Of a stretch of 64,000 nucleotides of DNA, positions 1 to 64,000 are shown piece after piece (position 1 is the stretch's first letter; every line of letters begins with the position of its first letter). Location of the stretch: NCBI GenBank assembly GCA_026400535.1, contig JAPLOU010000019.1, positions 1-64,000 of the forward strand. Reading direction: 5' to 3'. A program made the translations under genes and the position numbers. This DNA comes from Hyphomicrobiales bacterium (lineage in GTDB: Bacteria > Pseudomonadota > Alphaproteobacteria > Rhizobiales > Beijerinckiaceae). Below the pieces are notes generated by a model. The model searched no databases, had not been told where the DNA came from, and saw only the letters and a program-made list of their open reading frames with translations.

Positions 1-59
1 CGAAGTACGAGGCGGCAGGCTGAGTATGGCGCTGTCCTGGGTCTGAAAGCCGGCAAACC

Positions 60-150
60 CTTATCCTGAGCCTGTCGAGGGATCACCGGTCCATTCTCCG
101 CACACTCTGCAGATCCTCCTTCGCCGGGACCGGGTGAGGATGTCCAGTTT
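60..150. repeat. degenerate interspersed palindromic repeat
   Basis: The stretch contains ATCCTGAGCCTGTCGAGG followed about 50 bases later by an imperfect inverted copy ending in GGTGAGGAT. Short palindromes built on ATCCTGAG/CTCAGGAT with TCGA are common interspersed repeats in Hyphomicrobiales. The two arms here match only in part, so this is probably a decayed copy. Together with the small hairpin that follows, it fills the gene-free start of the window; no coding region is supported in 1-199. Confidence 0.35.
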
Positions 151-156
151 CGGCCC

Positions 157-173
157 AGGCAGGAAGCCTGCCT
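157..173 (+). promoter_or_regulatory. 7-bp perfect hairpin upstream of dctQ
   Basis: AGGCAGG and CCTGCCT form a perfect 7-bp stem around a 3-base loop, about 30 bases before the first TRAP permease. There is no T-run, so it is not a classic terminator. In TRAP operons a stem-loop often separates the abundant binding protein (dctP) from the permeases and lowers permease expression. That role is inferred, because any dctP would lie before the window. Confidence 0.3.
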
Positions 174-205
174 GATCATGTCCTCCTCTCACAGATCTGG
201 TGACG

Positions 206-709
206 ATGACCCTTCCCGACACAGCAACCTCATCCACGCCCCCGCTGCTCGAGCGGTTGACCGGGCCCGTCGCCATCTTTGGCGGCATCCTGGCGCTTGG
301 CGTCGCCGGACTCGTCATGCTCAGCGTGCTCGGGCGCTGGCTGTTCTCGATGCCGATCGAGGGTGATTTCGAGTTCGTCAAGATGGCGACGGCCGTCGGT
401 GTCTTCGCCTATCTGCCCTACACGCAGGCGCGGCGCGGCAACATCATGGTGGATACCTTCACCGGATGGATGGGGCAGGGCGCGCGGAACAGGCTCGATG
501 CGTTCTGGGACCTGGCCTATGCCGCATTCATGGCCATGTGCGCCGGGGGGCTGTTTCTGGGCGCGCGCGACGCCTTTCAAACGGGGGAAACCACCATGCA
601 GCTGCAACTCGCGGTCTGGCCCGCCATCGCGCTGTGTGCGCTGCTTTGCGCGCTGCTGGTTCTCACCTGCATCGGCACCATTGCCCGGCTGATCGGCGGA
701 CGCTCATGA
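206..709 (+). CDS. dctQ: TRAP transporter small permease (DctQ family)
   Basis: Small membrane subunit of a TRAP (tripartite ATP-independent periplasmic) transporter, which takes up organic acids using the sodium or proton gradient. The product is about 167 residues with four hydrophobic segments. The family's conserved region around residues 50-80 (FEFVKMATAVGVFAYLPY followed by RRGNIMVD) is present. Start: ATG at 206, or GTG at 200 two codons earlier; neither has a clear ribosome site. The stop overlaps the dctM start as ATGA, so the two are translationally coupled. The substrate cannot be read from the permeases; the pobA neighbour suggests an aromatic or similar acid. The binding protein is not in view. 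Confidence 0.9.
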   Translation: MTLPDTATSSTPPLLERLTGPVAIFGGILALGVAGLVMLSVLGRWLFSMPIEGDFEFVKMATAVGVFAYLPYTQARRGNIMVDTFTGWMGQGARNRLDAFWDLAYAAFMAMCAGGLFLGARDAFQTGETTMQLQLAVWPAIALCALLCALLVLTCIGTIARLIGGRS

Positions 710-2148
710 GTGGGCTTGCGGTCGCGCTGACGGGCTTTGCCGTCATGCTGGGGCTGATCGCGCTGCGCGCGCCGATCGGCCTGTCGATGCTGCTCGTCGG
801 CGCGGTTGGCTACAGCCATCTGGCCAGCTTCAACGCCTTCTTCTCCTACATGAAAACGAACGCCTACCACCAATTCGCCAACTATACGCTGTCGGTCATC
901 CCGCTCTTCATCCTGATGGGGGCGCTGGCCGAGCGGGCCGGGATTGCGCGGGCCCTGTTCAAGGCCTCCGAGGCCCTGTTCGAGCGCTTGCGTGGCGGTC
1001 GCGCCATGGCTGTGATCGGGGCCTGCACGGCGTTCGGCGCGATTTGCGGCTCGTCAGTGGCGACCACCGCCACCTTCGGGCGCGCGGCGCTGCCGGAACT
1101 GCGCACGTCGGGCTACGATGTTGGCTTCGCCACCGGCACGATTGCGGTTGGTGGCACGCTCGGCATCCTCATTCCGCCCTCGGTGATCCTCGTGGTCTAT
1201 GCCATCACGACCGAGCAGAACATCGCCAAGCTGTTCCAGGCAGCGCTGATTCCCGGCCTGATGGCGGCGGCCTTCTATTGCATCACCATCGCCATCATGG
1301 TCAGGCGCAATCCGGCGCTGGCGCCGCTGTCCATACCCGTGATCGTCGAGAAAGACCCGCAGCCGCGCTGGCCCAAGCTCATCGCGGGCCTTGTTCTGGC
1401 CGCGGCGGCCATCCAGTGGGGCAGGGGTGCGCTCGACTGGAAGGATGCGCTGATGGTTGCAGCGCTGGCAGGTCTGGTTGCGGTCATCGATGTGGCGGTG
1501 ATGCCCGCCATCCTGGTTGCCATCGTCGTCGTTGGCGGCATCTATGGCGGCATCGTCACACCGACGGAAGGCGCGGCGGTCGGCGCCATCGCCATGCTGC
1601 TGATCGGCCTCGGCCAGCGGTCGCTGAGCGGAAAGGACATTCGCGATGCCCTGCGCCAGACGGCGGAAACCTCCGGCATGATCTTCATCATCCTGCTCGG
1701 AGCCGAGGTCTTCGGCGCCTTCCTGGCGCTCTCGCGCCTGCCGACGATCGCGGCCGAGATGGTCGGAGGCTCAGGACTTTCGCCCTACATGGTGCTGGTC
1801 GCCATGCTGGCCTTCTACATCCTGCTCGGCGCGGTGATGGACGAACTGGCCATGATCCTGCTCACCTTGCCGGTGTTCTTCCCTGTCATCCAGGGGCTGG
1901 AGTTCGGTATGCCGGCGGACGAGGTGGCCATCTGGTTCGGCATCCTGGTGCTGATCGTGGTTGGCATCGGGCTGACCGCGCCTCCCATCGGCCTCAACGT
2001 CTTCGTCATCAACGCGATGGCGCGCGATGTACCGATCACCGACACCTATCGCGGCGTACTGCCTTTCATAGCAGCCGACATCATCCGTCTCGTGCTTGTG
2101 GTAGCGCTGCCGGGCCTCAGCCTCTGGCTGGTGCGCTTCCTCAACTAG
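706..2148 (+). CDS. dctM: TRAP transporter large permease (DctM family)
   Basis: Main transport subunit of the TRAP system. The 480-residue product is almost entirely hydrophobic and carries family signatures: GSSVATTATFGRAALPE near residue 110, GTLGILIPPSVILVVYAI near 150, TEGAAVGA near 290 and GLTAPPIGLNVFVI near 425. Most DctM proteins have about 425-440 residues. The extra length lies in the middle, around residues 210-275, and looks like added membrane segments, as in the longer large-permease subfamilies. Start: ATG at 706, overlapping the dctQ stop. pobA follows after only 18 bases, so all three genes are likely co-transcribed. Confidence 0.95.
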   Translation: MSGLAVALTGFAVMLGLIALRAPIGLSMLLVGAVGYSHLASFNAFFSYMKTNAYHQFANYTLSVIPLFILMGALAERAGIARALFKASEALFERLRGGRAMAVIGACTAFGAICGSSVATTATFGRAALPELRTSGYDVGFATGTIAVGGTLGILIPPSVILVVYAITTEQNIAKLFQAALIPGLMAAAFYCITIAIMVRRNPALAPLSIPVIVEKDPQPRWPKLIAGLVLAAAAIQWGRGALDWKDALMVAALAGLVAVIDVAVMPAILVAIVVVGGIYGGIVTPTEGAAVGAIAMLLIGLGQRSLSGKDIRDALRQTAETSGMIFIILLGAEVFGAFLALSRLPTIAAEMVGGSGLSPYMVLVAMLAFYILLGAVMDELAMILLTLPVFFPVIQGLEFGMPADEVAIWFGILVLIVVGIGLTAPPIGLNVFVINAMARDVPITDTYRGVLPFIAADIIRLVLVVALPGLSLWLVRFLN

Positions 2149-3342
<1,194 letters not shown>

Positions 3343-3729
3343 GCCTGTGGCTGATCTGGCTTGGCACGAACCCGATGCCGACCGATCCTGGTCGCAAGAC
3401 CCGCTTCACCGGCTTTGACCGTTGCGGAAACGGTGAGCGCGGCGACGGGCTTTTCCGTTTCGCGACAAACAACCCCCCTGCGCCGTCCCAGGCGGAGGCG
3501 CCGCATATCAACATCATCGTCACGATGCGTGGTCTGCTGATTCACAGCTTCGCCCGCGCCTCTCTTGACGCAAAAGCGGGCAATGCCACTGAGCCGGTGA
3601 TGGCGCAGGTTCCGCCGGAGCGGCGGGGTACGCTGCCGGCGCGTCAGACACCCCCCGGCAGATGGGGCCTTGACATTCACATGCAAGGCGCGATGCCAAA
3701 ACCGTTTTCTTCGATCCGTGAGGCCTGCC
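3343..3729. other. 387-bp stretch without a supported gene
   Basis: Between pobA and the BKACE gene. Open frames on both strands show no recognisable motif and no ribosome site. I see no terminator with a T-run. It may hold the promoter of the downstream gene, but no convincing -35/-10 pair is visible. Confidence 0.5.
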
Positions 3730-4584
3730 ATGAACGCTCCTGCGAACAATTCCTGCATTATCTGCGTCGCCATCACGGGTTCGCTGCCGACCAAGGCCAA
3801 CAATCCCGCGGTGCCGATCACGATAGCAGAGCAGATCGAGTCGACCCACGAGGCCTTCGAGGCGGGCGCCTCGATCGCGCATTGTCATGTGCGCGATGAT
3901 GAGGGCAAAGGCACACTTGATCCCGAACGTTTCGCCCGGCTGAAGGAAGGGCTGGAGAAGCACTGCCCCGGGCTCATCATCCAGCTCTCGACCGGCGGCC
4001 GTGCAGGCTCGGGCCAGGCGCGCGGCGGCATGCTATCGCTCAGGCCCGACATGGCCTCGCTCAGTGTCGGCTCGGTGAACTTTCCCACCCGCGTCTATGA
4101 CAATGCGCCCGAACTGGTGGACTGGCTGGCCAGCGAGATGGTCACCCATGACATCAAGCCGGAGATCGAGGCTTTCGATCTGTCGCATATCGTTCAGGCG
4201 GCGATGATGGCAGCTGACGGCCGGATCAAGGGCAGGCTCTATGTCCAGTTCGTCATGGGCGTGAAAAACGCCATGCCGGCAGACGAGGCCATCTTCGATT
4301 TCTATATCGCGACCTTGAAACGCCTGAGCCCCGATGCGCTCTGGTGCGCCGCCGGGATCGGGCCGGACCAGATCAGGATCAATCAATGGTCCATCGCCAA
4401 GGGCGGCCATACCCGCACCGGCATGGAGGACAATGTCCGGCTTGACCGCGACACACTCGCGCCATCCAACGCCGCGCTGGTCAGGCGCGCGGTCGATCTG
4501 TGCGCGAAGCACGGCAGGCCGGTCGCAACATGGCGACAGGCGCGGCAGTTGCTCGGCTTGCGGATGCCGGCGGTGGCTCAATGA
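3730..4584 (+). CDS. beta-keto acid cleavage enzyme (BKACE, DUF849)
   Basis: Zinc-dependent enzymes of this family cleave a 3-keto acid with acetyl-CoA, giving acetoacetate and a new acyl-CoA; 3-keto-5-aminohexanoate cleavage enzyme is the model. Zinc ligands are visible as HCHVRD near residue 45. Other family signatures are GSVNFPTRVYDN near 120, VQFVMGVKNAMPAD near 180 and GGHTRTGMEDN near 230. The length of 284 residues is normal. Start: ATG at 3730, chosen because similarity begins at once (CIICVAITGSLPTK). The substrate is unknown; the family is diverse, and the neighbours suggest a degradation product of an imported acid. The function class is certain, the reaction is not. Confidence 0.88.
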   Translation: MNAPANNSCIICVAITGSLPTKANNPAVPITIAEQIESTHEAFEAGASIAHCHVRDDEGKGTLDPERFARLKEGLEKHCPGLIIQLSTGGRAGSGQARGGMLSLRPDMASLSVGSVNFPTRVYDNAPELVDWLASEMVTHDIKPEIEAFDLSHIVQAAMMAADGRIKGRLYVQFVMGVKNAMPADEAIFDFYIATLKRLSPDALWCAAGIGPDQIRINQWSIAKGGHTRTGMEDNVRLDRDTLAPSNAALVRRAVDLCAKHGRPVATWRQARQLLGLRMPAVAQ

Positions 4585-4712
4585 GCCGGTCGCAAGATTG
4601 CTGGCTGGCGCCGGTTGCGTCCAACCATCGACATGTGCATCGACTGAAACGGGCTGGAGTGACATGTGGCCCCCGATCATGATGGGTCTGCTCGATCGGG
4701 GCCGCTAGCAGA

Positions 4713-5081
4713 TCAGACTGATCCTTGGAGGCGCTTGGTGCAGCCCTCGGCAATGCGCGGCCGGCTTGCCTCGATCCACTCCGCGAGGCAACGCACTCTT
4801 TCGGCGGCTTCACATCCAAGAGAGGTCAGCCTGTCGTCGACATGCGGTGGCACGACGTCACAGGCGACGTGATTGACCATGCCGTCATGGTCAGGCCACT
4901 GCAGGGTTTGCGCCAACATCCGCCCGCTGATCCTGCGTCTTGTCTGGCTGAAGCGCAGGCTCCGGTTTCGGAAGCCAGGGATACTGGCTGATCGGCGCTG
5001 TCCCGATGTCCAGAGCGGCTTCCACCCAAGATCCGGACATTCGTTCAAGTCGACAAAGCGCCGGAAGCGGGCGCGCCGCAT
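4713..5081 (-). pseudogene. HxlR-type winged-helix regulator, degenerate
   Basis: An open frame of 122 codons reads like an HxlR/MarR-like DNA-binding protein. It has a Cys-Pro start region (ECPDL), GWKPLW where the family has GGKWxPLIL, then RFSQTRRRISGRMLAQTL, DGMVNHVACDVVPPHVD and LTSLGCEAAERV. The first helix appears shortened: the family has about ten residues between the Cys-Pro and the GKW motif, here only two or three. Several conserved positions are lost, so I call it decayed, though a diverged working gene remains possible. It sits just after the lva-like operon in the same direction, and could once have regulated that operon or the BKACE gene. Confidence 0.55.
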
Positions 5082-5122
5082 GGAACAATCGTCGGGCCCT
5101 CTCCCCTGAGACCGTGTCCCAT

Positions 5123-6172
5123 TCACGCCAGCGGCGTGGGACCCGGATGGTCGGGATGGCCGCCAGCGATCACTTCGAGCGCGCGGATGGCGAAGCGGCG
5201 GGCGAGCGGTGCGACCTTCGCCGCATCCGCTCCCGAGGCATTGCCCTGCCTGGCGCGATCCGCAATGCCCACGAAGATCACCGAAAAGCGAAACAGAGCG
5301 AAAGCCTTGTGGAAGGGCAGGACGTCCGCAGCTGCAGGATTGGCCGCGTGGTAGCGCGCGAGGAACTCGGCTTCGGTCGGCAGGCCCTGTGCGGCAAGGT
5401 CGAGGCCGAGGATGCCACCATACTCTTCGGGGGCAGTGTGCCAGGCCATGGCGCAGAAGCCGACATCCGCCAGTGGATGCCCAAGCGTCGAGAGCTCCCA
5501 ATCGAGTATGGCGATCACGCGCGGCTCAGTCGGGTGGAAAATAACATTCCCCATGCGGTAGTCGCCATGGGCGAGGCTCACCGCACCATCATCGGGCGGC
5601 AGGTTGTCCGCGAGCCAGCCGGCAAGTTCATCAAGCTCGGTGATCGGATCGCTCGCGCTCTCTTGCCATTGGCGCGCCCAGCGCGAGAGCTGACGCTCGA
5701 AGTAACTGCCGGGCCGGCCATAGTCGCCAAGGCCCACAGCATCGGGCCGCACCCGGTGCAGGTGCCCCAGAGCATCGGCAAGGCCCATCCACACGGCGTG
5801 CCGCTCGTGCGTCGGAACCTCGGGCAAGGCTCCCTCGGAGAAGACGCGGCCCTCGACACGTTCCATCAGATAAAAGGGTGTGCCGACGATCTGTGGCGCG
5901 TCATGGAAGAGCACGGGGCGCGGCACGGGCAGGCCAGCGGGGTGGAGTGCCGATAGCACGCGATGCTCACGGTCGATGGCATGCGCGCCCTTGAGAAGCG
6001 GGCCGCTCGGCTGCTTGCGCAGCACCATCCGCCGCCTGCCATGGGTGACGAAATAGGTGGGGTTCGATTGCCCGCCGGCAATCCGTTCGAGGCGATAGTG
6101 ATCCGCCGGGCCAAAGCGCGCATCGAGGAAGGCACGCAAGGGGGCATCATCGAAATCGGCGGATATCACCAT
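5123..6172 (-). CDS. APH-fold kinase, LvaA/ACAD10-type phosphotransferase
   Basis: Aminoglycoside-phosphotransferase-fold kinase of the subgroup linked to acyl-CoA dehydrogenases. It shows GGQSNPTYF at 33-41, a Lys in VLRKQPSG, the catalytic loop HGDYRMGN at 202-209 (Asp204) and the metal-binding LDWE at 223-226. Characterised relatives (LvaA in levulinate breakdown, the kinase domain of ACAD10/11) phosphorylate the 4-hydroxyl of 4-hydroxyacyl-CoA, so that the partner dehydrogenase can eliminate phosphate. That reaction is inferred here from family and neighbours. Start: ATG at 6172, with GAGGGG about 8 bases before it and 11 bases after the acyl-CoA dehydrogenase stop. Length 349 residues. 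Last intact gene of the operon. Confidence 0.88.
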   Translation of the reverse strand: MVISADFDDAPLRAFLDARFGPADHYRLERIAGGQSNPTYFVTHGRRRMVLRKQPSGPLLKGAHAIDREHRVLSALHPAGLPVPRPVLFHDAPQIVGTPFYLMERVEGRVFSEGALPEVPTHERHAVWMGLADALGHLHRVRPDAVGLGDYGRPGSYFERQLSRWARQWQESASDPITELDELAGWLADNLPPDDGAVSLAHGDYRMGNVIFHPTEPRVIAILDWELSTLGHPLADVGFCAMAWHTAPEEYGGILGLDLAAQGLPTEAEFLARYHAANPAAADVLPFHKAFALFRFSVIFVGIADRARQGNASGADAAKVAPLARRFAIRALEVIAGGHPDHPGPTPLA

Positions 6173-6183
6173 GTGTGCGCCCC

Positions 6184-7389
6184 TCAGGTGCCGACCGGCC
6201 ACTGCCAGAAATCGCTGCCCTCGGCCTCGAGGTTGCGGTTGAGCACCATCTTGTGCACGTCATCGGCGCCATCCACCAGCCGCGCCTGCCGTGCATAGCG
6301 GTAGATCCATTCGAGCGGCGTATCCTTCGAGTAACCACGCGCGCCGTTGATCTGGATGGCGGTATCCGCCGCCTTGTGCAGCACATTCGCAACATGAACC
6401 TTCGCCATGGAAACCTCCTTGCGGGCGAAGCCGCCGCGATCGAGTTCCCAGGCCGCCTTCATCACCAGCAGGCGACCGATCTCGATCTGCATCGCAAGAT
6501 CACCAAGCATCATCTGGATGCTTTCGCGCTTGGCAAGCCGCTCACCGAACGCGAAACGATCTTCTGCATAAGCGCGCGCGATCTCGACACAGCGTTTCGA
6601 AAGGCCCAGCCAGCGCATGCAATGGGTGAGGCGCGCGGGACCGAGGCGGATCTGGGTCAGCTTCAGCCCGTCGCCCTCGGTCATCAGCAAGTCCGAGACC
6701 GGGATTTCGAGGCCGTCGAACACCAGTTCGCAGTGCCCGCCATGCTCCTCCGGCCCCATGATGGGGATGCGGCGCTCGATGCGCCAACCCGGTGCGCTGC
6801 GATCGAAGAGAAAGGCGGACAGCCCCTTGCGCGGATCATCCGAGGTGCGCGCCATCAGGATGAAGTGCTGCGCATCCTGTGCGCCGGTGATGTACCATTT
6901 GCGGCCTTCGATGACGTAACGATCACCAGTCCGCCTCGCCGTTGTAAGCATCATCGAGGGGTCGGAGCCAGAGCCGGGATGCGGCTCGGTCATCGCGAAG
7001 GCGGACCGCACCTTGCCCGCCACGATGGGTGCGAGCCATCGCTCCTTCTGCGCCGGCGTCGCGACCTTCTCCAATACCATCATGTTGCCGTCATCGGGTG
7101 CGGCGGAGTTGAAGACGACGGGCCCGAAGATCGAGCGGTTCATCGCCTCGTAGCAGACGGCCATGCCCACCTTGCCGAGGCCCTGCCCGCCGCTCTCGGG
7201 CGCCAGTTGCAGGCACCAGAGCCCCTCGGCGCGCGCGCGGGCGCGGAGGGGTTCGAGAACCTCCGGGCGGATGTTGTCATGCGCATCGTAATGCGAGCGA
7301 TCCGCCTCCAGCGGCAGCACCTGTGCCGCAACAAAGCGCTCGATCCGCTGCCGGAAATCCTCGATGCGGGGGGAAACGGAGAAATCCAT
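6184..7389 (-). CDS. acyl-CoA dehydrogenase, ACAD10/11-like
   Basis: FAD-dependent acyl-CoA dehydrogenase fold, 401 residues. The sequence favours the ACAD10/11/LvaC subgroup: SAAPDDGNMMVLEKV near 105, AFAMTEPHPGSGSDP near 138, GGHCELVFDGLEIP near 225, RLGPARLTHCMRWLGL near 255 and LVDGADDVHK near 380. The last motif carries Asp-Gly where classic short- and medium-chain enzymes have the Glu-Gly catalytic base, which is typical of this subgroup. Characterised relatives act on 4-phosphoacyl-CoA made by the adjacent kinase, giving a product that re-enters beta-oxidation. AGGA precedes the ATG by about 8 bases. Only 9 bases separate it from the SDR stop. Electrons could pass to the EtfAB encoded at 15.5-17.2 kb. 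Confidence 0.9.
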   Translation of the reverse strand: MDFSVSPRIEDFRQRIERFVAAQVLPLEADRSHYDAHDNIRPEVLEPLRARARAEGLWCLQLAPESGGQGLGKVGMAVCYEAMNRSIFGPVVFNSAAPDDGNMMVLEKVATPAQKERWLAPIVAGKVRSAFAMTEPHPGSGSDPSMMLTTARRTGDRYVIEGRKWYITGAQDAQHFILMARTSDDPRKGLSAFLFDRSAPGWRIERRIPIMGPEEHGGHCELVFDGLEIPVSDLLMTEGDGLKLTQIRLGPARLTHCMRWLGLSKRCVEIARAYAEDRFAFGERLAKRESIQMMLGDLAMQIEIGRLLVMKAAWELDRGGFARKEVSMAKVHVANVLHKAADTAIQINGARGYSKDTPLEWIYRYARQARLVDGADDVHKMVLNRNLEAEGSDFWQWPVGT

Positions 7390-7398
7390 GCTGTTTTC

Positions 7399-8151
7399 CT
7401 AGAGTGAAGAGACGAGGTGGCCGCCGTCGACAACAATTTCGGTGCCGGTCATGAACGCAGCAGCGTCAGAAGCCAGCAGCAGCAGCGGCCCGTCGAGATC
7501 GGCCATCCGGCCGAGTCGGCGCTGGGGAATGCGGGCGATCAGCGCCTGACCCGCCGGGGTGGCGAAGAAATCGCGGTTCAGATCCGTTTCGATATAGCCT
7601 GGACACAGCGCATTGACGCGGATCTTGTGGCGCGCCCATTCGAGCGCGAGGCTACGCGTCAACTGCACCACGCCTGCTTTCGCCGTGGCGTAGGCCGCGA
7701 CATTGCCCGCAACGCGAAGCCCGAGGATCGAGGCGATGTTGATGATCGACCCTGCGCGATCCTCCGCGAGCATCCGAGCGGCCGTGGCCTGCGCCACGCG
7801 GAACACGCCTGTAAGGTCGGTATCGATCACGCGGGCCCAATCCGCTGCGGAGGTGGTCAGCGCCTTGCCGTCATGCGTCACGCCGGCATTGTTGATGACG
7901 ATGTCGAAGGCGCCCCTGCCGCAGGTTGCGACGATGGAGGCAGCGTCGGTCACATCAAGTTGAGCAGTCTCGACCACGCCGCCCGCCTGCCGGATGGCGC
8001 TTGCCACCTCCTCCAGCATCGCCCCGCGCCGCGCCGCGATGGTCACTGCAGCGCCGGCACCCGCCAGCACTTCGGCAAAATGCCGCCCGAGGCCGGAGGA
8101 CGCGCCTGTCACAAGCGCCGTCTTCCCCGCAAGGCTGAAAGGGTCGATCAT
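7399..8151 (-). CDS. SDR-family NAD(P)-dependent oxidoreductase
   Basis: Classical short-chain dehydrogenase/reductase, 250 residues. It has TGASSGLG near residue 15, NNAG near 87, the catalytic Ser in NIASILG, Tyr and Lys in YATAKAG near 153, and VNALCPGYIETDL. The sequence is FabG-like and does not reveal the substrate. In the lva pathway an SDR (LvaD) reduces 4-ketovaleryl-CoA to 4-hydroxyvaleryl-CoA, and this gene would fill the same step. Oxidation of a hydroxy acid is also possible. It lies between the ThDP enzyme (20-base gap) and the dehydrogenase (9-base gap) in one operon. Confidence 0.9.
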   Translation of the reverse strand: MIDPFSLAGKTALVTGASSGLGRHFAEVLAGAGAAVTIAARRGAMLEEVASAIRQAGGVVETAQLDVTDAASIVATCGRGAFDIVINNAGVTHDGKALTTSAADWARVIDTDLTGVFRVAQATAARMLAEDRAGSIINIASILGLRVAGNVAAYATAKAGVVQLTRSLALEWARHKIRVNALCPGYIETDLNRDFFATPAGQALIARIPQRRLGRMADLDGPLLLLASDAAAFMTGTEIVVDGGHLVSSL

Positions 8152-8171
8152 GGCCTGGCCTTTCGTTCGCC

Positions 8172-9905
8172 TCAGATGTGCCCGCGCCGGCGACGTTCGG
8201 CATCATCCCATGCCGTCAGCGCCTGGTAATCCGGGACGAAGCCTAAGCCTTTTTCCGCATCCGAGGATACCGCGTTCTGGGAGGTGACGACATCGATCAC
8301 GGCCGGCGCGTTGGCAAGTGCGCGCAAAATCGCGGCTTCGAGATCCTCCGGGTTCTCAACCCGCTCGCCATGGGCGCCAAGCGCGCGGGCCATCGCGGCA
8401 TAATCTGAATGGCGCAGTGTGGTGCCGACGACGCGGCCGCCATAATTGAACTGCTGATCGAAACGCTCGATGTTCCACGCGGCGTTGTTTGAGATGATGA
8501 ACACGGCCTTGGCGCCATGGCGCACGGCGGTGTCCACCTCCATCGCGTTGATGCCATAAGCGCCATCACCGGTGATCGTGATGACCTGCCGCCCAGGAAA
8601 AGCGAGGGCCGCCGCCACAGCGTAGGGCACGCCGACGCCGAGGCAGCCAAAGGCGCCCGCATCGAGATAGGTGGAGGCGGCAAGGCCCACGCGGGCGAAG
8701 CTCAGAAGGTCGCCGCCATCGGCGATGGCGATGTAGTCCGGTGCGGCCACCTTTCTGATGGCGTCGAAGATCGCCATCGGGTGGACCTTGCCGTCGCTGC
8801 CGCGCTGCGGACCCTGAAACGCCTCGCCCTTGGCGATGCGGGCGCGATGCTTGGCCTTCAGCGCTTGTGCCCAGCCGCTGTCTTTGTCGCCAGGGTCATC
8901 GCCAAGTCCTTTGGTCAACGCGTCGAGCGCAAGGTCGACCGAAGCAAGGATTTCCGGCGCACCCCGGCGATTGTCCACGAGTTCGCCGGCGGTATCCGCG
9001 ATGCGCAGGAACCGCGCCTGCGGGAACACGGCAGGCGAGCCGAAGCCGAGCTGGTAATCGAGCTTGCGCCCGAGCGTGATGACAAGATCGGCATCACTCA
9101 TCGCGGCGGCACGCACCGCGCCCACGACCGACGGGTGTTCGGCCGGCAGGAGGCCGCGGCTCTCCTGCGTGTCGAGATAGAGCGCGCCCGTTGCGTCGAG
9201 GAAGCGCCGGATCGCGTCGCCCGCGCCCTTCGCCCCACGCCCGCTGACGACGAGCATGCGCTTTGCCGCGCGGATCGCCGCAACCCCATCTGCAATCGCA
9301 TCGGGCTGCGGGCTCGGACGGCGGAGGGGCTTGCGGGTGATCCAGTCCTGCGGAATGAGGTTCTCGGCCACGCGCGTGCGCAGCACATCGGTCGGGATTT
9401 CGATATAGGAGGGGCCCGGCTCGCCAAGGTCGCCGAAGGCGCGGGCGATGGCCTCGTCGAGTTCGCGGATGACCTGATCGGCCACCCGCGCCGTGCGGGA
9501 GTAGCGGCAGAGCGGCTTCAGGATATCAACATGCGGGATGTCCTGCAGCGGGCCCATGTTGGCCTGCGGGCGCGCGGTGCAACCGCCGATCAGCAAAACC
9601 GGCATGCGGGCGAGCGAGGCATTCGCCATGGCCGTCACGCAGTTCGTAACACCCGGACCAGCCGTGACCATTGCCACGCCCAACGTGCCGGTGAGCTCCG
9701 CATGGGCCTGCGCCATGTGCACAGCCGCGCCCTCGTCGCGCACGTCGATGATCCGGATTCCCTGCCGCGCGAGATGATCCCAGATCGGCTGGATATGCCC
9801 GCCCTGAAGCCCGAAAATGCGATCGGTGCCGCGCTCCTTCAGAACGAAACCGATCCACGCGGCGACAGTATCGGTGTCCGTGTTGAGGTCCTGCTGGATG
9901 GTCAT
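8172..9905 (-). CDS. ThDP-dependent enzyme, acetolactate synthase-like
   Basis: Thiamine-diphosphate enzyme of the acetolactate synthase/pyruvate oxidase superfamily, 577 residues in three domains. The N-terminal PYR domain has the cofactor-activating Glu58 in [11 protein letters not shown]. The middle domain has [11 protein letters not shown]. The C-terminal PP domain has the metal-binding [15 protein letters not shown] with NNAAWNIE. No regulatory small subunit is nearby, and the operon is catabolic, so a biosynthetic IlvB role is unlikely. Related enzymes are 2-hydroxyacyl-CoA lyases, glyoxylate carboligase and benzoylformate decarboxylase. A C-C lyase or ligase acting on a CoA-linked or branched acid is an inference. 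Start: ATG at 9905 with GGAG 6 bases before it. There is no counterpart in the described lva operon. Confidence 0.85.
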
Positions 9906-9930
9906 GTGAGTTCTCCGCAAATGAGGGGCA

Positions 9931-11487
9931 TCAGGCCTTGCGGGCCGCAAGCATCTCGCGCAGCACGCGGTGCAGGATCTTGCCGGTGGTGTTGCGTGGC
10001 ATCTCCTCGGTCGACAGGAAGGTGATGGCGCGCGGGCGCTTGAAGCCGGCGAGCTTATCGCGGCTCCAGTCGATCAGGCTTTCAGCCGTGGCGGTCGCGC
10101 CGTCGCGCAGCACGATGGCTGCCTCGACCTGCTCTCCCCATTTGACGTGCGGCGTACCGACCACCGCGATATCCTTCACCAACGGGTGCCGGCCGAGAAC
10201 CGCCTCCACCTCGGTGGGATAGACGTTCTCGCCGCCGGTGATGATCATGTTCTTCTTGCGGTCGATGAGCCGGATGAAGCCTTCGGGATCGCGCATCGCC
10301 ATGTCGCCAACCGTCAGGTAATCGCCCCGGAAGGCCCCGGCCGTCTTGTCCGGCAAGTTCCAGTAGCCCGAGAAGCCATAGGGCCCGCAGGAATGGAGTT
10401 CGCCCACCTCTCCATCGGGTACCTCCCTGCCCTGTTCGTCGAGCAGCTTGATTGGCGCAGAGCCGATGACCTCGCGGCCAACCGTGCCGAGATGATTGAA
10501 CTGCTCATGCGGGTGCAGCATCGTCACCCAACCGGCTTCCGTGGAGCCATAAAGTTCGAACAGCCCGGAATTGGGGAACATCTCCATCACCGCGCGCTTG
10601 GTCTCGACCCGCGCCGGGGCGGAGGAGATCATCAGCTTGCTTACGCGTTCGAAGCCGGCATCGCCGCGTTCCGTTGCCGGAACGTCGAGCAGCATGATGT
10701 AATGCGTCGGCGTGAGCGAGGTGAAGCTGATGCCGAACGAGCCCATGGTGCGCAGGCAAAGGGCGGCATCGAAGGTCGGACGCGAGAACACCGTGACTGC
10801 CGCACCTGCATTGACGAAGGACGTGAAGAAGTTCAGCGAGTTCGCATGGCACATGGGCATGACGAGAAGTGCATCATCGCCTCTGCCAAGGCCAAGCTCG
10901 ACGCTTGTCATCAGCGCAAGCATTGCCATATCGCGATGATTGCGGATCGCCCCCTTGGGCTTGCCTGTGGTGCCCGAGGTATACATGAGGCACCAGGCAT
11001 CATCCGCCTCGACCGTGGCTTCCGGTTCCTGCGGGGAGCCGGTGGCAATCAGAGCCTCGTAATCTGTCCAGCCCGGCTTCGTCCCGCCGATCAGCATGAA
11101 GCGCCCGCCCTGAACACCCAGCTCCCCCCGGATCGCTTCAATGATCGGCAGCAGCGCGGCCTCGGCGATGACCGCGGAAACAGAGCAGTCCGTACAGATG
11201 AATTGCACGTCCGGCGCGGTGAGGCGGAAGTTGATAGGCACCGCGATCAGCCCCGTCTTGGCCATGGCGGCGTAGATCTCCGCCCATTCCACCCGGTTAT
11301 AGGCGAGCACCGCCACCCGGTCACCCTTGCGAAGACCGAGGGCGAGCAGGGCATTTCCAAGCCTGCAGGCCCGCTCGTTCCAGCCATGGAACGTCACGGC
11401 ACGCTCAAGATCGCGCGCGCCGATCCGCTCCGGCTGGATTCGCGCCTGCGTCTTCAGCACATCTCCGATATGCATCGGCGCCTTCAT
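9931..11487 (-). CDS. AMP-forming acyl-CoA synthetase
   Basis: Acyl-adenylate-forming ligase that activates a carboxylic acid with ATP and CoA, 518 residues. The P-loop [13 protein letters not shown] is near residue 170, the A5 motif LYGSTEAGW near 310, and [13 protein letters not shown] plus [10 protein letters not shown] near 380. [12 protein letters not shown] follows, and the C-terminal lysine lies in NTTGKIL, so the enzyme looks complete and active. GGAGG lies 6 bases before the ATG at 11487. The start overlaps the regulator stop as ATGA. As first enzyme of the operon it probably loads the substrate acid onto CoA (LvaE-like role). Chain length cannot be read from the sequence. Confidence 0.92.
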
Positions 11488-12173
11488 GCCGTCCTCCCGT
11501 CTGATCTGTTTGCCAGAGCCTTTCCGAGCCTCACTGCTGCGGTGAGGCAATGGTCAATGGCTCTTTGCGATGCGGTCTCGGCGTCCCCGTCGATCACCGC
11601 CTCGAGGATTTCAGCGTGCTGTCGCCAGATCGTCTGGGGCGTCTGGGCATGGCGCAAGACCTGGCTCATGGCGCGGCGTAGGAAGCGCCAATGCGGCTCG
11701 GCCGAAGCTGCGAGCAGGGGGTTCTGCGAGGCATCGTAGATGAGGCGGTGAAACGCCGTGTCATGTCGTACCTGTGCGGCCATGTCGCCAGCGGCCACGG
11801 CAGCGCTTCCCGCCCGCAGGATTGCCTCACCGGCGGCCCTGAGCCCGCTCGTACCCGATTTCACGGCCACGGCGGCAAGCTGCGCCGCGAGCCCGTCTAG
11901 CGCCGCACGGATATCGTAGTGATGGCGCATCAGATCGAGATTGAGCGGCGTGACCTGAAGGCCACGCCGGCCAACCTCGGCCAGAACGCCATCGGCCTTC
12001 AGCAGCGCCATCGCCTGCTGGACGGGCTGGCGCGAGACATCGAGCCGCGCGGCGATCTGCTCCTGCACGAGGTGCGTCCCCGCCTCGATTGCACCATTGC
12101 AGATGTCATCGAGGATAGCTTCATAGACGCGATCGGTCAGGCTGGACCGGACAGATAAAGGCAGCATGGGCAA
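11484..12173 (-). CDS. GntR-family transcriptional regulator (FCD domain)
   Basis: 229 residues. The N-terminal winged helix (about 8-75) has EQIAARLDVSRQPVQQAM, and the all-helical FCD ligand domain (about 85-215) has RHDTAFHRLIYDAS and RQHAEILEAVIDGDAE. FCD regulators usually sense an acid or acyl-CoA, with a metal held by Asp and His residues such as those visible here (RHDTAFH, QHAEIL). It is the first gene of the six-gene operon and is translationally coupled to the acyl-CoA synthetase, so it probably represses its own operon. A later ATG two codons on (12167) is an alternative start. A repeated GAATTC array lies directly upstream. Confidence 0.92.
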   Translation of the reverse strand: MPMLPLSVRSSLTDRVYEAILDDICNGAIEAGTHLVQEQIAARLDVSRQPVQQAMALLKADGVLAEVGRRGLQVTPLNLDLMRHHYDIRAALDGLAAQLAAVAVKSGTSGLRAAGEAILRAGSAAVAAGDMAAQVRHDTAFHRLIYDASQNPLLAASAEPHWRFLRRAMSQVLRHAQTPQTIWRQHAEILEAVIDGDAETASQRAIDHCLTAAVRLGKALANRSDGRTA

Positions 12174-12175
12174 TC

Positions 12176-12210
12176 TGTATTGGAATTCCGAATTCTGAAT
12201 TCAATAGCAG
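12176..12210 (-). promoter_or_regulatory. candidate operator for the GntR-type regulator
   Basis: Three GAATTC hexamers start at 12183, 12190 and 12197, a 7-base period. They are flanked by ATTG on the left and CAAT on the right, giving an imperfect inverted repeat with arms CTGTATTGGAATTC and GAATTCAATAGCAG. The array starts 3-10 bases upstream of the regulator start. That position fits autoregulation of the operon. The link to the regulator is inference. Confidence 0.55.
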
Positions 12211-12339
12211 TTGGACCGGAAACGTCAAGGATGCTGGATTTCCGTCATGCACGGGATGATCGATCGGTCTGGAGAAGGTGCGTTCAGTGGGGGCAACAGC
12301 CTGACTTGTTGGGAGCATCCCTCAGTGAGGCAATACGCG

Positions 12340-12621
12340 TTCTCAACTTGATCGTCACGGGACAGGAAGGTCGTCGCATCAGAAAACGCTTTGGTGATCT
12401 TGGCGAGCTCGCGATGTTGGCTGGGATTAGTGCCCAAGGCCAACAATGGGATATGCCCCAAAGGCCAACTTCTTCTGCGTTCCCTGCGAATCTCGACAGG
12501 CGAGACGCCACAATTTCGATCCGGTCGGCGTAATTGAGAACTGCAGCCCGCCACCATCGGACAGTTTGATGATCTTCTCGCCCTTATTGGCCTTTCTGAT
12601 CTGCATATCGGTGAGCGCCAT
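12340..12621 (-). pseudogene. P4-type tyrosine integrase, N-terminal remnant
   Basis: The 64 codons from 12621 read as the N-terminal arm-binding domain (DUF4102) of a P4-like integrase: MALTDMQIRKANKGEK, LSDGGGLQFSITPTGSKLW and KKLAFGAYPIVGLG. A frameshift follows; a second frame continues with GTNPSQHRELAKITKAFSDATTF, similar to the next part of the family. The catalytic domain is missing altogether. The remnant lies about 200 bases beyond the 3' end of tRNA-Leu and reads away from it, the usual position of an island integrase. It marks a lost genomic island. Confidence 0.75.
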
Positions 12622-12623
12622 GT

Positions 12624-12710
12624 TTGGGCTTCCGTTTTGGCCTTTTGTTGGCCTTCAGGTATTGGCTTTCGCCAGAAGCCATCGATATGGCCAACACTTC
12701 TGTTGGCTTC
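12624..12710. repeat. TTGGC direct and inverted repeats next to integrase remnant
   Basis: TTGGC occurs at 12637, 12648, 12662 and 12703, with an inverted GCCAA at 12690 and a variant TTGGGC at 12624. The cluster lies between the integrase start and tRNA-Leu. Integrases of this type bind short repeated arm sites in exactly such a place, so these may be remains of the attachment region. No duplicated tRNA end (attR) was found by eye. Confidence 0.35.
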
Positions 12711-12818
12711 AAGCGCATGACGATGGACACAAAAGGACGTCTATGGACATTTACTCTCTGAGTTTTCTTTGATTTTCAAACACTTGCGGACGCTCTTGGA
12801 CGTCAACGGAAGGTGATG

Positions 12819-12903
12819 TGGTGCCCCTAGCCGGAATCGAACCAGCACTCCTTGCGGAATCCGATTTTGAGTCGGACGCGTCTACCAGTTCCGCCATAGG
12901 GGC
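12819..12903 (-). tRNA. tRNA-Leu (anticodon CAA)
   Basis: 85 bases including an encoded CCA. The acceptor stem GCCCCTA pairs with TAGGGGC. The anticodon stem TCCGA/TCGGA holds the loop CTCAAAA with anticodon CAA. A long variable arm follows, and the T loop is GGTTCGATTCC. The long variable arm and CAA give leucine (UUG codon). Its 3' end was probably the integration site of the lost element whose integrase remnant lies downstream. Confidence 0.95.
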
Positions 12904-13023
12904 ACGCGCCTTGCGTGTAGCGGCAGAAGGCACGGCCGGTCAATGGGCTCTGTTCAAGCATTGTCCAGACCGTGACTGGTCAATATCCGGCCGCATTGCC
13001 ATGGTGCGGGGTTGCGGGGAGCC

Positions 13024-13345
13024 ATGCTGAAAACGTTGTACAACTGGATGCTGCGGCTTGGAGCCAGCCGCCGCGCGCCGGCTGCCATGGTCGGCATTTC
13101 GTTCGCGGAAAGCTCGTTCTTCCCCAGCCCACCCGATGTGATGCTGGCGCCGATGGTCCTTGAAGAGCCAAGGCGGGCCTGTTCCTACGTCACCATCTGC
13201 GCAGGTTGCGTCGGTCCCGGGCAGGCTCCTGAACCGCTTCAGCGGCCCGATCCACCGCATTTCGGATCAGCATCTGAGGCGCATCGCGATTGTGATCGGC
13301 ATCGCCCTTGGGGGCGGGCTTGTTGCGGTCAGATGGCTCTTCTGA
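13024..13345 (+). pseudogene. YqaA/DedA-family membrane protein, internally deleted
   Basis: The N-terminus is clear (LYNWMLRLGASRRAP, SFAESSFFPSPPDVMLAPMV), as in small DedA-type YqaA proteins. After about 50 residues the frame runs into unrelated sequence. In the next plus frame a C-terminal piece reappears (RLLNRFSGPIH, then a hydrophobic segment ending at 13345). Intact proteins have about 190-200 residues; here the central membrane part is missing and the frame is broken. Hyphomicrobiales often carry this gene just before dsbB, as here, which supports both the identity and its recent loss. Confidence 0.7.
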
Positions 13346-13374
13346 ATCGCGGGCACATCCGCTAGACCCTCGAC

Positions 13375-13902
13375 ATGAACGCTTCGTCCGGCCAAACCCC
13401 GCTGGAAAGGCTGCTGGCCGCTCCGCTGAGCGTCGGCCTCCTGACGCTCGCCTCCGCGTCCCTGCTGGCCGGGGCGTGGTACTTCCAACTCGTTCTCGGC
13501 CTTTTGCCGTGCAAGCTGTGCCTCGAACAGCGCTGGCCGCACTACATCGCCCTCGTCCTCGGGCTGGTGGCCTTGGCTGCCAGCCTTGCAGGCCATGCCT
13601 CACGGCTCAGGCCGGTGCTTGCCCTGTTGACCCTGATCTTCGCGGTCTCGGCGCTGATGGGGGCTTACCATGCCGGCGTCGAATGGCGCTGGTTTGCCGG
13701 GCCGTCCGATTGCGGCGGGGCGGCTCCGGCCGCGGCCGGCTCGATGCAGGACTTCATGAGGCAGCTGCAGACCACCCGCGTGGTCAGCTGCACCGAAGCG
13801 GCATGGCGCTTCCTCGGATTGTCGCTTGCAGGCTGGAATGCCATCATTTCATTGGGCTTGGCCGGGTTTGCGGCGCTCGCGGTCACGCGTCGGCCGTCCT
13901 GA
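13375..13902 (+). CDS. dsbB: disulfide bond formation protein B
   Basis: Inner-membrane quinone reductase that re-oxidises the periplasmic oxidase DsbA. The 175 residues form four membrane segments. The first redox pair is PCKLC near residue 46, in the family motif CKLCLEQRWPHY. The second periplasmic loop holds Cys in SDCGG near 113 and VVSCTEA near 138. No dsbA is nearby in this window. Start: ATG at 13375; similarity begins within about 15 residues of it. Confidence 0.93.
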   Translation: MNASSGQTPLERLLAAPLSVGLLTLASASLLAGAWYFQLVLGLLPCKLCLEQRWPHYIALVLGLVALAASLAGHASRLRPVLALLTLIFAVSALMGAYHAGVEWRWFAGPSDCGGAAPAAAGSMQDFMRQLQTTRVVSCTEAAWRFLGLSLAGWNAIISLGLAGFAALAVTRRPS

Positions 13903-13908
13903 AGCGGC

Positions 13909-14478
13909 TTACGGCTCCAGTTCGCTGTCCCAATACAGATAGTCCATCCAGCTTTCGTGGAGGAAGTTGGGCGGAAAATGTTTCCCAGCCCGGTGCAGGT
14001 CGTTGACCGTCGGCGCGTAGGGCTTCTGCAGCGGAAACATCTCCGCGTCCTTCGGTAGCTTGTCGCCCTTGCGCAGATTGCACGGCGAACAGGCGGCGAC
14101 GACATTCTCCCAGGTGGTCAACCCGCCCTTGGAGCGGGGGATCACGTGGTCGAAGGTCAATTCCTCGCGGGCGGTGCAGTACTGGCAGCTGAAGCGATCG
14201 CGCAGGAACACGTTGAACCGGGTGAAAGCCGGATGCCGCGACGGCTTCACATAGGTCTTAAGGCAGACCACGGAGGGCAGGCGGAACGAGAAACTCGGCG
14301 ATCGCACCACACGGTCGTATTCGGACACGATGTTGACACGGTCCATGAACACCGCCTTCAGCGTGTCCTGCCAGCACCAGAGCGAAAGAGGGTAATAGCT
14401 CAAAGGCCGGAAGTCGGCATTGAGCACCAAAGCCGGGCAGGCGTCCGGCGAGACCACGGGTGGTACGTGCACAGTCAA
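13909..14478 (-). CDS. HNH endonuclease family protein
   Basis: 189 residues with a complete zinc-binding HNH core: CQYC near residue 98, LTFDHVIPRSKGG, TTWENVVAACSPCN and RKGDK. The N-terminal part (CPALVLNADFRPLSYYPLS) and the tail (WMDYLYWDSELEP) are typical of a conserved chromosomal group found across Alphaproteobacteria, not tied to phages or introns. The role is unknown; it is thought to be a house gene and not a selfish nuclease. It converges with dsbB with only 6 bases between the stops. Confidence 0.88.
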   Translation of the reverse strand: MTVHVPPVVSPDACPALVLNADFRPLSYYPLSLWCWQDTLKAVFMDRVNIVSEYDRVVRSPSFSFRLPSVVCLKTYVKPSRHPAFTRFNVFLRDRFSCQYCTAREELTFDHVIPRSKGGLTTWENVVAACSPCNLRKGDKLPKDAEMFPLQKPYAPTVNDLHRAGKHFPPNFLHESWMDYLYWDSELEP

Positions 14479-14599
14479 CGCACGTCACTCCAACTGTCTT
14501 CCACGGGAATCACCAGCGATCCCATGCAGCGACAAATGTAGGCTGAAGATGACAGCGTTGTGAAGAGACCCGGCCAGACACCCTGCGGCCGGGCCGTCA

Positions 14600-15481
14600 T
14601 CACCGGGTCGGAACGGGCTTTTCCCCGCGATAGTCGTAAAAGCCGCGTTTGGTCTTGCGCCCGAGCCAGCCCGCCTCGACATATTTTACCAGAAGCGGAC
14701 ACGGCCGGTACTTTGAATCGGCCAGCCCATCATGCAGCACCTGCATCACCGAAAGGCAGGTGTCGAGACCAATGAAGTCGGCAAGCTGCAGCGGCCCCAT
14801 CGGATGGTTTGCGCCGAGCTTCATGGCCGTGTCGATCGATTCGACCGAGCCGACGCCTTCGTAGAGCGTGTAAACGGCTTCGTTGATCATCGGCAGAAGG
14901 ATGCGGTTGACGATGAAGGCCGGGAAGTCCTCGGACACCGTCGAGGTCTTGCCCAGCCGTGCAATCAGCCCACGCGCGGCCTCGAAGGTCGCGTCCTCTG
15001 TGGCAATGCCGCGGATCAGTTCGACCAGTTGCATCACCGGAACCGGATTCATGAAATGAATGCCGATGAACTTCTCCGGCCGGTTCGTCGCCGCCGCCAG
15101 CCGCGTGATCGAAATCGACGATGTGTTGGTGGCGAGCAGGGTTTCCGGCGGCAGCGACCGGCACAGGGTGACGAAGATGTTGCGCTTGATGTCCTCGTTC
15201 TCGGTGGCGGCCTCGATCACCAGATCGCAGCCTGAGAGATCCTCGAACGCCTTGGCTGAGGAGATTCGCCCCAGCGCAGCATGGCGGACCTCATCGGTCA
15301 TCGCGCCCTTGGCCACCTGACGGGCCATGTTGCCGTTGATCGTGGCAAGCGCACCGTTGATCCGCTCCTCGCTCATGTCGTTGAGGCGCACGCTGAGGCC
15401 GGCAGCCGCGCAGACATGGGCGATGCCGTTGCCCATCTGGCCCGCGCCGACGATGCCGATGGTGTTGATGATCACGCTCAT
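14600..15481 (-). CDS. 3-hydroxybutyryl-CoA dehydrogenase
   Basis: Oxidises or reduces C4 3-hydroxyacyl-CoA with NAD(P) in butyrate/polyhydroxybutyrate metabolism. The 293 residues show the Rossmann motif GAGQMGNG at 12-19, the catalytic His in GIHFMNPVPVM near 140, and VSEDFPAFIVNRILLPM. The C-terminal domain has GANHPMGPLQLADFIGLD. The length fits the single-function Hbd/PaaH type. It lies 44 bases after etfA in the same direction, so the three genes probably form one unit, as often in Hyphomicrobiales. Start: ATG at 15481. Confidence 0.93.
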   Translation of the reverse strand: MSVIINTIGIVGAGQMGNGIAHVCAAAGLSVRLNDMSEERINGALATINGNMARQVAKGAMTDEVRHAALGRISSAKAFEDLSGCDLVIEAATENEDIKRNIFVTLCRSLPPETLLATNTSSISITRLAAATNRPEKFIGIHFMNPVPVMQLVELIRGIATEDATFEAARGLIARLGKTSTVSEDFPAFIVNRILLPMINEAVYTLYEGVGSVESIDTAMKLGANHPMGPLQLADFIGLDTCLSVMQVLHDGLADSKYRPCPLLVKYVEAGWLGRKTKRGFYDYRGEKPVPTR

Positions 15482-15525
15482 GCGAAAGCCCGTTGATCCT
15501 TGCCCATGCTGAACACGCGTGTCCC

Positions 15526-16470
15526 TCAGCGTCCGATTTTCGTGAGTTCGGCCTGAAGCTCCGGCAGGACGGTGAACAGGTCACCCACCAGTCCATAATC
15601 CGCGACCTGGAAAATCGGTGCTTCCTCGTCCTTGTTGATCGCGACGATCACCTTGGAGTCCTTCATGCCAGCCAGATGCTGAATGGCGCCTGAAATCCCC
15701 ACCGCGACATAAAGTTCGGGCGCGACAACCTTGCCTGTCTGCCCGACCTGCCAGTCATTCGGCGCGTAGCCCGCATCGACAGCCGCACGGCTCGCCCCCA
15801 TCGCCGCACCGAGCTTGTCGGCAACCGGCTCGATGATCTTGCTGAAGTTCTCGGCCGATCCCAGCGCCCGCCCGCCCGACACGATGATCCTGGCCGAGGC
15901 CAGTTCGGGCCGGTCCGATGTCGCGACCTCCTCGCCCTTGAAGCTGGACAGGCCCGGATCGGTTGTCATGCCGACCGCCTCGACCTCAGCAGAGCCGGTC
16001 ATGCCCGCAGGCTGGAAGGAGGCGGTACGGATGGTCATGACCTTCCTGGAATCCGTCGACTGCACGGTCTGGATGGCATTGCCGGCATAGATCGGGCGCT
16101 CGAACGTGTCCGGCGACAGGATCTTCATGACATCGGAGATGACCTGCACGTCGAGCAGGGCGGCGATGCGCGGGGTCACGTTCTTGCCGTTGGCGGTCGA
16201 GGCCGCCACCACATTGGTGTAGCCGGCGGCGAGCGACGCCACCAGCGCGGCGGTCGCCTCGGCCAGCATGTGGCTGAACACGGGCGCGTCGGCCAGCAGC
16301 ACCTTGGCGACACCATCAAGCTTGGCCGCCGAACCGGCGGCGGCCTTGCAGCCGTCTCCGACGACCAGCACGTGCACGGGTACTCCGAGCGCCTTGGCGG
16401 CGGTCAGGGCCTTGGCGGTCGCGTCCTTGATGGTGGACCCGTCATGTTCGGCGATCAGCAGCGTCGACAT
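15526..16470 (-). CDS. etfA: electron transfer flavoprotein alpha subunit
   Basis: FAD-binding subunit of the ETF that collects electrons from acyl-CoA dehydrogenases and passes them to ETF:quinone oxidoreductase. The 314 residues have the C-terminal FAD domain with VSGGRALGSAENF near 200, GASRAAVDAGYAPNDWQVGQ near 230, and YVAVGISGAIQHLAGM. The start ATG at 16470 overlaps the etfB stop by one base (TGATG); GTG at 16473 is a weaker alternative. A likely electron acceptor for the dehydrogenase at 6.2-7.4 kb. Confidence 0.96.
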   Translation of the reverse strand: MSTLLIAEHDGSTIKDATAKALTAAKALGVPVHVLVVGDGCKAAAGSAAKLDGVAKVLLADAPVFSHMLAEATAALVASLAAGYTNVVAASTANGKNVTPRIAALLDVQVISDVMKILSPDTFERPIYAGNAIQTVQSTDSRKVMTIRTASFQPAGMTGSAEVEAVGMTTDPGLSSFKGEEVATSDRPELASARIIVSGGRALGSAENFSKIIEPVADKLGAAMGASRAAVDAGYAPNDWQVGQTGKVVAPELYVAVGISGAIQHLAGMKDSKVIVAINKDEEAPIFQVADYGLVGDLFTVLPELQAELTKIGR

Positions 16471-17216
16471 CACAGCACCCCTGCGGTCTTGAGCTTTAAC
16501 ACAAGGTCAGCGGCAGACGCGACCTTGATCCCCGACGAGCGTATCGGCGGCTCGGTTGTCTTGATCACCTTGAGGCGCGGGCTGATATCGATCCCAAGCG
16601 CCTCGGGCGAGGTTTCGTCCAGCGGCTTCTTCTTGGCCTTCATGATGTTCGGCAGCGACGCGTAGCGTGGCTCGTTCAGGCGCAGATCGGTGGTCACGAT
16701 GGCGGGCAACTTGAGGCCGACAGTCTGGAGTCCGCCATCGACCTCGCGCGTCACATCGACGGTTCCGTCGCCGACGGACACTTTCGAGGCAAAAGTGCCT
16801 TGCGGCCAGCCCATCAGCGCCGCCAGCATCTGTCCCGTCGCGTTCATATCGTCATCGATCGCCTGCTTGCCCATGATGACCAGGGACGGCTGCTCGGTCG
16901 CGATGATTGACTTCAGCAGCTTGGCCACCGCCAGCGGCTCCACCGTCGCATCCGTCTTCACATGAATGCCGCGGTCGGCACCCATGGCGAGCGCGGTGCG
17001 GATGGTTTCGGCAGACCCGGCCGGGCCGATCGACACCGCCACGATTTCGCTTGCCTTGCCGGCCTCGCGCAGACGCAAGGCCTCCTCGACGGCGATCTCG
17101 TCGAACGGGTTCATCGACATCTTCACATTGGCAAGTTCGACACCCGATCCATCCGGCCTGACGCGGATCTTCACGTTGTAGTCGACCACGCGCTTCACCG
17201 GCACGAGGATTTTCAT
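16470..17216 (-). CDS. etfB: electron transfer flavoprotein beta subunit
   Basis: AMP-binding partner of EtfA. The 248 residues start [19 protein letters not shown] and carry [15 protein letters not shown] near 40, the AMP site region [16 protein letters not shown] near 118, and a C-terminus that embraces EtfA. Start: ATG at 17216, where family similarity begins; the ribosome site is weak (AGG). Coupled to etfA by overlap. Confidence 0.96.
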
Positions 17217-17484
17217 GAGCCTGTCACCATTCCTGACGGGCGCCGGCTGGCAAGAATGTCCCGCAGGCCATTCCCGCACCAGTCACCCGATAAACTTCCC
17301 GATCCCGCCGCGGCCGAATGGCAGCATCCGGTCGTGGTGCAACGATATGCCTGACCATGCCGGTCCAGCAATGCGCATTTCCCGCCGCTGGCGCCATGGT
17401 TTTCAGGCCCGCGACCGTAGCGCCGCACAAATGATTGTCAACGATGTGTTGCGTCGCACCACAATTGGGCAGAAGCGGGCCCGC

Positions 17485-18174
17485 TCAGGCCCAACGGGCA
17501 CGGATCGAAACCCCCGGCCGCACAAGAAATGGCGTCAGCACCACACCTGCCACGAGCCCGCCGAGATGGGCAAACCACGCCACCGCCGTAACGCCGCCCC
17601 AGAAGGCTTGCATGACCTGGAATGCGACCCATGCGCCGATGGCAACCCAGGCCGGCACCGTCACAGGGACGACTTTTAGCACAAGGCCAAAGATGCGAAC
17701 CTTTGGATACAGCAGCAGATACGCGGCGACGACCCCGGAGATCGCGCCGGACGCGCCGATCAGCGGCTGGATCGACTGCGGATTCATCGCCGCATGGGCG
17801 AATGCGGCAAGGATGCCGCAAAGCAGGAAGAAAACCATGAACCGGACATGGCCCATGCTGTCTTCGACATTGTCGCCGAACACCCACACAAACAGCATGT
17901 TGCCGATCAGGTGTGCGAAACCGCCATGAAGGAACAGGCTGGTGACGGGCGACAGCCATGGCGGCGCCTGGATCAACTCGGACGGAAGGAAGGCATCACC
18001 TAGAACGACCTTTGGAATGATGCCGAAGCCGGCCGCAAGCAGCGGCTCGACCGGCGGCAACAGACCGCCGACAGAGGCGAGATGGAGTGCGCTGCACAGC
18101 GCGATGATACCCCAGCCAACGCAAGGAGCTTTCACGTTGCGAAGCGGCACGCCGTCGTGCAGGGGGATGAACAC
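17485..18174 (-). CDS. rhomboid-family intramembrane serine protease
   Basis: Membrane protease that cuts transmembrane helices of other proteins. The 229 residues form about six helices. HGGFAHLIGNMLF near 80 provides the conserved HxxxN. The nucleophile Ser is in GASGAISG near 140, and the catalytic His is in WFAHLGGLVAG near 200, so the dyad is intact. The type without extra cytosolic domains is common in Alphaproteobacteria; its substrate is unknown. It is the first of three genes on the same strand but sits 18 bases after the adenosyltransferase stop, so read-through is likely. Confidence 0.92.
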   Translation of the reverse strand: MFIPLHDGVPLRNVKAPCVGWGIIALCSALHLASVGGLLPPVEPLLAAGFGIIPKVVLGDAFLPSELIQAPPWLSPVTSLFLHGGFAHLIGNMLFVWVFGDNVEDSMGHVRFMVFFLLCGILAAFAHAAMNPQSIQPLIGASGAISGVVAAYLLLYPKVRIFGLVLKVVPVTVPAWVAIGAWVAFQVMQAFWGGVTAVAWFAHLGGLVAGVVLTPFLVRPGVSIRARWA

Positions 18175-18192
18175 CGCGCCGCCGCCTTCGTG

Positions 18193-18774
18193 CTAGCGGT
18201 TCTTGCCGGGCACCCAGAGCACGTCGCCCGACGCCCTCTTGTTGAGATGGCGCGAGGCCACAAACAGGAAATCCGACAGCCGGTTCATATACTTAAGGGC
18301 CGGGTCGGCCACCCGCTCGCCCTCCGCATGCGACAGCTCCACCATCAGCCGCTCGGCCCGGCGCGAGACCGTTCGCGCAAGGTGGAGGTAGGCCGCCCCG
18401 GCGGTTCCACCCGGCAGCACGAAGGAGCGCAGCGGTTCGAGCGCGCTGTTCAGCTCGTCGATCTCGCGCTCGAGCCGATCCACCTGCGTATCGATGATCC
18501 GCAGCGGCTCCCATTCCAGCTTCTTGCCGGTGTCAGGCGTGGCCAACTCGGCGCCAAGGTCGAACAGGTCATTCTGGATGCGTCCGAGCATCGCGTCGAC
18601 ATGCGGGTCCTCGGTTAGGACATGCAGTCGGGCCATCCCGAGCGTGGCATTGGTCTCGTCAACCGTGCCGAAGGCCGCGATGCGCAGATCGAACTTCGGA
18701 CGCCGGTCCCCGGTTGCCAGCGCCGTGGTGCCCTTGTCGCCGGTTCGGGTGTAGATGCGGTTCAGAACGACCAT
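18193..18774 (-). CDS. ATP:cob(I)alamin adenosyltransferase (PduO type)
   Basis: Transfers the adenosyl group of ATP to cob(I)alamin, making coenzyme B12. The 193 residues show the ATP-binding start IYTRTGDKGTTAL, GTVDETNATLGMA near 35, then RTVSRRAERLMVEL near 135 and the C-terminal NRLSDFLFVASRHLN. All positions expected for an active PduO-type enzyme are present. Start: ATG at 18774. The neighbour upstream is the twin-transmembrane gene, an order often kept in Hyphomicrobiales. Confidence 0.94.
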   Translation of the reverse strand: MVVLNRIYTRTGDKGTTALATGDRRPKFDLRIAAFGTVDETNATLGMARLHVLTEDPHVDAMLGRIQNDLFDLGAELATPDTGKKLEWEPLRIIDTQVDRLEREIDELNSALEPLRSFVLPGGTAGAAYLHLARTVSRRAERLMVELSHAEGERVADPALKYMNRLSDFLFVASRHLNKRASGDVLWVPGKNR

Positions 18775-18843
18775 GATCGGATGCCTTGCCGAAGGGGGAG
18801 GAATAACGTGTTCAAGGGCGACGCGGTCGCCCGCCTTGCCTGA

Positions 18844-19035
18844 TCAACTGCTGCGCCACCAGATCACGCCCATGATGATGATGATTGCGGCAAACTGCAG
18901 CAGCACGCGCAAACGCATCAGGGTCTGGGACCGGCTGGGTGAGCCGCCGCGCATCATGTTGACAAGACCGAGCACGAGGATAACGGCGACCGCCCCGACG
19001 GCAACGGGCACCAGCACATTGATGAAGCTGTTCAT
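18844..19035 (-). CDS. twin-transmembrane protein (HIG1-like)
   Basis: Small 63-residue protein with two membrane helices (about 6-27 and 44-60) and a short basic loop (RGGSPSRSQTLMRLRV) resembling the QxxxR core of HIG1 hypoxia-induced proteins. Conserved in Hyphomicrobiales next to the cobalamin adenosyltransferase; its role is not established. Mitochondrial HIG1 proteins assist respiratory complex assembly, which may hint at a similar task. Confidence 0.8.
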   Translation of the reverse strand: MNSFINVLVPVAVGAVAVILVLGLVNMMRGGSPSRSQTLMRLRVLLQFAAIIIIMGVIWWRSS

Positions 19036-19089
19036 GGCAGCGTCTGTAGCCGCAAAACCCCTCGTTGCGAAGGGTGGCGCAAGCGCGCA

Positions 19090-21777
19090 TCAGTTCCGCC
19101 GCAGCAGACGTTCGAGATACTCGAGCTCTTCTTGTGGACGAAGTGTCTCCCCGAGCCGGCGGCGCAGCTCTTCGAGGATGCGGCGCGCCCTGACCTGCGG
19201 CGCCTCGCCAGGAACGCGCGTATCACCCGAAACGATGCCGCGACTTGATTCGCGCTGATTTCCTTCGCGCCCGAGCGGATCGCGCTGCTGCGTCTGGCGG
19301 CTGGCGGCGCGGTCGCGACCGTTCTGCTGCGGGTCGCCGTCGGCCATGCCTTCGCCGTCACCGTCGCCCTGACCTTCCTGTTGCATCTGCTGGGCGAGTT
19401 GCTGGGCGCCGTTGCGCAGACCATCAAGTGCACGGCCCTGCGCCTCCGCCGCACCGTTCATGTCGCCCTGGCCCAGTGCGCCCTCCGCCTCGCCCATGGC
19501 CTGCTCGGCATCGCCCAGACCCTGCTGGTTCGGCACGCCCATGCCCTGCATGCGGCGCTGCATCTCGCGGAGCCGGTCACGCAGCTGCTGCTGGCGCTGG
19601 GCCAGCTGATCGCGGCCTGGCTGGCCCTGCTGCTGACCCATCTGCCCGTCCTGTCCCTCCTGGCCGTCCTGACCTTGCTGACCCTGTTGGCCGCGCTGCT
19701 GCTGGCCCGGCTGCCGTTGCCCTGGCTGGCGCTGCCCCTGTTGCTGGCCGCGCTGGTTGGGCTGCGCCCGCTGATTGCGCTGATTGCGCTGGTCCTGGCC
19801 GTCCTGGAAGGTCTCGTCACGCAACTCCCGCTGCTCGCGCGTCAGCTTGTCGAGTTCGCTGAGCTGGTTCTGCATCTCACGCTGGCGCGGGTCCATCTGG
19901 CCCGGCCTGGCCTGTTGCAGGTTGCGCATCAGATTGTTGAGTTCGTTCAGCAGGCGCTGGGCCTCCTCGGTCTCACCGCGCTTGTTGAGCTCGTCGATGC
20001 GGTTCAGCATGGTGTTGAGGTCGCGCGGCGTGATGGTCCGGAAATTCTCCGGTATCTGGCTCATCTCGTTCTGCCGGCCGTTCTGCTGGTCGCGCTGCAT
20101 CTGCTCGGCCAGCTCGCGCATGAAGCGGTTCATGGCCTCGCGCAGTTCCTGCGTCAGGCGCGACAGCTCCTGCTGGTCGGCGCCGCGCTCCATCGCCTGT
20201 TGCAGGCGGTCCTGCGCGGCGCGCAGTTGCCGCTCGGCGTCCGACAGATCACCATCTTCCAACAGCAGCGCCATCTGCCACAGATCGTCAACGACCTCGA
20301 TCAGCCCGGCATCAGTGCGGGCCATCCTCAGCTTGTCCGCGATGATCTTGAGGCCGAGGTAGATGCCCGGCTCCTTGGTATACTCACCCGGCTCGATCAG
20401 GAAGGCGTCAAGCGCGGTCTGAACGCGGGAGCGCTCGGTCACATCGAGAACCAGCCAGCGGCGGGTTTCGATCAGCGCCCGCGCCAGCGGCTTGTTGAAG
20501 GCGCGCTGCGGCAACGTCACCTCGCGCACATCGCTGGCGCCTTCCTGCCCGGCGTCATCGCGCGCCGTCAGGGTCATGCGCACCCGTGCCCCGGCCCAAG
20601 GATGCTCGGCCAGTTCAAGAGCGGTCTTGATGTCGGCCTCGCCAGTTGAATCGCCCGGCACCGGCAGAGGAGTCTGCGGCGGCTCGATCAGCGGACGGGC
20701 CCCGGGGCGGGCCACGGCGCTGAGCGGCCGGAAGCCGGCTTCGACCGACGCAACACCGTAATCGTCACGCACCCGGTAGGTCACGGTCAACTGCCCGCGC
20801 TGGCCCGCCTGCGGTGCTTCCGTCATCGCGATCGTGGGCGGGCGGTCCGGGACCATGCTGATCGCGACATCGCCGCCCGGCACGCCCTTGCCCCCAAGCC
20901 GGATCACACCATCGCCGGTCACCGCGAAGCGCCGCTCGATGCCCTGCCGCACGCCGGCCGGAACCGGCGTCGCCTCAAGCCCCCCGGTTCCCTCGATGGT
21001 CACCTCCGGTGCGCCCGACACCCTGACAATCACCGTGGACCTGGCAGGGGCGCGGATCGGTCCGTAACCGCCGGAAAAGCTCAGCAGGACGGGTGGCAGC
21101 CGGGTGTAGCCGGGAGGATCAATCCAGCCATCGATCCGGACCTGGGCGGAGATGGGCTGCGGCGTGGTCCAGATGAAAGCGCTGCCGAGCCTGTAGCCCG
21201 CCTCCGGACCGGCCACGAAGAACGCGGCGACCGCCGCAAGGACGGGCAACAGCCGGAGCGCGCGCCGGTCGATCCGCGCCATGCCGGGGGCCGGAGCGGC
21301 CACCTTCAGGGCGGCCATGTCAATCCGCTGACGCTCGCGATGCGCCTTCCACAAGGCCTGCGCAAAGGGATCGGCACCGCCGATCGCGAGCGTGTCGCGC
21401 AGGCCTGCCGCCGGGCGGTGGCCGTCCGGGGCGGTTTTGTCGAGGCGTGCCAGCGCATCGGCCTCGCTCGGTCGGCCAAGGCGGAGCGCCGGGACAAGGC
21501 TTGCAAGCAGCGCGACCACGAACAGGATGCCGCCGATCAGGCGGCCAGACGGCGGCAGGGTGAGCCAAAGGCCCAGCCATGAGGCGGCGAGAAACACCAT
21601 GACGACAGACAACGGCAACCACAGTTGCGGCCAGAGGGCCTCCCAGCGCAGCGCCAGCCGGGAACGCGCGATCAGACCGCCGAGCGGATCGCCGCCGCCA
21701 ACGCCTCGGACAGAGCCCTGCACCACAGCCGGGGCCGGTCGCTCAGTTACCGCGGGCAGTTCGGGCCGGTCCGCCAT
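19090..21777 (-). CDS. TIGR02302/DUF4175 family membrane protein
   Basis: 895 residues. Two N-terminal membrane helices (about 40-95), a third near 180-200, then a large region with beta-rich segments (IDGWIDPPGYTRLPPV) and a helical part (about 470-620). From about residue 640 comes a Gln/Gly-rich low-complexity stretch with units such as QQGQ and GQDG, then PLGREGNQRESSRGIVSGDTRVP and a short charged end. The family is confined to Alphaproteobacteria and has no assigned function. ATG at 21777 is preferred; an in-frame upstream start at 21822 adds a basic leader. The low-complexity stretch may vary in length between strains. Confidence 0.88.
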   Translation of the reverse strand: MADRPELPAVTERPAPAVVQGSVRGVGGGDPLGGLIARSRLALRWEALWPQLWLPLSVVMVFLAASWLGLWLTLPPSGRLIGGILFVVALLASLVPALRLGRPSEADALARLDKTAPDGHRPAAGLRDTLAIGGADPFAQALWKAHRERQRIDMAALKVAAPAPGMARIDRRALRLLPVLAAVAAFFVAGPEAGYRLGSAFIWTTPQPISAQVRIDGWIDPPGYTRLPPVLLSFSGGYGPIRAPARSTVIVRVSGAPEVTIEGTGGLEATPVPAGVRQGIERRFAVTGDGVIRLGGKGVPGGDVAISMVPDRPPTIAMTEAPQAGQRGQLTVTYRVRDDYGVASVEAGFRPLSAVARPGARPLIEPPQTPLPVPGDSTGEADIKTALELAEHPWAGARVRMTLTARDDAGQEGASDVREVTLPQRAFNKPLARALIETRRWLVLDVTERSRVQTALDAFLIEPGEYTKEPGIYLGLKIIADKLRMARTDAGLIEVVDDLWQMALLLEDGDLSDAERQLRAAQDRLQQAMERGADQQELSRLTQELREAMNRFMRELAEQMQRDQQNGRQNEMSQIPENFRTITPRDLNTMLNRIDELNKRGETEEAQRLLNELNNLMRNLQQARPGQMDPRQREMQNQLSELDKLTREQRELRDETFQDGQDQRNQRNQRAQPNQRGQQQGQRQPGQRQPGQQQRGQQGQQGQDGQEGQDGQMGQQQGQPGRDQLAQRQQQLRDRLREMQRRMQGMGVPNQQGLGDAEQAMGEAEGALGQGDMNGAAEAQGRALDGLRNGAQQLAQQMQQEGQGDGDGEGMADGDPQQNGRDRAASRQTQQRDPLGREGNQRESSRGIVSGDTRVPGEAPQVRARRILEELRRRLGETLRPQEELEYLERLLRRN

Positions 21778-21871
21778 TGCTCGCTTGTCCTTCCGCAGGC
21801 TTGCTGCCCGCAAACGAACCATTAGCCTAGCACGTCAGGACGGCTTGGCCAGTCCCGGCGACAGCATGTCC

Positions 21872-23140
21872 TCAGGCAAGCCAGGCCGGAACGCGATCAA
21901 GCCCGATCACATCCTCGTAATCCGGACGGGGCCGGACAACGGCGAAGGCGTCTGCCTTGACCAGAACCTCCGGAATGAGCAGGCGTGTGTTGTAGGTCCC
22001 GGACTGTACGGCGCCATAGGCCCCGGCGCTCATCACGGCGAGAAGGTCGCCGGCCACCACACCGGGCAGATCACGCCCGAGCGCCAGATAGTCTCCGGAT
22101 TCGCAGACCGGCCCGACCACGTCAGCCACCATCCGCGGAGCCGACGGCGCGGCCTCGGCCACAGGCTTGATGGCATGGTGTGCCTCATAGAGCGTCGGCC
22201 GGATCAGGTCGTTCATGGCCGCATCGACGATGACGAAGGTCTTGCCCTCGCCCTGCTTCACGTAGATCACCGAGCACACCAGCACGCCCGCATTGCCGAC
22301 GATCAGTCGTCCCTGCTCGAACATCACCCTGAGCCCGAGCCGATCGGTGTGCTTCCGGACCACGGCGGCGAAGGCATCCGGGCCCGGCGGGGGCTGGTTG
22401 TCCTCGTGATACGGAATACCGAGCCCGCCGCCAAGGTCGATATGATTGAGATTGTGGCCGTCAGCCAACAGGTCGCGCGCCAGTTCGCTCAGCAGCCGCG
22501 TGGCGTCGTCGAAAGGCTGGAGGTCCGTGATCTGGCTGCCGATATGCATGTCGACGCCGGTGATCCTGAGACCCTTGAGCCCAGCCGCCCAGGCATAGAT
22601 GCCGCGGGCCCGCGAGATCGGCACGCCGAATTTGTTGTCGAACTTGCCGGTCGATATCTTGGCATGGGTCCTGGCGTCAACGTCGGGGTTGATCCGGAAG
22701 GACACCGGGGCCCGCATGCCCTTGGACAGTGCAACTTCTGACAGAACGTCAGCTTCCGGTTCGGACTCGATGTTGAAGCACAGGATGCCCGCATCAAGGG
22801 CAGCCGCCATCTCCACGCGGGTCTTGCCGACGCCCGAGAAGACGATGCGGTCGCCCGGCACCCCTGCAGCCAGCGCCCGCTTGAGTTCTCCGAGCGAGAC
22901 GATGTCCATGCCGGCGCCCTCGCGGGCCAGCGTCTTCAGGACCGCCTGATTGGAGTTGGCCTTCATGGCGTAGCAGACCAGCACGTCGGTTCCGGCAAAG
23001 GCGTCGCGGAAGACGCGATAGTGACGGACCAGGGTTGCGGTCGAATAGCAGTAGAACGGCGTTCCGACCTCTGCGGCGATCCGCTGCAGGCTGACATCCT
23101 CGGCGTGCAGAACGCCGTTGCGGTAGGCGAAATGGTGCAT
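21872..23140 (-). CDS. lysA: diaminopimelate decarboxylase
   Basis: PLP enzyme for the last step of lysine synthesis, converting meso-diaminopimelate to lysine. The 422 residues have the PLP lysine in CYAMKANSN near residue 58, HIGSQI near 205, the GGGLGIPY phosphate-binding loop near 235, and the second-subunit Cys in CESGDYLALGRDLP near 345. Complete. It follows lptM by 11 bases; argH-lptM-lysA is a standard alphaproteobacterial arrangement. Confidence 0.97.
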   Translation of the reverse strand: MHHFAYRNGVLHAEDVSLQRIAAEVGTPFYCYSTATLVRHYRVFRDAFAGTDVLVCYAMKANSNQAVLKTLAREGAGMDIVSLGELKRALAAGVPGDRIVFSGVGKTRVEMAAALDAGILCFNIESEPEADVLSEVALSKGMRAPVSFRINPDVDARTHAKISTGKFDNKFGVPISRARGIYAWAAGLKGLRITGVDMHIGSQITDLQPFDDATRLLSELARDLLADGHNLNHIDLGGGLGIPYHEDNQPPPGPDAFAAVVRKHTDRLGLRVMFEQGRLIVGNAGVLVCSVIYVKQGEGKTFVIVDAAMNDLIRPTLYEAHHAIKPVAEAAPSAPRMVADVVGPVCESGDYLALGRDLPGVVAGDLLAVMSAGAYGAVQSGTYNTRLLIPEVLVKADAFAVVRPRPDYEDVIGLDRVPAWLA

Positions 23141-23151
23141 CGTGCCGTTGC

Positions 23152-23520
23152 CTAGAGCAAGGGGTCGAGGATGAAGGGGGTCTTTGGAGGCGGTGAGCGG
23201 CGCAGGTTGCGCGAGGTGCTCCGCAGGCCAGCCGCCCCGGCAGAGATGGTCTGCGGGCCGACCGGCGCCACCGTCGCCGCCGGCAAGGACGGCTGCATGC
23301 TCGGGGTCGACGGAACGCCGGGATCGGCGTTCTGCGATGTCTCGGTCTCGCGGGCCGGACGGAAGGTCGGCGAGCCGCCAAGCGTCGAGCTGTTCTCGGC
23401 GGTCGCAGCGCGACGCTTGTCTTCCGCCCCGGGCGGCGGCTCAAGCGGCCCACGCCTGCCGCAGGCAGTCGCCAGCAGGGCACAGGCGAGAACGGTCACG
23501 AGAAGGCGGGCAGAAAGCAT
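23152..23520 (-). CDS. lptM: LptM-like small lipoprotein
   Basis: A signal peptide with lipobox LLATAC is followed by GRRGPLEPPP, the hallmark of LptM (YifL) lipoproteins that help assemble the outer-membrane LPS translocon LptD-LptE. The rest is a Pro/Ser/Ala-rich, probably disordered tail, longer than in E. coli. ATG at 23520 gives a good signal peptide; an ATG five codons upstream (23535) is also possible. Lies between argH and lysA, the usual position. Confidence 0.82.
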   Translation of the reverse strand: MLSARLLVTVLACALLATACGRRGPLEPPPGAEDKRRAATAENSSTLGGSPTFRPARETETSQNADPGVPSTPSMQPSLPAATVAPVGPQTISAGAAGLRSTSRNLRRSPPPKTPFILDPLL

Positions 23521-23631
23521 CGGGCGCGGTGTCACAGGAGGACTTTCATGGGCGGTCGGGCAAGGAGCTGCGATCGCGGCTGATCGGATCGGAGCCCCTG
23601 ACAGTCTCTTTAGGCGAGTCTGTGGCGTCTG

Positions 23632-25026
23632 TCAGCTTGGCTTTGCGGCGCCAAGCCGCTTCAGCCAACGCTGAGCCTGCGCCTTGACCAGCCGCGGCGA
23701 TGTCCCGCCATGGCTGACACGGCTCCTGATCGAGCGTTCGACCCCGAGCACAGCGAAAACCTCCTGAGTGATGCGCGGCTCGACCGCCTGCATCTCGGCC
23801 AGCGTCAGCTTTTCCAGGCCGATCGCCTTGTGCGACGCCAGCCCGACCAGTTTTCCGGTGACATGGTGCGCGTCGCGGAACGGCATGGCGAGCACGCGAA
23901 CAAGCCAGTCAGCCAGATCTGTCGCGGTGGCGTAACCCAGGCCGGCGGCACGCTTCATCGCTTTCAGGTCAGGCTGCATGTCGCGCACCATGCCAGCGAT
24001 CGCAGCGAGGCAGAGAGACAGGGTCTGCAAGGCATCGAAGACGCCTTCCTTGTCCTCCTGCATATCCTTCGAGTAGGTCAAAGGCAGGCCCTTCATCATC
24101 GTCAGCAAGCCCTGCAGCGCGCCGAACACCCGCCCCGCCTTGCCCCGCACGAGTTCGGCCGCATCCGGGTTTCGCTTCTGCGGCATGATCGACGATCCGG
24201 TGGTGAAGCTGTCCGACAGGCGCACGAAGCCGAACTGCGGCGTTGTCCACAGCACGATCTCTTCGGCAAAGCGCGACAGATGCATCGCCGTGATGGCCGC
24301 CGCCGCAACCGCTTCCAGCGCGAAGTCACGATCCGAAACCGAATCGAGCGAGTTCGCGGTCGGACGCTCGAAGCCGAGCGATGCGGCAGTCTGACGCCGG
24401 TTGATCGGGAACGACGTCCCCGCCAGCGCCGCCGCGCCGAGCGGGCACTCGTTCATCCGCTTGCGGGCATCGCAAAAACGGCCCCGGTCGCGGCCCAGCA
24501 TCTCCACATAGGCCAATAGGTGATGGCCGAAGGTCACCGGCTGGGCCGACTGCAGGTGCGTGAAGCCTGGCATCACCGCGCCCGCATGTGCCAGCGCCTT
24601 GGTAGCCAGGGCAAGCTGGACATCGGCAATCTGCTCGTCGATCAGGTCGACCGTGTCCCGCACCCACAGGCGCATGTCGGTCGCCACCTGATCATTGCGC
24701 GACCGGGCCGTGTGCAGGCGGCCCGCAACGGGGCCGATCAGGTCGCGCAGGCGGCTCTCGATGTTCATGTGGATGTCTTCGAGCGCGCGCGAGAATGTGA
24801 AGTGGCCCGCCTCGATTTCGGCTTCGACCGCCTTGAGCCCGTCCGTGATTGTCGCCACATCGGAATGCAGCAGGATGCCGGTCTGTCCGAGCATGGTGAC
24901 ATGGGCAAGCGATCCCCGGATATCCTGCCGCCAGAGTTTCTGATCGAACCCGATGGAGGCGTTGATTTCCTCCATGATCGCGTTGGGCCCTGTGGCGAAG
25001 CGTCCGCCCCACATCCGGTTGCTCAT
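23632..25026 (-). CDS. argH: argininosuccinate lyase
   Basis: Final step of arginine synthesis: splits argininosuccinate into arginine and fumarate. The 464 residues show the superfamily signature [12 protein letters not shown] near residue 280, [16 protein letters not shown] near 110 and [17 protein letters not shown] near 205. Complete and of normal length. Start: ATG at 25026, only 30 bases from the divergent tlpA-like start, so the two promoters share a very small space. Confidence 0.97.
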
Positions 25027-25056
25027 CTTAACCTCATCATTCTAAAATACAGGTTC

Positions 25057-25710
25057 ATGTCGCAGGTTCTGGCCGCCCTGTCCCGCATTCCGGTCGTCGC
25101 GCGCGTGGCGCTGGGGCTCGGCCTCGCGCTCGGCCTCGCTTTGCTATACGTGAGCGCCCAAGATGACCGCAACCCGCAAGTGGCGGGGAGTTGCAAGCCG
25201 GCGCGCGAGCTGGGCAAAGGCCTGTCGGCGGCTGCGATGGGTGAGGTTGCGGCGTTCCAGGCGCACGCCGCGCCGCGCGCCCTGCCGCCCCTTGCCTTTC
25301 AGGACGGCGTCGGCAAGGCCACCGGCCTGTCGGCCATGGCTGGCAAGACGGTGCTGCTCAATCTCTGGGCCACCTGGTGTGCGCCCTGCCGCAAGGAGAT
25401 GCCGGGGCTGGATGCGCTGCAGGCGGAGTTCGGCGGCGCAGCGTTCGAAGTCGTCGCGGTCAATATCGACACGCGCAATCTCGACAAGCCGCGCGCTTGG
25501 CTCAGCGACAACGGCATCACGAGGCTGGCCTATTACGCAGACCCCGAGGCAAGGATCTTTCAGGACCTCAAGCGGGCCGGACAGGCTGTCGGCATGCCGA
25601 CAACCGTGCTGATCGACGCGAAAGGCTGCAATCTGGGCGTGCTGCACGGCCCGGCTGACTGGGCCAGCGACGACGCGAGAAGGCTGATCAGGGTCGCGCT
25701 CGGGCGCTGA
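25057..25710 (+). CDS. TlpA-like membrane-anchored thiol:disulfide oxidoreductase
   Basis: 217 residues: an N-terminal anchor helix (about 13-33), then a periplasmic thioredoxin domain with LWATWCAPCRKEMPGLD near residue 103 and the cis-Pro in GMPTTVLID. TlpA proteins reduce cytochrome oxidase assembly factors and other periplasmic thiols. It is divergent from argH, the usual place in Hyphomicrobiales. Start: ATG at 25057, where the anchor begins; a much longer open frame upstream is the antisense of argH and is not used. Confidence 0.9.
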   Translation: MSQVLAALSRIPVVARVALGLGLALGLALLYVSAQDDRNPQVAGSCKPARELGKGLSAAAMGEVAAFQAHAAPRALPPLAFQDGVGKATGLSAMAGKTVLLNLWATWCAPCRKEMPGLDALQAEFGGAAFEVVAVNIDTRNLDKPRAWLSDNGITRLAYYADPEARIFQDLKRAGQAVGMPTTVLIDAKGCNLGVLHGPADWASDDARRLIRVALGR

Positions 25711-25721
25711 ACGATCCGGCG

Positions 25722-26012
25722 TCACCGGCCGGCGACGCGCCTGATCCGCCAGGTCAGAAAGGGCGCTGCTGAGCGCGCTTCACTGGCCGACAGGGTGCGG
25801 TGGCTGCCATCGGGCTGGATCTCGTCGAGATGGACGAACCCCATCAGATGCAGAGCCGCGGCGGCGTCGCGGGCCGCGAAGGCCCGCGGAACGATCTCAA
25901 GGGACCCCGCCGATCCGACCGCATCCAGCAGGGCAGCGGTCTCGGCCTGCCGCGTGGCGGCGCGGCGGGGAAACGGAACAACGGACGCAAGCGACGCAAC
26001 AGCTTCGAACAT
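25722..26012 (-). CDS. conserved-looking hypothetical protein, 96 residues
   Basis: Not recognised. The product begins MFEAVASLASVVPFPRR and is about 96 residues, with helical parts around 20-55 (TRQAETAALLDAVG, RAFAARDAAAALHLMGF) and a basic C-terminus ending in TWRIRRVAGR. Codon use fits the neighbours. No membrane segment or cofactor motif. It converges with the tlpA-like gene with 11 bases between stops. Moderately sure that it is a real gene. Confidence 0.55.
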   Translation of the reverse strand: MFEAVASLASVVPFPRRAATRQAETAALLDAVGSAGSLEIVPRAFAARDAAAALHLMGFVHLDEIQPDGSHRTLSASEARSAAPFLTWRIRRVAGR

Positions 26013-26161
26013 GACTGACGACCCCAACTGCAGGGGTATCGAATCACGCGCCCCGCACCGGGACATTCGGGCAAATATGGTTTCACCTGTTCTAAACCCG
26101 TTCCGCGCCGGCTGTGCCGTATCGAGGCAGCGGCACGATCGCAGGCGCCCCCGATCCTGCG

Positions 26162-26743
26162 TCAGAACTTCGGCAGCAGCCGGCCCGTCCGGTCCATGTA
26201 GGCCTGATACTCGGCGCCGAAGGTGTCGAGCATGATCCTCTCCTCCTGCCCGACCCGCAGCACGTACAGAATGCCGAACCCGACCAGGCCGGAGAAGCCG
26301 GCAATCCAGTTCGGCAGGAGAAGGGCCTGCGCCAGCGCCATCAGCCAGAAGGCGGTGTACATCGGATGGCGGATGCGGGCGTAGATGCCCGTGGTGATCA
26401 GCTTGTGGTCCTCCCGCATCTGCAAGCTGACCGACCAGTAGCGACCGAGGGCCTTGTGGGTGAGATGAAACATCACCAGGGCGACGAGCGCGACAGCAAT
26501 GCCGAGCCCGCACAGCACCGGACTGGCCGGGTAATTGGCGAAGCGCGGCTCGCGGAAGGCGACAAAGACAAAGGGTATCAGTCCGAGACCTGACAGCGAG
26601 ATCGACAGCCGGAGCTTTTCGGCCAGCGTCATCTCATCGCGCGCGATCCGGGCCTTCCTGGCCTTGCGCGCGAACGGCACGCGCAGGATATACCAGCCCG
26701 CCACAAGCACGAGCCAACTGATGCGGGCGATGATGAGCGTCAT
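26162..26743 (-). CDS. isoprenylcysteine methyltransferase-like membrane protein
   Basis: 193 residues with about five membrane helices. The C-terminal half has the family's SAM-binding features: ALGRYWS, GIYARIRHPMYTAFWLM near 125 and EERIMLDTFGAEYQAYMDRT near 165. Bacterial members of the ICMT/PEMT fold methylate lipids or small thiols; the substrate is unknown here. Its start overlaps the stop of the upstream hydrolase gene (ATGA), so the two are co-translated and may act on related membrane substrates. Confidence 0.85.
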   Translation of the reverse strand: MTLIIARISWLVLVAGWYILRVPFARKARKARIARDEMTLAEKLRLSISLSGLGLIPFVFVAFREPRFANYPASPVLCGLGIAVALVALVMFHLTHKALGRYWSVSLQMREDHKLITTGIYARIRHPMYTAFWLMALAQALLLPNWIAGFSGLVGFGILYVLRVGQEERIMLDTFGAEYQAYMDRTGRLLPKF

Positions 26744-28008
26744 GATTGTCCTGTTGCGACCATGCCGTTGGCCGGTCGGTCTGCCGCGGGCAGGAGTGCT
26801 GCCAGACCAGCTTGTGTCAATTCCCCCTCAGCGCCAATCCAGCCCATTGCCCCGTCGCGAGAAGCAGCCAGCGCGACCGGATCGAACGGCCCGCAGATCG
26901 TCATCAGGTAGTCGTAAGGGGCGCGCTTGTCATTGGCGCTGATGAACTGGCAGTGCAGCCGGAAGAAATTGAAGCGGATGCTGGCATAATAGTCCCGGTT
27001 GAGCATCTGGCCAAAGCTCACCTTCCGCACAACGGGCGACCTGCCGTCGATGCCGAGCACCGCCACGGGATCGGTGCGGAAGAAGTTCATCACATCGCTA
27101 ACGGCCTGATACTCGATCCACGCGACGCCAGGCGCCGTCGCGATCCGGCCAAGCTGTGCACGCAAGCCCGAGGCCTGCCGGTGCAGCGCGATCTTGAGAA
27201 TCGATGAACCGATGGTCAGCCATGTGACGGGCCGGGCGCCGGCAACCGGTCCGGCAGCTTCGTCCAGCATCTGCGCCGCCAGAACCGCGCCGAGACTGTG
27301 GCCAACCACGAGGACATGCTGATCCGCCGGCGTCGCGCGCAGTTCGCCAGCAGCCTCCGACAGGCGCTGCGAGAGATCCGGCTTGAAGCCGCGCACCACG
27401 TCCCGGGCAAAGATCCAGTCATCGAGAAGATGCCCGATATGGCTGTGGCCGGACATACGCCACACACCAATCGCGGCAAGGAACACAGCCAGCAGAATCG
27501 ACAGCCAGCCAGGGCTCCCCAGCGCGCTTGCCACAAGGCCAGCCAGCAACCCGGCAAGCATAACGGCCGCAAGGGCAAGATAGGGATAAAGAAAGAAGGC
27601 GGCGTAGCGCCAGGCGTTGACAAGATAGCCGCCGAGGGCGCCGTTCCGGACAAAATCGAGACCGGCGGCCAGACCGCCCTTCAGCCGCGGCAAGACATCC
27701 GCCTTGCGCTGCGCCGCGATCAGGTCGTCCCAGCAAACCAGATCATGGCGCGTTTCCACACACCATCCGGCACCCGACATGGTCACTGTCCAGCCTGCAA
27801 TGGAACCAACGGAAACCAGCGGCGTTGCCTCGGCGCGAAGTCCCCAGCACGACTCAAAACGCCTGAGTTCCCGACGAAAGCGGGCATGGAAGGTTTCAGC
27901 GCTCATCGGATCATAGCCGGCGCAATGGAGAACCCTGCGCCGGATGACAAGCCCATCGCCATGATCAGGCGCCGGCCCACGTGGTTCTTTTCGGCCGTCG
28001 GCGTTCAC
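26740..28008 (-). CDS. membrane-associated alpha/beta hydrolase-like protein
   Basis: 422 residues. Two hydrophobic helices near 130-185 split the protein; the second half holds HVLVVGHSLGAVLAAQML (about 255-272), the nucleophile elbow of a lipase/esterase, followed by IGSSILKIALH. No clear secretion signal. The group appears as uncharacterised lipase-like proteins in Alphaproteobacteria. Start: ATG at 28008; later in-frame starts such as the one before SAETFHARF are possible. Coupled to the methyltransferase-like gene downstream. Confidence 0.75.
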   Translation of the reverse strand: MNADGRKEPRGPAPDHGDGLVIRRRVLHCAGYDPMSAETFHARFRRELRRFESCWGLRAEATPLVSVGSIAGWTVTMSGAGWCVETRHDLVCWDDLIAAQRKADVLPRLKGGLAAGLDFVRNGALGGYLVNAWRYAAFFLYPYLALAAVMLAGLLAGLVASALGSPGWLSILLAVFLAAIGVWRMSGHSHIGHLLDDWIFARDVVRGFKPDLSQRLSEAAGELRATPADQHVLVVGHSLGAVLAAQMLDEAAGPVAGARPVTWLTIGSSILKIALHRQASGLRAQLGRIATAPGVAWIEYQAVSDVMNFFRTDPVAVLGIDGRSPVVRKVSFGQMLNRDYYASIRFNFFRLHCQFISANDKRAPYDYLMTICGPFDPVALAASRDGAMGWIGAEGELTQAGLAALLPAADRPANGMVATGQS

Positions 28009-28103
28009 GCTACAGTAACCATATTGGCCGAGTCTGCCCCCGTCTCATGTGTCCCCGTCCCGGCCATGCGACTCCTTCTCAGAGAGACACGTCGTTTTCC
28101 AGC

Positions 28104-28886
28104 ATGGAAATACCGCAAAACCGCTGCTGTCCACCGAAAATTCGGCACCGGTCCGGGGTCGCCCTCCGCCGCAACCTGCTTTCGGCCTGTGCGCTCATGT
28201 TGACCGCGATCCTTGTTCAACAGCCTGCCCATGCCCGGCAACCGCATGCGCAGCGCCATGTCCAGAGCAGCACGGGCCAGACGGAGGTTTATCTGCTGCG
28301 CGGCCTGTTCAACGTCTTCTCGCTCGGCATGGATGAGCTTGGCCGCAAGCTGACGGCCGCAGGGGTGAGGGCCCATGTGGTCAACCATGCGGAATGGAGC
28401 TCCATCGCCTCGCGCATCATCGAATCACGCAGCCGGGGACAGGGTGCGGCACGGCTGGTGTTGATCGGACATTCGCTCGGCGGCAATGACATCATCCTGC
28501 TGGCCGAAAGACTTGGCAGCAACGGCGTTCCGGTCGATCTGCTGATCCCCGTCGATGCCACCGCACCAAACCCGGTCCCGGCCAACGTCATGCGCGCGAC
28601 GAACTATTTCCAGTCCAACAATGGCTTCGGCTCGCCCTTGCGCGCCGGACCCGGTTTTCGCGGCAGGCTGATCAATGCCGATCTGGCGACCAACCGCCTT
28701 GATCTGAACCACACCGACATGGGCCACACATCGATCGACAAGAGCCCGCGCATCCATCACGAGATTGTCGGGACGGTGGCGGCGCTGGCACGGCAGCCGC
28801 GCCGTGTGGCGCAGCGCAGGCCGTCACGACCGCCAGCACAGGCCCGGACCGCGCCGCAAGCGGCAGCGGCTGCACCCCAGCGATGA
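28104..28886 (+). CDS. secreted alpha/beta hydrolase (lipase-like)
   Basis: 260 residues. A likely signal peptide ends at AHA near residue 45 (NLLSACALMLTAILVQQPAHA). The mature part has VLIGHSLGGND near 122, the nucleophile Ser elbow, and a catalytic Asp candidate in PVDATAPNPV. The basic, Pro/Ala-rich tail (RRVAQRRPSRPPAQ) is likely disordered. Substrate unknown. The stop overlaps the start of the SGNH hydrolase as ATGA, so both are made together and exported. Start: ATG at 28104, chosen for the signal peptide. Confidence 0.78.
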   Translation: MEIPQNRCCPPKIRHRSGVALRRNLLSACALMLTAILVQQPAHARQPHAQRHVQSSTGQTEVYLLRGLFNVFSLGMDELGRKLTAAGVRAHVVNHAEWSSIASRIIESRSRGQGAARLVLIGHSLGGNDIILLAERLGSNGVPVDLLIPVDATAPNPVPANVMRATNYFQSNNGFGSPLRAGPGFRGRLINADLATNRLDLNHTDMGHTSIDKSPRIHHEIVGTVAALARQPRRVAQRRPSRPPAQARTAPQAAAAAPQR

Positions 28887-29647
28887 GGCTGCCGGCGGGA
28901 ATCGTGCCGCTTGCCGCCGCCGCCTCTCTGGGCGCGGCACTGCTGGCGCCGCATCCCGCCAGGGCCGATGACGGACCGGCCGAGAGGTGCCTGAAAGCCA
29001 GCCCATCGCCATCGCTGGGCGCAGGCCTGCCGCGCCTGAAAGCGCGCCTTTCGGCGAGGCAGCCCGCCATGATCGTCGCGATCGGCTCATCATCGACGCG
29101 CGGGGTCGGCGCCTCGAGCTGGGCGGCGAGCTATCCCGAAGTGATGCAGCGCGAACTGATGCGGCTGAGGCCGGGCGCGCGCATCGAGATCGTCAATGCC
29201 GGCAGCAATGGCGAAACCATCGGCGGGCAACTGTCGCGGATGGCGAGCGACGCCTTGTCGCACAAGCCGGATCTGGTGATTTGGCAACTTGGCTCGAATG
29301 ACGTGGTCTGGCCGTGGGGCGGCATTTCCGAGACGACGGAAGCCAGCGTCGTCGACGGGATCCGCCAGATCAGGGCGGCGGGGGCGGACGTGGTCCTGAT
29401 GGACCTGCAGAACGCACCTGTGGTGGCAGGCGCGCTTCTGGCACCAGCCATGCTGGCGCTGACGGCGCGAGCGGCACGGACCGGCGGAGCAGGGCATTTC
29501 CAGCGCTTCAATCTTCTGCAACGCGCCGTCAAGGCCGGCGTCCCCTTGACCGAACTGACCGCGTGGGATCAGCTCCACAACACCGACGCCGCCTATGACT
29601 GCAAGGGCCGTGCGCTGGCGCGGGCCATCCACGCCGCTGTGCGCTGA
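28883..29647 (+). CDS. secreted SGNH/GDSL-type hydrolase
   Basis: 254 residues with a signal peptide (cleavage near ARA, residue 27). Block I reads IGSSSTRGVGA, so the usual GDS is GSS; the nucleophile Ser is kept. Block II Gly is in NAGSNGET, block III is QLGSND near 135, and block V is DQLHN near 232 with Asp and His. All catalytic positions are therefore present. Such enzymes remove acyl or acetyl groups from lipids or polysaccharides. Coupled to the lipase-like gene before it. Confidence 0.85.
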   Translation: MRLPAGIVPLAAAASLGAALLAPHPARADDGPAERCLKASPSPSLGAGLPRLKARLSARQPAMIVAIGSSSTRGVGASSWAASYPEVMQRELMRLRPGARIEIVNAGSNGETIGGQLSRMASDALSHKPDLVIWQLGSNDVVWPWGGISETTEASVVDGIRQIRAAGADVVLMDLQNAPVVAGALLAPAMLALTARAARTGGAGHFQRFNLLQRAVKAGVPLTELTAWDQLHNTDAAYDCKGRALARAIHAAVR

Positions 29648-29653
29648 GCCCGG

Positions 29654-29998
29654 TCAGCCGGTGGCGGCCTGCTTCACAGGCAGGCCCTTTTCGGCCATCA
29701 GCTGGGCCAGTTCGCCGGACTGGAACATCTCGCGGGTGATGTCGCAGCCGCCGATGAACTCGCCCTTGATGTAGAGCTGCGGGATCGTCGGCCAGTTGGA
29801 ATAGGTCTTGATGCCGTCGCGGATCGCCATGTCGTCAAGCACATTGATGCCCTTGTAGGGCACGCCAAGGTAATTCAGGATCTGCACGACCTGGCCAGAA
29901 AACCCGCACATGGGAAACTGCGGCGTGCCCTTCATGAAGAGCAGCACGTCATTGGCCTTCACTTCGGCGTCGATGGTGGCGTTGATGTCGGTCATCAC
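29654..29998 (-). CDS. grxD: monothiol glutaredoxin, Grx4/GrxD type
   Basis: Carries or senses [2Fe-2S] clusters together with BolA. The 114 residues hold the active site MCGFS near residue 30, KGTPQFP before it, and WPTIPQLYIKGEFIGGCDI near 70-86. Start: ATG at 29998 or the next codon. The bolA gene lies just upstream on the same strand, and the two proteins are known to form a complex. Confidence 0.95.
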   Translation of the reverse strand: MMTDINATIDAEVKANDVLLFMKGTPQFPMCGFSGQVVQILNYLGVPYKGINVLDDMAIRDGIKTYSNWPTIPQLYIKGEFIGGCDITREMFQSGELAQLMAEKGLPVKQAATG

Positions 29999-30037
29999 TC
30001 TCTCCTCAGGCAGGGTCGAGGCCTGCGCGGCGTTCCC

Positions 30038-30274
30038 TTAAGATTGGGCAACAATCGTCGTCAGCGCAAGGGCGTGCAGCACGCCGCCCATGTTCCCCTT
30101 CAGCGCGTCATACACCAGCTGATGCTGGCGAACGCGCGGCAGGCCCCTGAAGACAGCGGACGTCACGGTGGCGGCATAGTGATCGCCATCGCCCGCCAGA
30201 TCCTTGATCTCGACAACGGCGTCGGGGATCGCCTCCTTGATCATGCGCTCGATGTCTGTGGCCGCCATGGGCAT
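30038..30274 (-). CDS. bolA: BolA-family protein
   Basis: Partner of the monothiol glutaredoxin in iron-sulfur and iron signalling. 78 residues from ATG 30274: MIKEAIPDAVVEIKDL, DHYAATVTS, then the FRGLPRVRQHQLVYDAL helix-turn with the conserved His. AGGA lies about 9 bases upstream of this ATG, so it is preferred over a more distant in-frame start at 30295. Order purL-bolA-grxD is kept in Hyphomicrobiales. Confidence 0.93.
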   Translation of the reverse strand: MPMAATDIERMIKEAIPDAVVEIKDLAGDGDHYAATVTSAVFRGLPRVRQHQLVYDALKGNMGGVLHALALTTIVAQS

Positions 30275-30307
30275 GGTATATCTTTCCTCGTTCATGGGCC
30301 GCCGCCG

Positions 30308-30355
30308 CCATCCTCATCCTGGGCCCGTTCTTCGACGGACCCAGGATGAGGATGG
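30308..30355. repeat. 48-bp perfect-arm palindrome between purL and bolA
   Basis: Arms CCATCCTCATCCTGGG (30308-30323) and CCCAGGATGAGGATGG (30340-30355) are perfectly complementary over 16 bases, and an inner CCGT/ACGG adds four pairs around a TTCG-like loop. It lacks a T-run. Palindromes with the CCTCATCCTGGG core are scattered in Hyphomicrobiales genomes, so this is probably an interspersed element; it may also protect or end the purL transcript. Confidence 0.75.
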
Positions 30356-30369
30356 GAGGGCTCGGTCAA

Positions 30370-32577
30370 TCAGCCTTTGCCAGTCATGAACGCCGGGAAC
30401 CAGCGTTCATGGGCCGTGCTCAGCTCTTTCACCGATATTGGCCCTTCTGCGCCAAGCGTCAACGCTTCACCGCCGACGGCGCCGATGATCACGGCTGGAA
30501 CCCCCGCCTTCCGGGCAGCCTCCAGCACGGCCGCTGCCTGCGATGCTGCGCAGGTCAGCACATAGCGCGCCTGATCCTCGCCGAACAGCGCGCCGTGGGC
30601 GGGGCCCGGTGGCAATGCCGTGATCGTCGCGCCGAGCCCGCCCGCCATGGCCATTTCGGCCAGACAAAGCGCCAGACCGCCATCGGAGCAGTCATGCACC
30701 GCCGTCAGATGACCGGCGCGGATCAGGTTGCGCACGAGATCGCCGTTGCGGCGCTCGATGGCAAGGTCCACAGCGGGCGGCGCGCCCTCGGCCCGGCCGC
30801 AGATATCGCGCAGGTAGATCGACTGGCCAAGCCAGCCGGTCGTATCACCGATCAGCGCCACCACGTCACCCGCGGCCTTGAAGGCCACCGTCGCATGACA
30901 GGCAACATCCGGCAGCACACCGACACCGCCGATGGTCGGTGTCGGCAGGATGCCCTGGCCGTTTGTCTCATTGTAGAGCGAGACATTGCCGGACACGACG
31001 GGGAACTCGAGCGCACGGCAGGCCTCTCCGATGCCCGCGATGCAGCCGACGAGTTGGCCCATGGCATGGGGGCGCTCGGGATTGCCGAAATTGAGGTTGT
31101 CGGTAATGGCGAGCGGGGTCGCGCCGACGGCGGTCAGGTTGCGCCAGGCTTCGGCCACGGCCTGCTTGCCGCCCTCGACCGGGTCGGCCTCGCAGTAACG
31201 CGGCGTGACATCGCAGGTCATGGCGAGACCCTTGGGGCCATCCTCGATGCGGATCAGGCCGGCATCGCCGCCCGGCGTCACCACCGAATTGCCGAGGATC
31301 AGCGTGTCATATTGCTCGTAAACCCAGCGCTTGGAGCACTGGTCCGGTGAGCCGACGAGCGTGAGCAGCGCATCGCGGTTCGGCACTGGCGGCACAACGT
31401 CACTGGCCGCAATCACCAGCCGTTTCGGGGTCGGCGCCCAGGGCCTGTCATAATCTGGAGCCTCGTCACCGAGCTCCTTGATCGGCATGTCGGCCATGAC
31501 CTCGCCCTGATGCCTGATGACGAAGCGCAGGGTGTCCGTGGTGTGGCCGATGACGGCGAAGTCGAGGCCCCATTTGCGGAAGATCGCCTCCGCCTCCGCT
31601 TCCTTGCCGGGCGTCAGCACCATGAGCATGCGCTCCTGGCTCTCCGACAGCATCATCTCATAGGCGGTCATGCGCTCTTCGCGGCAGGGCACCTTGTCGA
31701 GATCAAGCTCGACGCCGAGGTCGCCCTTGGCGCCCATCTCGACCGCCGAGCAGGTGAGACCCGCCGCACCCATGTCCTGGATCGCGTCGACGCAGCCCTT
31801 GGCCATGATCTCGAGGCAGGCTTCGAGCAGCAGTTTCTCGGCAAAAGGGTCACCCACCTGCACGGTTGGGCGCTTCTCCGCAGAGTTGTCGTCAAACTCC
31901 GCCGAGGCCATGGTGGCGCCGTGAATGCCGTCGCGCCCGGTCTTGGAGCCCAGATAGACGATGGCCTTGCCGACGCCCGTCGCCTTGGCGAGGAAGATGC
32001 CATCGCTGCGGGCAAGGCCGACAGCCATGGCGTTGACGAGGATGTTGCCATTGTAGCGCGCATCGAAGCCGACCGAGCCGCCTACCGTGGGCACGCCGAA
32101 GGAGTTTCCGTAGCCGCCGATGCCGGCCACCACGCCGGCCACAAGCTGCCGCGTCCTGGGATGGCCCGGCTCGCCGAAGCGCAGGGCATTGAGGACCGCG
32201 ATCGGGCGGGCGCCCATGGTGAACACGTCGCGCAGGATGCCGCCGACGCCTGTGGTCGCGCCCTGGTAGGGCTCGATGAAGGACGGGTGGTTGTGGCTCT
32301 CCATCTTGAAGACGATGGCATGGCCATCGCCAATGTCGATGACACCGGCATTCTCGCCCGGACCCTGCAGCACCCACGGCGCCTTGGTCGGCAGCGTCTT
32401 AAGGTGCTTCTTCGACGATTTGTAGGAGCAGTGCTCGTTCCACATGGCCGAGACGATGCCGAGTTCCGTGATGGTCGGCTCGCGGCCCATCAGCTTGAGG
32501 AAGCGCTGGTACTCGTCCGGCTTCAGCCCGTGTTCGGCGACAAGCTGAGGCGTGATCGTGATGGCGTTGGCGAGCAC
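30370..32577 (-). CDS. purL: phosphoribosylformylglycinamidine synthase subunit PurL
   Basis: Purine synthesis, step four: ATP-dependent amidation of FGAR, with PurS and PurQ. The 735 residues are the small, single-domain-pair PurL type: [15 protein letters not shown] near 45, ESHNHPS near 93, [15 protein letters not shown] near 240, and [15 protein letters not shown] near 635. Complete. purQ and purS are not in this window. Confidence 0.97.
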
Positions 32578-32794
32578 CTGGTTCCCCTTGTCGGCTGCCG
32601 GTCAGGCGCGCCACTCGCGGCAAGGCCTGCACGTCCCAATGCAACACAGCTGTGCGCTTTCGGGGCAATAGCCTGCCCTGACGCAGGACACAATCCGGGC
32701 TGTTGAGCCATTTCGGAACAGAACCCCGCTGGCGTGAAGGTTGCTGTTGAGAAAGCGCTAAGGTTCCGAATGTCCTGCTCCGGAGAGCTTCCCC

Positions 32795-34222
32795 ATGATG
32801 GCTTTGCGCACGTTTGCATCAATCCGCCGGCGCTTTTCCCGCAACCAGGATGGCAGCGTCGGCATGATCTTCGGATTGTCGCTCATCCCGCTGCTCGGAC
32901 TCACAGGCGTCACGGTCGACTATGGCCGCGCCGCCCTTGTCCGCGCCGAACTGCAGTCAGCCGCTGACGCAACCGCCCTTGCCCTCGCCAAGGACTCGGT
33001 GAGCGCGTCTCCGGCCCAAATCACAGCGCGCGCCAACGCACATTTCAACGCCAACTTCCCCGCCCGCTTCGGCAGCTCCATCGAACGCGTTGTCGTGACC
33101 AAGGAAACGGATCGCTTCCGCGTGCAGGCGACGGCCCGCATCGACTACACGATGGTGCAGTTGATCGGCCCGACCAGCGGCGTCGTCAGCGCGGAAGCCA
33201 CATCCGGCTGGGGCATCAACAAGATCGAAATCGCGCTTGTGCTCGACAACACCGGCTCGATGGGCTGGAGCAACAAGATGCAGGAGCTGAAGAGGGCCCT
33301 GTGCGGTGACCTAACCTGCTCCAACGCCAATCCAAGCTCAGGCTTTGTCAAGGCGATGAAGGATGCGGCCGTGCAGAACGACCAGATCCGCGTCGCACTG
33401 GTGCCGTTCGACACCACGGTACGCGTGCCGCAGACCGTTCAGACCGCGGTGTCCGCCGGCTGGCCGATGCCGGACAGCTTCAGCTATGCCGGCGCCGGCT
33501 ATTGCGGCGCCAACCCCAACACCGCAGAACGCGTCAGTTGGAGCCTCGCAGGCGCGCCATCGACCTCATGGTTCCGTTTCGCCAACCGCGACAAGGACAC
33601 GATTGCGGCCGGCAGCGGATGTGGACCAGGACGCATCACCCGCACCACCTGGCGGGGCTGCCTGTGGGACCGCGACCAGGACAGTGATCGCGACACGAAG
33701 CCGAGTGGCGTCGACACGACCGATATCCGCACCCTGTATCCGGCGGTGACCTGCCGTTCGAACAACCTCGCCCGCATGGCCCCGCTCGTCGATGTGCGGA
33801 CCAATGCTGCCAGCCTGATCACGTCGCTGGCCGCCATGCAGCCCTCGGGCAATACCAACGTGACCATCGGCGCGACCTGGGGCGTGAACATGCTGACGCC
33901 CGGCTTTCCGATGAGCACCGCGATCGCGCCGGAGGCCAATCTCAACCGCTTCATGATCCTGCTGACAGATGGCGACAACACCGAGAACCGCACGGGAGGC
34001 AACCAGGCATCGATCGACGCCCGCACGCGCCTCGCCTGCGCCAACGCCAAGGCCGCCGGCATTCTGGTCTACACCGTGCGCGTCATCGACGGGAACCGTG
34101 ATCTCCTGCGCGCGTGCGCCTCGACGCCCGGCAATTATTACGAGGTCGCCTCCGCGACCCAGCTCGATAGCGTGTTCCAGAGCATTGCTAGCCAGATCGG
34201 CGGGATCCGCCTGACCAACTGA
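32795..34222 (+). CDS. TadG-like pilus assembly protein with VWA domain
   Basis: 475 residues. An N-terminal anchor follows a basic start (RRRFSRNQDGSVGMIFGLSLIPLLGLTG), with GSV..IF as in TadE/TadG pseudopilins. The helical stretch after it has AELQSAADATALALA. A von Willebrand A domain starts near 145 with the metal site DNTGSMGWS and continues to about 470, with a DGDN motif near 390. Secreted or anchored in the periplasm; TadG proteins belong to Flp pilus systems, but no other tad gene is present, so a lone surface role is likely. GGAGAG precedes the ATG. Confidence 0.85.
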   Translation: MMALRTFASIRRRFSRNQDGSVGMIFGLSLIPLLGLTGVTVDYGRAALVRAELQSAADATALALAKDSVSASPAQITARANAHFNANFPARFGSSIERVVVTKETDRFRVQATARIDYTMVQLIGPTSGVVSAEATSGWGINKIEIALVLDNTGSMGWSNKMQELKRALCGDLTCSNANPSSGFVKAMKDAAVQNDQIRVALVPFDTTVRVPQTVQTAVSAGWPMPDSFSYAGAGYCGANPNTAERVSWSLAGAPSTSWFRFANRDKDTIAAGSGCGPGRITRTTWRGCLWDRDQDSDRDTKPSGVDTTDIRTLYPAVTCRSNNLARMAPLVDVRTNAASLITSLAAMQPSGNTNVTIGATWGVNMLTPGFPMSTAIAPEANLNRFMILLTDGDNTENRTGGNQASIDARTRLACANAKAAGILVYTVRVIDGNRDLLRACASTPGNYYEVASATQLDSVFQSIASQIGGIRLTN

Positions 34223-34227
34223 AGCCG

Positions 34228-34665
34228 TCACACCACGAGTGCCTCCATCGCCATCCTGGCCCTGTCGGGGATGGCGATCGGCGTCTGCGTTATGCGGTCG
34301 ACATAGACGTGCGTGAAGCGGCCCTGCGCCGCCGCCAGCGCTCCTCCTGCCCGGAACACGCCGATCCGGTAGCTCACGGACGATCTCCCCAGCCGCTCGA
34401 CGGCCAGCCCGAGCTCGACCGTTTCCGGAAAGCTGACGCTCTCGAAATAGGTGCAGGCCGTTTCGACCACGAGGCCGACAATGGCGTCCGAAACCGGATC
34501 AAGCAGGCCCTGCTCGATCAGCCAGGCATTCACGGCCGTGTCGAACCAACCGTAATAGACCACATTGTTCACATGCCCGTAGACGTCATTGTCATGCCAG
34601 CGCGTCGGCATCGGCCGGAACACGCCGAACGCCGCCCGGCCGGCGCGGTCCGGACGCACGCTCAC
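34228..34665 (-). CDS. hotdog-fold acyl-CoA thioesterase
   Basis: 145 residues of the 4-hydroxybenzoyl-CoA thioesterase/YbgC type, with RWHDNDVYGHVNNVVYY near 22-38 containing the catalytic Asp, then FESVSFPETVELGLAVERLG. It splits acyl-CoA into acid and CoA. Its start overlaps the stop of the alcohol dehydrogenase gene as ATGA, so both belong to one unit. The substrate is unknown. Confidence 0.88.
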   Translation of the reverse strand: MSVRPDRAGRAAFGVFRPMPTRWHDNDVYGHVNNVVYYGWFDTAVNAWLIEQGLLDPVSDAIVGLVVETACTYFESVSFPETVELGLAVERLGRSSVSYRIGVFRAGGALAAAQGRFTHVYVDRITQTPIAIPDRARMAMEALVV

Positions 34666-35810
34666 CAGCAGGCCTCGTAGATCGCCTGCGCATCGGCCTG
34701 CGTGACCGCACGGGGATTGTTCACCAGAAGCCGGGTCTGCTTCATCGCGTCATCGGCAAGGCGCGGCAGGGCATCCTTGGGGATGCCGACATCGCGCAGA
34801 CGGGGCGGCAGGCCAAGGCCGAGCGCCAGCGCGGCCATCGCATCCGGAAACGCCTTCGCCCGGATGCGTTTTGGCAGTTCGGGAAAGATGATGCCCGCCA
34901 ATTCGCCATAGGCCTCTCCGGCCCGAGGCGCGTTGAAGCGCAAGACCTCCGGGAGCACGAGGGCATTGGACAGCCCATGCGGCACGTGGAAAATCCCGCC
35001 GATCGGATAGGCCAGCGCATGCACGGCGGCGACCGGCGAGTTCGCGAAAGCCTGGCCGGCCAGCATGGAGCCGAGCAGCATCGCGGCGCGCGGCGCCGGT
35101 TCATGGCCATGGTGGACCGCCCGGGCGATGTTGCCACCGAGCAGACGCAGGGCCTCGCGGGCCAGGGACCGCGAAACCGGGTTGTTGTTCGCCGAGCCGG
35201 AAGTGTAGGCCTCGATCGCATGCACCATGGCGTCGATCCCGGTTGCGGCCGTGACGTAAGCCGGCAGCGCGAGGGTGAGGTCCGGATCAAGGAGCGCAAG
35301 GTCCGGCAGCAGGAGCGGGGAGACCACGCCTTTCTTCTCCGCCTCGCCAGTGGTCACGATCGCGATCGGGGTGACCTCCGATCCGGTGCCGGCGGTCGTC
35401 GGGCACAGGATCAGCGGCAGGCGCGGCCCCCTGGCGTTGCCCACCCCGTAGGCTTGAACCAAACCTTCGCCGGATCGGGCCAGCAGTGCGACCAGCTTGG
35501 CCACATCCATCGGCGAGCCGCCGCCGAGACCGATCACGCCCGTGGCCCCATGCCGGCGCGCGGCTTCAACCGCCGCCAGCACGACCGCCTCCGGCGGGTC
35601 GGCGACAACCTCGGCAAAGATGGTCACGGCGGTTCCGGCTGCGGACAGGCTGTCAAAGGCAGGAGCCAGCAGCCCGGAGCCCAGCAGTCCGGCATCGGTG
35701 AGCACGATGACACGCTGCCCAAGCAGGTGCCTGGCGTGCTCGCCAAGGGACTTGATCCTGCCCGATCCGAACAGGATGGACGGTGGGGCATGGAAGACAA
35801 ATGGCGTCAT
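34662..35810 (-). CDS. iron-containing alcohol dehydrogenase
   Basis: Type III (Fe-dependent) NAD(P)-linked dehydrogenase, 382 residues. The nucleotide site GGGSPMDVAKL is near 97. The metal ligands are in TGIDAMVHAIEAY near 192 and AVHALAYPIGGIFHVPHG near 260. It has TTAGTGSEVTPIAI near 140. Substrates in the family range from short alcohols to maleylacetate and 4-hydroxybutyrate; this sequence does not show the maleylacetate reductase features clearly. Pairing with a thioesterase suggests reduction or oxidation of an acid-derived intermediate. Confidence 0.9.
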   Translation of the reverse strand: MTPFVFHAPPSILFGSGRIKSLGEHARHLLGQRVIVLTDAGLLGSGLLAPAFDSLSAAGTAVTIFAEVVADPPEAVVLAAVEAARRHGATGVIGLGGGSPMDVAKLVALLARSGEGLVQAYGVGNARGPRLPLILCPTTAGTGSEVTPIAIVTTGEAEKKGVVSPLLLPDLALLDPDLTLALPAYVTAATGIDAMVHAIEAYTSGSANNNPVSRSLAREALRLLGGNIARAVHHGHEPAPRAAMLLGSMLAGQAFANSPVAAVHALAYPIGGIFHVPHGLSNALVLPEVLRFNAPRAGEAYGELAGIIFPELPKRIRAKAFPDAMAALALGLGLPPRLRDVGIPKDALPRLADDAMKQTRLLVNNPRAVTQADAQAIYEACW

Positions 35811-35973
35811 GCCCTGTTGTCGCCGTTCGGCGGCGCAAAATCAATTCACGCTTGGCGTCAGGGCTGTCGACAGCCATGCTTGTCGACTGATGCCACGGCC
35901 AATCACGGACCTGTCAGGCATCCCGGGGGACAAATGGGCTTGCGCAATCGCGCCACTGGCCCATATCGCGTGC

Positions 35974-36459
35974 ATGCCGACCATGCGCCTACCCCTCGAC
36001 AAACTGTTCTACGCCATCGCGCCAGTCATTGCCTGTTCGGTGATCGGCAACACCGTGACGCGGCCGAGCCTACCGGTCTGGTATGCAGGCCTGATCAAAC
36101 CAGCCTTCAATCCGCCGAACTGGCTGTTTCCGGTCGCCTGGACCGCACTGTTCGCCTTGATGGCCTATGCGGTTTACCGGATCTGGAAATGGCCGCCCGC
36201 CACGCCCGGCCGCACCAAGGCGCTGCTCGCCTATCACGGCCAGTTGATCCTGAACGTGTCGTGGTCGCTGGCTTTCTTCGGGGCGCAGTCACCGCTGCTC
36301 GGCCTTGTGGTGATCGTTCCGTTTCTGGCGCTGATCGTGCTCACCATCCGCGCCTTCGACGTGGTCGATCCTTTTGCCTCATGGCTGCTCTGGCCCTATG
36401 CCGCGTGGGTCTGTTTCGCAACGTTGATCAACGTCGCCATCGTCGCGCTCAATCGGTAG
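35974..36459 (+). CDS. tspO: TspO/MBR family tryptophan-rich sensory protein
   Basis: Five-helix membrane protein of 161 residues that binds tetrapyrroles and sterols. In Rhodobacter and rhizobia it modulates oxygen- and nutrient-dependent gene expression. The signatures are visible: SLPVWYAGLIKPAFNPPNWLF near 35-55, AVYRIW, and LNVSWSLAFFGAQSPLLGL near 100. Start: ATG at 35974 or 35983; neither has a strong ribosome site. Confidence 0.93.
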   Translation: MPTMRLPLDKLFYAIAPVIACSVIGNTVTRPSLPVWYAGLIKPAFNPPNWLFPVAWTALFALMAYAVYRIWKWPPATPGRTKALLAYHGQLILNVSWSLAFFGAQSPLLGLVVIVPFLALIVLTIRAFDVVDPFASWLLWPYAAWVCFATLINVAIVALNR

Positions 36460-36462
36460 GGC

Positions 36463-36840
36463 TCAGGCCCGGTCGGCGTTCTTCAGCACGCGCCCGACCG
36501 TGCCGCGCAGTTCGGCAAGTCCGAAGGGCTTGGTCATCACGTCGACGACAATGTTCTCGAGGCTCTTGGCGCGCTCGCGCTGCTCGGCATAGCCTGTCAT
36601 CAGCAGGATGCTCAGGCCCGGATAATCCCGCTTGGCCGCCAGCGCCATGGCGATCCCATCCATCAGCGGCATCCGGATGTCGCTCAGCACGAGGTCGAAC
36701 GCACCCTTGTACTGGGTTAGCACATCCATGCCTTCGGCGCCGTCCCCGGCCATGATCACATGGTGTCCGTCCAGCGAAAGGCCACGCGCGATCAGCGCGC
36801 GCACCGCTTCTTCGTCATCAACCACCAGGATCCGGGCCAT
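36463..36840 (-). CDS. cpdR: response regulator CpdR
   Basis: Single-receiver protein of 125 residues. Acidic pocket VDDE at 7-10, phospho-acceptor Asp54 in LSDIRMPLMDG, Thr/Lys in MTGYAEQ and MTKPFG (Lys104). It matches CpdR, which in Caulobacter and Sinorhizobium acts as an adaptor that primes the ClpXP protease to degrade cell-cycle proteins, and is switched off by CckA-ChpT phosphorylation. Start: ATG at 36840; it converges with tspO with only 3 bases between the stops. Confidence 0.9.
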   Translation of the reverse strand: MARILVVDDEEAVRALIARGLSLDGHHVIMAGDGAEGMDVLTQYKGAFDLVLSDIRMPLMDGIAMALAAKRDYPGLSILLMTGYAEQRERAKSLENIVVDVMTKPFGLAELRGTVGRVLKNADRA

Positions 36841-36856
36841 TGCCGAGCGCGCTCTC

Positions 36857-37417
36857 TCAGACCCCGTCAAAGCCGGGCTGATCATCGGTTTCAATGACGC
36901 CCACATAGGGCAGCTGGCGGAAGCAATGGGCCACGTCCATGCCATAGCCGACCACAAAGTAGTCAGGGCAGATGAACCCGACATAATCGGCCTTGATCGA
37001 CACGGCACGCTTGCCGGGCTTCTCCAGCAGAACCGCGCTCAGCACGCGCCGGGCGCCGCGCGCGGCAAGCAGGTCCTTGGCGAAGGCCAAGGTCCGTCCG
37101 CTTTCGAGGATATCGTCGACCAGCAGCACGTCGCGCCCGGAGACCTCGCTCTGCACGTCGCGCAGGATCTCGACCTGGCCCGAGGAGACGGTGGCCGCTC
37201 GGTAGGATGACAGGTGGACGAACTCGACCTGCGGGCTCATCCCGGCCCTGTGCATGGCCCGAATCAGGTCCGCAGCGAACATGAAGCTGCCCTTCAGAAC
37301 GGCGACGACGAGCAGGTCGTTGACGTCGGACTGTGCAATCTGTCCGGCGATCTCGTTGATGCGGCGGGCAATGTCATCCTCATCGTAAAGGACGCGGATG
37401 CGTTGATGATGGGCCAT
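36857..37417 (-). CDS. hpt: hypoxanthine phosphoribosyltransferase
   Basis: Purine salvage enzyme that makes IMP/GMP from hypoxanthine/guanine and PRPP. 186 residues with LLVVAVLKGSFMFAADLIR near 38, the PRPP loop LLVDDILESGRTL near 100 and a C-terminal DYVGFICPDYFVVGYGMD. Complete. It lies 16 bases before the cpdR start on the same strand, so both may share a transcript. Confidence 0.95.
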   Translation of the reverse strand: MAHHQRIRVLYDEDDIARRINEIAGQIAQSDVNDLLVVAVLKGSFMFAADLIRAMHRAGMSPQVEFVHLSSYRAATVSSGQVEILRDVQSEVSGRDVLLVDDILESGRTLAFAKDLLAARGARRVLSAVLLEKPGKRAVSIKADYVGFICPDYFVVGYGMDVAHCFRQLPYVGVIETDDQPGFDGV

Positions 37418-37468
37418 GGCGGGCTCCGGCAGGACTGGTGCGGGCGCGCCGGGAGCGGCGCTATGACG

Positions 37469-38473
37469 TCAATACTTGGCAGACGCGCTCTGCGTGCGAT
37501 CCACGAACCGGACCTCGACGTCGCGCCCGGCCTGTGGCGGTGTGGCAAGACGCGCGCGGAAATGCAAGGCTTCGCCGGGGTTCAAACTGGAACGCGGCGG
37601 ATCCGTTGTCCATGCGTAAAGGATCTTGCCATCCCCGTCCCGGACCCTGATCTCGATGAGGGGAACCTGGATCACGGTCTGGCGCAAGCTGGCGACGGTG
37701 CCTTCCACCAGCAGGAAGCGGCCCGTGCCCTCGCTCTGTAGGCTTGATCGCACCTCGGCGAAGACAAGACCCCGGAGATTCACCGGCATGCCCACGGCCT
37801 GGAACAGCGCTGCACTGGACGGTGCGAGCCGGACGACCGCATCCCGCTGCCAGACCATCCCCACAAGGACCACGCTGCTGGCAGCGCATAGCCCGATCAG
37901 CGCCCGTGGCGGCGCAGATGCTGGCCCCGGCTCCCCGATTCGTGACGGGCGCACGCGCGCCATGCCGGCTCCGGCAGGCCGCTTACCGGCTGATCCGGCT
38001 GTCGAAGCCCGGCGGCGCGGCAAAAAGCGCCTCCATCCTGTGGCGGCAGCGGGGGCGGGAAGGACGAGGTCCGGGTTGGCGCCACGGCCTGCGGCATCGT
38101 CGGTGGCCTGGTCATCCGCTGCAGGGGAACCCGACTGGGCCTGCGCTGCCGCGGCATCCTCGGCCGCAAACAGCCTGTCACGGTCGTCCTGGTCAATCGG
38201 CTGGTCCGTCGCTGCGTCCCCATCGCGGGGCGTGTGCTCGACCTGTTCGGCCATGGCCCATTCGGCTGCGAGCGCATCCTCGGCGGATGCAGGCCTGTCC
38301 GGTCGGGAGGGAGGCAGGGCAGGCGCGGCGGCCTCCTTCGCCTCGAGATCATCCGCCAGCGTGACGAAGAAGTCGTCGCGGCAACTGGCGCAGCGCACGG
38401 TGCGGCCTTCCGCGCCAATCTTCTGGGCATCAATGCTGTATCTGCTTGCGCAGGATGGGCAGACAATGAGCAT
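37469..38473 (-). CDS. MJ0042-type zinc-ribbon membrane protein
   Basis: 334 residues. The N-terminal zinc ribbon is CPSCASRYSID with CASC (residues 5-33), a typical MJ0042 motif. A long acidic, Ala-rich linker (about 45-190) follows, then one membrane helix near 198-215, and a C-terminal domain like DUF3426 (about 235-330: LLVEGTVASLRQT, VPLIEIRVRDGDGKILY). The role is unknown. It is divergent from ftsE with 115 bases between, an arrangement standard in Hyphomicrobiales. Confidence 0.85.
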   Translation of the reverse strand: MLIVCPSCASRYSIDAQKIGAEGRTVRCASCRDDFFVTLADDLEAKEAAAPALPPSRPDRPASAEDALAAEWAMAEQVEHTPRDGDAATDQPIDQDDRDRLFAAEDAAAAQAQSGSPAADDQATDDAAGRGANPDLVLPAPAAATGWRRFLPRRRASTAGSAGKRPAGAGMARVRPSRIGEPGPASAPPRALIGLCAASSVVLVGMVWQRDAVVRLAPSSAALFQAVGMPVNLRGLVFAEVRSSLQSEGTGRFLLVEGTVASLRQTVIQVPLIEIRVRDGDGKILYAWTTDPPRSSLNPGEALHFRARLATPPQAGRDVEVRFVDRTQSASAKY

Positions 38474-38587
38474 GGCGAATCAGCGTGTCGGCCTTGCGGC
38501 GGTCCCTTGTGAACGATCGCCAGTTGGACCCTGTGATGGTTAACGCCGCGTGAAGATCGTGCCGGACAGCCGGCGCGGGAGGGACTG

Positions 38588-39247
38588 ATGGTGCGGTTTG
38601 AAGGCATCGGCCTTCGCTATGGAATGGGACCGGAGGTGCTGAGGGACATCACCTTCAGCATCGAGCCGCGCTCGTTCCAGTATCTCACCGGCCCGTCGGG
38701 CGCGGGCAAGACGACTTTGCTCAAGCTCATGCTGCTGTCCCTGAAGCCCACGCGTGGCCTGATCAACCTGTTCGGCCATGACGTGACGCGCCGCCAGAAT
38801 GACGCGCTCAGCGCGGCGCGCCAGCGCATGGGCGTCGTGTTTCAGGATTTCCGGCTTCTGGACCACCTGACGGTCTATGAGAATGTGTCCTTGCCGTTGC
38901 GCGTGAAGGGACGGGACGAGGCCAGCTACCGCTCCGAGGTCATCGAACTGCTGCGCTGGGTCGGCCTCGGCGAACGGATGCACTCCATTCCGCCGGTCCT
39001 GTCGGGCGGCGAGAAGCAGCGCGCCGCCATCGCGCGGGCGCTGATCGTCAAGCCCGAACTCCTCCTGGCGGACGAGCCGACCGGCAATGTCGACCCTACG
39101 CTTGCGCGCCGTCTGCTGCGCCTGTTCATGGAGCTTCAGCGCCTCGGCACGGCGGTCGTGATCGCGACGCACGACCTCAATCTGATGGACCAGAACGACG
39201 CCCGGCGCCTGGTTCTGGCCGACGGATATCTGCATGTTGACGGCTGA
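38588..39247 (+). CDS. ftsE: cell division ATP-binding protein FtsE
   Basis: ATPase of the FtsEX complex, which at the septum activates peptidoglycan hydrolases by way of EnvC-like partners. The 219 residues hold Walker [13 protein letters not shown] near 36, the signature [14 protein letters not shown] near 138, and Walker [13 protein letters not shown] near 160. The stop lies inside ftsX (14-base overlap), so the two are coupled. Confidence 0.96.
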
Positions 39248-40301
39248 GAGGGTCCTGCGCCGCGTCAGGGGCGCGCTGCACCGCGCAGGAGCGCGCTGCG
39301 GGCGCCTGTGGCAGGCCGTGCGGCAGGGCGCCATGTCCGGCGCGCGCTTGGCGGCGGGCCAGAACCCGGCCATGCCGGAGATTCCGGGACTGCCGTCCGG
39401 GCTGAAGCGCGAACAGCCGCTGATCCCGGTCGATTCGACGGCAAGCCGCGCCCTCGTCGCGGTGATCGCCATCCTCACCTTTCTGGCCGCGCTCGCCGGC
39501 GGCGCGGCCCACATGGTCGCCATCGCCTCGAGCGATTGGCGCTCCGCCATCTCGAACGAGATGACCGTGCAGATCAAGCCGGACCCGCGGCGCAACATCG
39601 AGGATGACATCGCGAGGGCGGCGCGTGTCTTCCGCGGCGCCCCCGGCGTTGCCGAGGTCCGCATCGTGCCGCGCGCCGAATCGGACAGGTTGCTCGAGCC
39701 ATGGCTCGGCGCGGGCCTGCAGCTGGCCGAGCTTCCGGTACCGCGGCTGCTGGTCGTGACAAGTTCACGCAGCTCGCGCCCTGACGTCGAGGCCTTGCGC
39801 CAGTCCCTGCGACGTGAGGCGCCGACCGCCAGCCTTGACGACCACCGTCTGTGGGTGGGCCGGCTGTCGACCATGGCCAACACGCTGATCCTGGCGGGCA
39901 TCGCTGTTGTCCTGCTGGTCACGCTGGCCGCCGGTTTGGCGGTCGCCTTCGCTACGCGCGGCGCGATGGCGGGCAGCCACGACTCGGTCGAGGTCCTGCA
40001 CCTTGTCGGAGCCAATGACGCCTTCATCGCCCGTGAATTCCAGGGCCGCTTTCTGAAGCTGGGCCTCGAGGGCGGGGCGATTGGCGGCCTGTCGGCGCTT
40101 GTCGTGACGGTCGTGCTCGGCTGGATCAGCCTGAGCTGGAGTTCGGGCCCGGGCGCCGATCAGCTCAAGGCCCTGTTCGGCGCCTTCGAGATCGGCTGGA
40201 CCGGATATCTGATCGTGATTGGCATCGCTGCGCTGGTCGCTCTGATTGCAGGCCTCGTGTCGCGCCTCACCGTTCAGCGCCATCTGCGTCAGATGGCGTG
40301 A
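39234..40301 (+). CDS. ftsX: cell division membrane protein FtsX
   Basis: Permease-like partner of FtsE; it transmits ATP hydrolysis across the membrane and does not transport. The 355 residues have a long cytosolic lead of about 70 residues, a first helix near 75-95, a periplasmic domain (ISNEMTVQIKPDPRRNIEDD), and three further helices near 215, 280 and 330. Start: ATG at 39234 inside the end of ftsE. Confidence 0.93.
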   Translation: MLTAERVLRRVRGALHRAGARCGRLWQAVRQGAMSGARLAAGQNPAMPEIPGLPSGLKREQPLIPVDSTASRALVAVIAILTFLAALAGGAAHMVAIASSDWRSAISNEMTVQIKPDPRRNIEDDIARAARVFRGAPGVAEVRIVPRAESDRLLEPWLGAGLQLAELPVPRLLVVTSSRSSRPDVEALRQSLRREAPTASLDDHRLWVGRLSTMANTLILAGIAVVLLVTLAAGLAVAFATRGAMAGSHDSVEVLHLVGANDAFIAREFQGRFLKLGLEGGAIGGLSALVVTVVLGWISLSWSSGPGADQLKALFGAFEIGWTGYLIVIGIAALVALIAGLVSRLTVQRHLRQMA

Positions 40302-40453
40302 CAAATCCTGAGGTCGAGCCGATCCCGCGCACCACGTGAAGCAAGCCGTTAAGATGTCAGGCCGATCATGGATCCGATGGCCTGATCACAGTCCATCTTG
40401 TTTGAGTGCAGTTTGAACCCATTGCCGCCGGATTTGACGGCCATCATGTTGCG

Positions 40454-41203
40454 ATGTCCTTGATTCAGACAGGTGCCGTCATCACGGCAAAGACACCAAC
40501 GGTAGACGAAGGCTCCCGCATCCGCAGGCGGTGGCTGGCGCACGTCCTTGTCGTGATCAGCCTTGTCACAGGAGCACTGGCACTGTGGGCCGTAATCGGC
40601 TTTGTCGCCTTTACCCGCTCGATCGCCACAGCGGAGCCGCAGAAGCTGGCCAAGACCGACGGCATCGTTGTTCTGACCGGCGGTGCCCAGCGCCTCAGTG
40701 ACGGCATGGCGCTGCTCGCAGCCGGGCACGGCCAGCGCCTTCTGATCAGCGGCGTCAACGCAAGGGCGGGGCGGGACGAGATCCTGCCCAGGTCCGGGCT
40801 GCGCCACGAGAAGCTGGAATGCTGCGTCGACCTCGGAAAGGGCGCGCGCAACACCATTGGCAACGCCATCGAGACCCGACGCTGGGCGCGCTCGAACGGT
40901 TTCCGGTCCCTGCTGGTGGTCACATCGAACTATCACATGCCGCGCACTCTCGCTGAGTTCCAGCACGTGATGGGCGACATCGAACTGGTCGGCTATCCCG
41001 TCGTCAGCGAGCCGCAGGAGCCCGCGCGGCCCTCGACGATCATCAGCGGGCTGAAGCTGCTGGCGTCGGAATACACCAAGTATCAGATCACGCGGCTGCG
41101 CCAGCTCCTCGAGACCGATCCGGAGCATTCGCGCCTGCCGGTGCTGATGGGCCGGCAGAAGCCCGTCGGCATCCAGGTGATCGAACGTCCCGCTCAGCCA
41201 TGA
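40454..41203 (+). CDS. YdcF/SanA-like membrane protein (DUF218)
   Basis: 249 residues. One membrane helix near 32-55, then a DUF218 domain with DGIVVLTGGAQRL, LISGVNA, NTIGNAIETRRWARSNGF and LLVVTSNYHMPRTLAEF. The family (ElyC, SanA, YdcF) is tied to envelope and peptidoglycan precursor upkeep; the biochemical task is not known. An in-frame GTG at 40406 is an alternative start. It lies between ftsX and plsC, its usual place. Confidence 0.85.
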   Translation: MSLIQTGAVITAKTPTVDEGSRIRRRWLAHVLVVISLVTGALALWAVIGFVAFTRSIATAEPQKLAKTDGIVVLTGGAQRLSDGMALLAAGHGQRLLISGVNARAGRDEILPRSGLRHEKLECCVDLGKGARNTIGNAIETRRWARSNGFRSLLVVTSNYHMPRTLAEFQHVMGDIELVGYPVVSEPQEPARPSTIISGLKLLASEYTKYQITRLRQLLETDPEHSRLPVLMGRQKPVGIQVIERPAQP

Positions 41204-41256
41204 CGCCCAGCGGTTGCACTTGACGGGCACCGCGCAGGTCGTGTTTGACCTTGCGC

Positions 41257-41976
41257 ATGCTCATGCTTCGCTCGCTCGTCTTCAACGTTGTGTTCTATGT
41301 GAACATGGCTATCTGGTCCCTGGCCCTGGTGCCGACCTTCTTCATGCCCCGCATGGCCTTCATGCGCGGGGCGCGGCTGTGGGCGCACTCGAACCTGTGG
41401 CTCCTGCGCATGATCTGCGGCACGCGGGTCGAGTTTCGCGGCCTGGGCAAACTTCCGCCCGGCGGTTTCCTCGTGGCCTGCAAGCATCAGTCCATGTGGG
41501 AAACCTTCGCACTGTTCTGCATTCTTGACGACCCCGCCTTTGTGGCCAAAAGCGAGTTGTTCTTCGTCCCCTTTTTCGGATGGTACGCCTACAAGGCGCG
41601 CTCGATCCCCGTTCGCCGGGGCGGCGGTGCGAACGCGCTGCGGGACATGAATGCCCTTGCCGCGCGCGAGGCCGCCGCTGGCCGGCAGATCGTGATCTTC
41701 CCAGAAGGAACGCGGACCGCTGCAGGCGCCAGCCCGACCTACAAGTACGGCATCGCCCATATGTATGAGCGCATAGGCCTTTCATGCGCGCCGGTCGCCC
41801 TCAACTCAGGCGTGTTCTGGCCGCGCCGGAAATTTCTCCGCCATCCGGGCACGATCGTGGTCGAAGTGCTGGACCCGATTCCGGCCGGGCTGGATCGGGA
41901 CCTCTTCTTCACCACGATGCAGGAGCGGATCGAAACGGCCTCGGACCGGCTACTGGCTGAAGCCCGCTCCGCCTGA
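41257..41976 (+). CDS. plsC: 1-acyl-glycerol-3-phosphate acyltransferase
   Basis: Makes phosphatidic acid from lysophosphatidic acid for membrane lipids. 239 residues; an N-terminal membrane helix, then the catalytic motif KHQSMWETF near 78, in which the usual HX4D has Glu in place of Asp, and FPEGTRTA near 155. HX4E occurs in alphaproteobacterial members, so the enzyme is probably active. Start: ATG at 41257; an ATG at 41263 and a TTG at 41245 are also in frame. Confidence 0.9.
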   Translation: MLMLRSLVFNVVFYVNMAIWSLALVPTFFMPRMAFMRGARLWAHSNLWLLRMICGTRVEFRGLGKLPPGGFLVACKHQSMWETFALFCILDDPAFVAKSELFFVPFFGWYAYKARSIPVRRGGGANALRDMNALAAREAAAGRQIVIFPEGTRTAAGASPTYKYGIAHMYERIGLSCAPVALNSGVFWPRRKFLRHPGTIVVEVLDPIPAGLDRDLFFTTMQERIETASDRLLAEARSA

Positions 41977-42067
41977 CAGGCGGGGCCGCCGCCAGGCGTC
42001 CGGCGGGCTGGGCGGAGTGCCAGCAGGGCACCCATGACCGACGATGTCAGTGGTGTGTCCAATTTGG

Positions 42068-42097
42068 TTGACACTAGAGACTGTTAAGTAGTGTTAC
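42068..42097 (+). promoter_or_regulatory. putative promoter with overlapping inverted repeat before the LacI gene
   Basis: TTGACA at 42068-42073 is a perfect -35 box. The -10 area about 17-18 bases on (TGTTAC) is weak. ACACTA (42071-42076) and TAGTGT (42089-42094) form an inverted repeat covering both boxes, as expected for an autoregulated LacI-type gene whose start lies about 85 bases downstream. Confidence 0.4.
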
Positions 42098-42180
42098 GCT
42101 CCTTGAATTGCCCGTGACAATCCGGCAGCTTCGGCAGGAGACGGGGCCATGTCGCTTGATGGCTCCTGGCGGGGACGGAC

Positions 42181-43242
42181 ATGACGGTTTCACATGCCAA
42201 CAGGGACGGCGATCAGGGCCGCATGTCACGGACACGCGTGACTTTGCAGATGATCGCGCGGCAATTGGCGGTTTCAACGGCAACGGTCTCGCTGGCGCTG
42301 CGTGACAGTCCGCTGGTGGCGGATGTCACCAAGCGAAAGGTGAAGACCACCGCGCGCGATCTGGGATACAGCTATAACCGTGGCGCAGCCGCTCTTCGCA
42401 TGGCCCGGACCAACATCATCGCGGTCGCCCTGCACAGCATTCTCAACCCCTATTTCGCGGAAATCCTGTCTGCCGTCGAACAGCGCGCCCTTGAGAGCGG
42501 CAAGACGGTCATGTTCGGCAGCTGCGCCGGCGAAAGCGAGCGGCAGGAGCGTGTGCTCAGCACGCTGCGCGAGTACCGCCCCGACGGACTGCTGTTCTGC
42601 CCGACGGTCGGCACCAGGAGCGAGGATCTCGACCATCTGATCGCATCCGGGATCCCGGTCGTCCAGATCGTGCGCGAGATTGAGGACACCGGCTTTGACT
42701 TCGTCGGCGTCGATGACGAGAAGGCCGGCAAGCTCGCAGTCGAGCATCTCCTGTCGATCGGCCACAGGCGTATCGCCATGCTCGGCGGCTCGCTTGACGT
42801 GTCGACGGGGCGGGCCCGCCATGCGGGCTATGCCAACGCCTTGCAGGCCGCCGGCGTCACGGTCGATGATTCGATGCATGTCCAGGGCACCGAAACCCGC
42901 GAAGCCGGCATCAGCGGCGCGCATTGGCTGCTGGAACGGCGCGACCCGCCGACTGCGATCTACTGCTACAATGACCTCACGGCTCTCGGCGCCATGGTCG
43001 GCATGCGACAGCAGGGCATCGAGCCGGGCCGCGACGTCTCCATCATCGGCTGTGACGACATCGCCGAGGCGGCAGCATCCTATCCCGGCCTGACCACGGT
43101 GCGCGGAAATCATGTCGAGATGATCCAGAAGGCCGTCGATCTCCTGGGTGAGAGGATGAACGCACCGACCATGCCGCAGAAGCGCCTCCGCGTGCAGCCG
43201 ACGCTGGTCGTGCGCGGCACAACAGCCAGGTTGGCGGCCTGA
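42181..43242 (+). CDS. LacI-family transcriptional regulator
   Basis: 353 residues. N-terminal helix-turn-helix VTLQMIARQLAVSTATVSLAL (near 20-41) with the hinge region, then a sugar-binding fold: ISRT-less start of the core at IIAVALHSILNPYFAEIL near 82, RPDGLLFCPT, GVDDEKAGKLAVEHLL near 178, and GCDDIAEAAASYPGLTTVR. It probably binds a sugar, sugar acid or derivative and controls the next genes (43.3-46.8 kb). GGGGAC lies before ATG 42181; a later ATG at 42223 would still keep the DNA-binding domain. Confidence 0.9.
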   Translation: MTVSHANRDGDQGRMSRTRVTLQMIARQLAVSTATVSLALRDSPLVADVTKRKVKTTARDLGYSYNRGAAALRMARTNIIAVALHSILNPYFAEILSAVEQRALESGKTVMFGSCAGESERQERVLSTLREYRPDGLLFCPTVGTRSEDLDHLIASGIPVVQIVREIEDTGFDFVGVDDEKAGKLAVEHLLSIGHRRIAMLGGSLDVSTGRARHAGYANALQAAGVTVDDSMHVQGTETREAGISGAHWLLERRDPPTAIYCYNDLTALGAMVGMRQQGIEPGRDVSIIGCDDIAEAAASYPGLTTVRGNHVEMIQKAVDLLGERMNAPTMPQKRLRVQPTLVVRGTTARLAA

Positions 43243-43327
43243 ACGGCGTTCACCACCGAAGTGCTTGACGAGTCCGGACTTTCCTCGGAATGTATCTCGC
43301 GGAATGCTGTTCTTGCTTCGGTGACCC

Positions 43328-44281
43328 ATGACCAAACCTGCCATCCTCGTGATCGGTCGTCCAATGGCCTATGTGGCGGAGCGGCTTGAGGCGGCATTCG
43401 CGCTGCACGCGCTGCCGCCCGAGGGAGCCGGCTTTGCGGCGCTCGCGGCTGTCCGCGGCATCGCGATGGCGGGAGCCCAGCCGCGCGTCGACGCCGCGCT
43501 TATGGACGCGCTGCCGAACCTCGAGATTGTCGCCAATTTCGGCGTGGGTTATGATGCGATTGACGCTCAGGCGGCCCAGGCGCGCGGCGTCGTGGTCACC
43601 AATACGCCCGATGTTCTGACCGAGGAAGTGGCGGATCTGGCGCTGGGCCTGCTCCTGTCCACCGTGCGTGAACTGCCGCAGGCTGACCGCTATGTGCGGT
43701 CAGGCCACTGGCTTGGCAAACCCTACCCGCTGACGACGACCCTTCGCACCCGCACGATCGGGATTGTCGGGCTGGGCCGCATCGGCAAGGCGGTGGCGCG
43801 GCGGATCGAGGCCTTCGGTGTGCCGGTCGTCTACCATGGCCGCAGCCGGCAGGCCGATGTGCCCTATCGCTACTACCCGTCGCTTCTCAAGATGGCGGAG
43901 GATGTCGACACGCTCGTCAGCGTCGCGCCCGGCGGCGCCTCGACACACCACATCATCGACGCCGCGGTCCTGAAAGCGCTCGGCCCGAACGGCATTGTCA
44001 TCAATGTCGGGCGCGGCTCGGTGGTGGACGAGGCGGCCCTCGCGGCAGCGCTGCGCAACAAGGACATCCTGTCTGCCGGTCTTGATGTCTTCGAAGACGA
44101 GCCGCGCATCCCGGCGGAGCTGATCGCGATGGATCACATCGTCCTGTTGCCCCATGTCGGCTCCGGAACCCATCACACCCGCCAGGGCATGGGCCAGCTT
44201 CAGGTTGACAACCTTACGAACTGGTTCGCCGGCAGGGGTCCGTTGACCCCCGTGCCCGAAACACCATGGCCCCGCGGATGA
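43328..44281 (+). CDS. D-2-hydroxyacid dehydrogenase (hydroxypyruvate/glyoxylate reductase-like)
   Basis: 317 residues; NAD(P)-linked. GIVGLGRIGKAVARRIEAFG near 148 is the dinucleotide-binding region, NVGRGSVVDEAAL near 228 contains the substrate-binding Arg, Glu lies in DVFEDEPRIP near 258, and His in LLPHVGSGTHHTR near 277, so the catalytic trio is complete. Glyoxylate, hydroxypyruvate or sugar-derived 2-keto acids are likely substrates. It follows the LacI gene and is translationally coupled (ATGA) to the AprI/Inh-like gene. Confidence 0.92.
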   Translation: MTKPAILVIGRPMAYVAERLEAAFALHALPPEGAGFAALAAVRGIAMAGAQPRVDAALMDALPNLEIVANFGVGYDAIDAQAAQARGVVVTNTPDVLTEEVADLALGLLLSTVRELPQADRYVRSGHWLGKPYPLTTTLRTRTIGIVGLGRIGKAVARRIEAFGVPVVYHGRSRQADVPYRYYPSLLKMAEDVDTLVSVAPGGASTHHIIDAAVLKALGPNGIVINVGRGSVVDEAALAAALRNKDILSAGLDVFEDEPRIPAELIAMDHIVLLPHVGSGTHHTRQGMGQLQVDNLTNWFAGRGPLTPVPETPWPRG

Positions 44282-45054
44282 AGACATACATCGTCTTCGC
44301 GACCGCCGCCATCCTGTGGAGCCCGACGTCCCATGCGCAATCCACGGCGCGGCCGGCCACAGGGCCATCCGTGCCGCCGGCCATTGCCCAAATGAACGGG
44401 CCCTGGGAACTCATCGGCCAAGGCGGATCGCGCAAATGCCGGCTGAACCTGCGGCCGGCAGAGACCAAGGGAGGTCGGGTTGTCGGTTACCCGTCGCCAT
44501 GCCGCCGGGCATTGCCGATCCTGGCCAAGGTCGCATCCTGGAGCGTGTCCGAGGATGGCTTCATCCGCCTGAACAATGCCGCCGGCCAACCCGTGCTGGC
44601 CTTCGAGGACGATCCGGCCGCCCTCAGATTGAAGGGCCGGGCCGACGGTGCGGACTACCAGCTTGATTCGCTCGGCAGGCCGCGCCGCTTTGTGCCGCAG
44701 GTGGCGTCGCCTCCGCCCCAGCGCATGCCTTTCGATCCGTCCAGGGCGCCGCAGCGCGACACCATTCCCGGAAGCTACGAGATGGTGCGCTATGGCGGTC
44801 AGGTCGTGTGCCGCATCGCGCTTGGCCTATCGCCCGGTTCAGCCGACGGGCGCTTCCTGACCAGCTTTCCAACGCGCTGCCGCGACAAGGGGCTGGAAGT
44901 GTTCGATGTCGTCGCCTGGCGCTATGCCGGCGGCAAGATCTACCTGATCGCCCGGCGCGGCCATGAAATGACGTTGATCCCGGTCAACGACGGCCAATGG
45001 CAGAAGGATCCGCCGGGCGGCGCCGAACTCACCCTCCGCCGCGTAGCCAACTGA
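44278..45054 (+). CDS. secreted protein with two AprI/Inh-like domains
   Basis: 258 residues; signal peptide ending at AHAQ near residue 18. Two domains resemble the AprI/Inh metalloprotease inhibitor fold: about 35-115 (NGPWELIGQGG, KCRLNL, SPCRRAL, SWSVSEDGFIRLNN) and 160-255 (GSYEMVRYGG, VCRIAL, TRCRDKG, VVAWRYAGGKIYLI). Each keeps two Cys that could pair. The likely role is binding and blocking an exported protease, or another periplasmic binding task. A start at 44266 is less likely than ATG 44278, which overlaps the dehydrogenase stop. Confidence 0.8.
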   Translation: MKTYIVFATAAILWSPTSHAQSTARPATGPSVPPAIAQMNGPWELIGQGGSRKCRLNLRPAETKGGRVVGYPSPCRRALPILAKVASWSVSEDGFIRLNNAAGQPVLAFEDDPAALRLKGRADGADYQLDSLGRPRRFVPQVASPPPQRMPFDPSRAPQRDTIPGSYEMVRYGGQVVCRIALGLSPGSADGRFLTSFPTRCRDKGLEVFDVVAWRYAGGKIYLIARRGHEMTLIPVNDGQWQKDPPGGAELTLRRVAN

Positions 45055-45056
45055 CC

Positions 45057-46040
45057 TCAGGCCACGAAGCTGCCGTTCCGTTCGTCGGCAATATGGACCT
45101 TGATGATCTCATCAAAGCTGCTTTCAGCCTTGAAGCCGAGCGCGATGGCACGCTGCGGGTCAAGATCGCGCGGCCAGCCGGCCACAATGCCCTGAATGGT
45201 TGCATCCGGTTTGCGCAGGATCCGCGCCGTTACGCGGGGGCCTGCCACCCGCTCAAGCGCCGCGATCTGCTCGCCGACCGTGCATGACAGGCCGGGCATG
45301 CTCAGGTTGCGCCGCGCGCCCAGCGCCGAGAGGTCCATCGTCGCGGCATGCATCAGGAATCCGACGGCCGATCGCGGACTGGCGTGCCAGTGGCGCACAT
45401 CCTCAGAGACCGGCAGCACCGCCTCATGCCCGGCGAGCGGCTCGCGGATGATGTTCGAGAAAAAGCCCGAAGCCGCCTTGTTCGGTGTTCCCGGGCGCAC
45501 GCAGATGGTAGGCAGGCGGATACCAATGCCGTCAAAGAAACCGCGCCGGGAGTAATCCGAGAGCAACAGCTCTCCGATCGCCTTCTGTGTGCCATAGCTG
45601 GTCAGTGGCGTCAGGTGGAACTCGTCGGCGATCTTCGCATGGAACGGCGCGCCGAAGACGGCAATTGACGAGGTGAACACAAGCCGCGGGCGATAACCGC
45701 CGCCGGCGAGCCTGATCGCCTCGAACAGGTCGCGCGTGCCGTCCAGATTGATCCGGTAGCCCTTCGCGAAGTCTGCCTCGGCCTCACCCGAGACGATGGC
45801 CGCAAGATGGACGATCAGGTCCGGCCGCCCGGCGATCAGCCTTGCGCCCTCACCAGGCATCGCAAAATCACTGGCCCGGCAGTCACAGGCGAATGTCGCT
45901 CCGGCCGGCGCGGACGGCATGACCACATCATGCAGGGTCGCCGTGCGGACCTCGCGACCGCCAATATGACCGTCAGCAGCGACGCGCTCGAGAAACTTGC
46001 GGCCAACCATGCCGGCGGCACCCAGGACAAGAATGTGCAT
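45057..46040 (-). CDS. denD: D-erythronate dehydrogenase-like epimerase-fold enzyme
   Basis: 327 residues of the NAD-dependent epimerase/dehydratase family. GAAGMVGRKF near 8, VHLAAIVSGEAEADF near 77, the catalytic Tyr and Lys in SYGTQKAIGE near 147, and RLPTICVRPGTPNKAASGFFS near 172, the last typical of DenD, which oxidises D-erythronate to 2-keto-D-erythronate. The usual partner genes otnK, otnC and otnI are not in view, so another sugar acid is possible. It is the second gene of a minus-strand pair. Confidence 0.85.
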   Translation of the reverse strand: MHILVLGAAGMVGRKFLERVAADGHIGGREVRTATLHDVVMPSAPAGATFACDCRASDFAMPGEGARLIAGRPDLIVHLAAIVSGEAEADFAKGYRINLDGTRDLFEAIRLAGGGYRPRLVFTSSIAVFGAPFHAKIADEFHLTPLTSYGTQKAIGELLLSDYSRRGFFDGIGIRLPTICVRPGTPNKAASGFFSNIIREPLAGHEAVLPVSEDVRHWHASPRSAVGFLMHAATMDLSALGARRNLSMPGLSCTVGEQIAALERVAGPRVTARILRKPDATIQGIVAGWPRDLDPQRAIALGFKAESSFDEIIKVHIADERNGSFVA

Positions 46041-46060
46041 CGATATGGCCTTTCAGAGGG

Positions 46061-46807
46061 TCACAGGGCGAAGCCGCCATCGGCGAGATGGATCTGTCCT
46101 GTGGTGTAGCTGGCTTCGTCGGAGGCGAGATAGACCGCCAGATGGGCGATCTCCTCCGCCGTTCCCAGCCGGCCCATGGGCTGGCGATCGATAAACGCCT
46201 GCCGCGCCTGAGCAACGGTGACGCCTGTCGTTGCGGCCAGCGTCGCGATGCGCTCGTCGAGCGACGGCGACTGGATTGTCCCGGGGCAGATCGCATTGGC
46301 GCGGATGCCCCTCTTGATGAAGTCGGCCGCCACGGCCTTGGTCAGGCCGATCACGGCCGCCTTGGTCGCGCCGTAGACATAGCGGTTTGGAATCCCGCGC
46401 ACCGAGCCCGCGCCCGAGGCGATGTTGACGATGGAGCCATGGCCCTTGGCCAGCATGCCGGGCAGGAAGGCCTGGATCATGCGGTGCATGGACGTGACAT
46501 TCAGGTCGAAGGAAAAGTCCCAGTCGGCCTCGCTGCAATCCAGCACGGTGCCATGATGCACAAAGCCGGCCGCGTTGACGAGGATGTCGACGGGGCCAAC
46601 CTTCGCGGCGAAAGCCTTGACGGCCTTGGTCGAGCGCACGTCGAGCTTGCGTTTGAGCACACGCTCCAAACCGTCGAGCTTGCCGAGATCGATATCGGTG
46701 GCCAGAACACGGGCACCCTCCCGCGCAAAGGCCTGCGCGATGGCACGACCGATGCCTTGTCCTGCGGCGGTCACCACCGCCGTCTTGCCCTTGAGCCGCC
46801 CTGCCAT
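46061..46807 (-). CDS. SDR-family dehydrogenase, 2-keto-3-deoxy-L-fuconate dehydrogenase-like
   Basis: 248 residues. TAAGQGIGRAIA near 13, NAAG near 78, and Tyr/Lys in YVYGATKAAVIG near 145. The rest (CSEADWDFSFDLNV, RQPMGRLGTAEEIAHLAVYL, YTTGQ) resembles bacterial SDRs that oxidise 2-keto-3-deoxy sugar acids, and DHRS6-type hydroxybutyrate dehydrogenases. With the denD-like gene 20 bases downstream, a sugar-acid breakdown step is likely. Confidence 0.85.
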   Translation of the reverse strand: MAGRLKGKTAVVTAAGQGIGRAIAQAFAREGARVLATDIDLGKLDGLERVLKRKLDVRSTKAVKAFAAKVGPVDILVNAAGFVHHGTVLDCSEADWDFSFDLNVTSMHRMIQAFLPGMLAKGHGSIVNIASGAGSVRGIPNRYVYGATKAAVIGLTKAVAADFIKRGIRANAICPGTIQSPSLDERIATLAATTGVTVAQARQAFIDRQPMGRLGTAEEIAHLAVYLASDEASYTTGQIHLADGGFAL

Positions 46808-46995
46808 AGTCTGCTCTCCCTGATCTGCCCCATGCGTCTTCAGCGCATCTTCACGATAGCATGCCGCGCAATCCGTGATTAGGCCAGAGGCTCGCGCATG
46901 CGCATTTCAGATGCGATCATCCCGATGATGCATGTTCCGAGGCGGATGCTGCTGCCGGGGAGGACCGGTTGCGGATGAGGCAGAAGGTTTCGCGC

Positions 46996-47811
46996 TCAGA
47001 CTGCGAGCGCAGTCTGGGCTGCCTTGCTCACGGCATTCATGAGATAGGGCCGCCTGAGTTTGTGGGCGGTGTGCAGCATGGTGTCGACGTCGCGGGTGAA
47101 GAACGGCTTCGACAGGACATGTGCCAGCCCAAGATGCTTCAGCGACTGCGCCAGCCGGTTGTCGATCGAGGGCACGATCGAGACGACCATCAGCTCGGGA
47201 TGGAGGCTCTGGATCTGGCAGGCGGTCTCCAGACCGCTGATGCCGGCCAGGTGGGCATCGATGAACATCACGTCGAAGCTCTGCGTCCGGCTGAGCTTCA
47301 GGGCATGGCCGCCATTGTCGGTTTCGTCGATGTTGACCTTGAATCGGGACGAGTTGATCACCTTGCGCACCACGCTGCGGCTCTGGTCGCCGGCATCGGC
47401 CAGCAGCAGGCGCGTCGGCGTCTGCATGCGCTCGTAGTTCCGGAGAAGGTTCTCGACGTCCTCGCCCATGAACGGCTTCTTGAGATACTCGTAGGCCTGC
47501 AAATCGACGGACAGTATGCTCCAGTTGGGCAGCACCATCGAGGAGGTCAGGATCAGGAACGGGCGGACGCCCTCCGTCCGGGCCTTGTTGATCACATCCG
47601 GACCCGACAGGATCGGCATCGCCACATCCATGATCATGACCTGCACGGACCCGGACCGCAGGATGCCAAGCGCCTCGGGACCAGTCCCGGCTTCGAGACA
47701 TTGCGCGGCAGGGAACACAAGCTTGACCGCTTCGATCAACCGTGCCCGCATCTCGGCCGACGCATCGGCCAGAAGGATGCTTGGAGTCAGGGGTTGGGAC
47801 AGCTGGGTCAT
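46996..47811 (-). CDS. protein with two receiver domains, no output domain
   Basis: 271 residues made of two CheY-like domains. Receiver 1 (about 10-130) has MIMDVAMPILSG with the phospho-acceptor Asp near 61 and Lys in LKKPFMGED. Receiver 2 (about 133-255) has FIDAHLAGISG with Asp near 182 and SKPFFTRDVD. The short tail is not a known output domain. It may act as a phosphate sink, a branching relay, or a protein-binding adaptor. No kinase is nearby. Confidence 0.85.
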   Translation of the reverse strand: MTQLSQPLTPSILLADASAEMRARLIEAVKLVFPAAQCLEAGTGPEALGILRSGSVQVMIMDVAMPILSGPDVINKARTEGVRPFLILTSSMVLPNWSILSVDLQAYEYLKKPFMGEDVENLLRNYERMQTPTRLLLADAGDQSRSVVRKVINSSRFKVNIDETDNGGHALKLSRTQSFDVMFIDAHLAGISGLETACQIQSLHPELMVVSIVPSIDNRLAQSLKHLGLAHVLSKPFFTRDVDTMLHTAHKLRRPYLMNAVSKAAQTALAV

Positions 47812-47928
47812 GTGTCAATTCGCGCTGAAGTGCAGGAGACGACCGAAAGCGTGACGCATGATGGTTGATTTACCGTTAAGACCAATGGATTCGGCGCTGT
47901 CCGGACAGGGACGCGCCGGGCGGCAATA

Positions 47929-48876
47929 TCAAAGCCTTGCACGGGGATGCGCGGCCCGGTAGGCCCCGAGCAACCGGGCACTGTCGACCTTGGTGTAGAT
48001 TTGTGTTGTGGCCAGCGAGGCGTGGCCGAGAAGATCCTGGATGGCCCTCAGATCGCCTCCCCGTCCCAGAAGATGGGTGGCAAAGGAGTGGCGCAGCGCA
48101 TGCGGGGTCGCGCTGTCAGGCAAGCCGAGCGCACCCCGCATCCGCTCGACCGCAAGCTGGATGATCCGTGGCGACAGGGGTCCTCCCTTCGCGCCCACGA
48201 ACAAGGGGCCTTCGTCTTGCAGGGGCCATGGACACTGCGACAGATAGTCAAGGACAGCCGCCCCAACGGCGGCGATGACCGGGACTTCGCGCCGCTTGCC
48301 GCCCTTGCCTGAGACGATGACGCTGTCGCGCCCGTTCACCGGCGCATCGCGCCGGCGCAGGTTGAGTGCTTCCGAGATGCGCAGCCCGCAGCCGTAGAGC
48401 AAAGCCATCACCGCCGCGTCACGCGCCAGGATCCATGGAGCGCGCTCATCCCCCGCACGCGTGGAGACGTCCGCCAGCGCACACGCCGCCTCGGCGGTGA
48501 CCGGGCGGGGCAGCGTCTTCGGAACCCTGGGGCCGCGCACATTGACGATGGCAGATGCCGTGGCGAGCCCGCGCCGCTCCAGATGCCGCGCAAAGGAGCG
48601 CAGGCTTGCAAGCTGGCGCATCAAGGTGCGGCTCTCGATGCCCTCGCGCCGACGCGCAGCCAGAAAGGCACGCACATCGGCCGGCCGCAAGGCTCCGAGC
48701 GCCGCCACGGACGGCTCGTGCTCCAGATGCGCGCCGAGAAACCGGACGAACTGGCGCAGGTCACGCTGGTAGGCTTCGGTCGTATGGGCCGAGAGCCTTC
48801 GCTCATGCGCAAGGCTGGCGAGCCAGACTGTCTCGGCAGCCAGAAGATCGTGAGGCAGGGCCGGAAGCATGCGCAT
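47929..48876 (-). CDS. xerC: tyrosine recombinase XerC
   Basis: Resolves chromosome dimers at dif with XerD. 315 residues; SAM-like N-terminal domain (about 15-105), catalytic domain with Arg in LYGCGLRISEALNL near 155, Lys in SGKGGKRREVPV, HALRHSFATHLL near 250 (His, Arg), GHASLATTQIYTKVD near 280 (His, and the nucleophile Tyr). All six catalytic positions are kept. Divergent from priA with about 100 bases between. Confidence 0.93.
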   Translation of the reverse strand: MRMLPALPHDLLAAETVWLASLAHERRLSAHTTEAYQRDLRQFVRFLGAHLEHEPSVAALGALRPADVRAFLAARRREGIESRTLMRQLASLRSFARHLERRGLATASAIVNVRGPRVPKTLPRPVTAEAACALADVSTRAGDERAPWILARDAAVMALLYGCGLRISEALNLRRRDAPVNGRDSVIVSGKGGKRREVPVIAAVGAAVLDYLSQCPWPLQDEGPLFVGAKGGPLSPRIIQLAVERMRGALGLPDSATPHALRHSFATHLLGRGGDLRAIQDLLGHASLATTQIYTKVDSARLLGAYRAAHPRARL

Positions 48877-48975
48877 CTCGAATCAGGGGTTGACCAACGA
48901 CAGGATGGCAGCCGCCGCTTAACGGCAGACAAACAGGGCTGACCGACGCGCCCGAATCGATGCTATCTGCTGGCG

Positions 48976-51177
48976 ATGGAAGAACGGGACGGAAAGCACG
49001 ACCAGACCGGAACCGGGGCACGCGTCGCGGACGTGCTCATTCCGGTTGCGGTCGACATGGCCTACTCCTACAGCGTGCCCATCGGCCTGACCCTGAACGA
49101 GGGCGATGTGGTGCGTGTGCCTTTGGGCGCGCGCGAAACAACCGGCGTTGTCTGGGCCGTGCGAAGCGGCCAGGGCGGCAACCTGAAGAGCCTTGGCGGG
49201 CGCGTCGATTGCCCGCCCCTGTCGGAGCGGATGCGCCGGCTCGTCGACTGGATCGCCTGGTACACGCTCAATCCACGCGGGTCGGCCCTGTCGCTGGCCC
49301 TGCGCGCACCGGAACCGGATGCAAGGCCCGAACGGATCCGTCTCGGCGTGCGCCGTGCCGGCCCGCCGCCGATCCGGATGACGCCGGCGCGGGGCCGCGC
49401 GATCGCGGCGGCGGAAGGCGGATTGCTGATCGCCAGGGGCGCGCTCAGCGACTTGGCCTGTGTCTCGCCGGCCGTCATCGATGCGCTGGTCGACGAGGGC
49501 ACCTTCGTGGTCGAGCCACTGCCGGTCCCCGACGCAGCCGAACGCCCGGACCCGGAGCATGTGCACCCTGCCCTGTCCGATGGACAACGATCAGCCGCAG
49601 AGCAGTTGGCCGCCCTGTTCGGGCACCGCCAGTTTGCGGCCGCCCTGCTGGAGGGCGTCACCGGATCGGGCAAGACCGAGGTCTATTTCGAAGCGGTCGC
49701 CGAAGCGGTGCGACAGGGCCGCCAGTGCCTGATCCTGATGCCCGAGATCGCGCTGACCGCGCAGTTCATCGACCGCTTCACAGCACGCTTCGGGGTTCCG
49801 CCAGGCCTCTGGCATTCCGGTGTCTCGGGCAGAAGGCGCGACCGGCTGCATGCAGCGGTCGCGTCGGGCGAGGCGCTGGTCGTGGCAGGGGCACGCTCGG
49901 CGCTGTTTCTGCCATTCCGCGACCTTGCCCTCATTGTTGTCGATGAGGAGCACGAGGCCGCCTACAAGCAGGAGGACGGTGCATCCTACCATGCCCGCGA
50001 CATGGCCGTTGTCCGCGGGCGCTTCGAGAATGCTGGCGTGATCCTCGCCTCCGCCACGCCCTCAGTGGAGAGCCGTGTGAATGCGGAGCGCGGGCGCTAC
50101 CTGCATGTCAGGCTCGAGGAGCGCTTCGGCGGCCGAACGTTGCCTGACCTCAAGGCAATTGATCTCACGCGCGATGCGGCCCCGCGCGGCCGCTGGATTT
50201 CGCCGATCCTGGAGACGGAGGTCCGTCGCAATCTGGAAGCCGGTGAGCAGTCCTTGCTGTTCCTCAACCGGCGCGGCTATGCGCCGCTGACGCTGTGCCG
50301 GACCTGCGGGCACCGCTTCCAGTGTCCGAACTGCTCGGCCTGGCTGGTTGACCACCGTTTCCGCCGGGCGCTGGTCTGTCACCATTGCGGCCACATCGAG
50401 CGCCGGCCAGAGGCCTGTCCGAGCTGCGACAGCGTCGACAGCCTGGTGGCGTGCGGACCCGGCGTCGAACGGCTTGCCGAGGAGGTGGCGACCCTGTTTC
50501 CCGAGGCCAGGGCCATCGTTCTGTCGAGTGACTTTCCCGGTGGCACCGATCGCCTGAAGCAGGAATTGCAGGCCGTGGCCGAGGGCGCCTTCCCGATCGT
50601 CATCGGCACGCAGCTTGTCGCCAAGGGACACAATTTTCCAGGCATGACACTGGTCGGGGTCATTGACGCCGATATCGGCCTCGCCTCCGGTGACCCTCGG
50701 GCGGCGGAGCGCACCTTTCAGGTTCTGCAGCAGGTCACGGGACGCGCTGGCCGCGGCGACAGGCCGGGCCGCGCCCTCCTGCAGACCGTCCAGCCCCGCC
50801 ACCCGGTCATCACGGCCCTGCTGAGCGGAGACCCTGAAAGCTTCTATCGCGCCGAGATCGCCTCGCGCGAGGCGGCGGGCCTGCCGCCCTTCGGTCGTTT
50901 GGCTGCGCTCATCGTCTCGGCCGCAGAGCGCAATGACGCTGAACGCCATGCGCGGGATCTCGCCCGCTGTGCCGAGACGCCGGCAGGCGTCATGGTGCTC
51001 GGACCGGCAGAGGCGCCGATCGCCCTGCTGCGCGGCCGCCACCGCATGCGCTTGTTGGTCAAGACGGAGCGCTGCGTCGACCTGCAGGCCTACTTGCGCG
51101 GCTGGCTGAAACGCGGCCCGAAGCAGCGCGGTTCCATCCGCGTCATGGTTGATATCGATCCGCAGAGCTTCTTCTGA
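48976..51177 (+). CDS. priA: primosomal replication protein N' (PriA)
   Basis: 3'-5' helicase that restarts stalled replication forks. 733 residues: N-terminal DNA-binding domain (3'BD, about 15-110), Walker A GVTGSGKTEVYFEAV near 230, DEEHEAAYKQED near 322, then a zinc-binding insertion with eight Cys (CRTCGHRFQCPNC, CHHCGH, CPSC) near 438-490, and helicase motifs TQLVAKGHNFPGMTLV and QVTGRAGRGDRPG. Complete. Start: ATG at 48976. Confidence 0.96.
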   Translation: MEERDGKHDQTGTGARVADVLIPVAVDMAYSYSVPIGLTLNEGDVVRVPLGARETTGVVWAVRSGQGGNLKSLGGRVDCPPLSERMRRLVDWIAWYTLNPRGSALSLALRAPEPDARPERIRLGVRRAGPPPIRMTPARGRAIAAAEGGLLIARGALSDLACVSPAVIDALVDEGTFVVEPLPVPDAAERPDPEHVHPALSDGQRSAAEQLAALFGHRQFAAALLEGVTGSGKTEVYFEAVAEAVRQGRQCLILMPEIALTAQFIDRFTARFGVPPGLWHSGVSGRRRDRLHAAVASGEALVVAGARSALFLPFRDLALIVVDEEHEAAYKQEDGASYHARDMAVVRGRFENAGVILASATPSVESRVNAERGRYLHVRLEERFGGRTLPDLKAIDLTRDAAPRGRWISPILETEVRRNLEAGEQSLLFLNRRGYAPLTLCRTCGHRFQCPNCSAWLVDHRFRRALVCHHCGHIERRPEACPSCDSVDSLVACGPGVERLAEEVATLFPEARAIVLSSDFPGGTDRLKQELQAVAEGAFPIVIGTQLVAKGHNFPGMTLVGVIDADIGLASGDPRAAERTFQVLQQVTGRAGRGDRPGRALLQTVQPRHPVITALLSGDPESFYRAEIASREAAGLPPFGRLAALIVSAAERNDAERHARDLARCAETPAGVMVLGPAEAPIALLRGRHRMRLLVKTERCVDLQAYLRGWLKRGPKQRGSIRVMVDIDPQSFF

Positions 51178-51192
51178 CAATCAGGCGCGCTG

Positions 51193-51471
51193 TCAGCCCG
51201 CAAGGGCGGCCTGAACCATGCTCTGGCTGACCTCGACCATGCTCGCCTGCACCTTGTAGGCCTTGGTGCGCCGGCCAGGGATCATGACGAGGATCACGGT
51301 TTCCGAACCTGGACAGGCCGGATCGGCGCAGACAATCTCGTTGACGGAGATGGTGGCGTCATCGCCGAGGCCAAGGGCGGCGCGGGTCCAGCCCTTGATG
51401 CGGGCGGACACCACCGGATCCCGCCCGGCCTCGTCCGTTCCACCTTTCCAGAGGCCGCCGAGCCGGATCAT
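51193..51471 (-). CDS. small conserved protein downstream of the WD40 gene
   Basis: About 92 residues from ATG 51471; the core reads NEIVCADPACPGSETVILVM, then PGRRTKAYKVQASMVEV. Two Cys five apart could bind a metal. It lies 8 bases after the WD40 gene and shares its operon with a COG0523 GTPase that has a Zur-like box, so a role in zinc economy is possible but only inferred. The sequence is known from many Alphaproteobacteria in the same setting but has no assigned function that I recognise. Confidence 0.7.
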   Translation of the reverse strand: MIRLGGLWKGGTDEAGRDPVVSARIKGWTRAALGLGDDATISVNEIVCADPACPGSETVILVMIPGRRTKAYKVQASMVEVSQSMVQAALAG

Positions 51472-51479
51472 CCGCGCGC

Positions 51480-52499
51480 TCAGGCTGGCAGCGTCAGTAA
51501 CCCGGCCTGGCCATCGGCGCAGCCGAAGAGCAGGCTTTTGCCGGGTTTGTTCCAGCACAGGGCCGTGATGCCCGAGCCCTTGACCGCCGGCCGCGCCAGC
51601 AGTTCCGAGCCATCGGTCAGCCGCAGCAGGAGGATGCAGCCATCCTCATAGCCCGCAGCAATGACGTAAGCGCCGGGATGAAACGCCACCTGCGTCACCT
51701 TCGCGCGCCTGACGCCGCACTCGCGCGGAGCCTTGCCCATCGGCCCGTCCCCCTGAAACGGCCAGATGATGACAGCCTCTGCCCCGCTGGTGGCCAGCCA
51801 ATTGCCATCATGCGACCATGAGAAGGACCGTGTCTTGGCGGGATAACCGCTCATGCGCATGTGCGCGACCTCATCGGTCGGCTTGGCGGGTAGACGCCAG
51901 CCGTGCAGGGCGTTCTCCTGCATCGATGTCACGACGAAGCGTCCATCGGGTGACACGGTGGCGTCGAGATGCGCGCCCTTCCATGCGAGAAGCTGCGTCG
52001 GGGTTGATGTGTTCGGAAACCACAGCGTCGCCCCGTTGTAGTGCGCGATCACAAGCCGGTAGCCCTTGGGCGTGAAGGCGAGACCCTGCGCGGTCGAGGG
52101 CGCCTCGCACTGCTTCAGGCCGCCCTTCTCGTCACGCGCCGTGACGCGTTTGCCGACGCTGAAGGCGACCGCTCCGGCAGGCGTTGCGGCGATGGCGTCG
52201 ATCCAGCCGCCCTTGGCGTCGCGGGCAAGTTCCTTCATCTGGCCATGCGCATCAATGCTGCATACGCGGCCGTCGCAGCCGCCTGTGAACAGATGCCCGC
52301 CTGCGGCCACCGCAGCCAGGAGGCCGCCGGAGCCGTGCACCTCGACCCGCGACTGATCGCCTTGCGCCCCGACCATGACCGCGCCATCCGACAGGGCCAG
52401 CGCCGGGACCTGACCGAGCCAGGCGGCAGCAATGACATGCTCGCCGGCTTCGATCGCGGCGACATGCTGGGTGAGCGAGGCGGGCGCTGTGACGTTCAT
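51480..52499 (-). CDS. WD40-repeat beta-propeller protein
   Basis: 339 residues built of about seven WD40-type blades; clear ones are GGHLFTGGCDGRVCSIDA near 90, SPDGRFVVTSMQEN near 180 (with WKGAHLDATV before it), SWSHDGNWLATSGAEAVIIWP near 230 and ITALCWNKPGKSLLFGCADG near 310. No signal peptide or membrane part, so it is cytosolic and probably a scaffold. It sits between the COG0523 GTPase (18-base gap) and the small Cys protein (8 bases) in one operon. Confidence 0.88.
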   Translation of the reverse strand: MNVTAPASLTQHVAAIEAGEHVIAAAWLGQVPALALSDGAVMVGAQGDQSRVEVHGSGGLLAAVAAGGHLFTGGCDGRVCSIDAHGQMKELARDAKGGWIDAIAATPAGAVAFSVGKRVTARDEKGGLKQCEAPSTAQGLAFTPKGYRLVIAHYNGATLWFPNTSTPTQLLAWKGAHLDATVSPDGRFVVTSMQENALHGWRLPAKPTDEVAHMRMSGYPAKTRSFSWSHDGNWLATSGAEAVIIWPFQGDGPMGKAPRECGVRRAKVTQVAFHPGAYVIAAGYEDGCILLLRLTDGSELLARPAVKGSGITALCWNKPGKSLLFGCADGQAGLLTLPA

Positions 52500-52517
52500 G
52501 CCGGCTTGAATAGGCGA

Positions 52518-53480
52518 TCAGGCGGCGGTCGCAAAGAAACCTTTGCGGATGGCGTCGCGGTCAAGATTGCGGCCGATGAAAACGGCCCTGCTGACGCGCG
52601 CCTCGTCGCTGCGCCAGTCGCGCTGCAGATCGCCGTCGAGAATCATGTGAACGCCCTGAAAGACAAAGCGCTTGGGCTCGTTCCTGAAGGCCAGAATGCC
52701 CTTGCAACGCAGAATGTCTGGACCCTGAACCTGCGTGAGTTCCTGGATCCAGGGCATGAACTTGTCCGGATCGACATCACCGCGGATTTCAAACGACATC
52801 GCGCGGATGTCATCGGCATGATGGTGATGATGGCCTTCCTCGAGGAAGTCGGGCTCGATCTCGAGAATCCGGTCAAGATCGAAGGCATTCCGGTCGAGCA
52901 CGTCGGCAATCGGCAGGGCGCATTTCGTCGTGCGGTGGAGCTTCGCGGTCGGGTTGAGCGTGCGGATCATCGCCTCGACCGCGTCGAGCTCCGCCGCCGT
53001 CACCAGGTCGGTCTTGTTCAGGATGATGACGTCGGCAAAGGCGATCTGGTTCTTGGCTTCGGGGGCGTCCTTCAGCCGCTCGGTCAGATGTTTGGCATCG
53101 GCGACGGTCACCACCGCATCAAGCCTGGCCCGCTCGCCGACATCCTGGTCCATGAAGAAGGTCTGCGCCACCGGTGCCGGATCAGCAAGTCCCGTGGTCT
53201 CGACGATGATGGCGTCGAACGTGCCCTTGCGCTTCATCAACCCGTCGATGATGCGGATCAGGTCGCCGCGCACCGTGCAGCAGATGCAACCATTGTTCAT
53301 CTCGAACACTTCTTCGTCCGCGCCGACGACAAGGTCGTTGTCGATGCCAATCTCGCCGAACTCATTGACGATGACGGCGTATTTCTTGCCGTGCGGCTCG
53401 CTGAGGATGCGGTTGAGCAAGGTCGTCTTGCCGGCGCCGAGGTAGCCGGTGAGCACGGTGACGGGGATTTTGCCTGACAT
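52518..53480 (-). CDS. COG0523 (CobW-like) GTPase metallochaperone
   Basis: 320 residues. P-loop [15 protein letters not shown] at 11-25, metal-binding NGCICCTVRGDL near 63 (CxCC motif), Walker B-like VETTGLADP near 95, NKTD near 155, and a His-rich loop GHHHHHADD near 216. This subgroup hydrolyses GTP to pass zinc to client enzymes when zinc is scarce (ZNG1/YeiR-type). A Zur-box-like palindrome lies about 75 bases upstream, which supports the zinc role over the cobalamin CobW role; no cobalamin synthesis genes flank it. Confidence 0.9.
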   Translation of the reverse strand: MSGKIPVTVLTGYLGAGKTTLLNRILSEPHGKKYAVIVNEFGEIGIDNDLVVGADEEVFEMNNGCICCTVRGDLIRIIDGLMKRKGTFDAIIVETTGLADPAPVAQTFFMDQDVGERARLDAVVTVADAKHLTERLKDAPEAKNQIAFADVIILNKTDLVTAAELDAVEAMIRTLNPTAKLHRTTKCALPIADVLDRNAFDLDRILEIEPDFLEEGHHHHHADDIRAMSFEIRGDVDPDKFMPWIQELTQVQGPDILRCKGILAFRNEPKRFVFQGVHMILDGDLQRDWRSDEARVSRAVFIGRNLDRDAIRKGFFATAA

Positions 53481-53555
53481 GGTGGAGGATCTTTCGCTAA
53501 CCGCGTGTCGTCGCTGCTTGACCCGATGTGGGCATCGGAGTGCTGCTTTTGAAGA

Positions 53556-53570
53556 TGTTATATCATAACA
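53556..53570 (-). promoter_or_regulatory. Zur-box-like operator
   Basis: TGTTATATCATAACA is a perfect 6-3-6 palindrome and resembles known Zur operators (TGTTAT..ATAACA type). It lies 76 bases before the COG0523 start and on the same side, in an AT-rich patch within otherwise GC-rich DNA. It predicts repression when zinc is sufficient. Confidence 0.7.
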
Positions 53571-53600
53571 TATGAACTGTGGTCGCTGTTTGATATCAGG

Positions 53601-53788
53601 TGTTCGCTGCGCTCACAAAACACGCTCTGGGTTGCAGGCGCCGATCCACTGACGCTCCTTGGCCCAGGACCTTGGCCCAGGACCTTGGCCCCGAACCGCG
53701 CTCAGACCCATGCGTTCATCCGGGGCCTGGAAGGGCGAAGCCATGCAAGGAACATGGAGCCCGGACAGTTTTCTGAGCGCAGCGAACG
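53601..53788. repeat. long-spaced inverted repeat enclosing a 13-bp tandem repeat
   Basis: Arms at 53601-53621 and 53768-53788 match at 19 of 21 positions in inverted orientation (core TTCGCTGCGCTCA / TGAGCGCAGCGAA). Between them CCTTGGCCCAGGA occurs twice exactly at 53657 and 53670 and a third time with two changes at 53683. Inverted ends enclosing a short non-coding filler are what a small MITE-like element looks like, but the motif could also be an interspersed palindrome pair. No gene is supported in 53481-53797. Confidence 0.5.
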
Positions 53789-53797
53789 CCCTACACC

Positions 53798-55642
53798 CTA
53801 AAGAGGCGCGCAAGCCGCCTTCAGCCAGGCGCGCGCGCGCCCACCCACAAGCGGCCCCAACTCCGTCAGGACGCGGGCATGATAGGCGTCGATCCAGTTG
53901 CGTTCGGCCTTGTTGAGCATGCCCTCGTCGATCAGCACGCGCTCGTAGGGGCAAAGCGTCACGGTCTCGAAGCCGAGCATGTCGCGTTCCGCGCCAACGA
54001 TCTGCCGTGGTTCCACCACGATCAGGTTCTCGATGCGGATGCCGTAATGGCCTTCGCGATAGTAGCCCGGCTCGTTGGAAAGGATCATGCCCGCTTCCAG
54101 CGTGGTGTGGCCGAGCTTCGAAATGCGCTGCGGACCTTCATGCACCGAGAGATAAGCGCCGACGCCGTGGCCGGTGCCATGGTCGAAGTCGAGGCCGGCC
54201 TCCCACAGCGGCAGTCGCGCGAACGCGTCGATCTGCGCGCCGGAGGTCCCCTTCGGAAACACCGCGCGCGAAACAGCGACATGGCCCTTGAGCACCAGCG
54301 TGTAGTGCCGCCGCATCTCGGGCGTGACCTCCTTCACCGCCAGTGTGCGCGTGATGTCGGTGGTGCCGTCCTCATACTGTCCGCCCGAATCGATCAGGAA
54401 GATGCCCGGCTCGATGACGCGGTTCGATGATGCCGTCACCCGGTAGTGGGGCAGCGCGGCATGGGGTCCGGCGCCCGAAATCGACCCGAACGAGATCTCC
54501 TTGAGCATGTTGGTGTCCCGGCGGAAACGCTCGAGTTCGATCGCGGCGTCGATCTCTGTGAGCTGGCCCTTCGGCGCCTCGCTGGCAAACCACGACAAGA
54601 AGCGCGTCACGGCCGCGCCATCGCGCCGATGGGCGGCGCGCGACCCTTCAAGCTCCGTGGCGTTTTTCGCGGCCTTCATCAGCGTGATCGGGTCGGTACC
54701 GACATCCGCCTTGCCGCCGGCCGCCTCGATCCGGTCGCGGATCGCGCTGGCTACGGTGGCCCCGTCAAGCCGGACAGTCGCGCCTGCCCTGCCAAGCTCA
54801 TCCAGCGACGCCACGAAATCAGCCGGGGCGAAAGGCTGGCAGGCACCAATCAGATCATCGATGATCTCGGGGCCAAGCTTGGCCGGATCGATGAACAGCT
54901 TGACCGGACCTGAGGTCTTGACGATGCCATAGCACAGGGCCAGCGGGGTATGCGGCACATCCCCGCCGCGCATGTTCAGCAGCCAGCACATGTTGTGCGG
55001 GTCGGAAATCACCAACGCGCCGCATCTCGCCCTGGCCAGCGCCTCGCGGACACGGACGATCTTGGCCGAGGCCGTCTCGCCCGCCAGCCTGTCCGGATAG
55101 GACACGACCGGGGCGGACGGCGGAGCCGGGCGGTCGACCCAGATGGCGTCGATCGGGTTGGGCGAGATGGCCCTCAGCGTGCTCGCCGCGCGTGCGACTG
55201 CGGCGTCAAGCTTCCTGACCTGATCGGGCGTATGCACCCAAGGATCAAAGCCAAGGACGCTGCCAGCCGGCAGATTGGCTTCAATCCAGGCCTCCTGACC
55301 CTGGCTGGACATCTGCACCGGCGTCACCACGGCCGTATCCGTCTGGGCCGCCGACTGCAACGTGTAGCGCCCGTCGACGATCAGCGCCGCCCTGTCCGTC
55401 AGCACCACGGCGGAGCCGGCGGAGCCGGTGAAGCCCGTCACCCAGGCCAGCCGCTCGTCATGGGGGGGTACATACTCGCCCTGATGCTGGTCGGAGCGCG
55501 GGATCACGAAGCCATCGAGGCCAAGCTGCCGAAGCGCCACCCGAAGGGCCACGATGCGCGGTGCGACGGTCGCCGGGTCGGACATCGCCTCGAAACTCTG
55601 GAAGAGGCTGGACCGGGGGCGGTACGAGCTGGGCAAGGTCAT
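53798..55642 (-). CDS. pepP: Xaa-Pro aminopeptidase P (M24B)
   Basis: 614 residues from ATG 55642. The two creatinase-like N-terminal domains (QHQGEYVPPHDERLAWVTGF near 50) precede the metallopeptidase domain, whose metal ligands are LIDSGGQYEDGTTDITRT near 405 (two Asp), GTGHGVGAYLSVHEGP near 485 (His) and SNEPGYYREGHYGIRIEN near 520 (two Glu). It removes the N-terminal residue before proline. Similarity to relatives starts at FQSFEAMSDP, so the start must be upstream of that methionine; ATG 55642 is the best fit. Neighbour of prmA, as usual. Confidence 0.93.
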   Translation of the reverse strand: MTLPSSYRPRSSLFQSFEAMSDPATVAPRIVALRVALRQLGLDGFVIPRSDQHQGEYVPPHDERLAWVTGFTGSAGSAVVLTDRAALIVDGRYTLQSAAQTDTAVVTPVQMSSQGQEAWIEANLPAGSVLGFDPWVHTPDQVRKLDAAVARAASTLRAISPNPIDAIWVDRPAPPSAPVVSYPDRLAGETASAKIVRVREALARARCGALVISDPHNMCWLLNMRGGDVPHTPLALCYGIVKTSGPVKLFIDPAKLGPEIIDDLIGACQPFAPADFVASLDELGRAGATVRLDGATVASAIRDRIEAAGGKADVGTDPITLMKAAKNATELEGSRAAHRRDGAAVTRFLSWFASEAPKGQLTEIDAAIELERFRRDTNMLKEISFGSISGAGPHAALPHYRVTASSNRVIEPGIFLIDSGGQYEDGTTDITRTLAVKEVTPEMRRHYTLVLKGHVAVSRAVFPKGTSGAQIDAFARLPLWEAGLDFDHGTGHGVGAYLSVHEGPQRISKLGHTTLEAGMILSNEPGYYREGHYGIRIENLIVVEPRQIVGAERDMLGFETVTLCPYERVLIDEGMLNKAERNWIDAYHARVLTELGPLVGGRARAWLKAACAPL

Positions 55643-56277
55643 GGATGTGCGCAAATCCGGGCTGGAACGGGGACAATGCCGTGAAGACTAGGCCTTGCCT
55701 CCAGTGCCGTCCAGTTCGGCAGGCTGATGCCAGGTCATGCATTTGACGCAACCATATCAATCGGAATGAATTCGACGCAGATTCTGCCGGTGCGAGGTCA
55801 CCTTCCGCACGGCACCATGCAACGCCACCTTCGACCTGCACAGGAGCTGAAGGTACCTGGGGGTACGACCGCGGCAGGCGTTTTCGTGTGACTGACCTGA
55901 AGACGGATCACGCTCATGGCTTATGCCCACACCGGACCTGTTTTCGCCGCGCCGCTCGCCGATCGCAACCGGCGATCCTGCCTTTTCCTCAGCGTCATGA
56001 TGGCCATGATCGAAAGCCCGATGCGCACGCCCGCCGCCCCCTTCACCGCCGGAGACGACCGAAGCCCCACACTCAGCGGCCCCGTGCGTCATCAGACCGT
56101 GACCGGCCGCAAACGCCAGATCATCCAGCACAGAAGACGGCATCCATGATCGCCTTGATCATCAAGTCCTCACCAGACGCCCTTGACCGCTGGCGCTTCA
56201 CGGACGCCGGGAGCGCCGACAGGCGCCAGACGCGCAAGGCGTTGGAGGACACTGACGGCCCGCTCGGCTTCCGAGCA
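55643..56277. other. 635-bp stretch without a supported gene
   Basis: Between pepP and prmA. A short plus-strand frame starting at 55916 (about 77 codons, MAYAHTGPVFAAP...) has no ribosome site and no recognisable motif. The minus-strand frames look like shadows. No RNA gene seen. It may hold a pepP promoter. Confidence 0.4.
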
Positions 56278-57282
56278 TCAGCGGCGAGGTCGCGGGGCCG
56301 CGCCATGGCCCTTCAGGACCAGCGCCACCCAACCCTCGCGCTGGCCTTTCGAGGCCAGCGTCCAACCCTGCATCCGGTAGGCCGCAAGCACGCCGGCCAC
56401 ATCTCTGACCAACAATCCCGACAGGATCAGCGTGCCGGAAGGCTTCAGCACAGCGGTCATTGAGCGCGAAAGCCGCATCAGCGGACGCTGCAGGATGTTG
56501 GCGATCACCATGTCGAAATGCCTGGGACGCCATGCCTTGGCGTGCCGGACGCCAGGGGCTACATAAAGCTCCAGCAGCCCGGGCGCGCGGTTGATGATGG
56601 CGTTCTCGCGCGTGACGTCGATGGCGGCGGCGTCGATGTCGCCGGCCACCACGCGACGTTTCAGGCGCTTTGCGGCGGCGAGCGCGAGAAGGCCCGTCCC
56701 CGTGCCGACATCGAGAACATGCCGTGGCCGCCACTTCTTCAGTTCAGCGTCGATGGCCAGCAGGCAGCCCGCCGTTGTGCCGTGATGCCCGGTGCCAAAG
56801 GCGAGTCCCGCCTCGATCTCGATGGCGATGTCATTGATCCGGACGGCAGCGCGATCATGCGCGCCATGCACCAGAAAGCGTCCGGCCCGCACCGGTTTCA
56901 GACCATCAAGGCTAGCCTTGACCCAGTCCTTCGCCTCGACAGCGGTGAACGCGGCTCCAGACAGGTCCTCACCGACGATCGGGCCGATCAGGTCGCGGAT
57001 GGCGTCCTCATCCGGCGGCTCGGCAAAGAACACCTCCACGAACCAGGGCGAGTCCTCCGCCTCGTCATCGATCTCGAAGGCGGACACAGCCGTCTCACCG
57101 GGATCGAGGACCTCGCCCAGAAGTTCGGTGATGGCCTTGGCCCGTCCGACGGTGGTCGAGAGCTTGAGCACGGTTGTGACAGTATGGGGCAGGAGACCTT
57201 CGCGCATGCGGGGCATGTAGAACAAGTCGGTTGAAAGGGGAAACGGGTTCTGCACATGTGGTGCTGACTGTTTGCCGGCCAT
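56278..57282 (-). CDS. prmA: ribosomal protein L11 methyltransferase
   Basis: SAM-dependent methylation of ribosomal protein L11. The C-terminal Rossmann domain has VLDVGTGTGLLALAAAKRL near 190, GDIDAAAIDVTRENAI, and MVIANILQRPLM near 250. GLAFGTGHHGTT near 160 is the family's SAM-entry motif. Start is uncertain: ATG 57282 gives 334 residues; relatives usually begin near MREGLLPHTV (57207), and an ATG at 57324 is also in frame. Confidence 0.9.
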   Translation of the reverse strand: MAGKQSAPHVQNPFPLSTDLFYMPRMREGLLPHTVTTVLKLSTTVGRAKAITELLGEVLDPGETAVSAFEIDDEAEDSPWFVEVFFAEPPDEDAIRDLIGPIVGEDLSGAAFTAVEAKDWVKASLDGLKPVRAGRFLVHGAHDRAAVRINDIAIEIEAGLAFGTGHHGTTAGCLLAIDAELKKWRPRHVLDVGTGTGLLALAAAKRLKRRVVAGDIDAAAIDVTRENAIINRAPGLLELYVAPGVRHAKAWRPRHFDMVIANILQRPLMRLSRSMTAVLKPSGTLILSGLLVRDVAGVLAAYRMQGWTLASKGQREGWVALVLKGHGAAPRPRR

Positions 57283-57497
57283 GATGTCGCCCGATGCGTC
57301 CCCCGGGACCGCTGTGGCATGCACGGATTGCAGACAGACATGTTTTGGATCAAGAGTGCGCGGCGTTTACCGCATGCTGAAGACGTCTTTCAGCGATTCA
57401 GAAGCGATGAATCGCGGCAATTCGCGTCGACCCCCTTAAAAGTTCGGAAACATCTGCTATCTATCGGTAAGGCGTTGAGCCGTTGGAGGAATTTACC

Positions 57498-58508
57498 ATG
57501 TCGAAGACGTTAAATCGTCTTGCACTGATGACAATGATGGCGGGTGTGGTCGCGTTCGGGATCACCGCTGTCGATGCGCGCCCGGGTAGCGGCAAGAGCT
57601 CGGGCAGTCGCGGCTCGCAAACGAATGTCGCGCCGCCGTCGACCAGCACGGCTCCGGGCACCGCCCAGCCGATGCAGCGTTCCGTGACGCCCGCAGGCCC
57701 GGCCGCAGCCGCAGCACCCGCTGCCGGAGCAGCGGCAGGGGCAGCCGGGGCGGCAGCCGCAGCCGCCAAGCCGTCGATGGCGCGCAGCCTGATGATGGGC
57801 CTGGGCGCTGGCCTTCTGGGCGCTGGTCTGTTCGGCCTGCTCTCGGGCGCGGGCTTCCTGTCTGGCCTTGGCTCGCTCGCCGGTATGCTCGGTTTCCTGC
57901 TGCAGATCGCCCTGATTGGCGGCGTGATCTTCCTGATCGTGCGCCTGATCCGCGGTCGCCGCGAGACGGCCATGGCCGCGCCCGCAGCCGGCATGGCGCG
58001 TGATGCGCAAGCGTCCCAGAACCCGACGCAGCGCCAGATGATGGGCGGCCTGATGGGCGGTGCGGCCCAGCCTGCGCAGCCCGCCATCCAGCCGCTCGAT
58101 CTGACCGGCGATGATTTCGGCGCCTTCGAAAAGCTGCTTGTCGACGTGCAGACGGCCTACGGTGCTGAGAATGTGCCAGCGCTGCGCGCCATGCTGACCC
58201 CGGAAATGTCGGCCTATTTCGAGGGCGATCTCTCGGATAACGAGGCCCGGGGCGCAGTCAACAAGATCGCCAACGTCAAGCTGCTGCAGGGCGACCTGTC
58301 CGAAGCCTGGCGCGAGGCGGGCGGCGAATACGCCACGGTCGCGATGCGCTATGCCATCTCGGATGCGCTGGTGGATCGCAGGACGGGCCGCACCATCGAG
58401 GGCGATCTCGCCAAGGTCGGCGAAGTCACGGAGGTCTGGACCTTCGTGCGCGAGCCCAACACGGCGCAGGCCGGCTGGAAGCTCTCGGCGATCCAGCAGG
58501 TCGCCTGA
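57498..58508 (+). CDS. Tim44-like domain membrane protein
   Basis: 336 residues. An N-terminal hydrophobic segment (about 7-27) may be a signal peptide, followed by a Ser/Pro/Ala-rich low-complexity part (about 30-95), then two hydrophobic helices near 100-150 with many Gly, and a Tim44-like C-terminal domain (about 195-336: FEKLLVDVQTAYGAENVPALRAMLTPEM, EVWTFVREP). Bacterial Tim44-like proteins are linked to membrane protein or lipid handling, but their task is unclear. GGAGG lies 7 bases before the ATG; a strong terminator follows the stop. Confidence 0.88.
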   Translation: MSKTLNRLALMTMMAGVVAFGITAVDARPGSGKSSGSRGSQTNVAPPSTSTAPGTAQPMQRSVTPAGPAAAAAPAAGAAAGAAGAAAAAAKPSMARSLMMGLGAGLLGAGLFGLLSGAGFLSGLGSLAGMLGFLLQIALIGGVIFLIVRLIRGRRETAMAAPAAGMARDAQASQNPTQRQMMGGLMGGAAQPAQPAIQPLDLTGDDFGAFEKLLVDVQTAYGAENVPALRAMLTPEMSAYFEGDLSDNEARGAVNKIANVKLLQGDLSEAWREAGGEYATVAMRYAISDALVDRRTGRTIEGDLAKVGEVTEVWTFVREPNTAQAGWKLSAIQQVA

Positions 58509-58533
58509 GGCTCAACGCTCCAAGCCCATGACG

Positions 58534-58561
58534 AACCCGCCGGTGTGAGCCGGCGGGTTTT
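58534..58561 (+). terminator. Rho-independent terminator after the Tim44-like gene
   Basis: AACCCGCCGG and CCGGCGGGTT form a perfect 10-bp stem around TGTGAG, followed by TTTTG. It lies 26 bases after the stop at 58508 and should also end any read-through. Confidence 0.9.
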
Positions 58562-58625
58562 GTGTTGGATATCTGAGGCTGATCAGGCGCGTGCGGTGCT
58601 GAAGCGCTTGCGCAAGACACCGAGC

Positions 58626-58940
58626 TCAGCGCCACCCTGGTCCGAAGCAGACCCGGCGGACCACCACGTCGCCCCAGCGGTTCTCGCGCTCGACCAGCCG
58701 GCAGCGCGGGCCGTAGCCGCCATAGCCGATTCGGACGATGCCGTAGGGCCTGTGACCCCAGTGTGGACGGCCATGGCCCCAGCCACCATGACCCCAGCCG
58801 CCGCCATGATGACCCCAGCCGCCGCCGTGGCCTCCATGACGCGGGCTGGCTTCGGCGCTGGATGGGGCGATCGCCGAGCCGGCAATGGCAATGCCGAGTG
58901 CGGCGGCGGCAAGAGCGAAGCGGTTGAAGCGGATAGACAT
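58626..58940 (-). CDS. small secreted His/Gly/Trp-rich protein
   Basis: 104 residues. A signal peptide is likely cut at AEA near 31. The mature part carries GGW/GH repeats (GGGWGHHGG, GHGGWGHG) and a C-terminal domain with two Cys (GPRCRLVERENRWGD, RRVCFGPGWR). Proteins of this kind are common in Hyphomicrobiales, sometimes as sulfur-globule or metal-binding precursors; the His runs could bind metal. GGGAGATCC lies before the ATG. Confidence 0.8.
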   Translation of the reverse strand: MSIRFNRFALAAAALGIAIAGSAIAPSSAEASPRHGGHGGGWGHHGGGWGHGGWGHGRPHWGHRPYGIVRIGYGGYGPRCRLVERENRWGDVVVRRVCFGPGWR

Positions 58941-59056
58941 GATGGATCTCCCTGGTGGTTCAGGAGCGGACCACCCGCCCCGTGATCATGGGTCGCGGGA
59001 TCGGGCTGAAAGGTTCATGGGGATCGAGAAGGTTTCTTCGTGCGCCATGGCACAGG

Positions 59057-59330
59057 TCAGATGGCCTTGCTCAGGTCCGGCAATTCAAGCGGACGGACAG
59101 CGACGAGCAGGTGATATGTGCGCAGATCTTCGGCCACCTGTGGATTGCTGCGGAGTTGTTCGGGCCTGCGCCGGACCGGTCCTGTATTCTTATCATCGCG
59201 ACAAAGGTCGATGGCTTCGCGCGCATCAAGCAGCGCATCATCCAGTGTATCGCAGCCTGACACGTCCGCGAACCAGACCCCGATGGGCCTTGCCCGGGTC
59301 CTCCTCCATGATCGTGACGTCGTGGCTCAA
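59057..59330 (-). pseudogene. HicB-like antitoxin, frameshifted
   Basis: From 59263 the frame reads GCDTLDDALLDAREAIDL, then RRRPEQLRSNPQVAEDL and LLVAVRPLEL, matching HicB partial RNase H-fold antitoxins. The expected N-terminus lies in another frame: from a TTG at 59330 it reads MSHDVTIMEEDPGKA, and dropping one extra base near 59284-59286 joins it to IGVWFADVSGCDT. A single-base insertion therefore breaks the gene. No HicA toxin could be found next to it. Confidence 0.7.
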
Positions 59331-59617
59331 TGGAGGACATCGTCCAACGGCAACAAGGACCAAACGCAGGCCGTTTGAAGACAAACCTGCCTGCCTGAAT
59401 TCTGGATCTCCGACGGCTTAGACCCGGGAAGTTTCTGCTTTCAGCTGCAAGATTGTCCGCTCTTTGTCACGGGGGATGCCGATGAGGCGATCAATGCCAT
59501 TTGGTTTCTCCCTCACGTTCCCCCAAGCCTCATCCAGTCTTCAGGTCGTTCGGAGGGCGGCGGAGCAATGCATCAAGGGGGGCAGGATCATCAAGGGGCA
59601 GGATCATCAAGGGGGCA
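59331..59617. other. gene-free stretch with tandem 16-bp repeat
   Basis: The stretch shows no intact gene. From 59573 on, a unit GATCATCAAGGGGCAG occurs with variation two to three times (ATCAAGGGG at about 59575, 59591 and 59607). An open stretch at about 59391-59550 translates to a plausible protein-like text (EFWISDGLDPGSFCF, LFVTGDADEAINAIWFL) without a start; it may be the end of a lost gene. Confidence 0.45.
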
Positions 59618-59915
59618 GGCATGCGGTGAACTGGACGTAGCTGTCATGTGCCGCGATGACGGCAAACGCCGTCCGCCTCCAGCTTCCCGCTCTGGCCTCC
59701 AACCTGTGTAGCGTCCTGCGCACACACGCCCTGCTGCAGCAGATGGAAAGCTGGTCGCTGATCACCATCCTTCAGACACTGGTGAAGAGCGGCGCACAAG
59801 TGATCGCCCACGCGCTATGCCGTTTTCGAGATCGCAGCAGTTGCCGTGCCGCGTCACCTGTTCCGGCGCATCCTCGCCATGATCGACGATCTGCAACCAC
59901 GAAAGCCGACATCAT
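59618..59915 (+). mobile_element. IS1380-family transposase, C-terminal remnant
   Basis: Translation gives AVNWT, a stop, LSCAAMTANAVRLQL, then ALASNLCSVLRTHAL, ESWSLITILQTLVKSGAQV, matching the end of IS1380-type DDE transposases (KWTRLSC..., NAVRLQLHALAYNL). After a frameshift near 59815 it continues VFEIAAVAVPRHLFRRIL. In-frame stop, frameshift and loss of the N-terminal catalytic core make it a dead remnant. No terminal inverted repeats were found. Confidence 0.75.
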
Positions 59916-60271
59916 GCTGCCGGCACAAAGCGGTCGCGCTTAGCAGACGACAGGCGACGGGCGCCCACACGGTGGCACAATCAGCCGGAAATGCACGTCT
60001 GGGGCATGGCGGTCTGAACGCGCTTCTGCTGCGACGGATGCTGTCGCGACGCGCCTCCGCCTTCCAACGGGACCAAGGCCGGGCTATTCTGCCATCAATC
60101 ATGGGGGGTTGGGCCGCCTGTCAGGGCAAAGTCGGTCATAAAATCAAGACCACTGCAGATTGGGGCTTGTACCGGTGTCCCTATGGGAAATACAAAACGT
60201 GCAAGTCTGTCACGCCATGGTCACGTTTGGGCGTCAACTGGCAGGCTCAGACCAACCGAAAGGATGAAGGC
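59916..60271. other. intergenic region before the three-gene system
   Basis: Non-coding as far as can be seen. It follows the transposase remnant and must hold the promoter of the downstream operon; no convincing -35/-10 pair was found. AGGATGAAGG ends just before the first gene's ATG. Confidence 0.4.
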
Positions 60272-61453
60272 ATGAAACAGGTCGTGGTGAAGACCCCGCT
60301 GCAGTATCTCGACAGGGCGGCCGGCGCGTTGCGGGATCTCGGCCTCATGCCAGTGAAGGTCGAACCCGCGCCGATCAACGCGCTGCTGGAGAAGATTTCC
60401 GACCTGGAGCCGGACAAGATCGCACTGATCGCCCGCACCCTTGGCCAGGCCGAGGTTTTCAACGAGGTGGTGCGTGAGCAGACCTCGAGAATGGAGATCG
60501 GCGAGCGCTACAAGGCCATCACCGACGGCTTCAACTCGATCCGCGACGACGCCAAGCGCATGGTCGACCAGATCGATGATGGCAGGATCGACGTTCTGGA
60601 GCGCGCCTCCAATGTCTGGATGAAGCTGTCGCGCGGCGACGTCGCAGACCGCTTCGACAAGGTGAAGGCGATCTATCTTGATGTCACAAAGGAGACCAAG
60701 AACCAGATTGACCGCGAGGCGATCATCCTGGATGCCTACCGCGACTGGCGCGGTGCGCTCAAGCAGTCCGAGGTGATGGCGCTGGAGGTGCTGAACAAGG
60801 CGACGGCCAAGCTTGACGCGGCCAGACAGACGCTGGGCGAGGCCTCGACCGCGGTCGCCGGTTTCGCCGGGACCGACCCGGCAGAGCGTGCCAGGCTGGA
60901 ATTGATCCGCGACGAGCACATCCGCCTGACCCAGGACGAGGACAAGCGCTACCAGATCGCCAAGGACCTCTCCGACAACCTGACCATTTCCTACAACACC
61001 TCCGAGGTGGTGATGGCGCGCCTGATGCAGACCACATCGGCCAAGGAGCGTGTCTATCAGCAGTCCGTGTCGTTCTTCTCCACCAATGACAGCGTACTGA
61101 CCGCGCTGAAGGCCTCGTTTACCGGCATGTTCGGCCTGCATGAGTCGACCAAGACGCTCGACGCGATGAAGGAGGGCATGTCGAAAAGCCTCGAGACGCT
61201 GGGCGAGATCGGCAACAAGGTGGGCGAGGCGGCGATCAGGGCCGGCTATGGCCCGACCATCCGCGCCGATGCCGTGAAGAAGCTTGTCGACTCCGTGGTG
61301 AACTTCCAGGAGAAGTCGACCGAAATCATCGGCGAGATGCGCAAGCTTTCCACGCAGAACTCGGCTGAAATCCGCGATGCAGTCGAGGACGGCAAACGCC
61401 GGATCGCGAGGCTGGTCGAGGCCGGGCAGTCGCTGCCTCCAGCCAATCTTTGA
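60272..61453 (+). CDS. TelA-like all-helical protein, first gene of a three-gene system
   Basis: 393 residues, soluble, almost entirely helical and charged. Features: LLEKISDLEPDKIALIAR near 38, RYKAITDGFNSIRDDAKRM near 85, a middle part DRFDKVKAIYLDVTKETKNQ near 130, and a C-terminal helical bundle with SYNTSEVVMARLMQTT near 240 and TALKASFTGMFGLHE near 275. The layout resembles toxic-anion-resistance (TelA/KlaA) proteins, which occur with stress and envelope systems, but identity is distant. ATG at 60272 has AAGG before it; a longer open frame upstream runs through the transposase remnant. The stop overlaps or abuts the next gene. Confidence 0.75.
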   Translation: MKQVVVKTPLQYLDRAAGALRDLGLMPVKVEPAPINALLEKISDLEPDKIALIARTLGQAEVFNEVVREQTSRMEIGERYKAITDGFNSIRDDAKRMVDQIDDGRIDVLERASNVWMKLSRGDVADRFDKVKAIYLDVTKETKNQIDREAIILDAYRDWRGALKQSEVMALEVLNKATAKLDAARQTLGEASTAVAGFAGTDPAERARLELIRDEHIRLTQDEDKRYQIAKDLSDNLTISYNTSEVVMARLMQTTSAKERVYQQSVSFFSTNDSVLTALKASFTGMFGLHESTKTLDAMKEGMSKSLETLGEIGNKVGEAAIRAGYGPTIRADAVKKLVDSVVNFQEKSTEIIGEMRKLSTQNSAEIRDAVEDGKRRIARLVEAGQSLPPANL

Positions 61454-61458
61454 ACATC

Positions 61459-62415
61459 ATGACGCGTGCCGCTGACATCGGCGAGGCCTCCCCGGCCCCG
61501 CGTGGCAAGCTTGATGACATCATGCTCGCCATGGATGTGGTGGACACGCTGCGCCATCGCGAGGACCTCGTCACGCGGGAACTCGATGACGCTGGCAAGG
61601 AAGAAGCATTGCTCAGACAGCTGCGCGAGATCTACCGCCAGCAGGGCATTGCCGTGCCCGACCATATCCTGAAGGACGGCGTCAAGGCGCTTCGCGAGAG
61701 CCGCTTTGCCTACACCCCGCCCGGCGCTGGCCTGAAGCGCAGCCTTGCGACGCTCTATGTCAACCGCAGCGCGTGGGGCAGGCGCGTGCTCGCTGTCGCG
61801 GCGGCGCTGGGCGTTGGCTGGGGCATCTGGCAGTTCATGGTTGTGCAACCGGCGCGCCAGTCGGCCGAAGCCGGGCGCATCGAGCTGACGCAAACCCTGC
61901 CTGCGCGGCTCGCCAGCAGCCTTGGCGATGTGCGCGCCATGACCATCGACGCCGAGGCGCTGACGCGTGCCGAGGCCTTGAAGGCCGATGGCGAGCGCGC
62001 CTTGCGCAACGGCGACCGGCCAGCTGCCCAGAAGGCAGTGGATGATCTGGCGGCGCTGAGGACGCAGCTTGCCAGTGAGTATGTGCTGACCATTGTCTCA
62101 CGGCAGGGAGCCGAAACAGGCGTCTGGCGCCGCCCGCCGCGCAATCCGTCCGGCCGCAACTATTATCTGATCGTCGAAGCTCTCGCGCCGGATGGGCGCA
62201 AGCTTTCGTTGCCGGTTCGCAACGAGGAAACGGGCGAGACCGAGACCGTCTCGATGTGGGGCATTCGGGTCCCGCAGGAGATGTTCGAGCGCATTGCCCG
62301 TGACAAGCGCGACGATGGCATCGTCCAGTTCAACCGCTTCGGCGTCAAGCGGCGCGGCATGCTGAACCCCGAATACCTTATGCCGTTCGAAGGCGGCATG
62401 ATCACGAAGTGGTAG
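61459..62415 (+). CDS. single-pass membrane protein (DUF6384-like), second gene
   Basis: 318 residues. A cytosolic helical part (about 18-90: KLDDIMLAMDVVDTLRHRED, ALLRQLREIYRQQGI, VPDHILKDGVKALRESRF), one membrane helix near 110-130 (RVLAVAAALGVGWGIWQFMV), then a periplasmic helical stretch and a beta-rich end (YYLIVEALAPDGRKLSLPV, MITKW). It resembles what I recall of family DUF6384, not verified. Start: ATG 61459, or TTG 61450 overlapping the previous stop. It could connect the soluble first protein to the envelope. Confidence 0.75.
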   Translation: MTRAADIGEASPAPRGKLDDIMLAMDVVDTLRHREDLVTRELDDAGKEEALLRQLREIYRQQGIAVPDHILKDGVKALRESRFAYTPPGAGLKRSLATLYVNRSAWGRRVLAVAAALGVGWGIWQFMVVQPARQSAEAGRIELTQTLPARLASSLGDVRAMTIDAEALTRAEALKADGERALRNGDRPAAQKAVDDLAALRTQLASEYVLTIVSRQGAETGVWRRPPRNPSGRNYYLIVEALAPDGRKLSLPVRNEETGETETVSMWGIRVPQEMFERIARDKRDDGIVQFNRFGVKRRGMLNPEYLMPFEGGMITKW

Positions 62416-62423
62416 CCCCGCGC

Positions 62424-63884
62424 ATGTTGACCGGACGCCAGGCCCTCTCGAACATCGATGGCGCCATCGCCGCACTGCACCGCGACGAGAGCGGCCTCGA
62501 CAGCGCCTTGCAGGCTGCGATGGCAGATGTGAGCCGCCTGCGCGCGGAACGCGGCAAGGCGCTGCGCGAGCTCGCCCGGGTCAAGCTCGACGAACTGGCG
62601 AGCGGCCGGCTTGTCGCCGGTCTCGACGCTGCCGAGCGACGCGCGCTGGATCTCCTGCAGGGCCGCCAGGCCCGCCTGGCGCGGGTTTCCGAAGCTCGGG
62701 ACCAGGCTGCGGACAAGGTGCGGGCCGCCGAGGCGCGCCAGCAGACATTGGCGGCGGAAGTCGAGGATGTGCTGGCCGAGGTCGATGCACTGCGCACCAG
62801 GACCGAAGCTGCGCTCACTCATAACGATCAGGTGGTCGCGGCGCGCAAGCAGTTCACCGACGCCGAGTCCGTCGCCGCTGAAGCGCTTGCCAAGGCTGAG
62901 ACGAACGCGGCCGAGCTTGCCGCCAAGAGAAAGCCGTACGATGACGATCCACTGTTCCAGTATCTTTGGGCGCGCGGGTTCGGAACGTCGGCCTATGTCC
63001 ATTCCGGAGTGACGCGCTTTCTCGACCGCATGGTTGCCAGCTTCATCGGCTATCTGGAGGTACGCTCCAACTACCACATGCTGAACGAGATCCCTTTGCG
63101 GCTCGCCGAACATGCAGAGGCGCAAGGCGCGATGCTGGACATCTACCGCGAGGCGCTCGCCCGGCTGCAGAAGCAGGAGCTGGACAAGGCGGGAATGGCC
63201 GCGCTGGAAGGCCGCCTTGCTGCCAGACGGGCCAGATTGGCGGAAGCCGACGCGACTTTGGAGAAGGAACGGGCTGCCCTCGCGACACTCGACACGCAGC
63301 GCGAGCAGGTGATCAGCGGGGCGGGTGATCCGGCCTATGTCGAGGCCATCGCCACAATTGCAGCCAATGACGCCCGTGACGACATCGCAACGCTGTACGC
63401 CGAAGCCCGGCGCACAGCGACGCGCGCGGACGAGGCGCTGGTTGGGCAGATCGAACGTTTGGACGCCGGAACGGAGCGCGCCGAGGCCAAGGTTACCGAA
63501 CTGCAGAACACCGCGCAGCAACTGGCACGCCGTCGTGCCGGGATCGAGCAGACCCGCGATCGCTTCCGCCGCTCGGGCTATGATCACCCGAATGTCGAAT
63601 TCGGCAATGAACAGGTCATCCGGGACGTGCTCGGCGGCATCGTAAAAGGCGCAATCCAGGGAGCGATCCTGTGGGATGCGCTGCGCGGCGGCTATTCCAG
63701 CCACCCCCCGCAATCGAGCCCGGATTTCGGCGGCGGCTTTCCCTTCCCCATGCCTGGAGGATTTGGCGGCGTCGCGTCCGGCAGTGACTGGCGCGATCCG
63801 GGCTCATCAGGATCGTGGTCGCCGGACCCGGACAGGTCCTCCGGCGGCGGTGGCGACGATTTCAGCACAGGCGGTCGGTTCTGA
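62424..63884 (+). CDS. long coiled-coil protein with Gly-rich tail, third gene
   Basis: 486 residues. Two long coiled coils (about 20-175 and 230-395, Ala/Glu/Arg-rich) are split by a conserved-looking core (DDPLFQYLWARGFGTSAYVHSG, ATRFLDRM-like segment, FIGYLEVRSNYHMLNE, about 172-225). Near 405-425 an Ala/Gly-rich amphipathic segment (VLGGIVKGAIQGAILWDAL) may touch membrane. The tail is Gly/Ser/Pro-rich (GGGFPFPMPGGFGG) and ends SGGGGDDFSTGGRF, like tails of some TPM-domain and stress proteins. Start: ATG 62424, or GTG 62409. No known family is certain. Confidence 0.75.
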   Translation: MLTGRQALSNIDGAIAALHRDESGLDSALQAAMADVSRLRAERGKALRELARVKLDELASGRLVAGLDAAERRALDLLQGRQARLARVSEARDQAADKVRAAEARQQTLAAEVEDVLAEVDALRTRTEAALTHNDQVVAARKQFTDAESVAAEALAKAETNAAELAAKRKPYDDDPLFQYLWARGFGTSAYVHSGVTRFLDRMVASFIGYLEVRSNYHMLNEIPLRLAEHAEAQGAMLDIYREALARLQKQELDKAGMAALEGRLAARRARLAEADATLEKERAALATLDTQREQVISGAGDPAYVEAIATIAANDARDDIATLYAEARRTATRADEALVGQIERLDAGTERAEAKVTELQNTAQQLARRRAGIEQTRDRFRRSGYDHPNVEFGNEQVIRDVLGGIVKGAIQGAILWDALRGGYSSHPPQSSPDFGGGFPFPMPGGFGGVASGSDWRDPGSSGSWSPDPDRSSGGGGDDFSTGGRF

Positions 63885-64000
63885 GAGTTGTGCGCGGACG
63901 GTTCGTACGACTGGCCTTATCCATCTGTCATCAAGGGTCTTTTTCGGTCGTTTATGTCGGCAGCATCGGGAAAGAACCCGACCACATGAGTGCCTTCAAG

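Follow-up and report, generated by a model that had tools for sequence, protein, structure and literature searches.

The window, a 64,000-nucleotide stretch of contig JAPLOU010000019.1 from a Hyphomicrobiales bacterium, carries a six-gene minus-strand operon that is, on balance, probably a GntR-controlled catabolic unit of two joined modules, one predicted to cleave a short 2-hydroxy acid and the other to deoxygenate a 4-hydroxyacyl-CoA by phosphorylation and elimination. Short branched 2-hydroxy acids and 4-hydroxy or 4-oxo acids both stall β-oxidation, and two jobs known from separate pathways, one-carbon clipping of 2-hydroxy acids and removal of oxygen from acyl chains, seem to be combined here in one cluster. 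The comparisons suggest that bacteria, mostly alphaproteobacteria, joined both enzyme systems more than once. From the observed enzyme families, active-site residues, linkage and co-occurrence we infer the substrates, the reaction directions and the connection between the modules, and the operon offers a testable lead toward its natural substrate.

Table 1. Genes of the two-module operon, listed from the first gene
Gene product	Position	Alternative start	Strand	Basis and remarks
GntR/FCD transcriptional regulator	11484..12167	12173	-	Pfam GntR and FCD; first gene of the operon
AMP-forming acyl-CoA ligase, FadD-like, HACL module	9931..11487	11550	-	Pfam AMP-binding
Predicted ThDP-dependent 2-hydroxyacyl-CoA lyase (HACL), AcHACL type	8172..9905	9950	-	NF058623, 7pt1, pocket residues, AF2 model
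SDR oxidoreductase	7399..8151		-	Pfam adh_short_C2; 4-oxoacyl-CoA/4-hydroxyacyl-CoA reductase role presumed, substrate inferred
ACAD-fold enzyme, presumed phospho-lyase	6184..7389		-	Pfam; ACAD10/11 signature residues
APH-fold kinase, ACAD10/11 type, without LvaB-like partner	5123..6172	6202	-	Pfam APH; best structures 3dxp and ACAD11

All six minus-strand open reading frames of the region 5123-12205 were confirmed (Table 1), and they are as tightly packed as the sequence-only reading had described. With the shorter starts, every one of which is ATG, the intergenic gaps from GntR to kinase are -4, 25, 20, 9 and 11 bp, the first being a 4-bp overlap of the GntR stop and the ligase start. The set is conserved rather than a product of chance, since the identical order is kept in two loci at 82-94% identity (L001 and L002) and in five more at 55-77% (L004, L011, L012, L014 and L027). 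The flanking TRAP-PobA-BKACE genes lie on the opposite strand and are retained at 92% identity in L001, with no like identity seen in the other 79 loci; on these two grounds they are excluded from the operon.

The ThDP enzyme is, as judged from family models and a structural model, a predicted lyase of the kind represented by the actinobacterial AcHACL, which cleaves short 2-hydroxyacyl-CoAs to formyl-CoA and a ketone. It scores 1050.2 bits against the curated family model NF058623 (cut-off 600), whereas the next-best family gives 345 bits against its own cut-off of 587. The earlier proposal of an additional ThDP enzyme acting on a C-C bond is thereby upheld, but its description as acetolactate-synthase-like must be abandoned: of 53 families, the 25 top-ranked include no acetolactate synthase model that attains its own cut-off (345 bits at most, where 587 would be needed). 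The nearest structure is 7pt1 (E=5e-217), and structure matches 1-16 of the AF2 model, in which residues 554-563 have pLDDT values below 50, are without exception AcHACL chains, the closest with TM values of 0.92-0.93. Lyases of the HACL1/RuHACL type are rejected, the structures 6xn8 and the 8vz series scoring far behind AcHACL. The structure alignment gives 61% identity to AcHACL. In AcHACL numbering, Q41, G43, H44, E65, T88, L127, Q128, I492, E493 and L566 are invariant in 81/81 HACLs (80 loci and the window), and V569 is kept in 80 of the 81. Thus the acid/base Glu493, the cofactor Glu65 and Gln128 are identical throughout, and the C-terminal lid appears intact, with the size-limiting L127 and I492, together with L566 and V569, all found in the window enzyme and a 10-residue lid segment retained. 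The roles of these pocket residues, which are said to restrict the accepted groups to C4-C5, are given in a part of PMC8760513. All 81 window-type HACLs, including those lacking the SDR-ACAD-kinase module, carry after a one-residue insertion an arginine at AcHACL position 503 that is missing from AcHACL itself. AcHACL-type lyases, which are of interest for one-carbon synthesis, are extended to many alphaproteobacteria.

The motifs previously picked out by eye, LVDGADDVH in the ACAD and HGDYRMGN and LDWE in the kinase, are present in the translations. The kinase has an APH fold whose HGDYRxxN and LDWE motifs align with those of 3dxp and ACAD11, and the upstream Arg, HCMR motif and catalytic Asp of the ACAD align with those of ACAD11 (QIRLGPARLTHCMRW and RLVDGADDVH); the roles of these three elements are described in a part of PMC12440821. 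The pair thus bears the signatures of 4-hydroxyacyl-CoA phosphorylation-elimination that had been ascribed to it, and the Arg, HCMR and Asp are kept in every window-clade row listed, even without a nearby kinase. The expectation that both proteins group with ACAD10/11 held, as regards ACAD11, for the kinase but not for the ACAD. In the kinase tree a 100/100 split leaves the window kinase together with ACAD11 and 3dxp, outside the DUF6285-linked kinase clade. Despite its signature residues the ACAD is placed by sequence outside the ACAD10/11 clade: it is 37.7% identical to ACAD11 and belongs to a 52-row clade of its own (100/99) beside the ACAD11/4hr3 clade (100/100), on long branches. An ACAD clade with elimination-chemistry signatures is thereby defined, of which we know of no characterised or tested member.

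The absence of LvaB, previously held to be unexplained, is no anomaly, since the DNA examined around kinases on the window's side of the tree (kin1-type) contains no DUF6285 neighbour and a P. citronellolis lva cluster likewise lacks LvaB. DUF6285, which on size and place may correspond to the 12-kDa LvaB-type partner, has no match in the window's own genome (93.7% complete). A kinase match is present in 17/17 ACAD-clade genomes checked; it adjoins the ACAD in 3 and in some may serve another ACAD. An SDR relative adjoins the ACAD in 26 of 42 ACAD loci (L113-L154), many with just 1.5 kb flanks; flanks of at most 1.5 kb in L125-L154 cannot always show a downstream kinase. By analogy, the window SDR could instead act as a 3-hydroxyacyl-CoA dehydrogenase, the function proposed in a part of PMC7888143 for one enzyme annotated as an SDR in the D. 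cetonica acetone cluster.

Across the gene neighbourhoods, GntR-ligase-HACL keeps recurring as a core, mostly in alphaproteobacteria. In 70 of the 73 loci with enough sequence HACL is immediately preceded by the ligase, whether or not the second module is present, and the operon is for this reason better seen as a ligase-HACL core with an SDR-ACAD-kinase module than as the lva operon with an added ThDP gene that had been proposed. The earlier view that the operon departs from the classic lva pathway is upheld. Where at least 2 kb downstream is available, an ACAD follows HACL in 12/65 loci, usually with an SDR, and HACL stands without the second module in the other 53. A kinase accompanies the HACL-linked ACAD in 11 of the 12, the contig of L008 ending before the kinase position. 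Two HACL-ACAD-kinase architectures with different kinase families occur, the window type without an LvaB-like protein and another with a DUF6285 protein, and they lie on opposite sides of a quick HACL tree with many weak forks. The simplest account is that two or more separate events joined the module to the HACL core, and that the kinase family differed between them. In L069 the DUF6285 score is just under the cut-off (27.8 against 28.1), and NCBIfam models of a PQQ-associated ABC system match below their cut-offs.

The ACAD clade is found in 13/20 genomes with HACL and 40/365 without (Fisher p 6e-8), in one 385-genome sample and by a test that ignores shared ancestry; in a sample of the window's own order the association is weak (4/7 against 34/143; p 0.07, same test and same caveat). 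The clade occurs more often than HACL, and for the most part away from it. In a set of 32 genomes, 21 hold the clade, with 22 matches between them.

In the proposed mechanism, the ligase would convert a short 2-hydroxy acid to its CoA ester; 2-hydroxyisobutyrate or one of its C5 homologues is the likeliest candidate. ThDP would attack the thioester carbonyl, the hydroxyl proton would pass to Glu480 (577-residue form; AcHACL E493), and breakage of the C1-C2 bond would yield a ketone (acetone or butanone) and formyl-CoA. In the second module the SDR would reduce a 4-oxoacyl-CoA to the 4-hydroxyacyl-CoA and the kinase would phosphorylate the 4-hydroxyl; the ACAD-fold enzyme would then remove the α proton, lend a hydride to FAD, expel phosphate and take the hydride back, giving a 2-enoyl-CoA for β-oxidation. 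A ketone and formyl-CoA are not obvious substrates for these steps. The likeliest arrangement, to which we give about an even chance, is that the modules serve in parallel two acids from one source, such as oxidised branched or isoprenoid compounds that would give a tertiary 2-hydroxy acid and a γ-oxo acid. Pantoate is rejected as a substrate on its quaternary β carbon and C6 size. The CoA-ester route into the second module is not decided by the ligases, because 13/18 genomes, including the window's own (59%, on contig 31), match the ligase of L119 at roughly 50% or above. The acetone carboxylase γ family gave no match in this genome, in a search that returned no control match either.

The substrate assignment draws on L191 and L192, loci of two genomes, where HACL, GntR, HcmB, an HCL-like ligase, MeaB and HcmA lie on one strand and ACAD-kinase-DUF6285 on the other; the L192 mutase best matches 4r3u (995 bits), with methylmalonyl-CoA mutase next (443). 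2-Hydroxyisobutyryl-CoA may not carry over to the window enzyme, because these HACLs are 56-58% identical to it and have Cys for Q41 and His or Asn for Arg503. A role of kinase and ACAD as a B12-free substitute for 2-hydroxyisobutyryl-CoA mutase via methacrylyl-CoA is rejected: no γ leaving group would be available, and L191 and L192 have both systems.

A single pathway in series through both modules appears rather unlikely. A 2-hydroxy-2-alkyl dicarboxylic acid, or another 2-hydroxy acid with a far carboxyl or oxygen, would lose C1 as formyl-CoA, and the resulting 4-oxo acid would be re-activated and then pass through SDR, kinase and ACAD to be deoxygenated; levulinate, for example, would arise from the C1-CoA ester of 2-hydroxy-2-methylglutarate. 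Such an α-cleavage followed by phosphate elimination would be an undescribed pathway, its formyl-CoA feeding C1 metabolism. The 4-oxo acid that the second module should require, the six genes in one tight operon and the company of CitF-, fumarase- and HpcH-like genes around HACL in L005 are in its favour, and Arg503, absent from AcHACL and the L191/L192 enzymes, could anchor the carboxylate. However, Arg503 occurs equally in HACLs without the module, the C4-C5-limiting pocket residues are all retained, and the operon has a single ligase. It is decidedly improbable that the operon is a classic lva-type unit for levulinate or 4-hydroxy acids with an incidental neighbour: the kinase and ACAD motifs would suit it, and L119 and L196 have a ligase-SDR-ACAD-kinase-DUF6285 order (with an extra ORF between SDR and ACAD) without an adjacent HACL, but the window ligase, which belongs with HACL, shares about 30% identity with those of L119 and L196, the regulator is GntR, the ACAD lies outside the ACAD10/11 clade, and kinases of two families take part in the recurring linkage to HACL. 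Least credible, and very improbable, is a synthase role in which HACL would join formyl-CoA to a ketone for processing by the other genes; although the reaction is reversible (PMC8760513, in part), ketone formylation has been proposed for acetone activation in the sulfate reducer D. cetonica (PMC7888143, in part) and HACL accompanies the mutase set in L191 and L192, a dedicated ligase before HACL suggests activation of an acid rather than its formation, a tertiary 2-hydroxyl should not be removable by kinase/ACAD chemistry, and the window's own genome has a best 2-hydroxyisobutyryl-CoA mutase match of just 41%.

The two-module operon resembles several known systems in part. With the lyase-HCL cluster of Actinomycetospora chiangmaiensis, which acts on 2-hydroxyisobutyrate (PMC7176365), it has in common GntR, a CoA ligase and an AcHACL-type lyase with the same pocket residues (61% identity); however, HCL has 465 residues and the FadD-like window ligase 518, and the lyase is followed there by alcohol/aldehyde dehydrogenase genes instead of SDR-ACAD-kinase, the words phosphotransferase and acyl-CoA dehydrogenase being absent from the main text of that paper. 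By description, the Pseudomonas putida lva operon shares the general kinds of ligase, SDR, kinase and ACAD-fold enzyme, whereas the window has GntR in place of LvaR, no LvaB-like protein and an added HACL. Its kinase type and ACAD clade also differ, LvaC being placed near ACAD10 and ACAD11 by its 62% and 56% identity to them (PMC11342911). The window kinase is of the family found in animal ACAD10/ACAD11 and their bacterial orthologues, and the window ACAD has in common with them the catalytic Asp, the HCMR motif and the upstream Arg, but there kinase and ACAD are not separate genes and the ACAD is of the other clade; papers on peroxisomes, by their search entries, name both ACAD11 and 2-hydroxyacyl-CoA lyase. 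Finally, the hcmAB-hcl-meaH cluster of 2-hydroxyisobutyryl-CoA mutase shares the predicted acyl-CoA with the window, and L191 and L192 combine that cluster with HACL and ACAD-kinase-DUF6285.

All six minus-strand ORFs described in the sequence-only reading, and every motif it quoted, are found in the window, with intergenic gaps of -4 to 25 bp (taking ATG starts) and Pfam matches to a GntR-FCD regulator, an AMP-binding ligase, a three-domain ThDP enzyme, an SDR, an acyl-CoA dehydrogenase (ACAD) and an APH kinase. Its interpretation of the operon as a variant of the levulinate (lva) pathway carrying an acetolactate-synthase-like ThDP enzyme stands in part. Among the best 25 of 53 family matches, the top acetolactate synthase model reaches 345 bits, below its cut-off of 587, and this identity is rejected, whereas NCBIfam NF058623 (2-hydroxyacyl-CoA lyase, HACL) scores 1050 bits against a cut-off of 600. 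The closest PDB sequences are those of the Actinomycetospora chiangmaiensis enzyme, AcHACL (7pt1, E 5e-217; next different enzyme, E 6e-66). Foldseek with an AlphaFold2 model (pLDDT 84.7, 30 sequences) places AcHACL chains in all of the top 16 positions (TM 0.92-0.93, 61% identity), the remaining matches listed having at most 30% identity.

Alignment of AcHACL with the window enzyme and 80 relatives (counts over the 81 sequences other than AcHACL) shows that Q41, G43, H44, E65, T88, L127, Q128, I492, E493 and L566 are invariant and that V569 is kept in 80. The functions of these residues, and the restriction of AcHACL to C4-C5 acyl groups, are described in PMC8760513 and PMC13327070. The position of AcHACL L503 is Arg in 81/81, preceded by a single inserted residue, which is Gly in 79 sequences, Ser in one and Ala in one.

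These relatives are the best 80 of 115 from a genome-collection search, mostly alphaproteobacterial as labelled. The ligase lies immediately upstream of HACL in 70 of the 73 loci having enough upstream sequence, often preceded by a GntR gene, and the genes around this core differ between loci. A TRAP binding protein was verified in Methylobacterium locus L037, its ORF cluster being represented in 11 loci. GMC oxidoreductases occur in L007 and L018 (both checked), and L024, L042 and L069 carry an ABC system resembling one associated with PQQ alcohol dehydrogenase (L069 checked, scores under model cut-offs). In L005 and L031 (see table), HACL may act on citramalate-like acids.

Genomic features of the window and of loci from related genomes (L numbers; kinase2, DUF6285-linked kinase)
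Locus	Coordinates	Strand	Content
Window	5123-12205	minus	six-gene operon
Window	206-4584	plus	beyond the kinase gene: DctQ-DctM TRAP transporter, 4-hydroxybenzoate 3-monooxygenase and BKACE (3-oxoadipate:acetyl-CoA type), grouped; DctM, monooxygenase and BKACE genes also conserved in L001
Window	12822-12903		tRNA
Window	14600-17216		3-hydroxyacyl-CoA dehydrogenase, ETF alpha, presumed ETF beta; a few genes and the tRNA away from the operon
Window	58794-58830		Rfam 'Prion pseudoknot' match (43.4 bits), in all likelihood an artefact of repeats
Window, L001, L002, L004, L008, L011, L012, L014, L027			type I: HACL-SDR-ACAD-kinase
L043			type I without SDR
L024, L042, L069			type II: HACL-ACAD-kinase2-DUF6285-SDR
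L191	6583-17434		HACL and a complete 2-hydroxyisobutyryl-CoA mutase set; ACAD-kinase2-DUF6285 on the opposite strand
L192	8502-19989		as L191 (two genomes of one family)
L005	1975-9776		CitF- and class I fumarase-like genes in a run with HACL and ligase (also L031); HpcH/RipC-like gene and SDR in the L005 run
L120-L123	~8200-14800		SDR-ACAD of the window clade, then an indolepyruvate-ferredoxin-oxidoreductase-type gene (family search: L120 only); kinase-free vicinity
L113-L115	~6500-12900		window-clade ACAD adjoining a PQQ alcohol dehydrogenase gene (family search: L113 only); Methylobacterium genomes with HACL elsewhere

Downstream sequence of 2 kb or more is available for 65 loci; in 12 of them the ACAD comes after HACL, and 11 of these also have the kinase, the contig of L008 stopping ahead of the kinase position. 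In the kinase tree, type I groups with ACAD11 and 3dxp and type II with DUF6285-linked kinases, the two being split at 100/100. Within the set of loci compared, a DUF6285 protein or relative is present at 7/7 kinase2 loci with a window-clade ACAD (the type II loci, L118, L119, L124 and L131); none was found at loci with the window-type kinase within the flanking DNA covered. Types I and II fall in opposite halves of the HACL tree (SH-aLRT 88 and 86), a quick tree whose starred branches do not by themselves force two origins of the linkage. Most simply, the module joined HACL at least twice; a single joining followed by exchange of kinase and gene order is possible.

The ACAD did not follow the expected affiliation: its clade (52 rows) lies apart from the ACAD11 and 4hr3 clade in a tree with flagged long branches. 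Identity to ACAD11 is 37.7% for the window ACAD and 56-57% for two other bacterial ACADs of the same set. The upstream Arg, HCMR and Asp-Gly, which PMC12440821 links to elimination chemistry in ACAD11, are nevertheless kept in every window-clade row among the matches listed. Some window-clade ACADs have no adjoining kinase; a kinase match exists in 17/17 ACAD-clade genomes searched, adjoining the ACAD in 3, and these kinases may serve other ACADs.

Beyond direct linkage, one sample of 385 genomes of the class includes 20 with HACL (E up to 1e-200), 53 with an ACAD of the window clade (E up to 1e-140) and 13 with both; the ACAD clade is thus present in 13/20 HACL genomes versus 40/365 others (Fisher p 6e-8, ignoring relatedness). 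Among 150 genomes of the window's own order the figures are 4/7 versus 34/143 (p 0.07, ignoring relatedness). In 32 HACL genomes hand-picked from the 80, the ACAD clade (at least 62%) is found in 21, in 10 of them through the adjoining module. The three samples overlap and are uncorrected for relatedness.

The best substrate clue is a third linkage of HACL with ACAD and kinase, in L191 and L192, whose HACLs are 56-58% identical to that of the window. Same-strand genes after HACL encode GntR (with an extra ORF ahead of it in L191), a B12-binding protein, a PaaK-like (HCL-like) ligase, MeaB and a mutase large subunit; families were searched in L192 and assigned in L191 through 82-90% identity. 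The L192 mutase matches 2-hydroxyisobutyryl-CoA mutase (4r3u) at 995 bits, the next, methylmalonyl-CoA mutase, reaching 443. The opposing ACAD-kinase2-DUF6285 genes end ~0.25 kb from the mutase gene in L191 and ~1.8 kb from it in L192, with an oxidoreductase in between. Two routes for one acyl-CoA possibly lie side by side here. In these HACLs Cys replaces Q41 and His or Asn replaces Arg503, the ten other listed residues matching, and they may therefore act on another substrate than window-type HACLs do. A mutase search of the window's own genome gave no match better than 41%.

The families, residues and linkage of both modules are the established part of the mechanism. The ligase and HACL would convert a short 2-hydroxy acid to formyl-CoA and a ketone, while reduction, phosphorylation and elimination by the SDR, kinase and ACAD would turn a 4-oxo- or 4-hydroxyacyl-CoA into a 2-enoyl-CoA. 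Since the expected HACL products do not directly feed the second module, parallel use on two acids from one source is favoured. A bolder proposal, ranked below it, has HACL convert a 2-hydroxy-2-alkyl dicarboxylate to a 4-oxo acid that then enters the second module; the clade-specific Arg may favour such series use, but the C4-C5 pocket may count against it.

Judged by titles and abstract beginnings, no account of this gene combination was found in searches for HACL together with an acyl-CoA dehydrogenase and aminoglycoside phosphotransferase, with alphaproteobacteria and 2-hydroxyisobutyrate, with ACAD11, or with levulinate gene clusters (the best 15 of 126 matches), searches outside which most subscription journals lie. 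An actinobacterial lyase cluster is on record (PMC7176365), the words phosphotransferase and acyl-CoA dehydrogenase being absent from its main text, and an lva cluster without LvaB, the small kinase partner whose absence here had seemed anomalous, is reported in PMC6692424. Set beside these, the window operon is a new variant that unites two known enzyme systems.
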